The notes beneath the pieces are model-generated. The model saw only the letters and a list, made by a program, of their open reading frames with translations. It did no database searches and was not told where the DNA came from. Source: Anaerolineales bacterium (GTDB lineage Bacteria; Chloroflexota; Anaerolineae; Anaerolineales; Villigracilaceae). From it: DNA of 52,268 bases. How positions within the stretch are numbered: position 1 is the first letter of the stretch; each line of letters starts with the position of its first letter. Location of the stretch: the NCBI GenBank assembly GCA_021462845.1, contig JAJTXU010000004.1:1-52268 (forward strand), given 5' to 3'. The position numbers and the translations under genes are program-made. Shown in pieces: positions 1 through 52,268 of the stretch.

Positions 1-109
1 TTCCGTTACTGCCCATTTGCCCAAAGGTCACTTGGCACGATTGGCACAAAACACCCCCGCTATCCCGAGTACGACGCTTTGTTAGCGGAAACTAAAGTAA
101 TAGGATGTT

Positions 110-718
110 TTATTCAAAGAAGCGGGTGAGCCATTCCAGGGAATAATATCCCGCGTATGCAAAAAACGTCATCTTGATTAGTTGACCGATCCAAATGAAA
201 AAAAGGAATGTGCGCATTGGCATTTTTGCAATGCCTGCGGCAACCCCAGCCACATCGAAAAAAGGATTCGGGATGGCGGCTAATACGAGGATTGCCCAGC
301 CGCCGTATTTATCCACCCAGGGTTTGATGCGGTCATACACCTTCGTATTTTCGATCACTGCCTGTCCGCTAAAACCGGCGAGATACCCGGAGAGTTCCCC
401 AAGCGCGCCGCCTGTCCCTGCTGAAAGTCCGACGAGTAGGGGGTTGAACACCGCGCCCATGGCGTAGATGATTGCTACGCCGGGCGCGGGGATGAAGATG
501 GTTGCGTTGGCAAGCAGGGCGATCAAGAAGACGCCGGGGTAACCGAACGCCGCAAAACCCTCCACCCGGTCACGGATGCTGAACACAAACACGGTGATCC
601 CAATGACGATAATGAGCGCCAGAACGCGCAGGATGTTAGTTTGAAGATTTGCTCGCTTCTGAATCGGCGCCGACTCTGATTGCGCGCGCGATTTATTCGC
701 TTTCTTCGATGGTGACAC
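110..718 (-). CDS. VTT/SNARE-associated (DedA-like) membrane protein
   Basis: A 202-residue integral membrane protein of the VTT (DedA/YqaA-like) type. A basic N-terminal tail of about 28 residues is followed by a TM helix (about 29-47), then the family core: a [22 protein letters not shown] segment split over two helices, a glycine-rich loop ([16 protein letters not shown]) and a C-terminal helix pair. Family members act in the membrane, and some are linked to lipid scrambling or transport; the substrate here cannot be read. The start is GTG, overlapping the 3' end of the upstream cyclophilin gene by 26 bp, which suggests translational coupling. A shorter start is possible but no good ATG lies before the core. 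Confidence 0.8.
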
Positions 719-1205
719 GGAGAATCTTTACTGCGGGAGCATTGCGGTTGTTCGGGTCGCGCGCGGGGATGGACATCAACACATCCAAGCCTTCCACAAC
801 TTGACCGAAGACGCTGTGGCGGTTATTGAGGTGCGGTGTTGGTCCGTGGGTGATGAAAAACTGCGAGCCATTCGTGCCGGGTCCCGCGTTTGCCATGGAG
901 AGAATACCCTGCTTATCGTGTTTCAGGCTGGGGTGAAACTCATCCTCGAATTGGTAACCGGGTCCGCCCATGCCGGTGCCGGTTGGGTCGCCGCCCTGCG
1001 CCATGAAATTATCGATCACGCGATGAAAGATCACGTTGTCGTAGAACCCCTCGCGCGAGAGGAAGACAAAACTGTTCACGGTCTTGGGTGTTTTGTCGGC
1101 AAATAGGTCGATGACCATTGTGCCTTTGTCTGTTTCCATGCGCGCTTTATATTTTTTCTTCGTGTCGATCTGCATTGCGGGTGGGGTGGACCATTGTTTT
1201 GACAT
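693..1205 (-). CDS. Cyclophilin-type peptidyl-prolyl cis-trans isomerase
   Basis: A 170-residue cytoplasmic cyclophilin without a signal peptide. It isomerises Xaa-Pro bonds during folding. The catalytic and substrate-binding signature is complete: [19 protein letters not shown] (Arg near residue 62, Gln/Gly/Asp block), the [15 protein letters not shown] stretch and a C-terminal [10 protein letters not shown]. Length fits the small bacterial family. The ATG is preceded by an AGGAG Shine-Dalgarno about 6 nt upstream. It overlaps the following VTT gene. Residues 1-20 ([12 protein letters not shown]) are an extra N-terminal strand seen in cyclophilins of several environmental bacteria. Confidence 0.93.
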
Positions 1206-1297
1206 CTATGTTCTCCTGTTTCGGGTTATTTGTGGGTATAACTATGTCTTTCTTCTTTCCTCTTTCTTCGGTTTTGGTAGAAGAAAAAGGTACAACC

Positions 1298-1921
1298 TTA
1301 TTTCAAAAGCGCCTCAACTCGCGCCACGACCATGTCTAGCGCGGCAGTGTTGAATCCGCCTTCGGGGATGATCACATCGGCGTAACGCTTCGAGGGTTCG
1401 ACAAATTCGAGGTGCATTGGACGGACGGTCGCCTGATATTGGGCGATCACCGATTCGGTACTGCGCCCGCGTTCGTGGATATCTCGTTCAAGGCGGCGGA
1501 TGAAGCGCAGGTCGGCGTCGGTATCTACAAAAATTTTCACATCGAACATTTTACGCAATTTCGCTTCGGTGAAAATGAGAATACCCTCCACGAGAATCAC
1601 ACTGCGCGGCTGGACGATGAAGGTCCGGTCGGTGCGACGATCGGTGGCGAAGTCATATACGGGGACATCCACAGGTTTCCCGTCGCGGAGGGAGGCGATA
1701 TGTTCGGTCAATAATTCCGTTTCGAGCGAGTCGGGGTGGTCGAAGTTGATCTCCGCCCGCTGAACGGGGGGCAATCCGCTGAGGTCTTTGTAGTAGGAAT
1801 CGTGTTGCAGGAAGGCGATGCGGTCATGCCCGACCCTGCTGAGGATGGCTTGCGCGACGGTGGTTTTTCCAGAGCCTGAGCCGCCTGCGATGCCAATGAC
1901 GAGAGGGTCTGGGTGTTTCAT
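1298..1921 (-). CDS. udk: Uridine kinase
   Basis: A 207-residue P-loop kinase that phosphorylates uridine/cytidine to UMP/CMP in pyrimidine salvage. Walker A is GIAGGSGSGKTT (residues 10-21). The DSYYKDLSGL, NFDHPDSLE and YDFATDRR motifs of uridine kinase follow, and the lid region RRLERDIHERGRS is present. A longer open frame runs upstream to 2218 but would overlap mreB and lacks family sequence, so I start at the ATG at 1921. A TATAAT box ends 9 nt before this ATG, so the mRNA is probably leaderless. Confidence 0.93.
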   Translation of the reverse strand: MKHPDPLVIGIAGGSGSGKTTVAQAILSRVGHDRIAFLQHDSYYKDLSGLPPVQRAEINFDHPDSLETELLTEHIASLRDGKPVDVPVYDFATDRRTDRTFIVQPRSVILVEGILIFTEAKLRKMFDVKIFVDTDADLRFIRRLERDIHERGRSTESVIAQYQATVRPMHLEFVEPSKRYADVIIPEGGFNTAALDMVVARVEALLK

Positions 1922-1930
1922 ACGGGTCGT

Positions 1931-1936
1931 ATTATA
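1931..1936 (-). promoter_or_regulatory. -10 box of udk, leaderless geometry
   Basis: TATAAT on the minus strand, with 9 nt between the box and the ATG of udk. No Shine-Dalgarno fits in that space. With a usual -10-to-start distance of 6-8 nt, transcription would begin at or just before the ATG. No convincing -35 is visible. Confidence 0.6.
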
Positions 1937-1942
1937 CGTGAT

Positions 1943-1972
1943 TTCACGAGGTTGATGATTGTTAGGTATAAT
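1943..1972 (+). promoter_or_regulatory. Candidate promoter of the mre-mrd operon
   Basis: TATAAT at 1967-1972 with a weak TTCACG at 1943-1948 (18-bp spacer). It is divergent from the udk promoter. It lies about 40 nt before the TTG start of mreB, which has its own GAGGAG ribosome-binding site at 2001-2006. Confidence 0.5.
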
Positions 1973-2012
1973 ACTTCGACGAGTATGAAGAATTGCTATC
2001 GAGGAGCCTGCC

Positions 2013-3083
2013 TTGGCGTTCAACCCGATTAATTGGCTGTTGGGCTTATTTTCACTGGATATTGCGATCGATTTGGGGACTGCGAACACGTTGGTGAACG
2101 TGCGCGGCAAGGGCATTGTGATCAATGAGCCTTCATGGGTGACGATTGATAAACGCCTGCGCCAGCCGCTTGCCATCGGTTTGGAGGCGAAGGAGATGAT
2201 GGGTCGCACGCCGAGCAATGTGGCGGTTGTGCGTCCGCTGCGCGATGGCGTGATCGCCGACTTCGATATTACACAAGTGATGTTGGAGTATTTTATTGGC
2301 AGGGTTCACGAGCAAAATATTGTGCCGCTTCCGCGCCCGCGTGTGGTGGTGGGAATCCCCACCGGCGTGACGGAAGTGGAAAAACGCGCCGTGTACGACG
2401 CGGTGATGGCGTCTGGCGCGCGCGCGGCATATATGATCGAAGAGCCGATCGCCGCGGCGCTGGGGGCTGGCTTGCCGATGGGTGAAATTCGCGGCAGTAT
2501 GGTGGTGGATATCGGCGGCGGAACGACGGAAGTAGCGGTGATGTCTATGAGCGGCGTGGTTGCCTCTCGTTCGTTGCGCGTGGCTGGCGATGAGATGGAC
2601 CAGGATATTGTGCAATATTTGCGGAACAAATACAACCTGCTGGTTGGCGAAGGTGTTGCGGAGCAGATCAAATGGAGGATCGGTTCGGCGTATCCGCTTC
2701 AACCGGAGAAAACAATGGAAGTGCGCGGACGGAATCTGGTGACCGGCTTGCCGGAAAGCATCGAAGTGTCATCGGTAGAAATGCGCGAGGCGCTGGCAGG
2801 TTCGGTGCAGGTCATAATCGATACGATCCGTGACGCATTGGATGAAATTCCCCCCGAGATCGTTGCCGACCTGATGGACGCCGGCATCTGCCTCGCTGGA
2901 GGCGGCGGTCTCTTGCAAGGGCTGGCAGACCGTCTGACAGACGAAGTGAAGTTGCGCGTTTGGGTTGCCGAAGACCCGCTCACATGTGTGGCGCGCGGCG
3001 CTGGCATGGTGTTCGATGATTTCGATAAGTTGAGCCGCTATCTTGTGGGGCTTGAACGCGGCAGCACCCGGCATAGCGCGTAA
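2013..3083 (+). CDS. mreB: Rod shape-determining protein MreB
   Basis: A 356-residue bacterial actin. It forms membrane-associated filaments that position the elongasome. Nucleotide-binding motifs are in order: phosphate-1 DLGTANTLV (residues 19-27), phosphate-2 DIGGGTTEVAV (about 166-176) and the adenosine motif AGGGGLLQGL (about 293-302). The N-terminal hydrophobic stretch FNPINWLLGLFSLD could serve as membrane anchor. The start is TTG, fixed by GAGGAG 6 nt upstream and by the family N-terminus. First gene of mreB-mreC-mreD-mrdA. Confidence 0.97.
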   Translation: MAFNPINWLLGLFSLDIAIDLGTANTLVNVRGKGIVINEPSWVTIDKRLRQPLAIGLEAKEMMGRTPSNVAVVRPLRDGVIADFDITQVMLEYFIGRVHEQNIVPLPRPRVVVGIPTGVTEVEKRAVYDAVMASGARAAYMIEEPIAAALGAGLPMGEIRGSMVVDIGGGTTEVAVMSMSGVVASRSLRVAGDEMDQDIVQYLRNKYNLLVGEGVAEQIKWRIGSAYPLQPEKTMEVRGRNLVTGLPESIEVSSVEMREALAGSVQVIIDTIRDALDEIPPEIVADLMDAGICLAGGGGLLQGLADRLTDEVKLRVWVAEDPLTCVARGAGMVFDDFDKLSRYLVGLERGSTRHSA

Positions 3084-3133
3084 CGCGTGAAAATTTTTAT
3101 CGTAGAAGATGGGCATTTCGAGTTTGTTGAATT

Positions 3134-3230
3134 AGGACTTATGCAGTTGGCGGGCAGTTCGATTTGCCAAGCAAATCGTGCCGCCGCCGCGGTGCAACTA
3201 CGGCGCAACAGGTTCAACTGCGTAACTCCT
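3134..3230. repeat. Imperfect 16-bp inverted repeat with internal hairpin between mreB and mreC
   Basis: Arms AGGACTTATGCAGTTG (3134-3149) and CAACTGCGTAACTCCT (3215-3230) pair at 14 of 16 positions. Inside lies a perfect hairpin, CGATTTGC-CAA-GCAAATCG (3160-3178). The same hairpin core recurs in reverse orientation near 51758. It looks like a small mobile palindrome of the MITE/REP kind, not a terminator, because no T-run follows. Confidence 0.7.
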
Positions 3231-3243
3231 ATGAATATATAAA

Positions 3244-4083
3244 ATGAGAAACAATTTTTCGCGCGCGCTTCAAACGACGATCATTTTTCTGGTCGTGGGC
3301 GGAGTGATTGCGCTTGCGCTTGGGGGGTATTTCAGTTCCGCGTCGAATGTGTTCACAGGGTCGCTGGTTAATTTGCAGACGTGGCTCTCCTCTCGTTTTA
3401 TCGCCGTGCAGGAGTTTTTGACCGCGCCGCGCGATGTTGCCTCTCTGCGCCAGCGTAACGCGGAACTCGAAGCGGAAGTTTCTGAACTACAAGCGCAGGT
3501 GATCCAACTTCAACAACGGGTTGGCGAGACTGAGATTCTTGCGGCGCTGGTCGATTTCTCGCGCGCTAACCCGGACAACACCTACAAAGCCGCCGAGGTG
3601 ATTGGGCGCGACCCGAGTCCGTTTTTGCATTATGTGATCATTAACCGCGGCTCGAACGATGGCATCCTGCGCGGCATGCCGGTGGTCACCGACCAGGGGC
3701 TGGTTGGTCGCGTGGATGCGGTGATCGCCGATGCGGCGCGCGTGCAGTTGATCACCGACCCGGCGTCGAATGTGAATGTGCGATTGGAAAACGCGCAGAC
3801 CGACGCTTCTCTTGTCGGTTCGGTTACCGGCGACCTCGAATTGGAATTGATTCCGCAGGAAACAAATGTAGAAGCGGGCGATCTCGTCCTGACCTCTGGG
3901 CTGGGAGGCGGATACCCTCCGGACTTGATCGTCGGGCAGGTCGTCAACATTCGCGCCCGCGATTTTGATTTATTTCAACAAGCCACGGTCCAGCCGGTCG
4001 TGGATTTTAACCGCCTTCAAATTATTTTAGTGATCGTGAACTTTACCCCGGTGGATATCGGTCCCCTTTTCCCCACTCCATAA
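3244..4083 (+). CDS. mreC: Rod shape-determining protein MreC
   Basis: A 279-residue bitopic protein of the elongasome. The N-terminal TM helix (about 10-29, TTIIFLVVGGVIALALGGYF) is followed by a coiled coil (about 60-95, RQRNAELEAEVSELQAQVIQLQQRV) and the beta-rich MreC domain with GRDPSPFLHYVIINRGSNDG and GMPVVTDQGLVGRV. It links MreB to periplasmic or cell-surface PBP2 and RodA. It follows mreB after a 160-nt gap holding a palindromic repeat, and sits 2 nt before mreD. Confidence 0.95.
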   Translation: MRNNFSRALQTTIIFLVVGGVIALALGGYFSSASNVFTGSLVNLQTWLSSRFIAVQEFLTAPRDVASLRQRNAELEAEVSELQAQVIQLQQRVGETEILAALVDFSRANPDNTYKAAEVIGRDPSPFLHYVIINRGSNDGILRGMPVVTDQGLVGRVDAVIADAARVQLITDPASNVNVRLENAQTDASLVGSVTGDLELELIPQETNVEAGDLVLTSGLGGGYPPDLIVGQVVNIRARDFDLFQQATVQPVVDFNRLQIILVIVNFTPVDIGPLFPTP

Positions 4084-4085
4084 CC

Positions 4086-4586
4086 ATGCGCGACCTTCTT
4101 GCGATTCCTGTTATCCTTTTGGCGGTTGTCTTGCAGTCTTCCATTGTGAGCCGTATTCCGTTATTGTCGGGCAATGCCGACCTGCCGCTGGTGATCCTTG
4201 CGGCGTGGGCGTTGCAAGAAGGCGTAGAGACCGCCTGGCATTGGGCAGTCTCGGCAGGGTTGATGATTGGGTTTGTCTCAGGGATTCCAATGTTTGTCCC
4301 GCTGGCCGCATATCTGCTTGTTGTAATTATGGCGCGGCTTCTCCAGCGTCGCGTGTGGCAGGCGCCGTTGCTGGCGATGTTTGGAATAACCTTTATTGGC
4401 ACATTGTTTTTGCACATTTTCTCGTTCGTCGCTTTGCGTCTGAATGGCGCAGCATTGCCCATTGTCAATACGTTGGGGTTGTTGACGCTGCCGAGTATTC
4501 TATTGAATATGCTCCTTGCCATTCCCGTATACGCGATCATGCGCGATCTTGCCCATTGGATGTATCCCGCGGCGGAGTTTGAATGA
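4086..4586 (+). CDS. mreD: Rod shape-determining protein MreD
   Basis: A 166-residue polytopic membrane protein with about five predicted hydrophobic segments (for example ATG-proximal LLAIPVILLAVVLQSSIV and LPLVILAAWALQEG). MreD is poorly conserved, so the call rests on hydrophobic profile, size and its position between mreC and the PBP2 gene. Its stop overlaps the next start (ATGA), indicating translational coupling with mrdA. Confidence 0.9.
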   Translation: MRDLLAIPVILLAVVLQSSIVSRIPLLSGNADLPLVILAAWALQEGVETAWHWAVSAGLMIGFVSGIPMFVPLAAYLLVVIMARLLQRRVWQAPLLAMFGITFIGTLFLHIFSFVALRLNGAALPIVNTLGLLTLPSILLNMLLAIPVYAIMRDLAHWMYPAAEFE

Positions 4587-6859
4587 GTAATCAATCTGAT
4601 AATAAATACCAAGTGCAACCCTGGCGGTTGTTGCTGGTCTATGGCGTGATCGCTTTCGTCGTTCTAACGATCATCGCGCGGCTTGTGTCTCTGCAAATTT
4701 TTAGCGGACAGGAATGGCTCGATCAAGCGGTTGAAAATTATGTGGCTGAGGTGAGCGTGCCAGCCCAACGCGGGATCATCTATGACCGGAACGGTTATAT
4801 TTTGGCGCGCAACATCGCTTCGTATAATGTGATTATCACCCCGGCGGGTTTGCCAGACGATGAAGGGGATATTCAGAGAATTTATCGCGAGGTTTCCGAG
4901 CTGACCGGTGTGCCGGCGGGCGGTCCTGTTACCGATGAATCGTTGGAAAACGCCAAGTTGTTCTCCGCGTGCGTGCCGGGACCAAGCATCGCAGACATGG
5001 TTGCGCTGGGCGATTCCATCGCGCCGTTTGTGCCGGTCAAGATCAGTTGCAACATCGGGGAGGAACTTGCGCGTATCGTACGCGAACGTTCGGTCGATTG
5101 GCCCGGCGTTTCGTTGGAGATCGAACCGGTGCGAGATTACCCGACGGGTTCATTGACCGCCAATGTCGTCGGTTTCCTCGGTCCGATCTCTGCCGCATTT
5201 CAAACAGCGTATGAGGCGCGCGGATTTGTAGCCAATCGCGATAAGATCGGTTACGCCGGCGTCGAAACATCCATGGACGACATCCTGCTTGGGAAAAACG
5301 GGTTGCGCGTGATTCAAGAAGATGTGGCTGGCGAAGAATTGCGAAACCTCAAGCCTCCCGTCCCTCCCACGCCCGGATACAACGTAACCCTGACCATCGA
5401 CACGCGTCTGCAAAAGGTCGCCGAAGCATCGCTGATCGATGAGATCAATTTTTGGAACACGCGTTTGGAAGCAAGCCGGGTCATTTCCAGCGGGGTGGTG
5501 ATTGCCATGAACCCGAAGACCGGCGAAATCCTTGCCATGGTTTCGTACCCCACCTACGAGAACAACCGCTTTGCCCGCTTTATACCGGGCTATTACTACG
5601 AGCAGTTGGCGCAAGATCCGCGCCACCCCCTTGTGAATAATGCCATCTCTGCCGAACTGGCGCCGGGCTCCACGTTCAAACTTTCCACAGCCACAGGAGC
5701 CATGAATGAAGGCGTCATTAGGGTGGGTCAGATCGTTGAAACACCCGGACGGTTGTTGTTGTGCGAGCGGTTTCGTCCTACCGACCCGTGCACCGAGCGC
5801 AATTCCCGTCCGTTTGTCGATTGGATCTATGAACGCAACGGGGTGATCAACGAAGCCGGGTTCGGTTCCCTCGATTTTTTCCGGTGCATCGCCTATTCGA
5901 GTAATGTATGCTTTTATAAACTCGGCGGAGGGTTTGAAGGTGAAATCGAAGAGGGACTCGGAATCTTCCGCCTGGGCGAATACGCCCGGGCGTTGGGATA
6001 CGGCGCCCGCTCCGGTATCCAACTTCCCGGTGAGGAAGACGGACTCGTCCCATCCCCGCAGTGGAAACGCATCAACACCGGGGAAAACTGGTCCACAGGC
6101 GACACGTACATCGCCAGTGTGGGGCAGGGATATGTGCTGGGCACGCCGTTACAGGTTTTGATGTCTGGGGCAATGATCGCCAACCGCGGCAAACTGATGC
6201 AACCTACGGTAATCCGCGAGGTGCAGGATGGGGAAGGTCATGTTGTGCCGTTATGGTTCGACCCGGAAACTTTCTACATTTACGAACAACGGACGACCAC
6301 AGATTCGGAAGGCCGTGAGCGCGTTGTGTGGGTGGATGTGGCGGATGAAACAAAAATTTTCCCCCTGCCGCCCGCCGGGAGTTACCAAATCTCGCCATTC
6401 ACACCGAATATGAAGTGGGACGCAACCGTGGAGCCGATCATCAATGAATGGAGTTGCGAGGCGGGGTACTGCGATCTTACCGGAAATACAAAAACGATTC
6501 TGCCCTCCACCATCGAGGCGGTTCGTACCGGCACACGCATGTCGGTGACCGAAGACCCTCTTGGCACATTGCACCAGGTGTTTACAGAGTTCTATCCGAT
6601 CCCGATTGCAGTGGCGGGTAAAACCGGCACGGCAGAATACTGCGACGATATCGCGCGCGTGGCAGACAAATGCCGCTTTGGGAGGTGGCCCACGCACGCA
6701 TGGACGCTTTCCTACGCGCCATTCGACGACCCCGAGATCATTGTCCTGGCATTTGCCTATAACGGCGGCGAAGGCGGTTCGGTTGCCGCCCCGATCGTGG
6801 CGCGCGTGATGCAGGCGTATTTTGAACTCAAAGCCATCGATCTTGCGCAGGGCGATTAA
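4583..6859 (+). CDS. mrdA: Penicillin-binding protein 2 (elongation transpeptidase)
   Basis: A 758-residue class B PBP that cross-links lateral-wall peptidoglycan with RodA. TM helix about 13-35, a dimerisation domain with RGIIYDRNGYILARN (about 59-73), then the transpeptidase domain. Active-site motifs are visible: SxxK in APGSTFKLS (Ser about 361), SSN in AYSSNVCFYK and KTG in AGKTGTAEY. Longer than E. coli PBP2 (about 630 aa); extra sequence lies between the SSN and KTG motifs. It overlaps mreD by 4 bp. Confidence 0.95.
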   Translation: MSNQSDNKYQVQPWRLLLVYGVIAFVVLTIIARLVSLQIFSGQEWLDQAVENYVAEVSVPAQRGIIYDRNGYILARNIASYNVIITPAGLPDDEGDIQRIYREVSELTGVPAGGPVTDESLENAKLFSACVPGPSIADMVALGDSIAPFVPVKISCNIGEELARIVRERSVDWPGVSLEIEPVRDYPTGSLTANVVGFLGPISAAFQTAYEARGFVANRDKIGYAGVETSMDDILLGKNGLRVIQEDVAGEELRNLKPPVPPTPGYNVTLTIDTRLQKVAEASLIDEINFWNTRLEASRVISSGVVIAMNPKTGEILAMVSYPTYENNRFARFIPGYYYEQLAQDPRHPLVNNAISAELAPGSTFKLSTATGAMNEGVIRVGQIVETPGRLLLCERFRPTDPCTERNSRPFVDWIYERNGVINEAGFGSLDFFRCIAYSSNVCFYKLGGGFEGEIEEGLGIFRLGEYARALGYGARSGIQLPGEEDGLVPSPQWKRINTGENWSTGDTYIASVGQGYVLGTPLQVLMSGAMIANRGKLMQPTVIREVQDGEGHVVPLWFDPETFYIYEQRTTTDSEGRERVVWVDVADETKIFPLPPAGSYQISPFTPNMKWDATVEPIINEWSCEAGYCDLTGNTKTILPSTIEAVRTGTRMSVTEDPLGTLHQVFTEFYPIPIAVAGKTGTAEYCDDIARVADKCRFGRWPTHAWTLSYAPFDDPEIIVLAFAYNGGEGGSVAAPIVARVMQAYFELKAIDLAQGD

Positions 6860-6886
6860 AATTTCAACGGGCACTCATGCTATAAT
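6857..6886 (+). promoter_or_regulatory. Extended -10 promoter of minCDE
   Basis: TGCTATAAT (6878-6886) is a consensus extended -10. A poor -35-like TTAAAA sits at 6857-6862 with an 18-bp spacer, overlapping the mrdA stop. It lies 19 nt before the minC ATG. Confidence 0.6.
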
Positions 6887-6905
6887 TTCGCAATCGTTAC
6901 CGCGC

Positions 6906-7589
6906 ATGGAAGACACCAAATCGCTTCTTCAAATCAAAGGCATACGCGACGGATTGCTCGTCTCGATCGATGACGCGCCATGGGAGCAACAGCGCTCCGC
7001 GTTACTTACACAGGTGGATTCCCAACCCGCGTTCTTTGATGGCGCGCGCCTTGCGTTGGATGTTGCAACGCAAGCCTTGCGCGTGGACGATCTTGCGGAA
7101 TTGCGCGACCAACTTTCTGAGCGGGGCATCTTTCTCTGGGCGGTGATCAGCGAATCGCCGACCACAGAAAAGACAGCGCAACTCCTTGGGCTTGCCACGC
7201 GCATCTCCAAGCCAAGACCGGATGAGGCGCGTCAATTTTCCGTGGCTGACCTTGGCGAAGAATCGGCTTTATTTTTAAACCGCACACTGCGCTCCGGCAC
7301 GCGCATCGAATTTCCCGGTCACGTAGTTGTGTTGGGCGATGTAAATCCCGGGGCGGAGATCCTCGCCGAAGGAAGCGTCATCATCTGGGGCCGCCTGCGA
7401 GGTATGGTTCATGCGGGGGTGAAGGGGAATGCCGCCTCGGCGATCTGCGCCCTTGACCTTTCGGCAACTCAATTGCGCATTGCCGGCGAAGCCATGACTG
7501 TGTTGGAATCGAAGGAAAATCCACAGCCTGAAATGGCGCGCATCCATCAAGATGGAAAAATTTACGCTGAACTTTGGTCTGCAAAGTAA
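6906..7589 (+). CDS. minC: Septum site-determining protein MinC
   Basis: A 227-residue FtsZ polymerisation inhibitor. The N-terminal domain (KGIRDGLLVSIDD at 10-22) precedes the C-terminal beta-helix domain, whose signature GHVVVLGDVNPGAEILAEGSVIIWGRLRGMVHAG is visible in pieces from about residue 138. It works with MinD to block polar septation. The frame is open from 6822, but the family N-terminus and the promoter support the ATG at 6906. It is followed 16 nt later by minD. Confidence 0.93.
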   Translation: MEDTKSLLQIKGIRDGLLVSIDDAPWEQQRSALLTQVDSQPAFFDGARLALDVATQALRVDDLAELRDQLSERGIFLWAVISESPTTEKTAQLLGLATRISKPRPDEARQFSVADLGEESALFLNRTLRSGTRIEFPGHVVVLGDVNPGAEILAEGSVIIWGRLRGMVHAGVKGNAASAICALDLSATQLRIAGEAMTVLESKENPQPEMARIHQDGKIYAELWSAK

Positions 7590-7605
7590 GCCATAGGAAA
7601 ACTAC

Positions 7606-8403
7606 ATGCCTGCAAAAGTCATTACGCTCACATCTGGAAAAGGCGGGGTCGGGAAAACTACCGCCACCGCCAACCTTGCCGTCGCGCTTGCCGCCGAGAA
7701 ATCGAAAGTGGTTTGCATCGACGGCGATATCGGCTTGCGCAACCTGGATGTGATCCTCGGCTTGGAAAACCGCATTGTTTACGATTTAGTGGATGTAGTC
7801 GAAGGTCGTTGCCGCTTGAAACAAGCGATGATCCGCGATAAAAAATTGCCGGACTTGTATCTCATCCCGGCGGCGCAGACGCGCGATAAGAACGCTATTT
7901 CAGCCAGCGACATGATGAGGGTGGTAAAGGATTTGCGGTCCGATTTTGATTTTGTGCTGATCGATTCCCCCGCCGGTATCGAACGCGGATTTCGAAACGC
8001 CATCGCCGCCGCCGACCGCGTCCTAGTGGTAACCAACCCGGAGGTCAGCGCGGTGCGCGATGCGGACCGGGTCATCGGCATTCTTGAGTCGGAGGAAAAA
8101 GGGCCGGCGTCCCTCATCCTGAATCGTTTGAATCCCGCGCTGGTGAAAAGCAAAGATATGCTCTCGCCCGAAGATGTGCTCGATTTGCTTGCGGTTGAGT
8201 TGATCGGAATTGTGCCGGAGGATGAAAATGTAGTCATCGCTTCGAATCGCGGCGCGCCGGTTGCGTACGATGCGAAAAGTCGGGCGGGGCAGGCATTTCG
8301 CAATATTGCGAAACGATTAAAGGGTGAAACCGTTCCATTCCTCGACTTGGAATCTCAAGGCAGTCTCTGGGAGCGCATCCAGCGGCTGGCGGGGAGGAAG
8401 TGA
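7606..8403 (+). CDS. minD: Septum site-determining ATPase MinD
   Basis: A 265-residue deviant Walker-A ATPase. The P-loop GKGGVGKTT (residues 11-19) carries the signature first lysine. DGDIGLRNLDVILG and IDSPAGIERGF are present, as is the switch-like NRLNPALV. A C-terminal amphipathic membrane-targeting helix (LWERIQRLAGRK) ends the protein. It recruits MinC to the membrane and is stimulated by MinE. Directly followed by minE after 1 nt. Confidence 0.96.
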   Translation: MPAKVITLTSGKGGVGKTTATANLAVALAAEKSKVVCIDGDIGLRNLDVILGLENRIVYDLVDVVEGRCRLKQAMIRDKKLPDLYLIPAAQTRDKNAISASDMMRVVKDLRSDFDFVLIDSPAGIERGFRNAIAAADRVLVVTNPEVSAVRDADRVIGILESEEKGPASLILNRLNPALVKSKDMLSPEDVLDLLAVELIGIVPEDENVVIASNRGAPVAYDAKSRAGQAFRNIAKRLKGETVPFLDLESQGSLWERIQRLAGRK

Positions 8404-8404
8404 T

Positions 8405-8674
8405 ATGGGATTCTTTGACAGACTATTCGGAAAAAAAGCCAGCGCCGATAGCGCGAAAGAACGCCTGCAACTTGTGTTGATTCACGACCGCACGGATCTG
8501 ACGCCTGCCGAGTTGGATTCGCTCCGTGATGATCTGATCGCCGCGATCAGTCGTCATGTCGAAATTGACGCGAAAGCCATGCAGATCGGTGTGGAGCACG
8601 ATGGACGCTCGCAGAGACTTGTGGCAGACATTCCGCTCAAATCGGCGCGGCGTAAGACGCGAAGGTCGAAATAA
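8405..8674 (+). CDS. minE: Cell division topological specificity factor MinE
   Basis: An 89-residue protein. The N-terminal membrane-targeting segment GFFDRLFGKK is followed by the MinD-binding RLQLVLIHDRTDLTP helix/strand and the dimerisation domain ending in ADIPLKSARR. The frame is open from 8324, but the MGFFDRLFG start at 8405 matches the family and lies 1 nt after the minD stop. Its presence completes an oscillator-type MinCDE set in an mre locus. Confidence 0.95.
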   Translation: MGFFDRLFGKKASADSAKERLQLVLIHDRTDLTPAELDSLRDDLIAAISRHVEIDAKAMQIGVEHDGRSQRLVADIPLKSARRKTRRSK

Positions 8675-8710
8675 AAAGTTGCACCGGCAGTTGAACTGCT
8701 GACACAACTG

Positions 8711-8743
8711 AGTTCCTTTCGCAGTTCAACTGCGAAAGGAACT
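8711..8743. repeat. Perfect 16-bp palindrome before rodA
   Basis: AGTTCCTTTCGCAGTT and AACTGCGAAAGGAACT are exact reverse complements separated by one base. A smaller hairpin, GCAGTTGAACTGC, lies just upstream (near 8691). No T-run follows, and the TTCA-loop style resembles the hairpins at 36689-37030, so I read it as a dispersed palindromic element. Confidence 0.75.
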
Positions 8744-8756
8744 TACAAGCCCCCTC

Positions 8757-9884
8757 ATGTTACGCAACATTTCATGGCGATACTTTGACTTCTGGCTGTT
8801 GGGCGCGGTTGTGCTTGCTACCGCGTTCGGCACTACGATGATCCGTTCCGCGGTGGCGGGGAATGAGGTATTGCTTCCGCTCATCAACCGCCAAATTTAT
8901 TTTGCGCTTGCGGGCTTGGTCCTGATCTTCATCGTTGCGGCGATCGATTACCGTTACTGGATGGCGCTCTACCGCCCGATGTACATCGTTATTCTGTTAT
9001 TCCTGGTCACGCTCACCGGCTTTGGTCAAACCGCATTCGGCGCGCAGCGTTGGTTTCAGGTAGGCGTGTTATTCCTTCAACCGACGGAGTTCGCCAAGAT
9101 CGTAGCGATCCTTGTGTTGGCGCGTTACTTTCAGGCGACTCAAAACCAGCCGCGCGATTTGCGTTGGTTGATCGGCGCGGTTGTTTGGGCGTCTGGCATC
9201 ATTGGATTGATCCTGCTTCAGCCGAATCTCAGCAACGTTGTGGTGCTGAGCGTCATTCTGGGCGCATTGTTATGGTTCAACGGCATGGAAGTGAAGCACG
9301 TCATTATGATCGGAGCGGTTGGGACAATCTCCTTCATCGCTGTTGTAGGCTTGACCGCCGCGGGAATCCGTATTCCATTCTTGCAGGAATATCAGCAGGA
9401 TCGCATTGCGAATTTCATCCTCCCGGAAGAGGACGCTACCTTCGGCGCGACCTATAACGTGCAACAAGCGCTTATCGCCATCGGCTCGGGCGGCGTGACC
9501 GGTCAGGGCTATGGTCATGGCACGCAGACCCAGTTGCGCTTCCTAAAAGTGCGTCACACCGATTTTATTTTCTCCGCGATCTCGGAGGAATTTGGGTTTG
9601 TGGGGGCGATGCTGGTGATCGTCATTATCCTGCTGGTCATTTGGCGGTGTGTGCGCGCCGCGCAAAAGGCGCGCGATGTGGCAGGCATGAACATTGCCTA
9701 CGGTGTGGCGATCTTGATCTTTTTTCAAGGCATGGTCAACATTGGGGTAAACTTGAACATCGTGCCAGTGTCGGGCTTGCCGCTTCCGTTCATCAGTTAC
9801 GGAGGCAGTGGTCTTACTTCATTGATGCTCGGCATCGGGCTTGTAGAAAGCGTTGCCATGAGGTTCAGGCAATTGGAGTTTTAG
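8757..9884 (+). CDS. rodA: RodA peptidoglycan polymerase (SEDS family)
   Basis: A 375-residue SEDS glycosyltransferase with about ten TM helices. It polymerises lipid II with PBP2 during elongation. Family motifs: FGAQRWFQVGVLFLQPTEFAK (about 91-110), the extracellular loop holding QQALIAIGSGGVTGQGYGHG, HTDFIFSAISEEFGF and the C-terminal PLPFISYGGSGL. RodA rather than FtsW is favoured by its neighbourhood (mre, PBP2) and N-terminal WRYFDFWLLG. Confidence 0.93.
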   Translation: MLRNISWRYFDFWLLGAVVLATAFGTTMIRSAVAGNEVLLPLINRQIYFALAGLVLIFIVAAIDYRYWMALYRPMYIVILLFLVTLTGFGQTAFGAQRWFQVGVLFLQPTEFAKIVAILVLARYFQATQNQPRDLRWLIGAVVWASGIIGLILLQPNLSNVVVLSVILGALLWFNGMEVKHVIMIGAVGTISFIAVVGLTAAGIRIPFLQEYQQDRIANFILPEEDATFGATYNVQQALIAIGSGGVTGQGYGHGTQTQLRFLKVRHTDFIFSAISEEFGFVGAMLVIVIILLVIWRCVRAAQKARDVAGMNIAYGVAILIFFQGMVNIGVNLNIVPVSGLPLPFISYGGSGLTSLMLGIGLVESVAMRFRQLEF

Positions 9885-9892
9885 TTATTTGA

Positions 9893-9950
9893 GCCACAGA
9901 GAGCACAGATTTTTCTCAGAGTTCTCTGCGATCTCTGTGGTGAAGACGTT
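9893..9950. repeat. CACAGAG-type palindromic repeat
   Basis: GCCACAGAGAGCACAGA and TCTCTGCGATCTCTGTGG flank a short centre. Related CACAGAG words recur at 51704-51805. It sits between rodA and gltX and ends just before the gltX ribosome-binding site (GGAGG at 9953-9957). Confidence 0.6.
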
Positions 9951-9964
9951 GTGGAGGATTTTCA

Positions 9965-11455
9965 TTGAAACCAGCACGCACACGCATGGCGCCATCGCCA
10001 ACAGGAAGATTTCATCTCGGAAGCGCGCGCACCGCGCTCTTCGATTATCTGCTCGCGCGCAAAACGGGCGGACAATTCATTTTGCGCCTCGAAGATACCG
10101 ACCAAAAGCGATTCGTTGAAGGTTCGGAAGAAGAGATCATGCGCAGTCTTGACTGGCTTGGCATCACTCCCGATGAAAGCCCGCTTCATGGCGGGACCTT
10201 CGGACCGTATCGCCAAACCGAGCGGCGCGACCTCTATCAGCAACGCGCGAACGAACTCGTGCAAAAGGGATCTGCGTATCCCTGCTTCTGTTCGCCTGAG
10301 CGACTCGATCAATCGCGCAAAGAGCAGGAGTCGCGGAAGGTAGATCGCGTTCGGTATGATGGTCTGTGCCGCGCGCTTGACCCAAGCGATGCCGCGAAGC
10401 GCGTTGCCAGCGGCGAAAAATATGTGATTCGATTCAAAATGTCCCATGAAGGCGCGACGACCGCGCACGATCATTTACGCGGCGATATCGTGACCGAAAA
10501 CAAGTATCTTGATGATACGGTCATCCTGAAATCCGATGGGTTGCCAACGTATCATCTCGCCGCAATGGTAGACGACCACGAAATGGAAATCACGCACGTT
10601 TTACGCGGTTCAGAGTGGTTGCCGTCATTTCCGCTTCATGTGAACATCGTCCGCGCATTTGGGTGGGATGAGCCGGTGTGGATTCATCTTTCCATTTTCC
10701 TCAAGCCAAGCGGCAAGGGCAAGATGAGCAAGCGCGAATCTGCCGAAGCGATGAAGGATGGTCATTCCATTTTTGTGGATGATTTCAAGGGATTGGGCTA
10801 CACACCCGAAGGCGTGCTGAATTGGATCGCGTTGATGGGATGGGGTGTCGCAGAAGACGATGTGATGTCCCTCGATGAGATGATCCAACGCTTCAGCATT
10901 GATACATTGACTCCCTCGCCCGCGGCGATCAACTTTCAGAAGTTGGACCATTTCAATGGGACTCACATCCGCTTGTTGACGACCGAGGATCTGTCAGCGA
11001 GGATCAAGCCGTATTTTGTTGCGGCAGGCTTACCCGTCGAAGATGAAGCGTTGATGAAGATCACGCCGCTCATCCGCGAGCGACTCGTCACATTGGATGA
11101 TTGTCTCGCGTTTGCGAGTTTCTTCTTCAAGGAGGACGTGTCGCCGAATCCAGATGAATTGATCGCCAAGGGACTCGATGCGAAGCAATCCGCTGAGATC
11201 GCCAAGAAGTGTTTAGAAATTTTATCTGCGTTGTCTGATATTTCACATCAAGTCACCGAGCCGCCGATGCGCGCGTATGTTGAGTCGGCGGGACTCAATG
11301 CGAATCAAGTCTTCGGTATCTTGCGCGTGGCAGTGACGGGACAAAAGGTCAGCCCGCCGTTGTTTGAAAGCATGGAGATCATCGGGCGCGAAAAAGTATT
11401 GTCGCGCTTGCGGAATGCGATAACGAGTTTGGAAAACATGAACATGTCGCCCTGA
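9965..11455 (+). CDS. gltX: Glutamyl-tRNA synthetase
   Basis: A 496-residue class I synthetase that charges tRNA-Glu. HIGH-type motif MAPSPTGRFHLGSARTALFDY in pieces at about 8-28 (HLGS), GLPTYHLAAMVDDHEMEITHVLRG in the Rossmann fold, and KMSKR at about 251-255. Start is TTG, fixed by GGAGG 7 nt upstream. The C-terminus (MSP-stop) is written by the first bases of a dispersed repeat (ATGTCGCCCTGAG), so the repeat appears to have supplied the stop codon. Confidence 0.96.
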   Translation: MKPARTRMAPSPTGRFHLGSARTALFDYLLARKTGGQFILRLEDTDQKRFVEGSEEEIMRSLDWLGITPDESPLHGGTFGPYRQTERRDLYQQRANELVQKGSAYPCFCSPERLDQSRKEQESRKVDRVRYDGLCRALDPSDAAKRVASGEKYVIRFKMSHEGATTAHDHLRGDIVTENKYLDDTVILKSDGLPTYHLAAMVDDHEMEITHVLRGSEWLPSFPLHVNIVRAFGWDEPVWIHLSIFLKPSGKGKMSKRESAEAMKDGHSIFVDDFKGLGYTPEGVLNWIALMGWGVAEDDVMSLDEMIQRFSIDTLTPSPAAINFQKLDHFNGTHIRLLTTEDLSARIKPYFVAAGLPVEDEALMKITPLIRERLVTLDDCLAFASFFFKEDVSPNPDELIAKGLDAKQSAEIAKKCLEILSALSDISHQVTEPPMRAYVESAGLNANQVFGILRVAVTGQKVSPPLFESMEIIGREKVLSRLRNAITSLENMNMSP

Positions 11456-11527
11456 GCGTTAGCGAAGGGTCTCTGCTGTCAAATAAGAGACTCTTCGGTC
11501 GCAACAAACGCTCCCTCAGAGTGACAT
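11444..11527. repeat. CCCTGAGCG-family palindromic repeat, copy 1
   Basis: Starts ATGTCGCCCTGAGCG and ends CTCAGAGTGACAT, near-complementary ends around GGGTCTC and AGACTCTTCG words. Copies of the same family lie at about 35168-35241 and 44361-44455. It overlaps the gltX stop codon. Confidence 0.75.
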
Positions 11528-11576
11528 GAATGCTGTTATACTTTTGAATATCAATTCACAGAAAGGAATTTTTATC

Positions 11577-12284
11577 ATGACGCAAAAATCAGGAGCAACA
11601 CGGAAGGCGCGAGTTCCAAGTAACGCGGCGAAATCGTCCGCGAAAGGCGGCGCGGACTTATCCGCATTGTTCGGGGTGGCGGCGAAAGCGCTTGCCGCGA
11701 ATCAAGGCGCGTTGAATCAAGCGGACGCGCACAACGGCAATCACGGCGATAACATGGTGCAGATGTTCAACATGCTCACACAGGTGATGGGCGAACAGAA
11801 AGGCGCGTCGCCTTCACAGCAGTTGAGCAATGCCAGCCAATATCTTCAACAACACGCCAGAAGCGGATCGTCCCAAGTGTACGCGCAGGGACTCGCGCAA
11901 GCCGCGCAACAATTTCAGGGACAGAAATCCATTAATCAGGATAACGCGATGATGCTGGTACAGTCGCTTCTCGGCGGAGGACAACCTGCTCCGCAACAAC
12001 AAATGGGCGGCGGCGCGGATTTGCTCGGTTCGCTTCTCGGCGCGGTGACTCAATCACAACAGCCGCAAAGTCAGCAAGACAGCGGCATTGACGCGGGCGA
12101 CTTGCTCAACGCGGGCATGGCGTTCATGAATGCCAAGAATCAAGGACAGGATAATCTGCAAGCGGGCCTCAGCGCGTTGATGGCGGCTGGTCCGCTCGGG
12201 CAAAGTTCTCATCGCCAGCAATCGGGTCAGGTTGTTGGGAACGCGCTGTTACAGGCGATCTCTGCGATGGCTACGAAGAAGTAA
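11577..12284 (+). CDS. Gln/Ala/Gly-rich protein of unknown function
   Basis: A 235-residue protein I do not recognise. It has a basic N-terminus (TQKSGATRKARVPSNAAKSS), repeated short A/Q/G helices such as QLSNASQYLQQHARSG, GADLLGSLLGAV and DAGDLLNAGMAF, and no TM helix or signal peptide. The repeated LL(G)xGxAFM pattern suggests a helical domain loosely like DUF937/YidB-type proteins, but that is weak. Start ATG 11577 is chosen over 11526 because AAGGA lies about 9 nt before it. It stands alone and is closed by a strong terminator. Confidence 0.6.
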   Translation: MTQKSGATRKARVPSNAAKSSAKGGADLSALFGVAAKALAANQGALNQADAHNGNHGDNMVQMFNMLTQVMGEQKGASPSQQLSNASQYLQQHARSGSSQVYAQGLAQAAQQFQGQKSINQDNAMMLVQSLLGGGQPAPQQQMGGGADLLGSLLGAVTQSQQPQSQQDSGIDAGDLLNAGMAFMNAKNQGQDNLQAGLSALMAAGPLGQSSHRQQSGQVVGNALLQAISAMATKK

Positions 12285-12300
12285 AGATAGTTTGCAAAAT

Positions 12301-12341
12301 GAACATCCGCTCGTTCGCTTGGACGAGCGGATGTTTTTATT
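12301..12341. terminator. Bidirectional intrinsic terminator
   Basis: ACATCCGCTCGT pairs exactly with ACGAGCGGATGT, followed by TTTTTATT on the plus strand and preceded by an A-rich stretch for the minus strand. It separates the plus-strand protein gene from convergent lysK, whose stop lies inside it at 12337. Confidence 0.85.
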
Positions 12342-13377
12342 GGTGTGTAAGTTTGTGTAGCGTGTTCGTTAATACGCTCACCGCCCGCGCATACTCTTCC
12401 AATTCAATATGCTCATTCGGCGTGTGATCCAAACTCGAGTCGCCTGGACCATACACCACGGCTGGACATTTCCACACAGGCGCGACGATGTTCAAATCCG
12501 CAGTGCCTGTTTTATAGACGAAGCGCGGCTCTCCGCCCTGTGACCTGATTCCGCTTAAGAAGCTTCGTACTAGCGGAGTGTTTTTCTCACATCCCCAGGC
12601 AGGGATGGCGAATCCCGTCCGCTCCAAGTGACAGTCACCTATGATTTCGTTTAACTTTTTATACCAATCTTCTGGCGAAACATCCACAGGCAAGCGGACT
12701 CCAACTTTCAGAGTCGCCGTTTGCTCAAAGCCATCTTGGCTTGAGTCAATGCCGCGTAAAGTTAATAACAACTGATCAAAGACGCGCTTTTTATCCTCAT
12801 TGAATCCATTCACATAGGCTTTGATTTTCAACCACACATCCACCGCCGCTTCTGCCGCGGTCTCTTCGCCGCTGGCGGTATGCGCCTGCTCGCGCTTGAC
12901 GATCACATTCGCCCACGCGCTGCCTTTATATCCAAGCGCGATTCGATCCCAATGATTCGGCTCGCCGATGATCGCAAAGTCTGGCTTATATTGCGTCACA
13001 ACAAAACGCGCCCCTTCCGAATCTCTTTCCTCTTCCACCGCGCCAATGACGACAAACTGCCATCCGTCTTTCGCGCCGACCTTCGCCACCGCATCCACAA
13101 AACACGCCAGCGGACCTTTCGCATCCACCGCGCCGCGCCCGTAGAGCAAGTCGGCGACTTGCTCTACCTTAATTTCACCCAACACCGTATCAATATGCCC
13201 AAGCAAAACAACTTGCTTCTCCCCGCTTCCCATCACGCCCACGGCGTTGCCCGCTTCATCTATAAACGATTCGCCATAGCCTAGCGACTTCATCCGCTCG
13301 ACCAACCATTCAACAGCCCCCCGCTCGCTTCCCGAAGGGCTGTATTGCGAAACGAGTCCGATTAAAGTATCGCTCAT
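12337..13377 (-). CDS. lysK: [LysW]-lysine / [LysW]-ornithine hydrolase
   Basis: A 346-residue M20-family metallohydrolase. It releases lysine (or ornithine) from the LysW carrier in the last step of the AAA pathway. Metal-site motifs: LLGHIDTVLG (His/Asp about 58-60), YGRGAVDAKGPLACF (Asp), GAVEEERDSEGA (catalytic Glu-Glu), GEPNHWDRIALGYKG and the C-terminal GPGDSSLDHTPNEHIE (His). This set fits LysK/ArgE-like enzymes; the LysW context decides the call. It is the last gene of the minus-strand argG operon and ends in the terminator at 12301. Confidence 0.9.
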   Translation of the reverse strand: MSDTLIGLVSQYSPSGSERGAVEWLVERMKSLGYGESFIDEAGNAVGVMGSGEKQVVLLGHIDTVLGEIKVEQVADLLYGRGAVDAKGPLACFVDAVAKVGAKDGWQFVVIGAVEEERDSEGARFVVTQYKPDFAIIGEPNHWDRIALGYKGSAWANVIVKREQAHTASGEETAAEAAVDVWLKIKAYVNGFNEDKKRVFDQLLLTLRGIDSSQDGFEQTATLKVGVRLPVDVSPEDWYKKLNEIIGDCHLERTGFAIPAWGCEKNTPLVRSFLSGIRSQGGEPRFVYKTGTADLNIVAPVWKCPAVVYGPGDSSLDHTPNEHIELEEYARAVSVLTNTLHKLTHQ

Positions 13378-13388
13378 TGCGAATCTAT

Positions 13389-13440
13389 GACCATTGACCG
13401 CAGACCGTTGACCATCGTCTATTGTCCATCGTCCATCGTC
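13389..13440. repeat. CCATCGTCC / TTGACC word repeat at the lysJ 3' end
   Basis: Short words ACCATTGACC, ACCGTTGACCATCG and CCATCGTCCATCGTC follow one another. On the minus strand they write the last LysJ residues (MDDGQ) and its TAG stop, so this repeat lies partly in coding sequence. Confidence 0.6.
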
Positions 13441-14600
13441 ATCGCCAGCACTTCCGTCAACGCATCCACCAAATGATCCAACTGCTCATAAGTGATCACC
13501 AACGGCGGCAATAAGCGGATCACGGTCATGCCCGCATTCAACGCGATGATATTCGCCTCCTGCAACGCCTTGATATATGGCGCAACCTTTTGCTTCATCT
13601 CAATCCCAACCATTAATCCAAGCCCGCGAATCTCGCGGATGTTTGGAGATTGAATCGCTTTCAACTTCTCCATCAGATACTTGCCCTTCTCTTCCGACTG
13701 GCGGGGCAAATCTTCTTCCGTGATAACATCCAACGCCGCATTCGCCGCCGCGCACGAAAGCGGATTTCCGCCAAACGTGGAGCCGTGAATGCCAGGCACA
13801 AGGTTCTTGACGTTCTTCCCAATCAACAACGCGCCCATCGGCACGCCGCCCGCCAATGACTTGGCGCAACACAACAAATCTGGCGTGATGCCAAAATGCT
13901 CAATCGCAAAAAACTTTCCCGTGCGCCCAAAGCCTGTTTGGATTTCATCCACGATCAACAACGCGCCGCGTTCGTCGCAAATTCTGCGCGCCGCTTGCAC
14001 ATATTCAATCGTTGCAGGATACACGCCGCCTTCGCCTTGTACCATTTCCAAAATCACCGCCGCAGTTTCTTCATTGACCGCCTTATCCAACGCTTCGATA
14101 TTGTTATACGCTACATGACTAAAGCCAGGCACGAGCGGCTCAAAGCCTTCGCGATATTTTTTATTGTACGTTGCGGATAACGAACCATATGTTCGTCCAT
14201 GAAAAGCGCGCATCGCCGCGACAATATTTTTTCTGCCAGTGGAGATACGCGCAAACTTGAACGCCGCCTCCACCGATTCCGTCCCAGAGTTACACAAAAA
14301 GACTCGATCCAAGCCATCTACTAATGAAGTAATTTTTTTCATCAACAGGGCGCGTTGATCGTTCGGAAACGACTCAAACAAAGTGATCAGCGTATTCGCC
14401 TGCTTATAGATCGCCTCGGCAACTTTCGGGTGAGCATGACCGAGATTCGCAACGCCATGCCCAGACGAACAATCTAAATATTCTTTTCCGTCGGCATCGT
14501 ACAACAACGCGCCTTGTCCGCGCACAATTGCAAATTGCTGTTTGGCATACGTTCCCGAAGCATGTTCATTTTCGATTGCAACAATTTCATTCGTGTTCAT
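13419..14600 (-). CDS. lysJ: [LysW]-aminoadipate semialdehyde / glutamate semialdehyde aminotransferase
   Basis: A 393-residue class III PLP aminotransferase. It converts the LysW-bound semialdehyde to LysW-lysine or LysW-ornithine. Visible motifs: SGHGVANLGHAHPKV, FCNSGTESVEAAFKFAR-type CNSGTESVEAA, LIVDEIQTGFGRTGKFF (PLP Asp) and CAKSLAGGVPMGA (Schiff-base Lys in AKS). It is also similar to ArgD; the LysW context argues for a shared Lys/Arg role. It overlaps lysZ by 4 bp. The final residues MDDGQ are repeat-derived. Confidence 0.92.
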   Translation of the reverse strand: MNTNEIVAIENEHASGTYAKQQFAIVRGQGALLYDADGKEYLDCSSGHGVANLGHAHPKVAEAIYKQANTLITLFESFPNDQRALLMKKITSLVDGLDRVFLCNSGTESVEAAFKFARISTGRKNIVAAMRAFHGRTYGSLSATYNKKYREGFEPLVPGFSHVAYNNIEALDKAVNEETAAVILEMVQGEGGVYPATIEYVQAARRICDERGALLIVDEIQTGFGRTGKFFAIEHFGITPDLLCCAKSLAGGVPMGALLIGKNVKNLVPGIHGSTFGGNPLSCAAANAALDVITEEDLPRQSEEKGKYLMEKLKAIQSPNIREIRGLGLMVGIEMKQKVAPYIKALQEANIIALNAGMTVIRLLPPLVITYEQLDHLVDALTEVLAMTMDDGQ

Positions 14601-15406
14601 TGGATCACTGTTCCATTTCCTGCCAAAGCATTTGAGATTGGATTTTGAATGCGACCGTCCGCAATGATGACGCGACTCACGCCGCCTTTCAGCGCTTCTT
14701 CCGCGCCTAACACTTTTTTCTTCATGCGACCTTGCGCCGCCTCACTCGCCGCTGATAGTTGACTCTGCGGCAGTTGCCGAATGAGCGTTGACTCGTCTGG
14801 AAAGTTTTTCATCAGCCCAGGCACCGCCGTGAGCAACAAGAGATTCTCCGCCTTCAAAGCGGATGCGACCATTGCCGCCGCGCGATCCGCGTCCACGTTC
14901 AACGCCTCGCCTTTTTCGCTAACCGCCACTGGCGCAATCACGGGCAGGTAGCCCATATCTAAAAGCGCCGATAACAAATTACCATTTACCTGTTCTATCT
15001 TCCCCGTGTAATCATCACGGATAATTTTCCGTTTGCCATTTTCAATACTCTGAACGGATTCTTTTCGCACGGCTTGCATCAACTTGCCGTCGAGTCCGCA
15101 CAGCCCAAAGGCATCGACTCCCAGCATCTGCAACTGTTCGGTTAGCAAAGAATTGACTTTTCCATTGACCGCCATCAAAAAGATTTCAAGCGTTTTCCGA
15201 TCCGTATATCTTGACGTATAACCCGAAGGCGAAGTGATCATCTTCGGCGGCGCGCCCAACCCCTCGCCCAGCGCATTTGCCTCAGCCGAACCGCCATGCA
15301 CAAAAACGAGGCGTTTGCCTTGACTCAATAATTCTTTCGCATCGGCGCAGATCGCGGAAAAATCCACGCCCTCCGTGCCGCCTAACTTTACAACTGTAAT
15401 ATCCAT
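14597..15406 (-). CDS. lysZ: [LysW]-aminoadipate / [LysW]-glutamate kinase
   Basis: A 269-residue amino-acid kinase of the ArgB/LysZ type. It phosphorylates the carrier-bound side-chain carboxylate. N-terminal VVKLGGTEG, FVHGGSAEANALGEGL and the ADRAAAMVASALKAENLLLLTAVPG nucleotide-site region (quoted in parts) are visible. The open frame extends to 15529 through an ATGCAGAAT repeat, which is not coding. The ATG at 15406 has GGAG 7 nt upstream and the family N-terminus. It overlaps lysJ by 4 bp. Confidence 0.92.
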   Translation of the reverse strand: MDITVVKLGGTEGVDFSAICADAKELLSQGKRLVFVHGGSAEANALGEGLGAPPKMITSPSGYTSRYTDRKTLEIFLMAVNGKVNSLLTEQLQMLGVDAFGLCGLDGKLMQAVRKESVQSIENGKRKIIRDDYTGKIEQVNGNLLSALLDMGYLPVIAPVAVSEKGEALNVDADRAAAMVASALKAENLLLLTAVPGLMKNFPDESTLIRQLPQSQLSAASEAAQGRMKKKVLGAEEALKGGVSRVIIADGRIQNPISNALAGNGTVIQ

Positions 15407-15410
15407 AAGT

Positions 15411-15484
15411 TCTCCAGAAAATGAAGAAGTCAAAATGCAGAATGAAGAATTTAATGCCATTATTCTGCATTCATCATTCTGCAT
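15411..15484. repeat. ATGCAGAAT word repeat between lysY and lysZ
   Basis: Words AAATGCAGAATGAAGAA and TTCTGCATTCATCATTCTGCATTCTAA form a loose palindrome. The lysY stop TAG at 15486-15488 directly adjoins it. One of at least seven copies in this locus. Confidence 0.7.
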
Positions 15485-15485
15485 T

Positions 15486-16526
15486 CTAAATTGGGTGAAG
15501 CCCCATAAACTCCAACCCCAGCGACTCATCCCAGCCCAGCATCAAGTTCATGCACTGCACCGCCGAACCAGACGCGCCTTTCATCAAATTATCAATCGCG
15601 GACATGGCTACGATGTGACCGTTGCTTTCATCCAATTCAAAGCCTAAATCCGCATAGTTTGAGCCAGCCAAAATCTTCGGCTCAGGGACGCGATAAATGC
15701 CGCGCTGTTCTTTGACCACGCGAATAAACGGGTTTTCGTTCGCCGCCGCTCTATAGGCTTTCCACAAATCTTTGGTCGCCGTACCAGCCTTCACCTTGGC
15801 ATGAGCCGTCGCCAACACGCCGCGCACCAAATCCACAGCGGTCATCGTCAACGAAATGCGCGAAGCGTCCACGCCCATTTCCTGAATCACCTCCGCCGTG
15901 TGGCGGTGACCAAAAGCCGAAAACGTGCGGATCACATTTGCGCGTTCCGCATGAAGCGAGCCAGAGTTCCCTTCCGCGCCGCCCTCGGACGAACCGACTT
16001 TAATTTCAATAAAAATTGGAGAGGATAAATCTAATAAATCCGCTTTGATTAAAGGAAGCAACGCAAGATTGCTCGCAGTGGCATTACACCCCACGCCGCT
16101 GATGTAATTTGCGTTCGCCATTTCCGCGCGATGCAGTTCGGGCAAACCATACACAAATTTGTTCAACCATTCGGGCGCGGCATGTTTTTCTCCATACCAT
16201 TGCTCGTAAAAATTCGCGTCGCGCAAACGGAAGTCTGCCGAGAGATCAATAATTTTCGCGCCAAGTTTTGCATACGCTTCGATATTTTTTTGCGCCTGAC
16301 CATGCGGTTGCGCCAAAAATAAAACGTCAACAGATTCCAATTGCGATGGATCGCTGAATTTCAATTGCGTGCGCTTTCTCAAATTGGGATGCGTCTGATA
16401 CACATACTCGCCCACCCGCGAACGCGATGTGACTTGCTTGATTTCAACATTGGGATGACCCAGCAATAACCGAATCAACTCGCCGCCGCCATATCCCGAA
16501 CCGCCGATAATCGAAACTGTAACCAT
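15486..16526 (-). CDS. lysY: [LysW]-aminoadipyl / glutamyl phosphate reductase
   Basis: A 346-residue NADPH-dependent reductase of the ArgC/LysY type. Rossmann motif GGSGYGGGELIRLLLGHP at the N-terminus, catalytic cysteine in SGVGCNATASNLALLPL, and the AERANVIRTFSAFGHRHTAEV region typical of the LysY subgroup (ArgC has a histidine-rich loop here too). It makes the carrier-bound semialdehyde. ATG 16526 is preferred to TTG 16529: GGAGG lies 8 nt before the ATG. The stop is written where the intergenic repeat begins. Confidence 0.93.
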   Translation of the reverse strand: MVTVSIIGGSGYGGGELIRLLLGHPNVEIKQVTSRSRVGEYVYQTHPNLRKRTQLKFSDPSQLESVDVLFLAQPHGQAQKNIEAYAKLGAKIIDLSADFRLRDANFYEQWYGEKHAAPEWLNKFVYGLPELHRAEMANANYISGVGCNATASNLALLPLIKADLLDLSSPIFIEIKVGSSEGGAEGNSGSLHAERANVIRTFSAFGHRHTAEVIQEMGVDASRISLTMTAVDLVRGVLATAHAKVKAGTATKDLWKAYRAAANENPFIRVVKEQRGIYRVPEPKILAGSNYADLGFELDESNGHIVAMSAIDNLMKGASGSAVQCMNLMLGWDESLGLEFMGLHPI

Positions 16527-16590
16527 CAATAATTCCTCCGTTTATATCCGTGAATCCGTTTTAGAGTCCGTTTATAACTTGCTCTGATCG

Positions 16591-17565
16591 TCAGGCAACC
16601 CCAAACAGCCGCGCCAAGATCGCCTTTTGAGCATGAAGCCTGTTATGCGCCTGCGGAAAAATAGCGGACTGTAAACCGTCCGCGACTTCATCGGTCAATT
16701 CGTGATTGCGATGCGCGGGCAAACAGTGCATTACGATCGCATCGTTCTCCGCCTCGCTCACCAACTGCTGATTGACTTGATATTCTGCAAACGTTTCTTC
16801 GCGTTTGGCAGTTTCTTCTTCCTGCCCCATGCTGGTCCATGTATCGGTATAGATCACGTTCGCGCCTTTCACAGCGTCATGCGGATTGTTATGGAAACAA
16901 ATCTCCGCGCCTGTTTCATTTGCAATTTGCTTCGCCGATTCAATTGCGTTCGCATCCATTTCATATCCAAGAGGATTCGCAATCGTAAAATTCCAGCCGA
17001 GTTTCGCGCAGACATGCATCAATGAAACCGCCACATTATTTCCATCGCCGATAAACGTGACATTCAAACCCCTGACTTTACCAAACTTTTCCTGAATTGT
17101 TAATGCATCGGCTAACGCTTGGCATGGATGGTTGTAATCGGTGAGTCCATTGATCACAGGCACGCTCGACCATTTGGCTAACTCAATGATATGTTCATGT
17201 TCAAAAACGCGCGCCATAATCCCTTGCACATAACCCGATAAGACCCGCGCCACATCCGCAATCGATTCACGCTTGCCGAGTCCGATCTCTGCGGGCGAAA
17301 GATACAGCGCGTGACCGCCCAAATGTTGCATCGCCATCTCAAACGAAACGCGCGTGCGTAAACTTGGCTTCTGAAACACCATCGCCAACGCCTTGCCCTT
17401 CAACAGCGGATCATTCCCGCCGTTGAAATATTCCTTCTTCAAATCAAGCGCCAGGTCTAACAACTCCTGCGTCTCTGCCGAAGAAAGATCGGCGATGTGC
17501 AAAAAATCTTTTTTCGTTATAAATTTCGGGCTTACAGCCACTTGCATTTCTTGAACATTCATCAT
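16591..17565 (-). CDS. argF: Ornithine carbamoyltransferase
   Basis: A 324-residue enzyme that makes citrulline from ornithine and carbamoyl phosphate. Carbamoyl-phosphate loop is [11 protein letters not shown] (SLRTR in place of the common STRTR), HPCQALAD is present, and the ornithine-binding [11 protein letters not shown] and [12 protein letters not shown] motifs are intact. Those motifs favour ornithine over other transcarbamylase substrates. Its place among lysW-linked genes shows that this carrier system also feeds arginine. Confidence 0.94.
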
Positions 17566-17629
17566 CGCTCCTAAAAATAAACACGCTGGCTCTTTTAGAG
17601 ACTGTTTCTCAACTTCTTTTTTTGAACAC

Positions 17630-17706
17630 GGACTCCACGGATTTCACTGATTTTCACGGAAAAGAGCTTTAAAAAGATTTTTCCGTGTGTTCCGTGAAAT
17701 CCGTGT
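17630..17706. repeat. CCGTGAAATCCGTG palindromic repeat
   Basis: Words ACACGGACTCCACGGATTTCAC and GTGAAATCCGTGTAC oppose each other around a short centre. Related words occur at 16546-16575 and 52195-52268. It occupies the 193-nt gap between argX and argF; I see no promoter or attenuator there. Confidence 0.65.
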
Positions 17707-17758
17707 ACAAAAGAACGGCTTTTAAACTTAATAAACATTCTCTTCGTGTCCTTTGTGT

Positions 17759-18625
17759 TTAAATCTTTTCCTTTACCATGCCAACCACATATTCCACGAT
17801 CTCGCCCGCAATATCAATCCCGCTGACGGGTTGCATCGTGTGGAACTCCATCGTGTGATTGATCTCGTTGACCACCAATCCCTTTTCGGAGTGTTCGACC
17901 AAATCCACAGCCAGCACGCCGCCGCCCACAGACTTCGCCGCCCGCAGGCACAAATCTTCGATCTCAGGCGTGATGGGACACAACTCCCCTTCTCCGCCGC
18001 GCGCCGTGTTCGTGATCCAATGCTCCGACTTGCGATACATCGCCGTCAGCACTTTATCGCCGATCACAATCGCCCGAATATCGCGCCCAGGTTTTTCAAT
18101 GTATTCTTGAATATAAAAAACGGAATGTTGCACCGACCCAAGCGTGGATTTATGTTCCAGCACCGCTTCCGCCGCATCACGGTCATTGACCTTCGCCAGC
18201 AATCGCCCCCACGACCCGACGACAGGCTTCAACACCACAGGATAGCCAAACGCTTCAATCGCTTCCAACGCGGCTTCGGGCGTGAACGCGGTTGCATTAT
18301 GCGGTTGCGGCACGCCGTCTCTTGCGAGCGCGGCGCTGGTCATCAACTTATCGCCGCAAATTTCCGCCACCGATGCCGTGTTCACCGTCGGCACACCAAA
18401 CGCATTCAACAAACGCAGAGCGTACAACCCGCTGTTATAACTGATGCTTCGTTCCAACACCGCGTCATACGTTTGCCACGGCTTCGGGTCGTTCAAGTCA
18501 AAATGAATCGCGCGGTCATCTAAACGGTCATAATCAATGCCGCGTTTTTCCAATGCGCCAAAGATCCACTTCTCTTCCACGCGCACGCGCGAATACAAAA
18601 CGCCTATCTTCAATCGTCGTTGCAT
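17759..18625 (-). CDS. argX: Glutamate--LysW ligase (ArgX-type ATP-grasp)
   Basis: A 288-residue ATP-grasp enzyme of the LysX/ArgX/RimK family. It would join the alpha-amino group of glutamate to the C-terminal Glu of LysW. Motifs: [72 protein letters not shown] and NEINHTMEF. It is paralogous to the protein at 31362-32234, with differences near the C-terminal substrate loop ([15 protein letters not shown] here versus [15 protein letters not shown] there). Glutamate specificity is inferred from the arg neighbourhood, not proven. GGAG precedes the ATG. Confidence 0.8.
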
Positions 18626-18641
18626 AAAAACTCCACAAGCA

Positions 18642-18704
18642 AAAGTTAGAATGATGAATGCAGAATTTTTTATTCATCCTTCTGCATTCATCATTCCGCA
18701 TTTC
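18642..18704. repeat. ATGCAGAAT word repeat between lysW and argX
   Basis: GAATGATGAATGCAGAATTTTTTATTC followed by CCTTCTGCATTCATCATTCCGCATTTC (described in parts) form a long imperfect hairpin. No other signal is seen in this gap. Confidence 0.7.
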
Positions 18705-18875
18705 CTATTCTCCCCAATCTTCCTGTTCCATAGGCGCGAGTTGCACAGCCGCAGGCTCCAGCGCAGTCACTTCCAAATCCACGCCGCAATCCGAGCAGAC
18801 CAAAATCTCGCCGACTTCGGTCCCAGCCGCCAACTCAACTTGGGCTTCACATTCAGGGCAGGTTACAGTATTCAT
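18705..18875 (-). CDS. lysW: Amino-group carrier protein LysW
   Basis: A 56-residue acidic carrier protein. The N-terminal zinc ribbon has CPEC (residues 6-9) and CSDC (27-30). The C-terminus is the diagnostic EDWGE, whose last Glu takes the substrate on its gamma-carboxylate. It protects the amino group of aminoadipate or glutamate and presents it to LysX/ArgX, LysZ, LysY, LysJ and LysK. AAGGAG precedes the ATG by 9 nt, inside the argH 3' end. It is the only lysW in the window, so it must serve both pathways unless a second copy lies elsewhere. Confidence 0.95.
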   Translation of the reverse strand: MNTVTCPECEAQVELAAGTEVGEILVCSDCGVDLEVTALEPAAVQLAPMEQEDWGE

Positions 18876-18879
18876 TTTC

Positions 18880-20241
18880 TTACTCTCCTTTGATTTTTTT
18901 GATTTGATTTTTTACAGATTGGAGACTCGTGCCGCCAATTGCATTTCTTTTTTCGACCGATTTCATCGGGTCAAACACTTGATAAACATCCGCCTCAAAC
19001 GCTGGACTTTCAGCCTGATACGCTTCGAGCGGCATTTTCTCCAGACTGACATTTCTCTCGCCCCCCGCGCGGACGACTCTCCCCGCCACTTCATGCGCCT
19101 TGCGAAACGGAACGCCTTTATTCACCAGATAATCCGCCAAGTCTGTCGCCAGCATGGATGAATCAATCGCATTCCGCATCCGTTCCGCTTTGACGGTGAT
19201 CGTTCTCAGCGCTTCGGCGATGACAGGCAATATCGCTAACAATGTATCCGTCGCCTGAAAGACGGGCGCTTTATCTTCCTGCAAATCTTTATCATACGTA
19301 GAAGGCAAACCTTTGAGCGCGGCTAACAAACCCGTCAGCAAGCCCAACAACGTGCCTGCTTTGCCTCGCGTCAACTCAAACACATCGGGATTTTTCTTCT
19401 GCGGCATCAAACTCGATCCCGTTGAAAATGCATCCGCCAATTCAAAGAAGCCAAACTCCGCGCTGGTGAATAGGACAATTTGCTCGGCAAGTTTGCTTAA
19501 GTGAATGCCGATCAGCGAAGCGCAGAAAAGATACTCCGCCGCAAAATCCCTGTCTGAGACGGCATCCAGACTGTTTTGCGAAACGTCCGCAAAGCCAAGC
19601 GACTCCGCCAACGCGACTCGGTCAATCTCAAACGGTACGCCCGCCAACGCGCCGCTCCCCAACGGCAAAACTGAGACGCGCTTCACCAAATCGTTCAAGC
19701 GTTCAACATCTCTCTGCAATGGCTGGACATGACTCAGCCACCAATGCGCCAACAGAATCGGTTGCGCTCTTTGCAAGTGGGTGTAGCCAGGCATAATGGT
19801 CGCGTCTGCGAGTTCCGCCCGCTCCACTAAAGCGTTTTGCAAATTCTTCAACGCCGATTGCAACTCAGGAATCGCGCCCAACATCCACAAGCGGAAGTCC
19901 GTCGCCACTTGGTCGTTGCGGCTTCTGCCCGTGTGCAATTTGCCCGCCGCATCGCCGATCAACTCGGTTAACCTGCGTTCAACCGCCGTGTGAATATCTT
20001 CATCGGAAGGTTGGAAGATAAATTGTCCCGAAGCGAATTCTTTTCGGACGGTATCCAGCCCAAGGGCGATTGAGGCGTGTTCTTTATCCGCAAGCACGCC
20101 CGCTTGATGAATCGCGCCCGCCCACGCGAGGCTCCCGTCAATATCCTGAAGCGCCATGCGTTGATCCACAGGCAGGGAAGAATTCAAATCCCAGGCTTGT
20201 TGATTAAGTTTGGTTGAAAAACGTCCGCCCCAGAGGGTCAT
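18880..20241 (-). CDS. argH: Argininosuccinate lyase
   Basis: A 453-residue enzyme that splits argininosuccinate to arginine and fumarate. N-terminal LWGGRFS, active-site TGRSRNDQVATDFRLW, GYTHLQRAQPILLAHW and the superfamily signature GSSLMPQKKNPD are all present. I start at ATG 20241 because AAGGAG sits 5 nt upstream; an ATG at 20256 would place that Shine-Dalgarno inside the gene. lysW begins 5 nt after its stop. Confidence 0.95.
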   Translation of the reverse strand: MTLWGGRFSTKLNQQAWDLNSSLPVDQRMALQDIDGSLAWAGAIHQAGVLADKEHASIALGLDTVRKEFASGQFIFQPSDEDIHTAVERRLTELIGDAAGKLHTGRSRNDQVATDFRLWMLGAIPELQSALKNLQNALVERAELADATIMPGYTHLQRAQPILLAHWWLSHVQPLQRDVERLNDLVKRVSVLPLGSGALAGVPFEIDRVALAESLGFADVSQNSLDAVSDRDFAAEYLFCASLIGIHLSKLAEQIVLFTSAEFGFFELADAFSTGSSLMPQKKNPDVFELTRGKAGTLLGLLTGLLAALKGLPSTYDKDLQEDKAPVFQATDTLLAILPVIAEALRTITVKAERMRNAIDSSMLATDLADYLVNKGVPFRKAHEVAGRVVRAGGERNVSLEKMPLEAYQAESPAFEADVYQVFDPMKSVEKRNAIGGTSLQSVKNQIKKIKGE

Positions 20242-20255
20242 GTGATCTCCTTTCA

Positions 20256-20343
20256 TGTCGTTGCGAGGAGCGCTCTTGTTCTTTGCGACGAAGCTTAATT
20301 AGGAGATTGCTTCGAGCGGAAGAACGCCGCTCTCGCAATGACA
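20256..20343. repeat. TGTCGTTGCGAG terminal-inverted-repeat element, copy 1
   Basis: Ends are TGTCGTTGCGAG and CTCGCAATGACA (11 of 12 complementary), with GACGAAGC and GATTGCTTCG words inside. It starts immediately after the argG stop codon. A second copy at 37582-37710 also lies exactly after a stop codon. Confidence 0.8.
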
Positions 20344-21615
20344 TCAATCTCTTTTGAACTTCGAATAATCAGGCTTGGGCATATCCAAACCTGAAACAGG
20401 CAAACCGTTCAACGCGCGGACTTTGAGGCTGAGCCCATACAAGCGGATGAAGCCTTCGGCGTGGCTTTGATCGTAGACATCTTCTTCGCCGAAAGTTGCG
20501 AAATCTTCGCGATACAAACTGAACGGAGATTTTTTACCAGCGGTGATGATATTGCCTTTATACAACTTGAGTTTGACCAACCCAGTGACGGGTCCTTGCG
20601 TTGCGTTGACGAATGCGTCAATCGCTTCGCGCAGTGGCGTAAACCACAAGCCGTTGTAAGCGACCTCGGCATATTTGACAGCGACCATCTCTTTGAAGTG
20701 CATGGTCTCGCGGTCAAGCACAAGCGATTCGAGTTCGCGGTGGGCATATAAAAGAATTGTGCCGCCTGGGGTTTCATAAACGCCGTGCGATTTCATCCCC
20801 ACGAGTCGATTCTCAACGAGGTCAACTCTTCCGATACCATGCGCTCCGCCGATGGCGTTCAGCGTTTGCACGATCTTCGCGGGCGAAAGTTTTTCTCCGT
20901 TCACCGCAATCGGATTGCCGCTTTCAAATTCGATCTCTACATATCCCGCTTCATCGGGCGCGCTCTCGGGCGAAGCGGTCATCTGATACATGGCTTCTTC
21001 GGGTTCGTTCCATGGGTCTTCGAGCAAACCGCCTTCATGCGAAAGATGCCACAGATTTGAATCGCGCGAATAAATGGATTTAATGGTGGCGGTGACTGGC
21101 ACGTTATGTTTCGCGGCGTAGGCAATCGCATCCTCCCGCGAGCGGATATTCCACTCACGCCACGGAGCGATGATCTTCAAGCGCGGGTCCAGCGCCATGA
21201 CGGTCAACTCAAAGCGGACTTGATCGTTGCCCTTGCCCGTCGCGCCGTGCGCGATCGCATCCGCGCCCACTTGATGCGCGACATCCACCAAATGTTTTGC
21301 AATTAAAGGACGGGCAACCGATGTGCCCAATAAATACTTATGTTCATAGACCGCCCCCGCTTTGAGCATTGGAAAGAGATATTCCGCCGCAAACTCTTCT
21401 TTCATATCGTGAATAATGCACTGACTCGCGCCGCTGTTGATCGCTTTCTGCTCCAAGCCGCGCATATCTTCATCGCCCTGCCCCACGTCCGCGCAAAAGC
21501 AGACGACTTCACAGCCGTAGTTTTCTTTCAACCACGGCACGATCACGGACGTATCCAAGCCGCCTGAATAGGCGAGGACAACTTTCTTCACTTGCGGTTT
21601 TGATTTCGATTTCAT
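20344..21615 (-). CDS. argG: Argininosuccinate synthase
   Basis: A 423-residue ATP-dependent ligase of citrulline and aspartate. PP-loop [10 protein letters not shown] (about residues 13-22), [14 protein letters not shown] and the C-terminal [10 protein letters not shown] region are seen. The open frame runs on to 21867 but that part is a regulatory leader read in another frame. ATG 21615 has AAGGAG 5 nt upstream. First structural gene of a nine-gene operon (argG to lysK) behind an arginine-rich leader peptide and terminator. Confidence 0.96.
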
Positions 21616-21660
21616 TTTTGCTCCTTGTAATATGGTATGCCGATTTAAGTCGGCGTTACG

Positions 21661-21702
21661 CAAAATAAAAACAGCCCACCGTTTCAAGGTGGGCTGTTTT
21701 GG
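21661..21702 (-). terminator. Attenuator terminator of argG
   Basis: On the minus strand AACAGCCCACC pairs with GGTGGGCTGTT (11 bp, 13 with flanking A/T pairs) around TTGAAAC, followed by TTTATTTTG. It lies 18 nt after the leader-peptide stop and 45 nt before the argG start. The 5' arm plus loop (ending CCACCTTG) can pair instead with CAAGGTTGGGTT at 21763-21774, a competing antiterminator. Confidence 0.88.
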
Positions 21703-21718
21703 TTGACTTATGCGTGTG

Positions 21719-21829
21719 TCAGCGCGCGCTTGCGCTTGCCGCTCCATCATCGAAACAAAAAGAACCCAACCTTGTAGTTGAGGTACGCTTCGAACGACGG
21801 ATACGCGGTGCGAACACTTTGGATAACAT
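21719..21829 (-). CDS. Arginine-rich leader peptide of argG
   Basis: A 36-residue leader ORF. It begins MLSK, has the Arg cluster RIRRSKRT (codons 9-16: CGT ATC CGT CGT TCG AAG CGT ACC), a further Arg at codon 20, and Arg as the last residue before TGA. Aligned without gaps to the carA leader peptide, 14 of the first 26 residues are identical. The codons right after the Arg cluster form hairpin 1:2 (21764-21784, ACCT-C-AACT / GGTTGGGT). A ribosome waiting at the Arg codons would mask strand 1 and favour the antiterminator. Confidence 0.82.
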
Positions 21830-21839
21830 ATTGGGCAGT

Positions 21840-21867
21840 ATTCTACTCGCAATGTGAAATGTGTCAA
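21840..21867 (-). promoter_or_regulatory. Promoter of the argG attenuator
   Basis: TTGACA (21862-21867), a 16-bp spacer starting CATTTCAC, and TAGAAT (21840-21845). The leader-peptide ATG is exactly 10 nt after the -10 box, leaving roughly 3-4 nt of 5' UTR and no room for a Shine-Dalgarno. The same geometry and spacer words occur at carA and the lysine operon. Confidence 0.85.
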
Positions 21868-21898
21868 TAGTTTTCAAGAAATTCGTTTTACGAAGTCG

Positions 21899-24800
21899 TT
21901 ATCGCGTTACTTGATGATGACTCTGCAAACTGCGATACTTCAATTCTTTCTTACGCATGGCTTGAATGGCGGAGGTTGCCGCGGTGGCGGAGGATAATGT
22001 CGTCAACAATGGCACGTTCATCGCGATTGCCGCCTTGCGGATCTCGGCGCCGTCAGTATGCGCGTGCGGACCCAGCGGCGTGTTCAAGACCAATTGAATT
22101 TTTCCAGCGCGGATCAAATCCACAATTTGCGTCGAGCCGTCTTGCGCTTTTTCGACGACTGCAACGGGTAAGCCTGCCCTCATGCACATATCTGCCGTGC
22201 CAGGCGTGGCATACAAATTGAATCCCATGCGGTGCATATCGCGCGCAAACTTCAAGCCCGCGCTTTTATCATAGTCGTTGACCGTGATCAACACCGCGCC
22301 TGCATCGGGCAAGCCTTGTCCCGCCGCTGTTTGTGATTTTGCAAAAGCATGACCAAAATGCGAGGCGTGCCCCATCACTTCGCCCGTTGAGCGCATCTCA
22401 GGTCCAAGCAGTGAACTGGAGCCAGGCAATTTTTTGAACGGAAAGACCGCTTCTTTGATGAAGAAGCCGTCCACTTGCGGTTCTTCCGTCACGCCAAGTT
22501 CTTGCAGTTTTTTTCCAGCCATCACTTGCGCCGCCACATACGCCATGTTCAAATTTGTCGCTTTGCTCGCGTATGGCACGGTTCTGGAAGCGCGCGGATT
22601 CACTTCCAATACATACACGATTTCATCTTTCAACGCGAACTGCACGTTCATCAACCCGCGCACGCCAAGCGCGATTCCAAGTTGTTCGGTATATTCGCGC
22701 ATGATTCCCTGATGATACGCGCTGACTTTATACGGCGGCAAAACGCACGCCGCATCGCCCGAATGCACGCCTGCCTCTTCAATATGTTGCATCACCGCGC
22801 CCACGACGACTCGTTCGCCATCGGATAATGCGTCCACGTCAATTTCAAACGCGTCTTCCAAAAATTTATCAATCAAGATCGGTTGATTGGGAGCCGCCTC
22901 GATCGCCCGTTGAATGAATCCTGCCAGGTTGGCTTCTGAATCCACTAACGCCATTGCCCTGCCCCCCAACACAAAAGACGGGCGGACTAAAACAGGATAG
23001 CCGATTCGTTGAGCGACTTCTCGCGCCTCTTCCAACGTGCGGGCGATTCCATTTTCAGGCTGGGGGATATCCAACTCTTTGAGCAGTTTCGCGAACTCTT
23101 CGCGGTCTTCGGAGAGTTGAATGGCATGAGGCGATGTGCCCAAAATTTTGACTCCAGCCGCTTCCAGCCCTGCCGCGAGATTTAAGGGAGTCTGCCCGCC
23201 GAATTGCACGATGACTCCAATGGGTTGCTCTTTGTCAATTACGTTCAATACATGCTCAAGAGTCAACGGCTCAAAATACAATCTATCGGCTGTATCGTAA
23301 TCGGTGGAGACGGTTTCAGGGTTGCAGTTATACATGATGGTTTCGTAGCCCATCTTTGACAAGGCAAACGCCGCCTGACAACAACAATAATCAAACTCGA
23401 TTCCCTGACCAATTCGATTCGGTCCGCCGCCGAGGATTAATATCTTTTGCTTATCTGTCGGGCGCGATTCATCATCCATCTCATAAGCAGAATAAAGATA
23501 CGGCGTCTGTGCTTCAAACTCTGCGGCGCAGGTATCGACTCTCTGAAATGTAGGTAATATTCTAAGACTTTTGCGTAGTTCTCTAAAGGATGAATGATGA
23601 AGGAGGAAGGATGAATTTAAGAGCCGCGCAATGTGCGCGTCTGCAAATCCCATTTGCTTTGCAGAACGTAAAATCGGTTTGAGTTCTTCTTCGGTCTTGC
23701 AATCTCTAATCTCTAATTCTCTAATCTCTATCTCTTTCATTTGCGCCAAGAACCAAAGATCGTATCCCGTCACTTTGGCAATTTCATCCAAAGCCATGCC
23801 CTGACGGATGGCGCGATAGACGCGGAACAATCTATCGGCGGCGGGAATTGTCAGCGTGACGAATGTTTCAGGTTCAGCGACCAACTCGCGGTTAGGTCCC
23901 GAACCGTCGAGCGCGTCCACGCCGATTTCCAAGGATTGAATCGCTTTATTCAAGGCTTCGGGAAACGTCCTGCCTAATGCCATCGCTTCGCCGACTGATT
24001 TCATTTGCGGACCGAGCGTGGGATCCACGCCTGGAAATTTCTCGAACGCCCAGCGCGGAATTTTTACAACGACATAATCGAGCGAAGGCTCGAAGGCGGC
24101 TTTAGTTTGTTTGGTGATGTCGTTGGTGATTTCATCGAGCGTGTACCCAACGGCGACCAGCGCGGCGAGTTTGGCAATTGGAAAACCCGTGGCTTTGGAT
24201 GCCAGCGCCGACGAACGACTGACGCGCGGATTCATTTCGATGACGACGACGCGCCCCGTGTTTGGGTCCACGCCGAATTGAACATTCGAGCCGCCAGTTT
24301 CAACACCAACAGCAGATAACACGCGATGTGCAAGGTCACGCAGGATTTGATACTCGCGGTCTGTTAAAGTTTGCGCGGGCGCGACGGTGATACTATCGCC
24401 AGTATGCACGCCCATCGGGTCAAGATTTTCAATCGAACAGACGACGACAAAATTATTTTTCTTATCGCGCATCACTTCGAGTTCGTATTCCTTCCAACCT
24501 AAAACCGATTCTTCGAGCCAGGCTTGATGAATGGGCGATTCGGAAATTGCAACGCGAACCGCTTCGGCAAGTTGATTCGCTTCATACACCCACGAAGCGC
24601 CCGTGCCGCCCATTGCGAACGAAGCGCGGACTAAAACGGGATAGCCCGTCTCTTTGACGAGTTCTTCCGCTTCTTCGAGCGAATACGCCGCTCCGCCGCG
24701 CGGGACGGGGATATTATTTTTTTGCATGGTCTCACGAAATAACATGCGGTCTTCGGCGGCTTTGATGGCTGTGAGATTTGCGCCAATCAATTGCACGCCA

Positions 24801-25129
24801 TATTTTTCTAACACGCCGTTTTCGCTTAATGCCAGCGCAAGATTCAATCCCGTTTGCCCGCCGACGGTGGGGAGCATGGCATCGGGTTTTTCCTGCGCGA
24901 TGATGGCTTCCAACGCTTCGGGAGTTAATGGCTCGATATACGTTGCATCGGCAATTTCGGGGTCGGTCATGATCGTGGCGGGATTCGAGTTGACCAAAAC
25001 CACGCGATAACCTTCCGCTTTCAACGCTTTGACCGCTTGCGTGCCAGAGTAATCAAACTCCGCGGCTTGACCGATGACAATGGCTCCCGAACCAGGGACG
25101 AGGATGGTGTGGATGTCTGCGCGTTTCAT
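21899..25129 (-). CDS. carB: Carbamoyl-phosphate synthase large subunit
   Basis: A 1076-residue synthase that makes carbamoyl phosphate from ammonia, bicarbonate and two ATP. Two ATP-grasp halves are visible: [20 protein letters not shown] and [25 protein letters not shown] in the first; [25 protein letters not shown] and [16 protein letters not shown] in the second; a C-terminal MGS-type allosteric domain ends the protein. Odd: the oligomerisation/linker region holds two stretches encoded by intergenic repeat words, [13 protein letters not shown] (about 464-476) and [11 protein letters not shown] (about 505-515). The reading frame stays intact, so it is probably functional. Confidence 0.96.
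23587..23617. repeat. GGATGAATGATGAAGG repeat inside carB
   Basis: A run of AAGGATGAAT and ATGATGAAGG words lies in frame in carB and encodes [11 protein letters not shown]. Fourteen bases, TGAATGATGAAGGA (23591-23604), match the carA-carB spacer at 25142-25155 exactly. Confidence 0.75.
23699..23739. repeat. AGAGATTAG repeat inside carB
   Basis: AGAGATTAGAGAATTAGAG words (minus strand) encode [13 protein letters not shown] in frame. TTAGAGAATTAGAG is shared exactly with the non-coding stretch at 41500-41513. Confidence 0.75.
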
Positions 25130-25141
25130 AAGGATGAACTC

Positions 25142-25240
25142 TGAATGATGAAGGATGAATTATTTGCCGCTAAGAACGCGAAGGCCGCTAAGAATCTTTT
25201 TAAAACTTTGCGTTCTTGGCGGGCTTCACGGTTCAAATTT
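25142..25240. repeat. Mixed word repeats between carA and carB
   Basis: First the TGAATGATGAAGGATGAAT words, then CGCTAAGAACGCGAAGG opposed by CTTTGCGTTCTTGGCGG, a different palindromic family. No terminator or promoter is obvious, so carA and carB are probably co-transcribed through it. Confidence 0.6.
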
Positions 25241-25252
25241 GTTGAGCTAGAT

Positions 25253-26392
25253 TTAATCATTATCTTTGTCTTTCATCATTTTGAAAAACTCATTGAAAAT
25301 ATCATGCGCGTCATGCGGGCCCGCCGCGGCTTCGGGATGAAATTGCACGCTGAAGATAGGCTTGTTCTTCATCTTCAACCCTTCCAATGAATCATCGTTC
25401 AAACTTTTATAAGTGATTTCAACTTCATCTTTATTCAAATCCCCTTCAGTGACGCAGTAATTATGATTTTGCGCGGTGATTAAGACTTTTCCGCTGGGCA
25501 GATGTTGCACGGGATGATTCCCGCCGTGATGACCGAATTTCAACTTATGCGTATCCGCGCCCAATGCTCTGCCGATCAATTGATGCCCTAAACAAATCCC
25601 AAAGATTGGCGTATTGCTTTCGATCAATTTGCCGACCGCTTTCACCGCATACGGCAAACCTGCTGGGTCGCCAGGTCCGTTGGAGAGGAAGATTCCATCG
25701 GGCTTCAACGCCAGCGCTTCATCCGCAGTAGTGTCGGCAGGGACAACGGTCACATTCGCGCCGCAACTGGATAAGTGACGCAAAATATTTTCCTTGATCC
25801 CAAAATCATAAGCCACCACTTTCCACTTTCTACTCACTGATGACTGATCACTGTTCACTGCCTGCACCCACTTGCTGCCCTCATCGTCCACCCAATGATA
25901 AGACTCGCCGCATGTCACTTCCTTGACCACATCTCTGCCGTCGAGTCCTTCCCATGCCCGCGCCATCTTCAACAATTCTTCAGCGGACGTTCCTCTCGTA
26001 GATAACGCCGCTTTTTGAACGCCGCCATCGCGCAGTTTGCGAGTGAGCCAACGCGTGTCCACGCCGCTGATGCCAGGCACATGCTGTTGCGCCAGCCAAT
26101 CGGACAATGAAAGCGCCGACCGCCAATTCGATACGGCTGGACTCAATGACCGAATCACCGCCGCCGAAACTTGCGGCTTCGCCGACTCGTCATCTTCCAA
26201 ATTAATGCCCACATTGCCAATGTGCGAAACCGTGAACAAGACTCCCTGTCCGCGATACGAAGGGTCGGTCAAAATTTCCTGATAACCCGTCATGCTGGTA
26301 TTGAACACCAATTCAAATACCGCATCGGTTTTCGCGCCGAAGGCTTGACCTTCAATTACCGTTCCATCTTCAAGTACAAGTACAGCCGTCAT
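25253..26392 (-). CDS. carA: Carbamoyl-phosphate synthase small subunit (glutaminase)
   Basis: A 379-residue class I glutamine amidotransferase subunit that delivers ammonia to CarB. N-terminal domain with [17 protein letters not shown] and [15 protein letters not shown]; glutaminase domain with nucleophile Cys in [10 protein letters not shown] and the His/Glu pair in [11 protein letters not shown]. The linker before VVAYDFGIK contains [12 protein letters not shown], encoded by AGTGATCAGT/AGAAAGTGG repeat words, which looks like an in-frame repeat insertion. AAAGGA precedes the ATG. It is expressed behind its own arginine-rich leader and terminator. Confidence 0.95.
25815..25863. repeat. AGTGATCAGT / AGAAAGTGG repeat inside carA
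   Basis: In-frame word repeat in the CarA interdomain linker. Its 18 bases AGTAGAAAGTGGAAAGTG (minus strand of 25817-25834) occur exactly at 32268-32285 in a non-coding region after lysX. Confidence 0.8.
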
Positions 26393-26417
26393 TCTTTCAT
26401 CCTTTCGTTAGCGCCAT

Positions 26418-26453
26418 ACAAAAAAACAACCCTCCGAAAGGGAGAGTTGTTTT
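26418..26453 (-). terminator. Attenuator terminator of carA
   Basis: On the minus strand AAAACAACTCTCC pairs with GGAGGGTTGTTTT (13 bp with one G-T) around CTTTC, followed by a run of seven Ts. It ends 25 nt before the carA ATG. The 5' arm can instead pair with GAAAGGTTGGATTGTTTT at 26506-26523 (15 of 18 positions), the competing antiterminator. Confidence 0.88.
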
Positions 26454-26577
26454 AATTAACATTTCGTTTCGTATTCCGAATCGCGTCTGCGCTTTGAGCA
26501 AAATCAAAACAATCCAACCTTTCGAAAAAAGTTCGTTTGAGACGACGGATACGACGGGTGGAATATTTCACCAACAT
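26452..26577 (-). CDS. Arginine-rich leader peptide of carA
   Basis: A 41-residue leader ORF beginning MLVK, with the cluster RRIRRLKRT at codons 8-16 (Arg 8, 9, 11, 12, 15) and later Arg at 20, 34 and 38. The CGT ATC CGT CGT codons are base-identical to those of the argG leader. Downstream codons form a hairpin with a UUCG loop (CAAACGAACTTTT / AAAGGTTGGATTG, 26510-26539) that competes with the antiterminator. Oddity: the stop codon overlaps the terminator 5' arm, so a ribosome finishing the peptide would briefly cover it. Confidence 0.8.
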   Translation of the reverse strand: MLVKYSTRRIRRLKRTFFERLDCFDFAQSADAIRNTKRNVN

Positions 26578-26587
26578 GTCGGGCGGT

Positions 26588-26615
26588 ATTCTACTATCAA
26601 CGCGAAATGTGTCAA
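26588..26615 (-). promoter_or_regulatory. Promoter of the carA attenuator
   Basis: TTGACA (26610-26615), 16-bp spacer starting CATTTCGC, TAGAAT (26588-26593), then exactly 10 nt to the leader ATG. Near-identical layout to the argG and lysine promoters. Confidence 0.85.
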
Positions 26616-26732
26616 GATTTTTACAATGCAATTGAGTTTAAAAATCTATTGTTGGCGCTTTTGCTTTATCGTAAGACAAAATATGTCTGACAAATTAATG
26701 AAACCAGATTTGAAATTTGCACATCAAAACCA
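26616..26732. other. Divergent regulatory gap between carA and lysine promoters
   Basis: A 117-nt AT-rich stretch between the two outward-facing promoters. It holds a small inverted repeat, AGACA-AAATA-TGTCT (about 26677-26691), that could be an operator. No ORF of note. Confidence 0.4.
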
Positions 26733-26760
26733 TTGACATATTTCACATCACGGTTAGAAT
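26733..26760 (+). promoter_or_regulatory. Promoter of the lysine operon attenuator
   Basis: TTGACA (26733-26738), 16-bp spacer starting TATTTCAC, TAGAAT (26755-26760), and exactly 10 nt (TCGCCCCAAC) to the leader ATG. It shares the TTGACAYATTTCRC signature with argG and carA. Confidence 0.87.
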
Positions 26761-26770
26761 TCGCCCCAAC

Positions 26771-26896
26771 ATGTTTAGAGACAAAGCAAGTATTCTGATG
26801 GAAGCCAAATCAAAGCGCAAGCCCATCTCCACAACTTCGGTTGTCGGGATCGGGCTTGTTTCGGTTGAACAGAATCGGGAGAAGGACTTGCTGTAG
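26771..26896 (+). CDS. Lysine-rich leader peptide of the lysine operon
   Basis: A 41-residue leader ORF. It starts MFRDK and has the cluster KSKRK at codons 13-17 (AAA TCA AAG CGC AAG). The last of these codons begins strand 1 of a long hairpin (26818-26835 with 26840-26858; 17 paired bases, UUCG loop). Strand 2 alternatively pairs with the terminator 5' arm: TTGTCGGG-ATC-GGGC at 26841-26855 against GCGCCCTCCGACAA. This is the classical four-strand attenuator arrangement, with Lys codons placed where a stalled ribosome would open hairpin 1:2. Confidence 0.85.
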   Translation: MFRDKASILMEAKSKRKPISTTSVVGIGLVSVEQNREKDLL

Positions 26897-26922
26897 TTCT
26901 TTGCATCTATCTGTATGCCGTC

Positions 26923-26959
26923 AAAGCGCCCTCCGACAACGGAGGGCGCTTTTTATTTT
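26923..26959 (+). terminator. Attenuator terminator of the lysine operon
   Basis: AAAGCGCCCTCCG and CGGAGGGCGCTTT are exact complements (13 bp) around ACAA, followed by TTATTTTC. It lies 26 nt after the leader stop and 20 nt before the homocitrate synthase ATG. Confidence 0.9.
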
Positions 26960-26978
26960 CATGACCAAAGGAACGCTT

Positions 26979-28361
26979 ATGTTTGAAATTTTAGATACAA
27001 CCTTACGCGAAGGCGAGCAAACGCCGTATGTCAACTTCACGATCGAAGAGAAAACGAACATCGCCAAATTATTGGATGATGTCGGCGTGGAGATGATCGA
27101 AGCGGGCGATCCGTCCGTCTCAAAAAATGTCGCCAAGGCGATAGAAAAGATCGCCGCTCTCGGACTTCGGGCTGAGGTGGTCGCCCACAGCATTGCCGCA
27201 CGCTCAGGCATTGACCGCGCCAAAGCCTGCGGCGCGGATCGCGTCGCCATCTTTTACGCCACATCCAAAATTCACTTGGATGAAAAACTGCATAAAACGC
27301 CCGCGCAAGCGCTTGAAATTATCCGCGAGCATATTTGTTATGCAAAAAGTTTGGGATTAAAAGTCCGCTACACGCCCGAAGACGCGACGCGCACCGAGTT
27401 TGATTTTCTCGTGCAAATTTGTAACGCCGCCATCGAAGCGGGCGCGGACCGCATCAGCTTTGCGGACACATTGGGCATTATGCAACCGCACACCATGTAC
27501 GAGCGAGTCGCGGCATTGCGCGAGGCTCTGCATCCATGTCAAATGGATTTGCATTGCCACGACGATTATGGGCTTGCCTTAGCCAACGCCATGGCAGGGA
27601 TTCGCGCAGGCGCAAACTGCATCCACACCACAGTCAACGGCTTGGGCGAACGCACGGGCATCCCCGATCTAGCCGAAACGATTTTATCTTTTCATAATCT
27701 GGAAGGGGTCCAAAAATACAACATCCAGCCGCTCATGGAACTTTCGGCATATCTGGAAAAAATTTCTGGCTTCTTCCTCTCCCCCAACAAACCCATCACG
27801 GGACAAAACGCATTCAGCCACAAGAGCGGAGTCCACACCAACGGCGTGCTAAAAGATCCGCGCACCTACGAACCATTTGACCCCGCCATATTGGGGCGCG
27901 AGCGAAAGATCGTGATTGATAAATACACAGGCAAAAGCGCAGTCGCTTCGCGTTTGGAAGAATACGGCATCGAAGTCAGCGCGGCGGAGTTGGAAGTGAT
28001 CGTTTCGCGCATCAAAAATGTCGGCGATGAGCGCAAACAGCTTTTCGACGCGGATATTTTAGAGATCGCCGAGCAGGTGACGGGTAGAGAGATTGACGTG
28101 ATCCCCCGCGACATCAGCGCGATGTTGATGGTCGAAGTCGAATCGCATGTGTACACGTCTTCGGTCGTGCGTCGTATGCGCGGATTCACCAACGTCTCGA
28201 ACGTGTACGAAATCACAGGCGACTTTGACATCAGCGCCTTCATCAACGTGGAAAATGTTTCAGCGTTGAATAATCTCATCGAAGAAATCCGCACCGTGCC
28301 TGGCGTCAAGCGGACGGATACGAAAATGGTCTTGAAAAAATATAACGGCAATAACAAATGA
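26979..28361 (+). CDS. lysS: Homocitrate synthase with C-terminal RAM-like domain
   Basis: A 460-residue DRE-TIM metallolyase. It condenses acetyl-CoA and 2-oxoglutarate in the first step of the AAA pathway. DTTLREGEQTP at residues 6-16, LHCHDDYGLALANA (metal His) and NGLGERTGIPDL are typical. After the catalytic and linker regions, about residues 378-455 (SAMLMVEVESHVYTSS... TVPGVKRTDTKMVL) look like an Lrp/AsnC RAM ligand-binding domain, as in archaeal homocitrate synthases; this suggests lysine feedback. Isopropylmalate synthase is excluded mainly by context and the RAM domain. ATG 26979 follows AAAGGA. Confidence 0.88.
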   Translation: MFEILDTTLREGEQTPYVNFTIEEKTNIAKLLDDVGVEMIEAGDPSVSKNVAKAIEKIAALGLRAEVVAHSIAARSGIDRAKACGADRVAIFYATSKIHLDEKLHKTPAQALEIIREHICYAKSLGLKVRYTPEDATRTEFDFLVQICNAAIEAGADRISFADTLGIMQPHTMYERVAALREALHPCQMDLHCHDDYGLALANAMAGIRAGANCIHTTVNGLGERTGIPDLAETILSFHNLEGVQKYNIQPLMELSAYLEKISGFFLSPNKPITGQNAFSHKSGVHTNGVLKDPRTYEPFDPAILGRERKIVIDKYTGKSAVASRLEEYGIEVSAAELEVIVSRIKNVGDERKQLFDADILEIAEQVTGREIDVIPRDISAMLMVEVESHVYTSSVVRRMRGFTNVSNVYEITGDFDISAFINVENVSALNNLIEEIRTVPGVKRTDTKMVLKKYNGNNK

Positions 28362-28440
28362 TGAATGCAAAATGCAGAAGGCGGAATAAAACCCGCGTAT
28401 CACTAATTCCGCATTCATCATTCTAAATTCTACATTTGGA
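28362..28440. repeat. ATGCAGAAT word repeat between lysS and lysT
   Basis: ATGAATGCAAAATGCAGAAGG is opposed by CCGCATTCATCATTCTAAATTCTAC (in parts). It ends at the GGAGGA ribosome-binding site of lysT. Confidence 0.7.
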
Positions 28441-28446
28441 GGAACT

Positions 28447-29709
28447 ATGGGCACATTGATTGAAGAAATTTTCTCGCGCAAAGCGGGCAGGCAAATTCAC
28501 GCGGGCGAAATCCTGTTGCTGGACGTGGACTACATCATGAGTCACGACAACACCACGCCGCTTGCTATCAAGGCGTTTCAAGCGATTGGCAAACCGATCT
28601 TGGATAAAAATCGCATCGTCATTCACTTTGACCATGCCTACCCCGCCCCGAATGTTTTAGCGGCGGAGAATCATAAAAAGATCATCGAGTTTGTGCAGGC
28701 GCAGGAACTGCCGCATTTTCTGCATCAGGGCGTTTGCCATCAGGTGATGATCGAAGAAGGTTTCATCACGCCAGGCGCAATCGTCATCGGCGCGGATTCG
28801 CATTCCAACACTTATGGCGCGTTAGGCGCGTTTGGCACGGGGCTTGGCTCGACGGAAATTGGCGTGGCATGGGCGACAGGCAAATGCTGGTTCAAAGTCC
28901 CTGAGACGATTCGCGTGGAGTTGAGCGGTCAAGCCCAACACGGAGTCTATGCCAAAGACGTGATGATTCACATCGCGGGCTTACTCGGCATGGATGGCGG
29001 AACGTATCGCTCAGTGGAGTTCGGCGGCGAATACATTGACAACCTGCCGATGCACGAACGGATCATTTTCCCAAACATGTCCACGGAGATTGGCGCGAAA
29101 TGCGGCTTGATCGCGGCGGATGAAGTGACGATCAACTATCTCGAAAACGAGACTCCCGCCGAAGGTCCGTTTGAAGCGTTGCATCCCATCAACCCGCGCT
29201 ATGAACGCATCCTTGAAATTGACGTTGCGACTCTAACTCCGCAAGTATCTTGTCATCCCGATGTGGATAACGTCAAGCCGTTGGCTGAAGTGGAAGGCTT
29301 GGATGTGAATGAAGTTTATATCGGCACATGCACGAACGCGCGTTATGAAGATTTGGAAATTGTGGCGAACATGTTGAAAGGCAAAAAAGTGAATCCGCTG
29401 GTGCGGGTCATCGTCACGCCCGCCAGCGACCGCATTTACAAGAAGGCGTTGAAAAACGGCTTGATCGAAATTTTGATGGACGCGGGTTGCACTGTCACGG
29501 GTTCGGGTTGCGGCGCATGTATTGGTCGGCACGGCGGAATCCTTGCGCCAGGCGAACGCGCGCTCACCACGATGAATCGCAACTTCATCGGTCGCATGGG
29601 AAGCCCGCTCTCGGAGATTTATTTGGCGAGTCCCGCAACCGCCGCCGCCACCGCGCTCACGGGAAAAATTACGGATCCGCGCAATCTATTAATGCAAATT
29701 GCAGAATGA
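28447..29709 (+). CDS. lysT: Homoaconitase large subunit
   Basis: A 420-residue aconitase-superfamily large subunit. With LysU it isomerises homocitrate to homoisocitrate through homoaconitate. Iron-sulfur cysteines are in GTCTNARYEDL (about residue 296) and SGCGACIGRHGG (CxxC, about 356-359). SHDNTTPLAIKAF and GADSHSNTYGALGAFG are substrate or cluster loops. LeuC-like isopropylmalate isomerase is the alternative; the lysine neighbourhood decides. GGAGGA precedes the ATG. Confidence 0.9.
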   Translation: MGTLIEEIFSRKAGRQIHAGEILLLDVDYIMSHDNTTPLAIKAFQAIGKPILDKNRIVIHFDHAYPAPNVLAAENHKKIIEFVQAQELPHFLHQGVCHQVMIEEGFITPGAIVIGADSHSNTYGALGAFGTGLGSTEIGVAWATGKCWFKVPETIRVELSGQAQHGVYAKDVMIHIAGLLGMDGGTYRSVEFGGEYIDNLPMHERIIFPNMSTEIGAKCGLIAADEVTINYLENETPAEGPFEALHPINPRYERILEIDVATLTPQVSCHPDVDNVKPLAEVEGLDVNEVYIGTCTNARYEDLEIVANMLKGKKVNPLVRVIVTPASDRIYKKALKNGLIEILMDAGCTVTGSGCGACIGRHGGILAPGERALTTMNRNFIGRMGSPLSEIYLASPATAAATALTGKITDPRNLLMQIAE

Positions 29710-29772
29710 AGAATGATGAATTGCCAACTCGCAACATTCTGCATTCTTCATTCTAACTTCTACATTCAATAA
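29710..29772. repeat. ATGCAGAAT word repeat between lysT and lysU
   Basis: GAAGAATGATGAATTGCC and CATTCTGCATTCTTCATTCTAAC oppose each other. It starts at the lysT stop and ends shortly before the lysU AAAGGAG. Confidence 0.7.
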
Positions 29773-29784
29773 AGGAGACTCATT

Positions 29785-30294
29785 ATGGGAAAAGCTTGGA
29801 CATTTGGCGAAAACATGAACACGGATGAAATCATCCCTGGTCGTTTCAATATCACGATTGACCCGCTCGAACTTGCAAAAAATGTTTTTTGCGAAGTCAA
29901 ACCTGAATATGCAAAAACCGTACAATCTGGCGACGTGATCGTCGGCGGTCAAAATTTTGGATGCGGCTCATCGCGCGAACACGCGCCGATCGCCATCAAA
30001 GGCTCGCAGGCAAAATGTATCATCGCGCCATCGTTTGCCAGAATCTTTTTTCGCAACGCCATCAACATCGGCTTGCCAATTTTGGAATGTCCCGAAGCGG
30101 TTGCGGACATCACCGAAGGCGATGACATTGACGTCAATTTATCCACTGGCGAAATTTTCAATCGCACCAACGGGCGTCAATATCAAGCGCAAGCCCTGCC
30201 CGATTTCGTTTTGAAAATCGCGGAAGCGGGCGGCATCGTCAACTTTTTGAAAACGCACGATATTCAAGATCTATTGATGAATGCAGAAGGATGA
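29785..30294 (+). CDS. lysU: Homoaconitase small subunit
   Basis: A 169-residue swivel-domain subunit. NMNTDEIIPGRF (residues 12-23), FGCGSSREHAPIAIK (substrate Ser-Arg loop) and ARIFFRNAINIGLP are typical of LeuD/LysU. The last residues (MNAEG) and the stop are written by ATGAATGCAGAAGGATGA repeat words, and the next gene starts 3 nt later in the same repeat, giving close translational coupling. Confidence 0.92.
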   Translation: MGKAWTFGENMNTDEIIPGRFNITIDPLELAKNVFCEVKPEYAKTVQSGDVIVGGQNFGCGSSREHAPIAIKGSQAKCIIAPSFARIFFRNAINIGLPILECPEAVADITEGDDIDVNLSTGEIFNRTNGRQYQAQALPDFVLKIAEAGGIVNFLKTHDIQDLLMNAEG

Positions 30295-30297
30295 AGG

Positions 30298-31308
30298 ATG
30301 AATTATAAAATCTGCCTGCTCTCTGGCGATGGAATTGGACCCGAAGTGATCGCTTCGGCAAAGGATGTTTTATCGGCGCTTCCGCTTCAATGGGATTTTG
30401 TGGAAAGCGGCATTGGATTTGGCGAATATCAACGCTCAGGCTCCCCTCTGCCTGATTCAACGCTCCAAGCCATTCGCCACGCCGACGCGACTCTCTTCGG
30501 CGCTGTGACCACTCCGCCCAACATCCCGAATTATTTCTCCCCCGTCGTGCGGATGCGCCAGTCTTTGGATTTATATGCAAACCTGCGTCCCTGCAAATCC
30601 ATTCCGCACGAATCATCGAAACCCAACATTGACATCATCATCGTCCGCGAAAATACCGAAGGCTTGTATTCGGGAATTGAAAGAGTCGAAGACAATGGAG
30701 ACAAAGCCATCACCGAACGAGTCATCACGCGCAAAGGCTCGGAGCGCATCATCCGCAAAGCGTTTGATTTGGCAAGACAAACGAAGCGTAAATCCGTACA
30801 TGTGATTCACAAAGCCAACGTGCTTCGTCAAACCTGCGGACTCTTTCGCACGGTCGCGCTGGAAGTTGCCAACGAATATCCCGAAATCGCCATGCTCGAA
30901 ATGCTCGTGGATACCTGCGCCATGGAATTGATCCGCGCACCTGAGCAGTTCGAGGTCATCGTGACGACGAATCTCTTCGGCGACATCCTCAGCGATGAAG
31001 CCTGCATGTTCGTCGGCGGACTCGGCGTCGCCGCTTCGGGAAACATCGGCGTAAATGCCGCAGTCTTCGAGCCAGTGCACGGAAGCGCTCCGCCGTTGGT
31101 CGGCACAGGCAAAGCCAATCCCATCGCCATGCTTTTAGCAACAGCGATGATGTTAGATCACATCAACGAAAAAGAACACGCCCAAAAATTGAACAGCGCC
31201 ATTCAAGCCTGCATCGCTAACAAAGAAACCACGCCCGATTTAGGCGGCGTATTGACGACGAATGAAGTGACAAAGAGAGTCAAAGCTAGAATGCAGAATG
31301 AAGAATGA
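30298..31308 (+). CDS. hicdh: Homoisocitrate dehydrogenase
   Basis: A 336-residue beta-decarboxylating dehydrogenase that converts homoisocitrate to 2-oxoadipate. N-terminal [11 protein letters not shown], substrate loop [16 protein letters not shown] (the ASP-type Arg motif of the HICDH/IPMDH group), [13 protein letters not shown], metal Asp in [10 protein letters not shown] and NAD-binding [24 protein letters not shown] or IDH alternatives are less likely by operon context. The terminal RMQNEE is repeat-derived (AGAATGCAGAATGAAGAA), like the LysU end. Confidence 0.9.
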
Positions 31309-31349
31309 AGAATTTCATTTCGCATTCTGCATTTTGCATTCCACATTTA
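31287..31349. repeat. ATGCAGAAT word repeat at the end of hicdh
   Basis: AGAATGCAGAATGAAGAATG is followed by CGCATTCTGCATTTTGCATTCC. The first part is coding (hicdh C-terminus), the rest is the 53-nt spacer before lysX with its own AAGGAG. Confidence 0.7.
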
Positions 31350-31361
31350 CAAGGAGAAAAT

Positions 31362-32234
31362 ATGAAAACTCGAGTCGGATTTTTATACACCCGCTTGCGC
31401 GCCGAAGAAAAATATTTGATAGATGAATTTGAAAAACATGAAGACGTGGAACTTGTCCGCATCAACGACGGCGATACGTTCTTCGACATTCACCAATTGC
31501 CAGAAGAAATTGACGTGCTGTTTGAACGTTCCATTTCCTATTCACGCGGGCTGTACATCTCGCGCATCTTTGAAGCGCACGGCATCCCCGTCGTCAATTC
31601 ATCGGCGGTGGCTGAAATCTGCGGCGATAAATATGTGACGAGTCAACTGCTCGCCAAGAACGGCATCCCCACTCCCAGAGTGCTGATGGCTTTCGACGAA
31701 GAATCCGCTCTACGGGCGATTGAAGCGTTGGGCTATCCTTGCGTATTGAAACCAGTCGTCGGGTCATGGGGGCGCTTGCTCGCCAAAGTCGAAAACAGAG
31801 CCCAAGCCGAATCGTTGATCGAGCATAAATCTTCGCTCGGAGTCAATCATCAAGTTTTTTACATTCAAGAATACATCAACAAACCTGGGCGCGACATCCG
31901 CGCATTCGTGGTCGGCGATGAATGTATCTGCGCCATCTACCGCTCCTCCGAAAATTGGATCACCAACACCGCGCGCGGCGGCATCGCCACCAACTGTCCA
32001 GTAACTGATGAGATTGCAGAGATTTGTCACTGCGCCGCGCAAGCCATCGGCGGCGGTTTGCTCGCGCTCGATCTATTTGAAACCGAAAGCGGATACACCA
32101 TCAACGAAGTCAATCACACGATGGAGTTTCGCAACAGCATCACCACCACGGGCGTGAACATCCCGCAAAAGATGATTGAATATGTTTTGCAAAATGCGAT
32201 TCAGGAAGATCAGCCCTGTAAGGTAAATGTTTAG
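31362..32234 (+). CDS. lysX: Alpha-aminoadipate--LysW ligase
   Basis: A 290-residue ATP-grasp ligase. It attaches 2-aminoadipate to the C-terminal Glu of LysW. Same motif series as Arg[71 protein letters not shown] and NEVNHTMEF. The C-terminal loop [12 protein letters not shown] resembles the form I recall for Thermus LysX (NSVHTTGVDIP), supporting aminoadipate use. ATG 31362 follows AAGGAG; the open frame from 31305 is repeat sequence. Last gene of the lysine operon. Confidence 0.87.
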
Positions 32235-32285
32235 ATGCGATCTCTGCAAGTAGAGGAGATTGTTGTAAGTAGAAAGTGGAAAGTG

Positions 32286-32326
32286 AAACTCCGCGCTGAG
32301 GAAATTGGCGCGGAGTTTTTATTTTG
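32286..32326 (+). terminator. Terminator of the lysine operon
   Basis: AAACTCCGCGC pairs exactly with GCGCGGAGTTT, followed by TTATTTTG. Just upstream (32268-32285) is the 18-bp AGTAGAAAGTGGAAAGTG word also found inside carA. Confidence 0.88.
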
Positions 32327-32343
32327 TGCGAGCAGTTCTGCGA

Positions 32344-32754
32344 TTATTCCATTTCCGCAAGCAAATCTAAAAACTCTCGTCCTGTGATGATCTGAATTGA
32401 ACGAAATACCTTGAGGTCGAGAAGATGTTTATCCCCGCTAACGATGTAATCGGCGTTTCCCGCGATAGCCGCCTCAAGGAATCGGTCGTCTTTTGGATCG
32501 GGCTGTATGTTGGTGATCTGTTCTTGCGGCGAAACAATTTCCGCCTTGCGATGGACGCGTGCGATAATGGTTGCAATAGTTCGAGGTCTCAAGTGAAATT
32601 TCGATCTCTGTAGAACATCCAAATATTCAGATACGATTTCCTCGCTGACGACCAGTAAGAACTTCTCCGCTCTCCAAGCATCGTAAATTTTTCCAACTTT
32701 TCCACCCAGCGCCATAGACACCATAATATTGGTGTCCAAAACCACTCGCTTCAT
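32344..32754 (-). CDS. PIN-domain toxin (putative RNase)
   Basis: A 136-residue PIN nuclease of the COG1569 kind. Acidic metal ligands are in place: VLDTNIMVS (Asp 6), SEEIVSEYLDV (Glu), DPKDDRFLEAAIA (Asp-Asp) and SGDKHLLDL (Asp). Such proteins cleave RNA and are held in check by an adjacent antitoxin. The start overlaps the antitoxin stop by 4 bp (ATGA), a typical toxin-antitoxin layout. Confidence 0.87.
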   Translation of the reverse strand: MKRVVLDTNIMVSMALGGKVGKIYDAWRAEKFLLVVSEEIVSEYLDVLQRSKFHLRPRTIATIIARVHRKAEIVSPQEQITNIQPDPKDDRFLEAAIAGNADYIVSGDKHLLDLKVFRSIQIITGREFLDLLAEME

Positions 32755-32981
32755 TTTCCATCCCGCACGGCGCGGATCTCTGCGTCAATATCTTCCTCTG
32801 TGATATTGTATTTCAATGCTGTTGCGCGAGCCTCCTTGATGGCTTCGTCGAACTCGCGCTCCAACTCGTCATCGTCTTTCAGGCTGATTTTCAGAAAACG
32901 GACAAACGCCAGCACATCCGCCCGACGCGACTCGGGCAAGGTAGAAACTTCGCGGAGAAGAGTTTGTTCAAATGTAGTCAT
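32751..32981 (-). CDS. Antitoxin partner of the PIN toxin
   Basis: A 76-residue acidic protein, mostly helical (LLREVSTLPESRRADVLAFVRFL, then an acidic DDDELEREFDEAIKEARA region). No DNA-binding fold is certain. The role is inferred from size, acidity and 4-bp overlap with the PIN gene. GAGGTG precedes the ATG, and TATAAT at 32999-33004 is the likely -10. Confidence 0.75.
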   Translation of the reverse strand: MTTFEQTLLREVSTLPESRRADVLAFVRFLKISLKDDDELEREFDEAIKEARATALKYNITEEDIDAEIRAVRDGK

Positions 32982-32998
32982 GGCTCACCTCGGTTTGG

Positions 32999-33004
32999 AT
33001 TATA
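32999..33004 (-). promoter_or_regulatory. -10 box of the PIN cassette
   Basis: TATAATCC followed by CGAGGTGAGCCATGACT. The aspartic-protease cassette at 42515-42538 has nearly the same block (TATAATCC, then GAAGAGGTGCGCCATGACT), so both cassettes share a start-up sequence. Confidence 0.6.
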
Positions 33005-33098
33005 CATGGTTTATCAATCCCGCGCTTCGCTTTTGGGGCGCACGCTGTTACAGGGGATCTTAATGATGGGGAAGAAGGGGAGATAGGTTTATAAACGA

Positions 33099-33126
33099 AT
33101 CCGCCCGTTGTTTAGACGGGCGGATA
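33099..33126. other. GC-rich hairpin, possible terminator
   Basis: ATCCGCCCGT pairs with ACGGGCGGAT around TGTTTAG. It follows the NucS-like gene on the minus strand, but the T-run is poor, so terminator function is uncertain. Confidence 0.45.
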
Positions 33127-33166
33127 GTGCTTTTGCAACCATGGTTTCCTTATGAAAGTTTTGGTG

Positions 33167-34489
33167 TTATCTTCTGAGTCGCCCAATTTTTTCCCATTCG
33201 CCAGTTGAAGGATTTAAATATCGCCAAAAATCCCAACCATTTACTTCTTTCCAATCTGTGACAATGATCTTCGCGGCTGTAGTCGGCGCTTGATACTCTT
33301 TGGCCTCATATCGAATTATTCCTTTTAAATTAAGTAGCTCAGCTTGATATGTTTCACCTCTGTGCATAGCCTTGATAGGCAATGGAAATTCAACATTAAT
33401 TTGCTCGTTGTTTTGGCTCAATCCGAATATCTCAGTTAATCGTTCTACAGTAAATTTGTTACGTAATTTGCACGCGGAATTCTGGTTGGCAAACATCCCT
33501 TTCTCCCAAACAGCTTCTTCGGCGGGTTTCGTATTGATCCAATCTACTTTTACGAGATATTCACTAAGGTCGAGATTATCTGAATCTTTGCCCATGTCAG
33601 GCGCATTAAGAGGAAGTTGCAGAATCGGCGTCAGAACTCCGTTGAAATCCACAACGAACTCGTTCACACGGACAGACTCCTCTTTTACAATGCCAACTCC
33701 TACATAACCAACTTTGGGTACACAAACAAATACTCTTGCACCTTTGGGCAGCAAAGAAAGTGTATTGCTGTACCATTTGCCTCCGCCAGCGGAAATAAAT
33801 CCATATTTTCTAGCATCATTCCAGTTTCGCCTTTTATCATCTCCGAATGAAACGTAATAGTCTGTTCCGTTCCATTGTTCTTTTCCGCGCGACTTTACAA
33901 CTTTACTGGCTTGCGTTTCAACTTGAATAGGATCAATAAGCCACGAGCGGGATAAAAATTCGTTTTGACCGTTCTTGAAGTGCTGGAAGAAAACAACATT
34001 TATAGGAACGCCGTAGTTGGATGATAAATAATTAACAATTCTTTCACTACTGTTATCCAGTTCGGCTGCAACAATGATTAGCCTATGATCTTCGTTTAGC
34101 GATTCGGGCGGTGGTACACCAAATGATTCTTCAAAGGCAGATTCGAAGTCTTTGGTTGTGTCGTACTTGGCGTAGATTTTCACAACATCTTCATACGTCA
34201 ATCCTTGCACCCAGGAAGCATAATCTAAAGCTTGAGAGACTACGTCGCGGGGAGTTTTATCCCTTTTTAATTCTAGGATTACTAATTGCCCCTCAGAATC
34301 AATTGCGAGTAAATCAATGGATTTTCCAAATGCAGTTATTACCTGTTGCCCGATAATCATTAGGTTGGAGTCGATAATTGAAATTTCCCTTTCAAGAATG
34401 GATTCGAGTTTTTTCTCTGCGTCCAAGGTTGAATAAGGTACTTTTTCTAGACCGTCATCAATTCGCCACATTTCGGTTTTTATCGGCAT
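33167..34489 (-). CDS. NucS-like (DUF91) PD-(D/E)XK nuclease-domain protein
   Basis: A 440-residue protein. Residues about 30-180 resemble the NucS/DUF91 nuclease fold, with the core IDLLAIDSEGQLVILELKRDKTP containing the D-x(n)-E-x-K catalytic pattern (quoted in parts). The C-terminal half (WNDARKYGFISAGGGKWYSNTL onward) is a domain often found with such nucleases in defence or repair contexts, of unclear role. It has its own ATG at the family-like MPIKTEMWRI. AT-richer codon use than its neighbours suggests recent acquisition. Confidence 0.75.
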   Translation of the reverse strand: MPIKTEMWRIDDGLEKVPYSTLDAEKKLESILEREISIIDSNLMIIGQQVITAFGKSIDLLAIDSEGQLVILELKRDKTPRDVVSQALDYASWVQGLTYEDVVKIYAKYDTTKDFESAFEESFGVPPPESLNEDHRLIIVAAELDNSSERIVNYLSSNYGVPINVVFFQHFKNGQNEFLSRSWLIDPIQVETQASKVVKSRGKEQWNGTDYYVSFGDDKRRNWNDARKYGFISAGGGKWYSNTLSLLPKGARVFVCVPKVGYVGVGIVKEESVRVNEFVVDFNGVLTPILQLPLNAPDMGKDSDNLDLSEYLVKVDWINTKPAEEAVWEKGMFANQNSACKLRNKFTVERLTEIFGLSQNNEQINVEFPLPIKAMHRGETYQAELLNLKGIIRYEAKEYQAPTTAAKIIVTDWKEVNGWDFWRYLNPSTGEWEKIGRLRR

Positions 34490-34518
34490 CTTGATCTCCT
34501 GGAAATTTGATAAACTTT

Positions 34519-35148
34519 CTATTCCTTCCTGTACTCCACTGCAAACGCGGGGATTTCAATTCCCGAGATCGAGATCTTCAACTCGCGCGCCTTGATGTTG
34601 GCTTCGGATGGAATCATATCGAACGCGTCCTTGGTTACCAGCACTTCGCCTGAGGCGGCGATGTCTTCTCCCATTTTGGAGGCGCGGTTGACGGGGTCGC
34701 CGAAGCAGTCCTCATGTCCGACGACGAGGATGCGTCCATAGTCAATGCCGCAAGCGATGTGGATGTCGAGATCGTCCGACGTGAGCAGGTTGGATGCGGT
34801 GAACGCGTGTTGCATCGCCACCGCCGCGTTAACCGCCGAAAGCGGATTCGGGAAGACCGCGAAGCAGTTATCCGCTTCGTATTTGATCATCGTCCCGCCG
34901 AACGACTCGACGATGGGGCGCGTGGTCAACTGCATCCGCCGCACCATCGAAAGGTAATGCACGATCCCATATTTGCGCGTGAGAAGCGAAAAGCCCGACA
35001 TATCCAACACGAACACTGCGAACTCCTCGCCGTAGCCGTCCCACAATTTTTGCTCCAGCGTTTTGCGGAGCCTGAATTCATCCGCTTGTGAATATTTCAG
35101 AAGCAGGTCTTGAAATCTTTTTGCAGGGCTTGCGCGTTTGGTTGGCAT
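34519..35148 (-). CDS. Class III adenylate/guanylate cyclase-domain protein
   Basis: A 209-residue cytosolic protein with one cyclase homology domain (about 35-195). FVLDMSGFSLLTR supplies one metal Asp; the second site reads KYEADNCFAVFP, where the usual G-D is A-D; GDPVNRASKM matches the VNxAxRL region. Whether it makes cyclic nucleotide or only binds it cannot be told. No receptor or TM domain is present. An N-terminal basic 25 residues precede it. Confidence 0.8.
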   Translation of the reverse strand: MPTKRASPAKRFQDLLLKYSQADEFRLRKTLEQKLWDGYGEEFAVFVLDMSGFSLLTRKYGIVHYLSMVRRMQLTTRPIVESFGGTMIKYEADNCFAVFPNPLSAVNAAVAMQHAFTASNLLTSDDLDIHIACGIDYGRILVVGHEDCFGDPVNRASKMGEDIAASGEVLVTKDAFDMIPSEANIKARELKISISGIEIPAFAVEYRKE

Positions 35149-35167
35149 GATTACCTCTCGTCTTCAA

Positions 35168-35241
35168 TATGTCACCCTGAGCGCTAGCGAAGGGTCTCCT
35201 ATCGCGCGAGCAGATTCTTCGCTACGCTCAGAATGACATGT
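35168..35241. repeat. CCCTGAGCG-family palindromic repeat, copy 2
   Basis: Starts ATGTCACCCTGAGCGCTAGC and ends CGCTCAGAATGACAT, with AAGGGTCTC and GATTCTTCG inside. Lies between rtcB and the cyclase gene. Confidence 0.75.
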
Positions 35242-35250
35242 CTCTTGCAA

Positions 35251-36672
35251 TTATATATCACCTGCCTCATCCGCCATCCTTACAACTCTTGGCGTAAATT
35301 TCCCGACCACATCCACCAGATCGCTTTGCGCGGCGAGAACTTTGTCTACGGGCTTGTATGCCTGCGGCGACTCATCGAGTCCGCCGCCGAGCAGTGTGAC
35401 TCCTCGCTCTTTGAGATACTCGTCCCGTTCGCGCTTGCTGATGGAATTCAGCGCGGCTCTTCGACTCATCAACCTGCCTGCGCCGTGGGAAGCGGACGCC
35501 AACGCCTCTGCCACGCCTCTTCCGCGGACAACGAAGCCTGCATCGCCCATTGAGCCTGGGATCACGCCCAAGACTCCCGCGCCTGCGGGTGTCGCGCCTT
35601 TGCGATGGACGATCACCTCTCTTCCATCGGGCAGTTTTTCCTTCCACGCAAAGTTGTGATGATTTTCCACGACGGCAACTTCTTTCAATCCCACCGAAGC
35701 GGCGACTCGTTTGTGGATGATGTAATGATTCGCCGAAGCAAACTTTCCAGCCAATTCCATCGAGAGCCAATATTCCAAACCGTCTGCCGAATCCAAATTC
35801 AACCACGCGAGATGACGGACGCTTTTATCTAAATCGGGATGTTTCTCCATGGCGAGCTTGCTGAAGCGGTCAGCGATTCGCGCGCCGACGCCGCGTGACC
35901 CGCTGTGCGAGAGCAACGCGAGATATTCGCCAGGCTTCAACCCGAACATGTCCTCATCCAAGCGAAACGATCCCCACTCGACGAAGTGATTCCCTGTCCC
36001 GCTTGTGCCGAGTTGGTTCATGGCAGTGTCTTTCAATTTTTTGAGTTGCGCGGTGGCATACCAAGCCTCGTCTTCCAGCACATCATGGCTGGCTCTTTTA
36101 CTGCCTGTCCATTTTGCGCCCATGCCGAAGGCGGTTTCATTCCACAGCGACTCTTCGAACATGCCTTTCTTCTGTCCGATGAGGATCGGCGAAACTTCGT
36201 AGATCGAAAGTCTCATGCGGCAGGCAATGTCCACGCCGACTGCGTAGGGGATCACGACGTTATCTGTAGCGAGCACGCCGCCGATGGGAAGCCCATAGCC
36301 GACGTGCGCGTCGGGCATCAACGCGCCAGTGACCGCGACAGGCAGACGCATCGAATTCTCCATCTGCCTGATGGCTTCATCGTCAATCTGGTCGCGTCCC
36401 CAAATGGGGAAGGGGAGCGGCGACTCGCGCAGGTCGTGCGGCTGTGGCTCATCCTGTTGATTCAAGCGGATGCACTCGCGCGCGAGATCGGCGAATGTTG
36501 CATGGGCTAAGAATTCACCAGGGTTATTCCGCACCGCGTCCAATTGGGCAAGAGCCGCGTCGCGATCCATGCCCTGCTCGATCAATTTGTTGCCAGCATC
36601 CTTCGCCAGCCCGATAACTTTCCCATCCTGCCAGTTGTGATATTTCAGGATCTTTCCTGTGATGATATCCAT
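35251..36672 (-). CDS. rtcB: RtcB-family RNA ligase
   Basis: A 473-residue Mn-dependent RNA ligase that joins 2',3'-cyclic phosphate or 3'-phosphate and 5'-OH RNA ends. MPDAHVGYGLPIGGVLAT holds metal His/Asp residues, AVGVDIACRM the conserved Cys, GTSGTGNHFVEWG and SHSGSRGVGARI further ligands, and ENHHNFAW the His pair. The guanylation site is in ASHGAGRLMSR (His). ATG 36672 is preferred because the frame upstream runs into the repeat block; AAGGA precedes it. No archease or RNA repair partner lies next to it. Confidence 0.92.
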   Translation of the reverse strand: MDIITGKILKYHNWQDGKVIGLAKDAGNKLIEQGMDRDAALAQLDAVRNNPGEFLAHATFADLARECIRLNQQDEPQPHDLRESPLPFPIWGRDQIDDEAIRQMENSMRLPVAVTGALMPDAHVGYGLPIGGVLATDNVVIPYAVGVDIACRMRLSIYEVSPILIGQKKGMFEESLWNETAFGMGAKWTGSKRASHDVLEDEAWYATAQLKKLKDTAMNQLGTSGTGNHFVEWGSFRLDEDMFGLKPGEYLALLSHSGSRGVGARIADRFSKLAMEKHPDLDKSVRHLAWLNLDSADGLEYWLSMELAGKFASANHYIIHKRVAASVGLKEVAVVENHHNFAWKEKLPDGREVIVHRKGATPAGAGVLGVIPGSMGDAGFVVRGRGVAEALASASHGAGRLMSRRAALNSISKRERDEYLKERGVTLLGGGLDESPQAYKPVDKVLAAQSDLVDVVGKFTPRVVRMADEAGDI

Positions 36673-36688
36673 GATATTTTCCTTGTTC

Positions 36689-37030
36689 GTACCGCAAAGT
36701 TCACTTTGCGCTTGCATGGCAAGGTGAACCTTGCCGTACTAAATCTCGTCGGGTGGCACGCAAGCCTCATCAAACTCAATCGTTGTGAAGATTTCCCTGC
36801 TCGTACCGCAAAGTTCACTTTGCGCTTACATGACAAGGTGAACCTTGCCGTACTAAATTTCGTCAGGCGGCATGCAAGCCTCATCAAACTCAATCGTTGT
36901 GAAGATTTCCCTGCTCGTACCGCAAAGTTCACTTTGCGCTTGCATGGCAAGGTGAACCTTGCCGTACTAAATCTCGTCGGGTGGCACACAACCTTCATCG
37001 AACTCGATGGTTGTGAACACTTCGGCTTGC
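36689..37030. repeat. Three tandem 114-bp units with paired hairpins
   Basis: Units start at 36689, 36803 and 36917. Each holds two hairpins, CGCAAAG-TTCA-CTTTGCG and GGCAAGG-TGAA-CCTTGCC, framed by GTAC at both ends, and then a copy of the 3' end of the DUF4440-like gene. The unit nearest the gene (36917-37030) contains its real C-terminus. The other two are downstream duplicates with small changes. 114 is a multiple of three. Confidence 0.9.
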
Positions 37031-37389
37031 AAGACCCAATCTCCAGTTTGTGTTCGTTGCCACTTGGCAGAGTACACGCCTGAGGCTTTGACTAATTTAT
37101 TTTGTATCGTATAACTGCCATGCCAATTACCGAGTTCTTCAGCAATGCCCCACGCTTCGTTGACCGTGATCTCGCGCGGCGTGCGGACGTAAATTGCTGT
37201 CGAGTCTGACTTGAACACGCCAGCCCAGCGCTTCGTTTCTTCGTCCTGACCGTGAAACTGGTCACTGCGACCCGTGACGATGTGGTAACTTGGAGCGAGC
37301 AACACGCGTATTGTGTCAGCGTCTTTGTTTGCGATGGCTTGGTTGAACCGTTCACGCGCTTCCTTAATCGATTCTTTTGATGTTTTCAT
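36967..37389 (-). CDS. DUF4440/SnoaL-like protein
   Basis: A 140-residue NTF2-fold protein: helix ESIKEARERFNQAIANKDADTIRVLL, then YHIVTGRSDQFHGQDEETKRW and strand VYSAKWQRTQTGDWVLQAEVF, typical of DUF4440. Such proteins act as small enzymes or binding domains; the ligand is unknown. Its last 19 codons are repeated twice downstream as part of a 114-bp tandem array. Confidence 0.8.
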   Translation of the reverse strand: MKTSKESIKEARERFNQAIANKDADTIRVLLAPSYHIVTGRSDQFHGQDEETKRWAGVFKSDSTAIYVRTPREITVNEAWGIAEELGNWHGSYTIQNKLVKASGVYSAKWQRTQTGDWVLQAEVFTTIEFDEGCVPPDEI

Positions 37390-37401
37390 TTCAACTTTCT
37401 C

Positions 37402-37560
37402 TTAATGACCCCAGAGGGGTCAAATGATTATAGAATTTTGGTGTTGATCTATTCAACCCCGAAGGGGTGGCATGGCTTGTGTAATTTATGTCATCCCTTC
37501 GGGATTTGGATTCGTGTGCGGGATTTCTATAATCGTTACATCCCTTCGGGATTGGGCGCG
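37402..37560. repeat. Cluster of CCCTTCGGG-type short palindromes
   Basis: Four small palindromes in a row: ACCCCAGAGGGGT, AACCCCGAAGGGGT, ATCCCTTCGGGAT and again ATCCCTTCGGGAT, spaced by about 40-60 nt. They fill most of the gap between the DUF4440-like gene and the ABC exporter; no gene is evident. Confidence 0.7.
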
Positions 37561-37581
37561 GACATGGTTGGTTGTGTTTCC

Positions 37582-37710
37582 TGTCGTTGCGAGTGGCGCC
37601 TCGCGCCACGAAGCAATCTCCTGTTGCGGGGGTTGCTTCGGTCGCTTGGTCTCGATACGTCCCGCGAACATCACGCGGGACTACTCGACCAGCGCTCCCT
37701 CGCAACGACA
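37582..37710. repeat. TGTCGTTGCGAG element, copy 2, with a nested second repeat
   Basis: Perfect 12-bp terminal inverted repeats TGTCGTTGCGAG / CTCGCAACGACA. At 37647-37691 a different element, TGGTCTCGATACG...CTACTCGACCA with a CCCGCG stem, interrupts it; a free copy of that second family lies at 39672-39708. The outer element begins directly after the TAA stop of the ABC exporter gene. Confidence 0.85.
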
Positions 37711-39519
37711 TTATGCTTCTTCCAACTTCCACAACTCGCGCATTTCTTGGCTGGTTGTGAGTAATTCATCCAGCGTGCCTTCGGATTCGACTTTACCATC
37801 TTTTAGCACGATGATGTGGTCGGCGCGGCGCAGGAGCGGACGGCGATGGGATACGACAAGGCAAGTTAGTTCTTTGCCTGATTCGAATATCCGTTCCCAG
37901 AGTTGACCTTCGGTTTCCACGTCGAGGGCGGAGGAGAGGTCGTCGAAGACGACGAGTTCGGGTTCGCGGATGAACATTCTCGCGGCGGCGGTGCGTTGCA
38001 TTTGTCCGCCAGAGAGTTTGACGCCGCGCGCGCCGACCATCGTTTCGAGATCGTCGTCGAGTTGTTCGAGGTCGCGGTCCATCACGGCGAGTTTTGTTGC
38101 TTCGTAAATTTCATCGTCGCTTTTGTTCATGCCGAGCAGGATGTTGTTTCGCAAGGTGTTGCTGAACAAGCGCGGGACTTGCGCCGTGTATGAACAACGA
38201 GGCGGGATAAAGAAGTTGCCCGCGTCTTTGATTACGTTGCCATTCCATTTGACCTCGCCAGAATCGGCGGGCAATAGACCGAGCAGTGTGCGGAGTAGAG
38301 TCGTCTTGCCAGAGCCGATGCGACCTGTGATCACTGTCAACGAGCCGCGCTTGATTTTTAGCGAAATGTCCGCGATGCCGTTCGTCGAATCAGGGTAGTG
38401 AAAAGTCAGATGGTTAGCGACCAGATCGCTTAGTCGGTCTGAGGCGGTTTTTTCATCATAATAAACTTCGGGCAGAGCGCCTGTCAAATCCACTTTGCTG
38501 TGTTGCACGAGCGCGTCGAGCGGAGCGTTCTCCATCAGGCGATACATGCGCTTGACCGAGACTTCGAGTTGCTTGTAACGCGCCCACAACATGCCCGCGA
38601 AAGTTGTGAGATCGCCCATGCTGTTGAGCAGATAAACGAAGAGCGAAAAATCGCCGAGCGTGAAACTGCCCGTGCGCATGGACTGACCGACGAGGATAAG
38701 AATCACGCCCGTGCCAAGCGTGGACGTGTTGCGATAGATCGAGCCGAGTACATCGTCGAATAATTTTTCACGGACGGCAACTACGCGACGCGCGTCGTTG
38801 ATCTTGTGAAAATGTGCCGTGATATTTTTCTCGGCAGTGGCAACTTTGATGGCTTGCACTGAGCCGAAAAACTCGCCGATGAAGCCTGCGACGTTGCCCG
38901 CGGCTTGGCGCGATGCGGCGCGATAATGTTCGATTCGTTTTGTGGCGATGTTTGCGACGATGCCAACGATGATGAGCGGAATCAACGCCATGATGGTGAT
39001 GGACACGCTGATCTGCGCCATCAGATAAATTGAGTAGGCGATGATGCCCACGCCGACGAGAATATCGTTGACGAGAATCACGAACAACGGAATTTGATCC
39101 ACATCCGTTTTGAAGCGGCTGACCGCTTCGCCTGGGGAGTCAGGGAGTTGCGACGCGCCTGGTCGTTTGAGGATATGCGTCAGCAAGTTTTTTCGTATCA
39201 GCGTGTTCATATCTGAAAAGATGGGGACATCGGCGTAGTAAAAACCGAAGCCGCCGAGGACGCGACCGAGCCAGGTTGCGATGAGGAATGCGACGATGCT
39301 CCAGATGCCGAAGGTGAGCGTGGCTGTGCCTGTGATCATGTCGAAGAAGGCTTTGATGATGAGCGCGGGCGCGACTTGCATCGAAAAGCGGAAGAGCCCG
39401 ACCGAGAAGAGGTCAATCAGGTCGAGCCAGGGGCGGAAGCGAATCATTTCCCAGATCACTTTCCATGCGGGGAGTGAGGGAGTGTTGAGTTCTTGTTGGG
39501 TGAGGGTGTTCTCAGTCAT
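37711..39519 (-). CDS. ABC exporter, fused permease-ATPase (second half of pair)
   Basis: A 602-residue type IV ABC half-transporter. TM domain about 20-330 with six helices, then the ATPase: Walker [12 protein letters not shown]-loop [10 protein letters not shown], signature LSGGQMQR, Walker [13 protein letters not shown] and H-loop VSHRR. Walker B ends in Asp where the catalytic Glu is normal, so this is probably the degenerate site of a heterodimer. The partner is the gene at 39719. Substrate unknown; drug or lipid/peptide export is likely. Confidence 0.92.
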
Positions 39520-39552
39520 TGTTCAATCCTTGGTGTTGTGGACCATGGTTAC

Positions 39553-39708
39553 GAGTTACGAGATACACGATACGAGTTATCGGTGAGCAGTTATCAGTCG
39601 GTGGTTGAGCGCACGCAGTCGAAACCACAGGTACGCATACAAGCTCTTGTAACAAAAATACTTTACGGCGTGGTGGTCTCGATACGGGCTTCGCCCTACT
39701 CGACCACC
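39553..39708. repeat. TTACGAG words plus TGGTCTCGATACG palindrome
   Basis: The 199-nt gap between the two ABC genes holds GTTACGAGTTACGAGATACACG words, GAGCAGTTATCAGTCGG, and the palindrome GGTGGTCTCGATACGGGC / GCCCTACTCGACCACC (39672-39708). No promoter is clear. Confidence 0.65.
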
Positions 39709-39718
39709 GAGGTAACAA

Positions 39719-41464
39719 TTACGCCAGCACTTCTTCCATGCCTGTTTGTAGCAACTGGTAAAACCGCGAAGTTGAATCGGATGCGAGTTGTTTGCGGTTG
39801 CCGTATTCAAGCACGTTGCCGCGCTCTAAAATAAGGATGTCGTCGGCGCGTTGGATGGTGTCGAGTTTGTGGGCGATAATGATGGCGGTGCGATCCTTCA
39901 GCAGTTTGTCAATCGCGTTTTCGAGTTTGGCTTCGGTGGCGGGGTCGAGACGGGAGGATGCTTCGTCCAAAATCACCAAGCCTGGATTTTTCAGGAAGAC
40001 GCGCGCGAATGCCAGCAATTGCGCTTCACCCGCGGATAGTGACCTTGATCCCGTTTCGAGTTCAGTGTCCAAGCCGTTGGGCAGGTTTCGATACCAATCG
40101 CCGAGTTCGAGTTCTTCGAGTGTGGCGATGATCCTTTCATCGGAAATCGTTCGGTCGAAGAAGGTCAGGTTTTCGCGGATGGGCGCTTTGAACAACTGCA
40201 CATCCTGCGTGACAATGGCGACGTTGCGGCGGAGCGCGTCGAGATGCAGGTCGTTGATGTGCGCGCCGTTCATTTTGATGTGACCATCGTTCACGTCATA
40301 CAAACGGAAGATCAAGCGTCCGATGGTGGTTTTTCCGCTGCCCGTACGACCAAGCAGACCCAAAACAGAACCAGCTCGAAGGTCGAAAGAGAGGCGGGAG
40401 AGGACGTTGGCGTCGCCGTTATAAGAAAATGTCACGTCGTGAAATTTCAAATCAAGTGGATGTGAATCAACATCCAAGCCCGATTCGTTTTTCACTTCGC
40501 GTTTGAACGCTTTGAACTCGGTCAATCTCTCGACGCACGCGCCGATGGTTTGAAAACTTTCGATCTCGTGAGTCATCGCCCAGAACGGTTCTTCGAGCAG
40601 GTTGACGTAATGCACGAAAAGATAGACCGTGCCGATGGTGATGACGCCCGCGGTGAACAGCCAGTAGCCGCTGACGATGGCGAGGAGCGAGCCTGTGATG
40701 AGCGCGAAGCCCATCGCGTTTTCGATGATCCAGCGTTTGAAATGTGATTTGCGGTTGTGCTTGAGGATCTCGCCTTGATGGCGGAACAATTCGCGGATCG
40801 AAAAGCCGACCGCGCCGCTGGAACGGATGTCTTCTGTGCCTGCGAGTTGCTCTTCGATGAAGCCGTAGTATTGCGCTTCTGCTTCGCGCCGCGCTTTTTG
40901 ATGCGGCACGGCGATGTCTTTCACTTTGCCGAGGATGAATATCGTGAGGAACGAATAAATTGTGAAAGCCAAACCCGCGCGCCAATCTTCCATGAACAAC
41001 GCGATGAGGATGCCGATGAGCAGAAAACCATTAGCGATGAGATTCAACGCGAATTGTGAAAAAAACGTCGCCAGTTCGGTCACGTCGCCGTCAATGCGTT
41101 CGATCAGTTCGCCTGGCGTGTGGTCGTTGTGAAATTTCATGTCGAGATGCAAGGCATGTTCGGCGAGTTCGGCGCGCAGGGCGTTGGTGGCTGTCCATGC
41201 GACGTTTTCGCTAAGCCACGTCACCCCGATGGCGACGACTTGTTGGATCAAGGCAATGCCGATGAAGGCAAGCGCGGTCCAGGTGAGGGTTTGAAGCGCC
41301 GCGCCTGCGAGGGCAGAGTCAATGAACTGGCGCATGATCTGCGGCGCGAAAATCCGCAAGCCGATACTGCCGAAGAGTAACGCGGCGAGCAGGTAGAACC
41401 GTCCGCGTTGGGGGCGGATGTGGGAGGCGAGGAGGTGGTAGTAGGCGGAGAAGGAGAGGTTCAT
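39719..41464 (-). CDS. ABC exporter, fused permease-ATPase (first half of pair)
   Basis: A 581-residue half-transporter with six TM helices (about 20-310) and an ATPase: Walker A LGRTGSGKTT, Q-loop VTQDVQLF, signature LSAGEAQLL, Walker B LVILDEASSRLD with catalytic Glu, H-loop IAHKL. The altered signature (LSAGE) here and altered Walker B in the partner fit a heterodimeric exporter. It is preceded by a leader ORF and terminator, suggesting attenuation control. No strong Shine-Dalgarno is seen. Confidence 0.92.
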   Translation of the reverse strand: MNLSFSAYYHLLASHIRPQRGRFYLLAALLFGSIGLRIFAPQIMRQFIDSALAGAALQTLTWTALAFIGIALIQQVVAIGVTWLSENVAWTATNALRAELAEHALHLDMKFHNDHTPGELIERIDGDVTELATFFSQFALNLIANGFLLIGILIALFMEDWRAGLAFTIYSFLTIFILGKVKDIAVPHQKARREAEAQYYGFIEEQLAGTEDIRSSGAVGFSIRELFRHQGEILKHNRKSHFKRWIIENAMGFALITGSLLAIVSGYWLFTAGVITIGTVYLFVHYVNLLEEPFWAMTHEIESFQTIGACVERLTEFKAFKREVKNESGLDVDSHPLDLKFHDVTFSYNGDANVLSRLSFDLRAGSVLGLLGRTGSGKTTIGRLIFRLYDVNDGHIKMNGAHINDLHLDALRRNVAIVTQDVQLFKAPIRENLTFFDRTISDERIIATLEELELGDWYRNLPNGLDTELETGSRSLSAGEAQLLAFARVFLKNPGLVILDEASSRLDPATEAKLENAIDKLLKDRTAIIIAHKLDTIQRADDILILERGNVLEYGNRKQLASDSTSRFYQLLQTGMEEVLA

Positions 41465-41490
41465 GGGAAATCCGTAATTGGTGAGTGGTA

Positions 41491-41570
41491 ATTGGTAATT
41501 TAGAGAATTAGAGGAGTAGAGAATTGGAAACAGAGACTAGAGATTGGAGACTGGAGATTAGAGATCGTTC
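41491..41570. repeat. TAATTGGT and AGAGATTAG word repeats
   Basis: GTGAGTGGTAATTGGTAATT is followed by TTAGAGAATTAGAG and several GAGATTGGAGACTGGAGA words. The TTAGAGAATTAGAG part is identical to coding sequence in carB. It lies between the exporter terminator and the exporter start. Confidence 0.7.
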
Positions 41571-41592
41571 TCTCTTCCTTTGGAAGAAGCAA

Positions 41593-41626
41593 CAAAAAAG
41601 CCACGATGCGAGGTGCACCGTGGCTG
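41593..41626 (-). terminator. Terminator in the ABC exporter leader
   Basis: On the minus strand AGCCACG pairs with CGTGGCT around a 13-nt loop, followed by a six-T run. It lies downstream of the leader ORF and about 130 nt before the first exporter gene, so full-length transcription needs read-through. Confidence 0.75.
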
Positions 41627-41648
41627 GGAGGATACAGGAAGAGACCGT

Positions 41649-41720
41649 CTAGGGGCGGTCAATGGGCGCACTTCGGGAAGGTATAAAATTGTGATTGGGT
41701 GTTATCGTACGGTATTGCAT
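41649..41720 (-). CDS. Leader ORF before the ABC exporter pair
   Basis: A 23-residue ORF beginning MQYRTITPNHN and ending DRP. AAAGGAG (41731-41737) lies 10 nt before the ATG. The segment just after this Shine-Dalgarno, GCGCACTTC, can pair with GAAGTGCGC inside the ORF, so translation and leader folding are linked. The layout resembles bmrB-bmrCD-type ribosome-mediated attenuation of drug exporters, known in Bacillus; here it is inference. Confidence 0.55.
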   Translation of the reverse strand: MQYRTITPNHNFIPSRSAPIDRP

Positions 41721-41760
41721 CTGAAGTGCGCTCCTTTCTTTTGGATTTGATTGCGCTCGG

Positions 41761-41790
41761 AGTTTACATGAGAGGGGGATGAGTTGTCAA
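41761..41790 (-). promoter_or_regulatory. Promoter of the ABC exporter leader
   Basis: TTGACA (41785-41790) and TAAACT (41761-41766) with an 18-bp spacer. The -35 overlaps the end of the displaced glnS fragment, so the fragment's arrival may have built or moved this promoter. Confidence 0.6.
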
Positions 41791-41909
41791 GGACTACTTC
41801 CCTTCTTCTCGATCTTCGCCCATGCATCTTTCAAATTCACCGTCAAATTGAACACGGGCTTTTCGGGCGTGGAGTCTTTATCCACACAGAAGTAGTGACA
41901 ATATCCTAA
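41787..41909 (-). pseudogene. Displaced duplicate of the glnS 3' end
   Basis: Encodes about 38 residues nearly identical to the GlnRS C-terminus ([20 protein letters not shown], then [10 protein letters not shown]), compared with 42537-42640. About 10 of 88 bases differ, mostly silent. It has a 9-bp insertion (Cys-His-Tyr) and an altered end (GSSP). No start. Together with the intact end it flanks the aspartic-protease cassette as a direct repeat. Confidence 0.88.
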
Positions 41910-42295
41910 CCCTTATTTTTCTGTTCACCCCACTCGTTTCGAGGGCCATCAAACAGGAGGCGGAGATTATTCAAGACGTTTCTGCCTAAAATCCCAACAG
42001 GGCGGTCAAGGAGTAAGTACTCCCCGCTGAACTTCTTGTCCAGTAGATACAACTCAAGTTTTACAGTTTTCAAGAATTTCCTATCGCCGTCGAAAACCTG
42101 CACTTCAAATCCCGCGCCTTCCTCGGCAACTATTCCAAGTTTCTCGACAGCCTCAGATGGCAGCAAGGTTGCATCCGCGCCTGTATCAACCAGCATGGGA
42201 ATATTCGATAACAATTCGCCAGTTGTTGGATTACGAAGAGTCACATTGGCAACTGGCGCGGGAGGATTGTAATTTTCGGCGTCGTACTCAGGCAT
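41906..42295 (-). CDS. Retropepsin-like aspartic protease
   Basis: A 129-residue single-domain clan AA aspartic protease. Active-site motif [13 protein letters not shown] (Asp 37) and the C-terminal hydrophobic-Gly motif [14 protein letters not shown], typical of homodimeric retropepsin-like enzymes. Cytoplasmic; target unknown. It overlaps the upstream 75-residue gene by 8 bp and its stop abuts the displaced glnS fragment. Confidence 0.87.
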
Positions 42296-42515
42296 TCGGT
42301 TTTTCCTCCGTAACCGTCAACTTGAAGTGAACCGCATCCTCGCGCCGAACAAAATGTGGCGAAAGGATTTGAACGGGCTTCTCGTTGTCAATCGTTACGG
42401 GCAACGCCTCGTCGGTGACAATCACGTAAACCGTTGCGCGCTCGGGCAATTGCGCGCCTTCGCGCAAAAGTATTTTTCCTTTTTCAACGATACCTTGATA
42501 GGTTTTTACAGTCAT
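42288..42515 (-). CDS. Small partner protein of the aspartic protease
   Basis: A 75-residue protein. The first half (TYQGIVEKGKILLREGAQLPERATVYVIV) has the G-x-V-x-x-G-x-I-x-L pattern of DUF104/AbrB-like antitoxin-type beta proteins. The second half is unassigned. Such proteins often sit before PIN toxins or aspartic proteases; binding or control of the partner is inferred. GAGGTG precedes the ATG and TATAAT at 42533-42538 overlaps the glnS stop codon. Confidence 0.7.
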   Translation of the reverse strand: MTVKTYQGIVEKGKILLREGAQLPERATVYVIVTDEALPVTIDNEKPVQILSPHFVRREDAVHFKLTVTEEKPNA

Positions 42516-42533
42516 GGCGCACCTCTTCGAGGA

Positions 42534-44219
42534 TTATAACCTTTTCTTCTCGATCTTCGCCCACGCATCTTTCAGATTCACCGTCAAGTTGAACACGGGT
42601 TTTTCCGAAGTAGAATCTTTATCCACACAAAAATATCCAAGCCGTTCGAACTGATAGCGCGAACCAGCCTCAGGCGCGGAAAGATGCGGCTCCACATAGC
42701 CTGTGAGAATCTCCAGCGAGTTGGGATTCAAACAGTTGAGGAATCCCTCTTCACCTTCTTCGGGATTTTCCTTCGAGAAGAGTCGGTCGTACATGCGGAT
42801 TTCCGCTTCATTCGCATGGACGGCTGATACCCAGTGGATGGTGGACTTCACCTTGCGACCATCGGGCGAGTCGCCGCCGCGCGTGGACGGGTCATACGTG
42901 GCGTGGACTTCGATCACTTCGCCCGCGTCGTTCTTCACGACATGCGTGCATTTGATAAAGTACGCGTAGCGCAATCGTACTTCGTTGCCAGGGAACAGAC
43001 GATAATATTTCGGCGGCGGCGTCTCGCGGAAGTCATCCTGCTCGATGTAAATCACTTTCGAGAACGGGACTTTGCGCGTGCCAGCGGATTCGTCTTCGGG
43101 GTTGTTGACCGCGTCCATCTCTTCGATGAGATCATCGGGGTAATTGTCAATCACAACTTTGAGCGGACGAATCACAGCCATGCGGCGAAGCGACGTTTTG
43201 TTGAGGTCTTCGCGCACACATGCCTCAAGTAATGACACATCGCTGACGCTGTAATTCTTTGCCACGCCGACTCGGCGGATGAAATCGAGAATGGCATTCG
43301 CGGTGTATCCGCGCCGACGCATCGCGCGCAACGTGGGCATGCGCGGGTCATCCCAGCCGCTGACATGATTCTCTTCGACCAAGCGGCGCAACTTCCGCTT
43401 GCTCATCACCGTGTAATTGATATTCATGCGGGCAAATTCGATCTGACGCGGCTTGAACACATCGAGTTGTTCCAAGAACCATTCGTACAACAGACGATGG
43501 TCTTCGTATTCCAACGAACACAACGAATGGGTGATGCCCTCCATCGAGTCGTTCTGTCCATGCGACCAATCGTACAGCGGATAAATTTTCCACTTGTCGC
43601 CCGTGCGATGATGATGTTCATGCAAAATGCGATACATGGCAGGGTCGCGCATGTTGATGTTCGGGTGCGCCATGTCAATCTTGGCGCGCAAAATCCGCGA
43701 GCCGTTCGGGAACTCGCCGTTCTTCATGCGCTCTAATAAATCTAAATTTTCTTCCACATCGCGGTCGCGGAACGGAGAATTTTTTCCAGGCTCGGTGAGC
43801 GTGCCGCGATTTCTGCTCACCTCTTCGGGAGTCTGATCGTCCACGTAGGCTTTGCCAGCCAGCACAAGTTTCTGCGCCCACTCATAAAGCAAATCAAAAT
43901 AATCCGAAGCGAACGTCACCTTCGACCATTCGATGCCCAGCCAACGCGCATCGTCTTCGATGGCTTCCACAAATTCAGTTTCTTCTTTGGTCGGGTTCGT
44001 GTCGTCGAAACGCAAAACCAACTCGCCGCCGTTTTCTTTCGCGACGAGATAATCAATCATAAACGCCTTCACATGCCCAATGTGCAAATATCCGTTCGGC
44101 TCAGGCGGCAGGCGCGTGCGGACGTAGTCGAAGCGTCCGTTTTTCAAATCTTCTTTGACGGCTTCGCGGATAAAATCGGTGGGTGTGCCCTGAGCAGGGT
44201 CGAAGGGTTCGTGACTCAT
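42534..44219 (-). CDS. glnS: Glutaminyl-tRNA synthetase
   Basis: A 561-residue class I synthetase. [18 protein letters not shown] holds the HIGH motif (LHIGHVK, about 45-51), [11 protein letters not shown] the KMSKS motif, and the C-terminal anticodon-binding beta-barrels follow. It charges tRNA-Gln directly; the matching tRNA-Gln(CUG) lies 650 bp away. Residues 3-12 ([10 protein letters not shown]) are encoded by CCTTCGACCCTGCTCAGGGC, a repeat-like word, so the N-terminus may be repeat-extended. Confidence 0.96.
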
Positions 44220-44220
44220 T

Positions 44221-44474
44221 CTTGATCTCTTCTCTTGGATGAAATGCTCGCCTCTTCTCGACGTTCAGCCTGATTCGGCTTGGGAAACTTTTTTCCCGCT
44301 TGCGGCGTCTGGCAATTATAACAAACGTAATATAATTCAATTACATACAAATCTCGTCAACGTGTCATTCTCCCGAAGGACATCGGGACGATGTGAGCGA
44401 AGCGAAGAATCTCTTACTCCACCGTAGAGACCCTTCGCTATCGCTCAGGGTGACATCATTCAAAGGAGGTCACT
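44221..44474. other. Gap between glnS and the small membrane protein gene
   Basis: A 254-nt gap. TATAAT at 44315-44320 (minus) is a likely glnS -10, giving a leader of about 90 nt with a GGGAAA/TTTCCC hairpin. At 44361-44455 lies copy 3 of the CCCTGAGCG repeat. AAAGGAGG just before 44475 is the ribosome-binding site of the next gene. Confidence 0.55.
44361..44455. repeat. CCCTGAGCG-family palindromic repeat, copy 3
   Basis: Starts GTGTCATTCTCCCGAAGG, contains GAAGAATCTC and GAGACCCTTCGC, and ends TCGCTCAGGGTGACAT, complementary to the start of copies 1 and 2. Confidence 0.75.
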
Positions 44475-44816
44475 ATGACAGAATCAAACGATAAGCAGGA
44501 AAAATTCCTCGGCGCGTACTTCGACCGTGACGGCGTTCTCAAACTGTCGCGCTGGGCGGATATCCTTTCGTGGGTCACGCTCACGGTCTATGTGTTGACG
44601 TGGACATTTCAACTCTTGCTATTTCTCTCTCAATATGCCAACGGCATGATGGGTGACAAGGGGTTGGGATTCTTGATGGGTTTGAACATGATGTCGCCAT
44701 ACCTCACTCAACTTCTCCCCGGCGTCTTTTACTTCTTTGGCTTGCAGGCTGTCTCAAAAGTATTGCTCATTATGCTTGATGTGGAAGATAACACACGGCG
44801 CACCGCGCGCAAATAA
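44475..44816 (+). CDS. Small membrane protein of unknown function
   Basis: A 113-residue protein. A hydrophilic N-terminus (about 1-28, FLGAYFDRDGVLKLSRWA) precedes two TM helices (about 29-55, VTLTVYVLTWTFQLLLFL, and about 75-102, LLPGVFYFFGLQAVSKVLLIML) and a basic tail. AAAGGAGG sits 5-8 nt before the ATG. I do not recognise the family. Confidence 0.7.
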   Translation: MTESNDKQEKFLGAYFDRDGVLKLSRWADILSWVTLTVYVLTWTFQLLLFLSQYANGMMGDKGLGFLMGLNMMSPYLTQLLPGVFYFFGLQAVSKVLLIMLDVEDNTRRTARK

Positions 44817-44819
44817 GGC

Positions 44820-44848
44820 TTGCCCGAACTTTCCCGCCATGCTACAAT
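44820..44848 (+). promoter_or_regulatory. Promoter of tRNA-Gln
   Basis: TTGCCC (44820-44825), 17-bp spacer and TACAAT (44843-44848), 22 nt before the mature tRNA 5' end. Confidence 0.75.
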
Positions 44849-44870
44849 ACCGCCCGCTGGAAAATTGAAT

Positions 44871-44941
44871 TGGGGAGTCGTCCAACGGCAGGACACATCC
44901 CTCTGGAGGATGGTATCTTGGTTCGAATCCAGGCTCCCCAG
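44871..44941 (+). tRNA. tRNA-Gln (anticodon CUG)
   Basis: Acceptor stem TGGGGAG/CTCCCCA, D stem GTCC/GGAC, anticodon arm CATCC-CTCTGGA-GGATG with anticodon CTG, and T arm CTTGG-TTCGAAT-CCAGG. CCA is not encoded. It sits close to glnS, its synthetase. Confidence 0.95.
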
Positions 44942-44946
44942 CAAAA

Positions 44947-44972
44947 AAGACTCTCGCAAGAGGGTCTTTTCG
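44947..44972 (+). terminator. Terminator of tRNA-Gln
   Basis: AAGACTCTC pairs with GAGGGTCTT (one T-G) around GCAA, followed by TTCGTTTC. The T-run is short. Confidence 0.65.
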
Positions 44973-45068
44973 TTTCGGAAGATCATATTCTTCGGAAGGA
45001 TTAATCCAAACCCCGAAACTTTCATGTACAACAGGGGTTTGCGCTTCATAGATAGAAGGAGTATTGAG

Positions 45069-46322
45069 ATGACACTTGAAGTAACTAAATCCGAATCGTT
45101 TTACGACCGCCCAAATCTTACAAAAGGCGTGATTGAAATAGGGGCGGGCATTCCGTTTGGAATGGAGCCAGTCAGCAATCCATCGGTTGGAATTGGCGGG
45201 GTGTACGGAACTTGGGGAGAAAGTTTTAGCAACGACAACCTTCACTTTTTTATCGAAGAGAGGTTGGGGCATCCGCTTCCAACCAACGAAAAGTTGAATC
45301 TCTCCGATCTGGGGTTTCGCAGCCGGCACCACATTCCCCTTAACCTGACCCCGCAAGAGCACGCAAAACTCGAGATCGAAGTGGGCGCGAAGTTTCTCAG
45401 CGAAGCGATCAGAGCATGCAACTGGAATCCATCCGAGGTGGCAGGTGTGCTCATAGGCATGAGCGCGCCGCTTTCGCCGGATTATCTCAACCAGATTTCA
45501 AAAGCCGCAGGGATTCCGGACAGCGCGCTTAAAGTAGCCACTCATAAAGCGTGTGATGGGTCGACAAGTTCCCTCCATCTGGCGTTGAATCCGACGTTGC
45601 CTGAAAACCTGCAGTTGAATCAGAATATCGCCGAATCGTTGTATGGAAAGAAAGTGCTGGTCGGCGGTATCGAGGGACTGAGTCGCTTCGTCGGTTCTTC
45701 GCACGATGCCAACGCGTTGCAGTTGTTTGGGAATGCCGCGGGGGTGGTGGGAGTCATCCCCGGTAAGACGATGAAGTTCATTGCTGGTAAATCACACGAG
45801 GCATTTGACGAAGATGGTGTTCTGCAGGTGCAGATGTATTACCCACATTCCAAACAGAAAGCAGACGGTTACAATGTGGATGTGACCGAACCATCGGCAA
45901 ATAATATCCGTGTGGCAGGTTTGATGCACGAACCGCACGACGGCTCGTCTATTGCGATGGCTGGACCGATGGGCATGGTCAAATTGTTCGTGCGGACGGG
46001 CGTGCAGGTGGTGCGCGATGTGTACGCGGCATATCAGACTCGGCTTGAGGAGTTAGGTATGGCTGGGAAGTCGTTCGCTGTGGCGATCGTGCACCATGCC
46101 AATTACAAGATCAATAAACTCAAGGAAAAGCACCTGCAAAACGACGGGATCGTCCTGCCGATGCCGTGGCTGTTGAGCGATTTTGGGAATGTGAGCGCGG
46201 CGTCGAACATGATCGCTTTTCTCAGGGAGTTGCCGAAACTGCAGCCGCTTGACCACATCCTCATCGACGGCTTTGGCGCTGGCACTTATTACGATACGCT
46301 GGCGGTGGAGTTGGGGGGGTAG
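45069..46322 (+). CDS. FabH-like 3-ketoacyl-ACP synthase III family protein
   Basis: A 417-residue thiolase-fold protein. The putative triad is intact: Cys in HKACDGSTSS (about 160), His-Asn in VHHANYKIN (FabH has HQAN), and Asn in FGNVSAASN. C-terminal GFGAGTYYDTLAVELG closes the fold. Longer than FabH (about 320 aa) and with an unusual N-terminal MEPVSNPSVGIGGVYGTWGE, so it may be an OleA/HMG-CoA-synthase-like or specialised acyl synthase. ATG 45069 follows AAGGAG. It stands alone. Confidence 0.8.
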   Translation: MTLEVTKSESFYDRPNLTKGVIEIGAGIPFGMEPVSNPSVGIGGVYGTWGESFSNDNLHFFIEERLGHPLPTNEKLNLSDLGFRSRHHIPLNLTPQEHAKLEIEVGAKFLSEAIRACNWNPSEVAGVLIGMSAPLSPDYLNQISKAAGIPDSALKVATHKACDGSTSSLHLALNPTLPENLQLNQNIAESLYGKKVLVGGIEGLSRFVGSSHDANALQLFGNAAGVVGVIPGKTMKFIAGKSHEAFDEDGVLQVQMYYPHSKQKADGYNVDVTEPSANNIRVAGLMHEPHDGSSIAMAGPMGMVKLFVRTGVQVVRDVYAAYQTRLEELGMAGKSFAVAIVHHANYKINKLKEKHLQNDGIVLPMPWLLSDFGNVSAASNMIAFLRELPKLQPLDHILIDGFGAGTYYDTLAVELGG

Positions 46323-46378
46323 GTCAGCCAACCGCAGGTAGGGCAGTTGTCCCTGCGAATGACGCGTTAGTTTGTCGC

Positions 46379-46414
46379 AATCTCCCGCTTGAAGCGCCAG
46401 GCGGGAGATTTTGT
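46379..46414 (+). terminator. Terminator after the FabH-like gene
   Basis: AATCTCCCGC pairs with GCGGGAGATT, followed by TTGTG. Near-perfect stem, modest T-run. Confidence 0.7.
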
Positions 46415-46461
46415 GTAACATCTTTATCCTTCGGGCGTCCTGTACGTGGTATGCATATCCA

Positions 46462-46641
46462 ATGATTCCAGAGCACGCGCGGACCATGTATCGAACCAAG
46501 CCGAACCAGGATGTTGTCCGATTACTTATGCGGTTGAAGTCCTATGAGGAGAGGGATTATCCACTACCCATGTTCACCATGAGGCGGACGACGTTTCGTT
46601 CGCTTCTGTTAAATATTCTTGTGTGGCTGCGTAGACGCTAA
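46462..46641 (+). CDS. Possible small basic protein
   Basis: A 59-residue ORF between two terminators: starts MIPEHARTMYRTKPN and ends LLNILVWLRRR. Rich in Arg with a short hydrophobic tail. Its stop codon touches the next terminator, which suggests a real transcript end. No Shine-Dalgarno is clear and no family is recognised. Confidence 0.35.
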   Translation: MIPEHARTMYRTKPNQDVVRLLMRLKSYEERDYPLPMFTMRRTTFRSLLLNILVWLRRR

Positions 46642-46668
46642 AAGGACACCGTGCGGTGTCCTTTTTTT
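46641..46668. terminator. Strong bidirectional terminator
   Basis: AAGGACACC pairs with GGTGTCCTT around GTGC, followed by seven Ts on the plus strand; A-run on the other side serves secF, whose stop is at 46678. Confidence 0.85.
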
Positions 46669-46677
46669 GATTACGTT

Positions 46678-47589
46678 CTAGCCGGCTAGCGCTTTGGGTT
46701 TGAACCACTTTTCCCATTCGCGATTTTCCCATAAGACAAGGATAGGGGCGGCGATGAATATGGATGAATAGGTTCCGCTCATCAGCCCGATCAGCAGGAT
46801 CGAGGCAAATTCCTGAAGGGTGGCGCCCCCGAACAGGATGAGCGCCAGCAGAAGGAATTCGACCGTCATCAACTGGGTATTGATGGAGCGTTGCAGGGTT
46901 TGCACGATGGAGTGGTTGACGAGCGTTTCGAAATCCAGCCGGCGGTAGATACTCATGTTTTCACGGATGCGGTCGAACACTACGATGGTGTCTTGCATCG
47001 AAAAACCGATCACTGTTAGCAGGGCGGTAAGGAAGAGCGCGTCGATCTCCCAGCCGAATAGCAGACTGCCGTAGGCGGTGATGGCAAAGATGATCGCCAC
47101 ATCATGGATCATGGCAAGGATGGCGCAAATGCCATAGCGGAAGGCGTTTTGCACGCCTCGGAACGACCATGCAATGAACAGCACCACGAGTAGCGAGGAT
47201 ACGATGACCGCGAGCGTTCCGCGCGAGGTGACTTGTTCGCCGATGCTCGGTCCTACGCTGTCGAAACGGACGATTTCCAGTTTTCCAAATTTGTCAGTGA
47301 GGGCGGTAAGAACGGCGTCGCGGGTCTCGTTTTGCATGAACTCGGATCGAATGATAAAACTGCCGGTGTCGCTGGTTTGTACCTGGGCGTCCTTGATCCC
47401 GGAGGAATCGTAGACCTCCAGGATTTCGCCTGGCGCCGGTTGTGCGGCGTCGAATTTCACTTCGAGCAGGCTCCCGCCTTTGAAATCGATGGAAAGGGGA
47501 ATCCCACGGGTGAACATGATGATCAAGCCGGGGATGATGATCAAGAGGGAAAAGCCGAAAAGAATGTAGCGTTTGCCGAGAATGTTCAT
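46678..47589 (-). CDS. secF: Protein translocase subunit SecF
   Basis: A 303-residue six-TM RND-type component of the SecDF complex, which uses the proton motive force to pull proteins out. GIPLSIDFKGGSLLEVKFD (D1 motif DFKGG), VGPSIGEQVTSRG and TVIGFSMQDTIVVFDRIRENM (D4/proton-relay Asp and Arg) are present. Starts 9 nt after the secD stop. Confidence 0.96.
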   Translation of the reverse strand: MNILGKRYILFGFSLLIIIPGLIIMFTRGIPLSIDFKGGSLLEVKFDAAQPAPGEILEVYDSSGIKDAQVQTSDTGSFIIRSEFMQNETRDAVLTALTDKFGKLEIVRFDSVGPSIGEQVTSRGTLAVIVSSLLVVLFIAWSFRGVQNAFRYGICAILAMIHDVAIIFAITAYGSLLFGWEIDALFLTALLTVIGFSMQDTIVVFDRIRENMSIYRRLDFETLVNHSIVQTLQRSINTQLMTVEFLLLALILFGGATLQEFASILLIGLMSGTYSSIFIAAPILVLWENREWEKWFKPKALAG

Positions 47590-47598
47590 GAGTAAATC

Positions 47599-48960
47599 CT
47601 AGATACCTATCGAGCGTTCGTAGTTTGTCGGTTTGACGATATTGAAGAGAAGCGCCAGAAAGGATTGGGTGATATAAAGCGACGAGAACAAACTGATGAT
47701 CACGCCGATGGCAAGTGTGAACGAAAATCCCTTGACGATCGTGGCGCCGAAGGAACTCCCGAACCAAAACAAGATGACGGCTGTGATGAGGGCGGCGACG
47801 TTTGAATCGCGAATGGAGGGCCAGGCGCGTTTCCATGCCTGGTCGAATGCCTGCCGCAGGCTTCGCCCGGAACGAAGTTCTTCTTTTAGCCGTTCAAAGA
47901 TCAGGATGTTTGCATCCAAAGCGGAGCCGGTGCTTAACATGATACCGGCAATGCCGGGCAGGGTGAGTGTCACTCCGATCAATTTAAAGACAGCGTACAA
48001 AATGGCGGCATACGCCAAAATTGACAGGACTGCCGAGAGACCGGGCAGGCGATAGTAAAGGATCATAAAGAGGGCGACAATAACGAAGCCGACCAGCCCA
48101 GCAACGATGCTTTTCTGGAGCGAGTCTTCACCAAGGGTGGGACCGATGATCCGTGTTTCGACAACTTTCAACGGGATGGGGAGCGAACCGTATCGCAATT
48201 GGACGGCAAGCGCGTTTGCCGTTTCAGGGGTGAAATTACCGCTGATGGAACCTTGTCCGCCTGTGATCGCAGATTCGATGATCGGCGCGCTGATGACCTG
48301 TTTATCGAGAACGATCGCGAGATATTTGCCGGTATTTGCCGATGTGTGTTCGCCAAATATGGCGGCTCCCTCTGAATTAAGAACGAAATCGATCGCAGGT
48401 TCTCCTGTTTGGGTCACGCTCACATTCACCCCTTGCAGAACTTTGCCGGTCATGATGGTATGAAAGACCGTCGCGCCGTCTGCGGGAGTTTGCGGGGTGG
48501 AAGAGCCGGGGACAAAATCGGTTTGCAAGGTACTGCCTTCCGGGGGAGCGTAAGTTCCGGTGTCTACAAATTCGAGCAAGCCGGTCTGTTGAATAATGTC
48601 GAGGATTGCGTCGGTGTCTTCAGCGCCGGGGAATTCGCCAACAATGCGTCGTTCGCCCGCCAGTTGGATGACGTTTTCGCTGACGCCCAAGGCGTTGGTT
48701 CGGTTTTCGACGATGTTGCGGGCGGTTTCCATTTCCTCGCGTGAAACCTTCACATCGTTGGCAATATCGGCTTCGAGTAGAACTTGCAAGCCGCCTTGCA
48801 AGTCCAGACCGAGCCGGGGTTTCACGTCGACTTGAAACAGAGGGGAGCCGTCGTCTTTAAAGGGATTGGGGATCTGGACATTTTCATTTGTGTCTACCCA
48901 GATCGCGAGCATGAGCACAAGTCCGATGAGTAAAAGTCTGTTGGTTAAGTTACGAAGCAT
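47599..48960 (-). CDS. secD: Protein translocase subunit SecD
   Basis: A 453-residue partner of SecF. N-terminal TM helix, [16 protein letters not shown] (D1), periplasmic P1 domain with [28 protein letters not shown] (quoted in pieces), and the C-terminal TM block with [21 protein letters not shown] (D4). ATG 48960 is chosen over 48996 because GGAGAG lies 8 nt upstream. TATAAT at 49031-49036 is the likely -10. Confidence 0.95.
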
Positions 48961-49047
48961 GCGGGTATTCTCTCCATCCATGAAAATGTGGCGCACTCGC
49001 CGTCTACGGCTCGGTCGCCACGCGGCGGTTATTATACTACCATCCGC

Positions 49048-50544
49048 TTATGGGTAGACCCATTCGTTGAAGATGTCATCCAGATCGCAGGCGCAGTGTT
49101 TTTCCGCGAGCGATTGAAGCGCGTCTGGGGTGGAAATTTTCCACGCGAGCGATTGTGTGTATTCTTTCAGGAACGCATCGAATGCCGGCTGACCCATACT
49201 ATCCCTGAGCGCCACGAAGAATAAAGGTCCGCGGCCATAGACGATTCCGCTGTAGGTCGCTCCATCATACTCAGCCACCGGTAAGCCGATCGGGATGTTC
49301 TCGCGCGCGATCATATCCCAGCGAAATTCGAGCGAACCCTTGAATTCTTCGCTGCCAGCGATGCCGTACGTGTCGATAAAATATTGCAGTGTGATGAATT
49401 GGGTCAGCGACTCATCGAGCCAGGGATCGTCCAACTGATCGTCGCCGACGAGATTGTAAAACCATTGATGCCCCACCTCGTGCGCAACCGTTGCCTCGAG
49501 GTATTCGTTGGCGAAATCGTTTTCCGTATCGTAGATCCAGGAGGTGATGGCGATCATACCGGGGTATTCGATGCCAAGCGCCAGTGTGGGGGTTGAAACA
49601 AAATCGAGTTCTGTGTAGGGATAGGGCGCGTAACGTTCGCTGAAAACTTTAATGGCCCGCGCGGCTGTTTCAACCAGAGATTGCGACCCTTCGCTGAAGT
49701 TTGCGGTGGTGTAACTGCGAATGAGGACGCCATCCGCATTGATGGATGTTTCCACGTAATTCGGACTCGCCGCCAGATAGAAATCGCGCGCGGGACCGCT
49801 CGCAACAACCGTTGATTGCGTCTGCTCCGCCTCCGTGAAACCGACTCGCCGCCCGGATGCCACCACCGTCACACCCTTCGGCGCGGTGACTTTGACGATA
49901 AAGAACGACGCATCGGCGTAGGTCACGTCACCTTCTTGCGGCGGGATTTCGGCATTCCACCCTTCATCGTCGAACACGGAAACCATTGGGTAGGCATGAG
50001 CGAGGGCAAGCACATCCTGATCGTAAGCGAGCACGCCGTAATTCAACTCCACTGTGCGGGGAACCTCCACAGAAAAATCCATGCGGATTACAACGCTTTC
50101 GCCCGGCGCAAGCGGAGCGGAAAACGGAACGATCATCAAACTGTTGCGCAGATCGTAGCGAGGCGTTGCGGTTGCTTCATTCACAAGAAGATTTGCTACC
50201 TCCATCTTGCCGCCCAGAATGTTTGGAAACAATCGAAAGCGCGCTTCGGTTAATGGTTCGCTTTCTGTGTTGGTGTAACGAACCTCCTCCGAGCCATTCA
50301 CGTGAGAGAGGTTGTCTGCAATATCCAATTCGATATGGTAGACCGTTGCGCCGTCCAGTTCGTTCAGCGCCCATTGGGCAGATGGAACCAATCCCTCTTT
50401 GAAGATGGAGCGATCATCCCATGAGGTGTCGAGCGGGTCGGGGGTTGAGGATGCTTCGGGAGGGGGAGTTGGCGTGGGCTGGAGAAATGCGCAGGAAAGC
50501 GCGAACAGGCTGAAAAGGAGGAGAGAAGCGATGCGGGGTTTCAC
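49048..50544 (-). CDS. M1-family metallopeptidase lipoprotein
   Basis: A 498-residue secreted gluzincin aminopeptidase-like enzyme. A type II signal peptide ends in LFALSC (lipid-anchor Cys about 18), then a PTPTPPPEASSTPDP linker. Catalytic HEVGHQW with the third ligand Glu in DDPWLDESLTQF. The N-terminal beta domain is M1-like, but the exopeptidase GxMEN motif reads GIEYPGMIAI, so specificity is uncertain. ATG 50544 overlaps the upstream gene by 4 bp. Confidence 0.9.
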   Translation of the reverse strand: MKPRIASLLLFSLFALSCAFLQPTPTPPPEASSTPDPLDTSWDDRSIFKEGLVPSAQWALNELDGATVYHIELDIADNLSHVNGSEEVRYTNTESEPLTEARFRLFPNILGGKMEVANLLVNEATATPRYDLRNSLMIVPFSAPLAPGESVVIRMDFSVEVPRTVELNYGVLAYDQDVLALAHAYPMVSVFDDEGWNAEIPPQEGDVTYADASFFIVKVTAPKGVTVVASGRRVGFTEAEQTQSTVVASGPARDFYLAASPNYVETSINADGVLIRSYTTANFSEGSQSLVETAARAIKVFSERYAPYPYTELDFVSTPTLALGIEYPGMIAITSWIYDTENDFANEYLEATVAHEVGHQWFYNLVGDDQLDDPWLDESLTQFITLQYFIDTYGIAGSEEFKGSLEFRWDMIARENIPIGLPVAEYDGATYSGIVYGRGPLFFVALRDSMGQPAFDAFLKEYTQSLAWKISTPDALQSLAEKHCACDLDDIFNEWVYP

Positions 50545-50951
50545 GAGGGCGTCCGGTGGAGGAAATCCAAAACAGTTTTCAAAATTTCTTGCGGTGTCTT
50601 CTCGTCGGTTTCGATGAGCAGGCTGGCGTGTTCGCGCGCATGGGCAAGGCGGCGGAGTTGTTCGGTGTGATCTTTTTTAAGCCAGTCGAGTTTTCGTCGC
50701 GCGGTGCTGGTTTCAAATGAAGCGTGGAGGTAGATCAGAATATCCGGTTTGGCGATGATCTGCCACATGGCTTGCGCGTAGGAATGTTCCTGCGCGATGT
50801 GCCGGCAGGTGAAGCCGTGTTGCTCAAGCCCGGCGATCAAAGTTGATTTGCCCGACCCACAGGGACCGACAACCCCGATGACCGGGCGCTTACTTGGAGG
50901 CTCCATGAGGGCTATTAGATTTTGCCAAACTTTTTCATGAGGCAATTCCAT
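50541..50951 (-). CDS. Small P-loop NTPase/kinase-like protein
   Basis: A 136-residue P-loop protein: Walker A VVGPCGSGKST (about 26-36), DILIYLHAS as a possible Walker-B-like strand, and a basic helix TARRKLDWLKKDH like a lid. It may be a nucleoside/nucleotide kinase-like protein of unknown substrate. The start could be 50951 (overlapping the phosphatase gene by 17 bp) or ATG 50906; neither has a good Shine-Dalgarno. Confidence 0.7.
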   Translation of the reverse strand: MELPHEKVWQNLIALMEPPSKRPVIGVVGPCGSGKSTLIAGLEQHGFTCRHIAQEHSYAQAMWQIIAKPDILIYLHASFETSTARRKLDWLKKDHTEQLRRLAHAREHASLLIETDEKTPQEILKTVLDFLHRTPS

Positions 50952-51651
50952 TGATCGGGAGTCGAACTGTCATGCGTCGGACGTTGTCTCCGATGTTCGA
51001 TGAGAATTTCAACACCAACACGCTGATATCGTCTGCCGGACGTTCATCATCCAGACGGACTGCGTGCGCCAACAGCGAATCTGCCAGCGATTGCGGACTG
51101 GGGTCCTGATCCTCCAGCACCGACCGAATCGCTTCGCCGACCTCCATCGGGCTGCCTCGCCGTTCCCCGGCGTGAGTCAACCCGTCGGTGTAGATTACGA
51201 TGGTCAGCCCTGCTTCGATGGGTAATTCGGTGATGAGCGGACGCACATCGCGCGATGTTCCTAAAGGGATACTTTCGGCGTCGATGCGGTCGATTGTTTC
51301 GCCGCGGCAAATAAAAAGAGGAGATGGGTTGTTGCGGGTCAGAACGATGGTGCGGCTATGCAGGTCGAGCGAGGCGATGTTGAGCGTGCTGATAACCTTC
51401 CCTTGTTTGTCGGTGAACAGCGCGTCAGATGCGGCGCGCGCCGCCGCGCCATCGCGGACGCCTTCGGCGAGCAAGCCGATCACTTTGCGAACAACCATTT
51501 GCGAAACTGCTTTGGCGCCGCGCCCGGAAGTCTGCCCGTCGGCAAGCACAACAGACAACCCGCCATTGGGGCGTTCGACAACTTCGAGCGTGTCCCCGCT
51601 TTCAGATGTAGCGTATTTATTGACTTTGGCGACTGCGATCTGAAACTCCAT
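50935..51651 (-). CDS. SpoIIE/PP2C-like serine phosphatase
   Basis: A 238-residue PPM-type phosphatase. LSVVLADGQTSGRGAKAVS holds a metal Asp (about 38), PSPLFICRGE is the SpoIIE strand, IVIYTDGLTHAG the second metal Asp, and PADDISVLVLKF the third. No regulatory domain is attached. Such enzymes dephosphorylate anti-anti-sigma (STAS) proteins; no partner is seen in this window. Confidence 0.88.
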   Translation of the reverse strand: MEFQIAVAKVNKYATSESGDTLEVVERPNGGLSVVLADGQTSGRGAKAVSQMVVRKVIGLLAEGVRDGAAARAASDALFTDKQGKVISTLNIASLDLHSRTIVLTRNNPSPLFICRGETIDRIDAESIPLGTSRDVRPLITELPIEAGLTIVIYTDGLTHAGERRGSPMEVGEAIRSVLEDQDPSPQSLADSLLAHAVRLDDERPADDISVLVLKFSSNIGDNVRRMTVRLPINGIAS

Positions 51652-51703
51652 GCCTTGATTTTACTATGGAGTTCATCGCGGGGGGCGCTTAACAAAGCGC
51701 GTT

Positions 51704-51812
51704 TAGCCACAGAGCGCGCAGAGAACTTTGAGATTTTTCCACCTGCCCCGAGCGTGATTTGCTTGGCAAATCATGCGGGGTCAGCAAACTCTGCGTTCTC
51801 TGTGGCAAAGAT
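51704..51812. repeat. CACAGAG palindrome with a nested GATTTGC hairpin
   Basis: GCCACAGAGCGCGCAGAGAAC and CTGCGTTCTCTGTGGC form the outer palindrome. Nested inside is GATTTGC-TTG-GCAAATC (near 51758-51774), the reverse complement of the hairpin core in the mreB-mreC gap. Confidence 0.75.
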
Positions 51813-51854
51813 TGTTTTTTACGTTCTCAATCGGGCACTCCCCATCGCGGTTTG

Positions 51855-52004
51855 TTATTTCTCGCCGCGCTTCTCGGAAGGTTTGCGACTGTCGGCGCCT
51901 CCGCGAAAATTGCGTTCGCGGCGGGTGCGCGACCTGTTCATGGTGATTCCGATAATTGCCATGATGACCGCGATGATTATTATTGCAATAAGTGTTGTCG
52001 ACAT
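51855..52004 (-). CDS. 49-residue single-TM membrane miniprotein
   Basis: Starts MSTT, has one hydrophobic helix (LIAIIIIAVIMAIIGITM, residues 5-22) and a strongly basic tail (NRSRTRRERNFRGG to the C-terminal EKRGEK). AAGGAG lies 9 nt before the ATG and TATAAT is at 52055-52060. The topology, ribosome-binding site and promoter make it a credible gene; no family recognised. Confidence 0.65.
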   Translation of the reverse strand: MSTTLIAIIIIAVIMAIIGITMNRSRTRRERNFRGGADSRKPSEKRGEK

Positions 52005-52054
52005 TGTTTCCAACTCCTTGTGTGATTATGCTGCACAGGTTCTATCACGCCTGA

Positions 52055-52060
52055 ATTATA
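52055..52060 (-). promoter_or_regulatory. -10 box of the membrane miniprotein gene
   Basis: TATAAT on the minus strand, 50 nt before the ATG. No good -35 is visible. Confidence 0.5.
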
Positions 52061-52194
52061 CGATGAACTTTTGCCCGGATGCTTTTTGTAAGCGAATTGC
52101 ACCCCTTACAAAAGCCTTTCTTATTTGCGCTGGATAACAAACAAAAAGCCTTGTATGGCTTTCTCATTTTCGCTTGGCAAAAACCAATTTCTGT

Positions 52195-52268
52195 ACACGG
52201 ATCACACGGACAACACGGAACTCTGCGTGAAAAACGAAAAAAAGAATCCGCGCGATCCGCGAAACTTG
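52195..52268. repeat. CACGGA-type repeat at the right edge
   Basis: GTACACGGATCACACGGACA words are followed by GATCCGCG words at the window end. Same family as 17630-17706. The stretch 52061-52194 holds no recognisable gene. Confidence 0.55.

Follow-up and report, generated by a model that had tools for sequence, protein, structure and literature searches.

A predicted leaderless attenuator with Lys control codons upstream of the LysW-type lysine biosynthesis genes in an Anaerolineales bacterium

Introduction

The attenuators of the enteric trp, his, thr and leu operons have leader open reading frames (ORFs) with a ribosome-binding site, and these ORFs stop near strand 1 of the leader RNA. 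For lysine, Tsubouchi and colleagues reportedly found, in about 2005, that the lysine (hcs) gene cluster of Thermus thermophilus is controlled by a leader-peptide attenuator. That attenuator reportedly belongs to the same pathway and precedes the same first gene as the leader analysed here, its leader ORF contains Lys codons, and it acts by transcription attenuation. T. thermophilus belongs to a different phylum.

Leader peptides with a start codon close to the 5' end of the transcript are described in Actinobacteria. The transcription start of Corynebacterium glutamicum ilvBNC is one nucleotide from the leader start codon, and alternative hairpins and control codons are present (PMC11857589); a title in the reference list of the same paper states that the leader peptide is produced without a ribosome binding site. 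In mycobacteria, cysteine-responsive attenuation by leaderless short ORFs is described (PMC13236596).

The window, i.e. the whole stretch of 52,268 nucleotides analysed here, is one contig of the 4.17-Mb genome (362 contigs) of an Anaerolineales bacterium. The window leader has the features of an attenuator, namely end-product codons before and in strand 1, a terminator and mutually exclusive pairings. It shares with the enteric attenuators the four-strand logic, the end-product codons and the intrinsic terminator, and differs from them in the ORF that continues through strand 2 and in a fifth helix between strands 2 and 3. It resembles the C. glutamicum attenuator in the hairpins, the control codons and the start codon near the transcription start (predicted in the window), whereas the C. 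glutamicum system concerns branched-chain amino acids, has a 15-codon leader peptide and belongs to another phylum (PMC11857589). The mycobacterial leaderless short ORF senses the amino acid by its own codons, as proposed here for the window leader; for the cysteine case, however, PMC13236596 mentions translation attenuation and not a terminator, whereas the window leader has a terminator. The window leader would work like the classic attenuators, as a well-supported new case of a known kind of control; leaderless attenuators are known in Actinobacteria. No description of these leaders was recognised in the literature searched, which included papers on the phylum or on LysW together with attenuation (among them PMC9413887) and PMC3556520.

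Results and discussion

Gene context

The leader is located between the lysine cluster and the oppositely oriented arginine cluster (Table 1). According to the encoded sequences, the genes 3' of the leader are those of the LysW/aminoadipate (LysW-type) lysine pathway. The Lrp/AsnC-type ligand-binding domain at the C-terminal end of the homocitrate synthase may allow direct feedback by lysine or another amino acid. The arginine cluster includes LysW, the second LysX-like gene and LysZ/J/K-type genes (window positions 12337–25129, minus strand), and its small LysW ends with ...EDWGE. The search of the genome yielded a single LysZ-type gene, a second match being weak (34% over 102 residues). The Lys-type genes of the arginine cluster suggest that the LysW route is common to arginine and lysine.

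Table 1. Positions of the leader elements and neighbouring genes in the window
Feature	Position	Strand	Remarks
Promoter	26733–26760	+	-35 TTGACA 26733–26738, 16-nt spacer, -10 TAGAAT 26755–26760; 11/12 consensus matches
Leader ORF	26771–26896	+	41 codons + TAG (MFRDKASILMEAKSKRKPISTTSVVGIGLVSVEQNREKDLL); ATG at 26771, TAG 26894–26896
Control codons 13–17	26807–26821	+	AAA-TCA-AAG-CGC-AAG; codon 15 (26813–26815) is the conserved Lys
Strand 1	26818–26835	+	pairs with strand 2
UUCG loop of 1:2 hairpin	26836–26839	+	
Strand 2	26840–26858	+	pairs with strand 1 or strand 3
Fifth helix	26862–26920	+	between strands 2 and 3; arms 26862–26873 and 26910–26920; fits both conformers
Intrinsic terminator	26923–26952	+	strand 3 26923–26935, loop ACAA, strand 4 26940–26952, then U-rich tail
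Homocitrate synthase (hcs)	26979–28361	+	HMGL and HCS_D2, C-terminal Lrp/AsnC ligand-binding domain; first gene after leader
Homoaconitase-type large subunit	28447–29709	+	lysine cluster
Homoaconitase-type small subunit	29785–30294	+	lysine cluster
Homoisocitrate dehydrogenase type	30298–31308	+	lysine cluster
LysX	31305–32234	+	lysine cluster (genes after hcs: 28447–32234)
Arginine cluster		-	carA, carB, argG, argH, LysW, second LysX-like gene, argF, argC/lysY, lysZ, lysJ, lysK
Sister leader before carA	26452–26577	-	MLVKYSTRRIRRLKRTFF...; same promoter; terminator 26453–26423
Sister leader before argG	21719–21829	-	same promoter; terminator 21700–21668

Promoter and leader ORF

As the ATG of the leader ORF is located 10 nt 3' of the -10 box, the ORF is predicted to be leaderless. 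A transcription start about 7 nt after the -10 box would leave no space for a usual ribosome-binding site before the ATG. In 48 orthologous leaders (see below), the start codon lies 10 nt (31 leaders), 8 nt (10), 9 nt (2), 7 nt (1), 14 nt (3) or 5 nt (1) beyond the -10 box, so that the spacing is 7–10 nt in 44 of the 48, the transcription start being predicted in each. In the 5-nt case (L105) the scan took a TTG, and an ATG lies at 8 nt. On this spacing, the leader ORF is probably leaderless. The ORF reads through strands 1 and 2 before its stop codon.

The extended promoter pattern TTGACNNATTTCN10TAGAATNCNNCCCNAYATG has exactly three matches in the 4.17-Mb genome with up to three mismatches, one at each of the three leaders in Table 1, from which the pattern itself was built.

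RNA strands and folding with a stalled ribosome

A preliminary description of the window, made from the sequence, had called the leader a textbook four-strand attenuator for lysine. Re-reading of the window sequence reproduced its strand coordinates and sequence. The 1:2 hairpin with the UUCG loop has the 17 pairs it gave, plus a closing G-U pair in the fold, and the 13 pairs of the terminator stem are likewise present, with a 4-nt loop and TTATTTT following. In the competing pairing, the partner of strand 2 (GUUGUCGG) comprises strand 3 with its loop and a single base of strand 4 (CCGACAAC). The terminator is placed between the leader ORF and the first structural gene. The leader region 26771–26959 folds at -74.3 kcal/mol, compared with a mean of -51.1 kcal/mol for 200 dinucleotide shuffles (z = -5.33, none of the 200 as low). 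The 1:2 and 3:4 hairpins alone have energies of -25.1 and -24.9 kcal/mol, and the antiterminator conformer has -39.9 kcal/mol, of which the inner domain alone contributes -16.9.

The preliminary description would have been contradicted if 2:3 could not compete with 1:2 when strand 1 is blocked. For the folding, the ribosome front was assumed to lie 13 nt beyond the first base of the codon at which it stalls. With strand 1 unmasked, the window transcript ending after strand 3 shows 16.9 expected pairs for 1:2 and none for 2:3. A stall at codon 15 gives 13.3–14.8 pairs of 2:3 in the same transcript. Thus 2:3 does compete, with about 13–15 expected pairs as against 0–0.2 in the free state. A stall at codon 13 gives a mixture, which shifts to 2:3 after one more base. 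In all 50 leaders folded, masking of strand 1 gains more than four pairs of 2:3, and the median number of 2:3 pairs is 1.1 in the free state and 16.5 in the masked state. In 38 of the 50 leaders the masked 2:3 pairing exceeds that of 38 or more of the 40 shuffled versions of strand 2, and in 12 it does not, and a shuffled strand 2 averages about eight pairs in the masked fold; because of these two results, the masked fold alone is modest evidence.

In the full-length transcript, 3:4 wins in every masked state. With a stall at codon 15, 12.5 pairs of 3:4 are expected as against 0.6 of 2:3, and the best masked fold has -50.5 kcal/mol as against -39.9 for the antiterminator conformer. The equilibrium of the full-length transcript favours 3:4, and antitermination must therefore be kinetic, i.e. 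2:3 has to form before strand 4. The classic attenuators likewise need 2:3 before strand 4 is made.

The word 'textbook' has to be qualified: the ORF is predicted to be leaderless and continues through both arms of 1:2, the full-length transcript still favours the terminator at equilibrium, and the place of codon 17 is occupied by Lys in only 27 of the 48 orthologous leaders. The probable leaderless nature of the ORF, its readthrough of strands 1 and 2, the fifth helix and the Arg nature of the other two leaders had escaped the preliminary description.

Orthologous leaders and compensatory changes

Relatives of the homocitrate synthase were searched in three sets. Strong relatives (E ≤ 1e-100) were found in 42 of 152 genomes of the family, a class-wide draw gave 8 of 396 genomes at 1e-90, and the named genomes gave 47 loci, among which the window's own record may be absent. 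Remoter homologs, mostly below 40% identity, were left out. After removal of duplicates, and of L103 and its G132 counterpart in which the gene start is missing, 54 distinct upstream regions were obtained. The 47 named records are presumably all from Chloroflexota, judging from the names, which are mostly Anaerolineales, Anaerolineae or Chloroflexi. One of the Lys leaders (L102) belongs to the cultured Pelolinea submarina MO-CFX1.

One scan, which asked for a promoter, a start codon and a peptide with K[RH]x(1-2)P, was positive in 48 of the 54 regions. In L062, L089 and L109, such a leader is located farther upstream or has a weaker -10 box. In L114, where lysW stands ahead of hcs, a diverged leader (WTKQGQ) is found before lysW. 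The contigs of L060 and L065 reach only 139 and 150 nt upstream, which places these two outside the testable set. A comparable leader ORF with a Lys codon is thus present in 52 of the 52 testable regions, including the diverged L114; as 48 of these were selected by the motif, the weight of this count is that no testable region is left over. The terminator was found in 50 of 51 leaders searched, the exception being L062, whose ATG was missed by the script.

The competing helices were examined in an alignment of 50 sequences. For 1:2, 3:4 and the inner helix together, 84.4% of the cells are paired, compared with 34–50% for slid versions, and 25 of 40 pairs are changed on both sides, compared with 16.8 in shuffles (none of 500 as high). 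In the terminator helix, 90.7% of the cells are paired, and both sides have changed in 8 of the 13 pairs. The inner helix region shows compensatory changes, for example at columns 128/178 (AU 17, GC 14, GU 8). For the 2:3 conformer with the inner helix, 81.2% of the cells are paired, compared with 43–51% for slid versions, and 64 cells are changed on both sides, compared with 26.1 in shuffles (0/500 as high). By another measure, 13 of 24 pairs of this conformer are changed on both sides, compared with 9.8, and 17 of 500 shuffles are as high. Because the counted structures derive from the first sequence, the slid control is biased in their favour. When the alignment was folded to a consensus with no guide structure, eight pairs of the terminator were recovered but only five of 1:2, of which three are shifted by one base relative to the counted structure, and none of 2:3. 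This poor recovery may be due to the conformers excluding each other and to distant rows being misaligned. The substitution patterns indicate that the mutually exclusive 1:2, 2:3 and 3:4 pairings are under selection, the indication being weaker for 2:3.

An RNA covariance model was built from 42 leaders, eight of the 50 being omitted as poorly aligned. It gave one strong match in the own genome (143.7 bits). As for a second Lys leader in this genome, the next matches have 24.0 and 23.1 bits; the former is the same terminator on the other strand, and the latter shows no leader by eye. The model also gave strong matches in two genomes without an hcs match at the cut-offs used. One is in G070, with KSKRTP before a LysX-like gene, and the other is in G117, with AKAKRSASP before a cut-short hcs. 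In G117 (L295 183–545, L213 423–524), the KR region of the Lys leader is altered and the homocitrate synthase frame ends early, as if the gene were decaying or the assembly broken. Three of the weak class-wide matches (L271, L273 and L276) show no leader by eye.

Upstream of the Lys promoters, an ACCC-WNNW-GGGT palindrome (a loose pattern) was observed in 13 of the 48 regions, for example in L035, L068 and L033; it is absent from the window. Three Lys regions have two copies about 33 nt apart, 10 of 69 argG upstream regions have the palindrome, and it occurs in 0.6% of mononucleotide shuffles of the Lys regions. From its sequence, the palindrome looks like an operator for a DNA-binding regulator.

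Sister leaders before carA and argG

The carA and argG leaders are Arg versions, with RxRR where the Lys leader has KxKR. Strong argG matches were found in 77 genomes, and 69 of the 70 regions read carry an ORF of the leaderless type; the Arg-richer ORF was taken where a region had several candidates. RxR[RH] is present in 68 of these 69 leaders. Masking gains 2:3 pairs in 57 of 68 argG leaders, and the gain is absent in 11. The carA leaders are patchier, as the scan gave no leader in 25 of 39 regions read.

The third-position Arg of RxRR is encoded by CGT in 68 of 68 argG leaders, compared with 25 CGT among 215 Arg codons in eleven window genes. Some folded argG leaders place the CGT codons in a predicted stem, by eye. 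RNA pairing, rather than a tRNA signal, may explain the CGT in these leaders.

Against the 70 argG loci, the RNA model gave 39 matches, of which two strong ones (L206 and L213) are divergent Lys leaders and the remaining 37 have at most 24.7 bits. The case for a common descent of the Lys and Arg leaders thus rests on the promoter and the codon layout and not on the structure score.

Control codons

The preliminary description placed the end of the Lys codons at the start of strand 1. Codons 13 and 15 do precede strand 1, whereas codon 17 (26819–26821) is located inside it. The fourth Lys codon of the window leader is at position 5. The key Lys, at the place of codon 15, is present in 48 of 48 leaders, in which Lys was required by the scan, and also in the four regions viewed separately; the Lys codon is thus kept in orthologous leaders, as the preliminary description demanded. 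Two residues before the key Lys, Lys is found in 37, Arg in 7, Asn in 3 and Gly in 1 of the 48 leaders. K-R-x-P is nearly constant, being partly demanded by the scan. The KRxP stretch and the codons ahead of it contain only two to four Lys codons, which counts against attenuation.

The key Lys is encoded by AAG in 47 of 48 leaders, L102 having AAA, and in 50 of 52 when the four extra leaders are included, L089 also having AAA; the choice of the key Lys in L114 is a judgement, and the sequences are kin, so that the counts are not independent. AAG makes up about one third of the Lys codons in the compared genes, with 71 AAG and 166 AAA in eleven window genes and 92 AAG and 186 AAA in the 5' parts of hcs in 54 orthologs. 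Both tRNA-Lys with the UUU anticodon and tRNA-Lys with the CUU anticodon are present in the genome (30 of 48 tRNA places scanned). The near-invariant AAGCGC could pair with GCGCUU of strand 4 in the window and in several relatives; this pairing was rejected because it fails, by eye, in relatives whose terminators have no GCG(C/T), and because ensemble folds of the 50 leaders show no consistent RNA partner for the key AAG. Judging from these codon comparisons, the near-invariant AAG appears to go beyond codon counting.

The residue after the key Lys is Arg in 47 of the 48 leaders and His in one, which raises the possibility of a dual sensor for Lys (codon 15) and Arg (codon 16). The adjoining arginine cluster, with its LysW, LysZ, LysJ, LysK and LysX-like genes and the single LysZ-type gene found, agrees with this, as its LysY/Z/J/K and LysW functions may serve both pathways. 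However, the Arg is replaced by His in L102 and L089 and by Gln in L114. Of the 48 leaders, 43 encode this Arg by CGC and 4 by CGA; none uses CGT, in contrast to the argG leaders. A Lys in the argG leaders was also considered as a second sensor and is not supported, since it is kept in just 42 of 68 and is present too in genomes without an hcs match. We regard the dual sensor as rather unlikely.

Selection on the leader peptide

Codons 5–12 of 23 distinct MFRD-type leaders show a pN of 0.080 and a pS of 0.553 (ratio 0.08), compared with a ratio of 0.55 for codons 19–26. These values are simple pairwise averages with no tree, and codons 2–4 were omitted since the group was chosen by them. The ratios point to purifying selection on the N-terminus of the leader peptide that goes beyond codon counting. 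Of the 48 leaders, however, 24 combine hairpins of this kind with other N-termini, and the MFRD-type peptide is therefore not essential to the design.

The low ratio and the near-constant K-R-x-P would also be expected of an arrest peptide, in which the nascent leader peptide, possibly with free lysine, stalls the ribosome and a shortage of Lys-tRNA is not the main signal. The N-termini that differ before like hairpins argue against it; besides, the Pro codon is inside strand 1, so that pairing may hold it. An arrest peptide is thus improbable as the main explanation.

Other types of leader

A lysine riboswitch, a T-box or another known leader RNA could be imagined from the site before a lysine operon and the terminator. 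The only Rfam family at its gathering score in the window is one tRNA, and a permissive scan of 26380–27000 gave 16 matches, all below the gathering scores and none of them a lysine riboswitch or a T-box; on the minus strand, Phe_leader (22.2 and 20.5 bits, cut-off 55) and PyrR (24.1 bits, cut-off 54) were among them. A known leader RNA of this sort is hardly credible here. The region might also be unregulated, the ORF being fortuitous and the terminator an ordinary one or one that ends a transcript from upstream. Terminator-like hairpins are indeed common (35 found and 26.2 expected in 8000–27500), but this reading has a negligible chance of being correct, because the leader ORF follows a promoter in every testable region, the terminator recurs in nearly all leaders searched and the competing helices show compensatory change.

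Proposed mechanism

The computed anatomy, conservation, compensatory changes and masked-fold switch point to a ribosome-mediated transcription attenuator that very probably responds to the supply of charged Lys-tRNA and governs the genes for homocitrate synthase, homoaconitase, homoisocitrate dehydrogenase and LysX. The Lys-tRNA-sensing reading of the preliminary description is supported, in this modelled form, by the masked folding and the conservation in orthologs. Transcription would start at or a few bases from the leader ATG, and the ribosome would begin on the 5' end. When Lys-tRNA is short, strand 1 would be covered by a ribosome stalled at codon 13 or 15, or at codon 17 in leaders that have Lys there. 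Then strands 2 and 3 would pair, together with the inner helix, ahead of strand 4, and the polymerase would continue. When Lys-tRNA is ample, the ribosome would pass strands 1 and 2 to the UAG at 26894. After its passage, 1:2 would re-form behind it, strand 3 would pair with strand 4, and transcription would end in the U-rich tract after 26952. The expression of the cluster would, by this kinetic control, follow lysine.

As a tentative extension of this attenuator, the three leaders may be one paralogous family retargeted between arginine (R-x-R-R) and lysine (K-x-K-R) by a swap of control codons, keeping the dedicated extended promoter and the leaderless start. Stalling may then also depend on the nascent peptide, with its N-terminus under apparently strong purifying selection, and on the tRNA-Lys reading the key AAG. 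This extension as a whole is possible but less likely than not.

With these leaders, attenuation by amino acids would also cover the LysW-type synthesis of lysine and arginine in Anaerolineae. The versions for the two amino acids, located side by side, lend themselves to studying how such a sensor switches from one amino acid to another, and the version in the cultured P. submarina makes the leader experimentally accessible.
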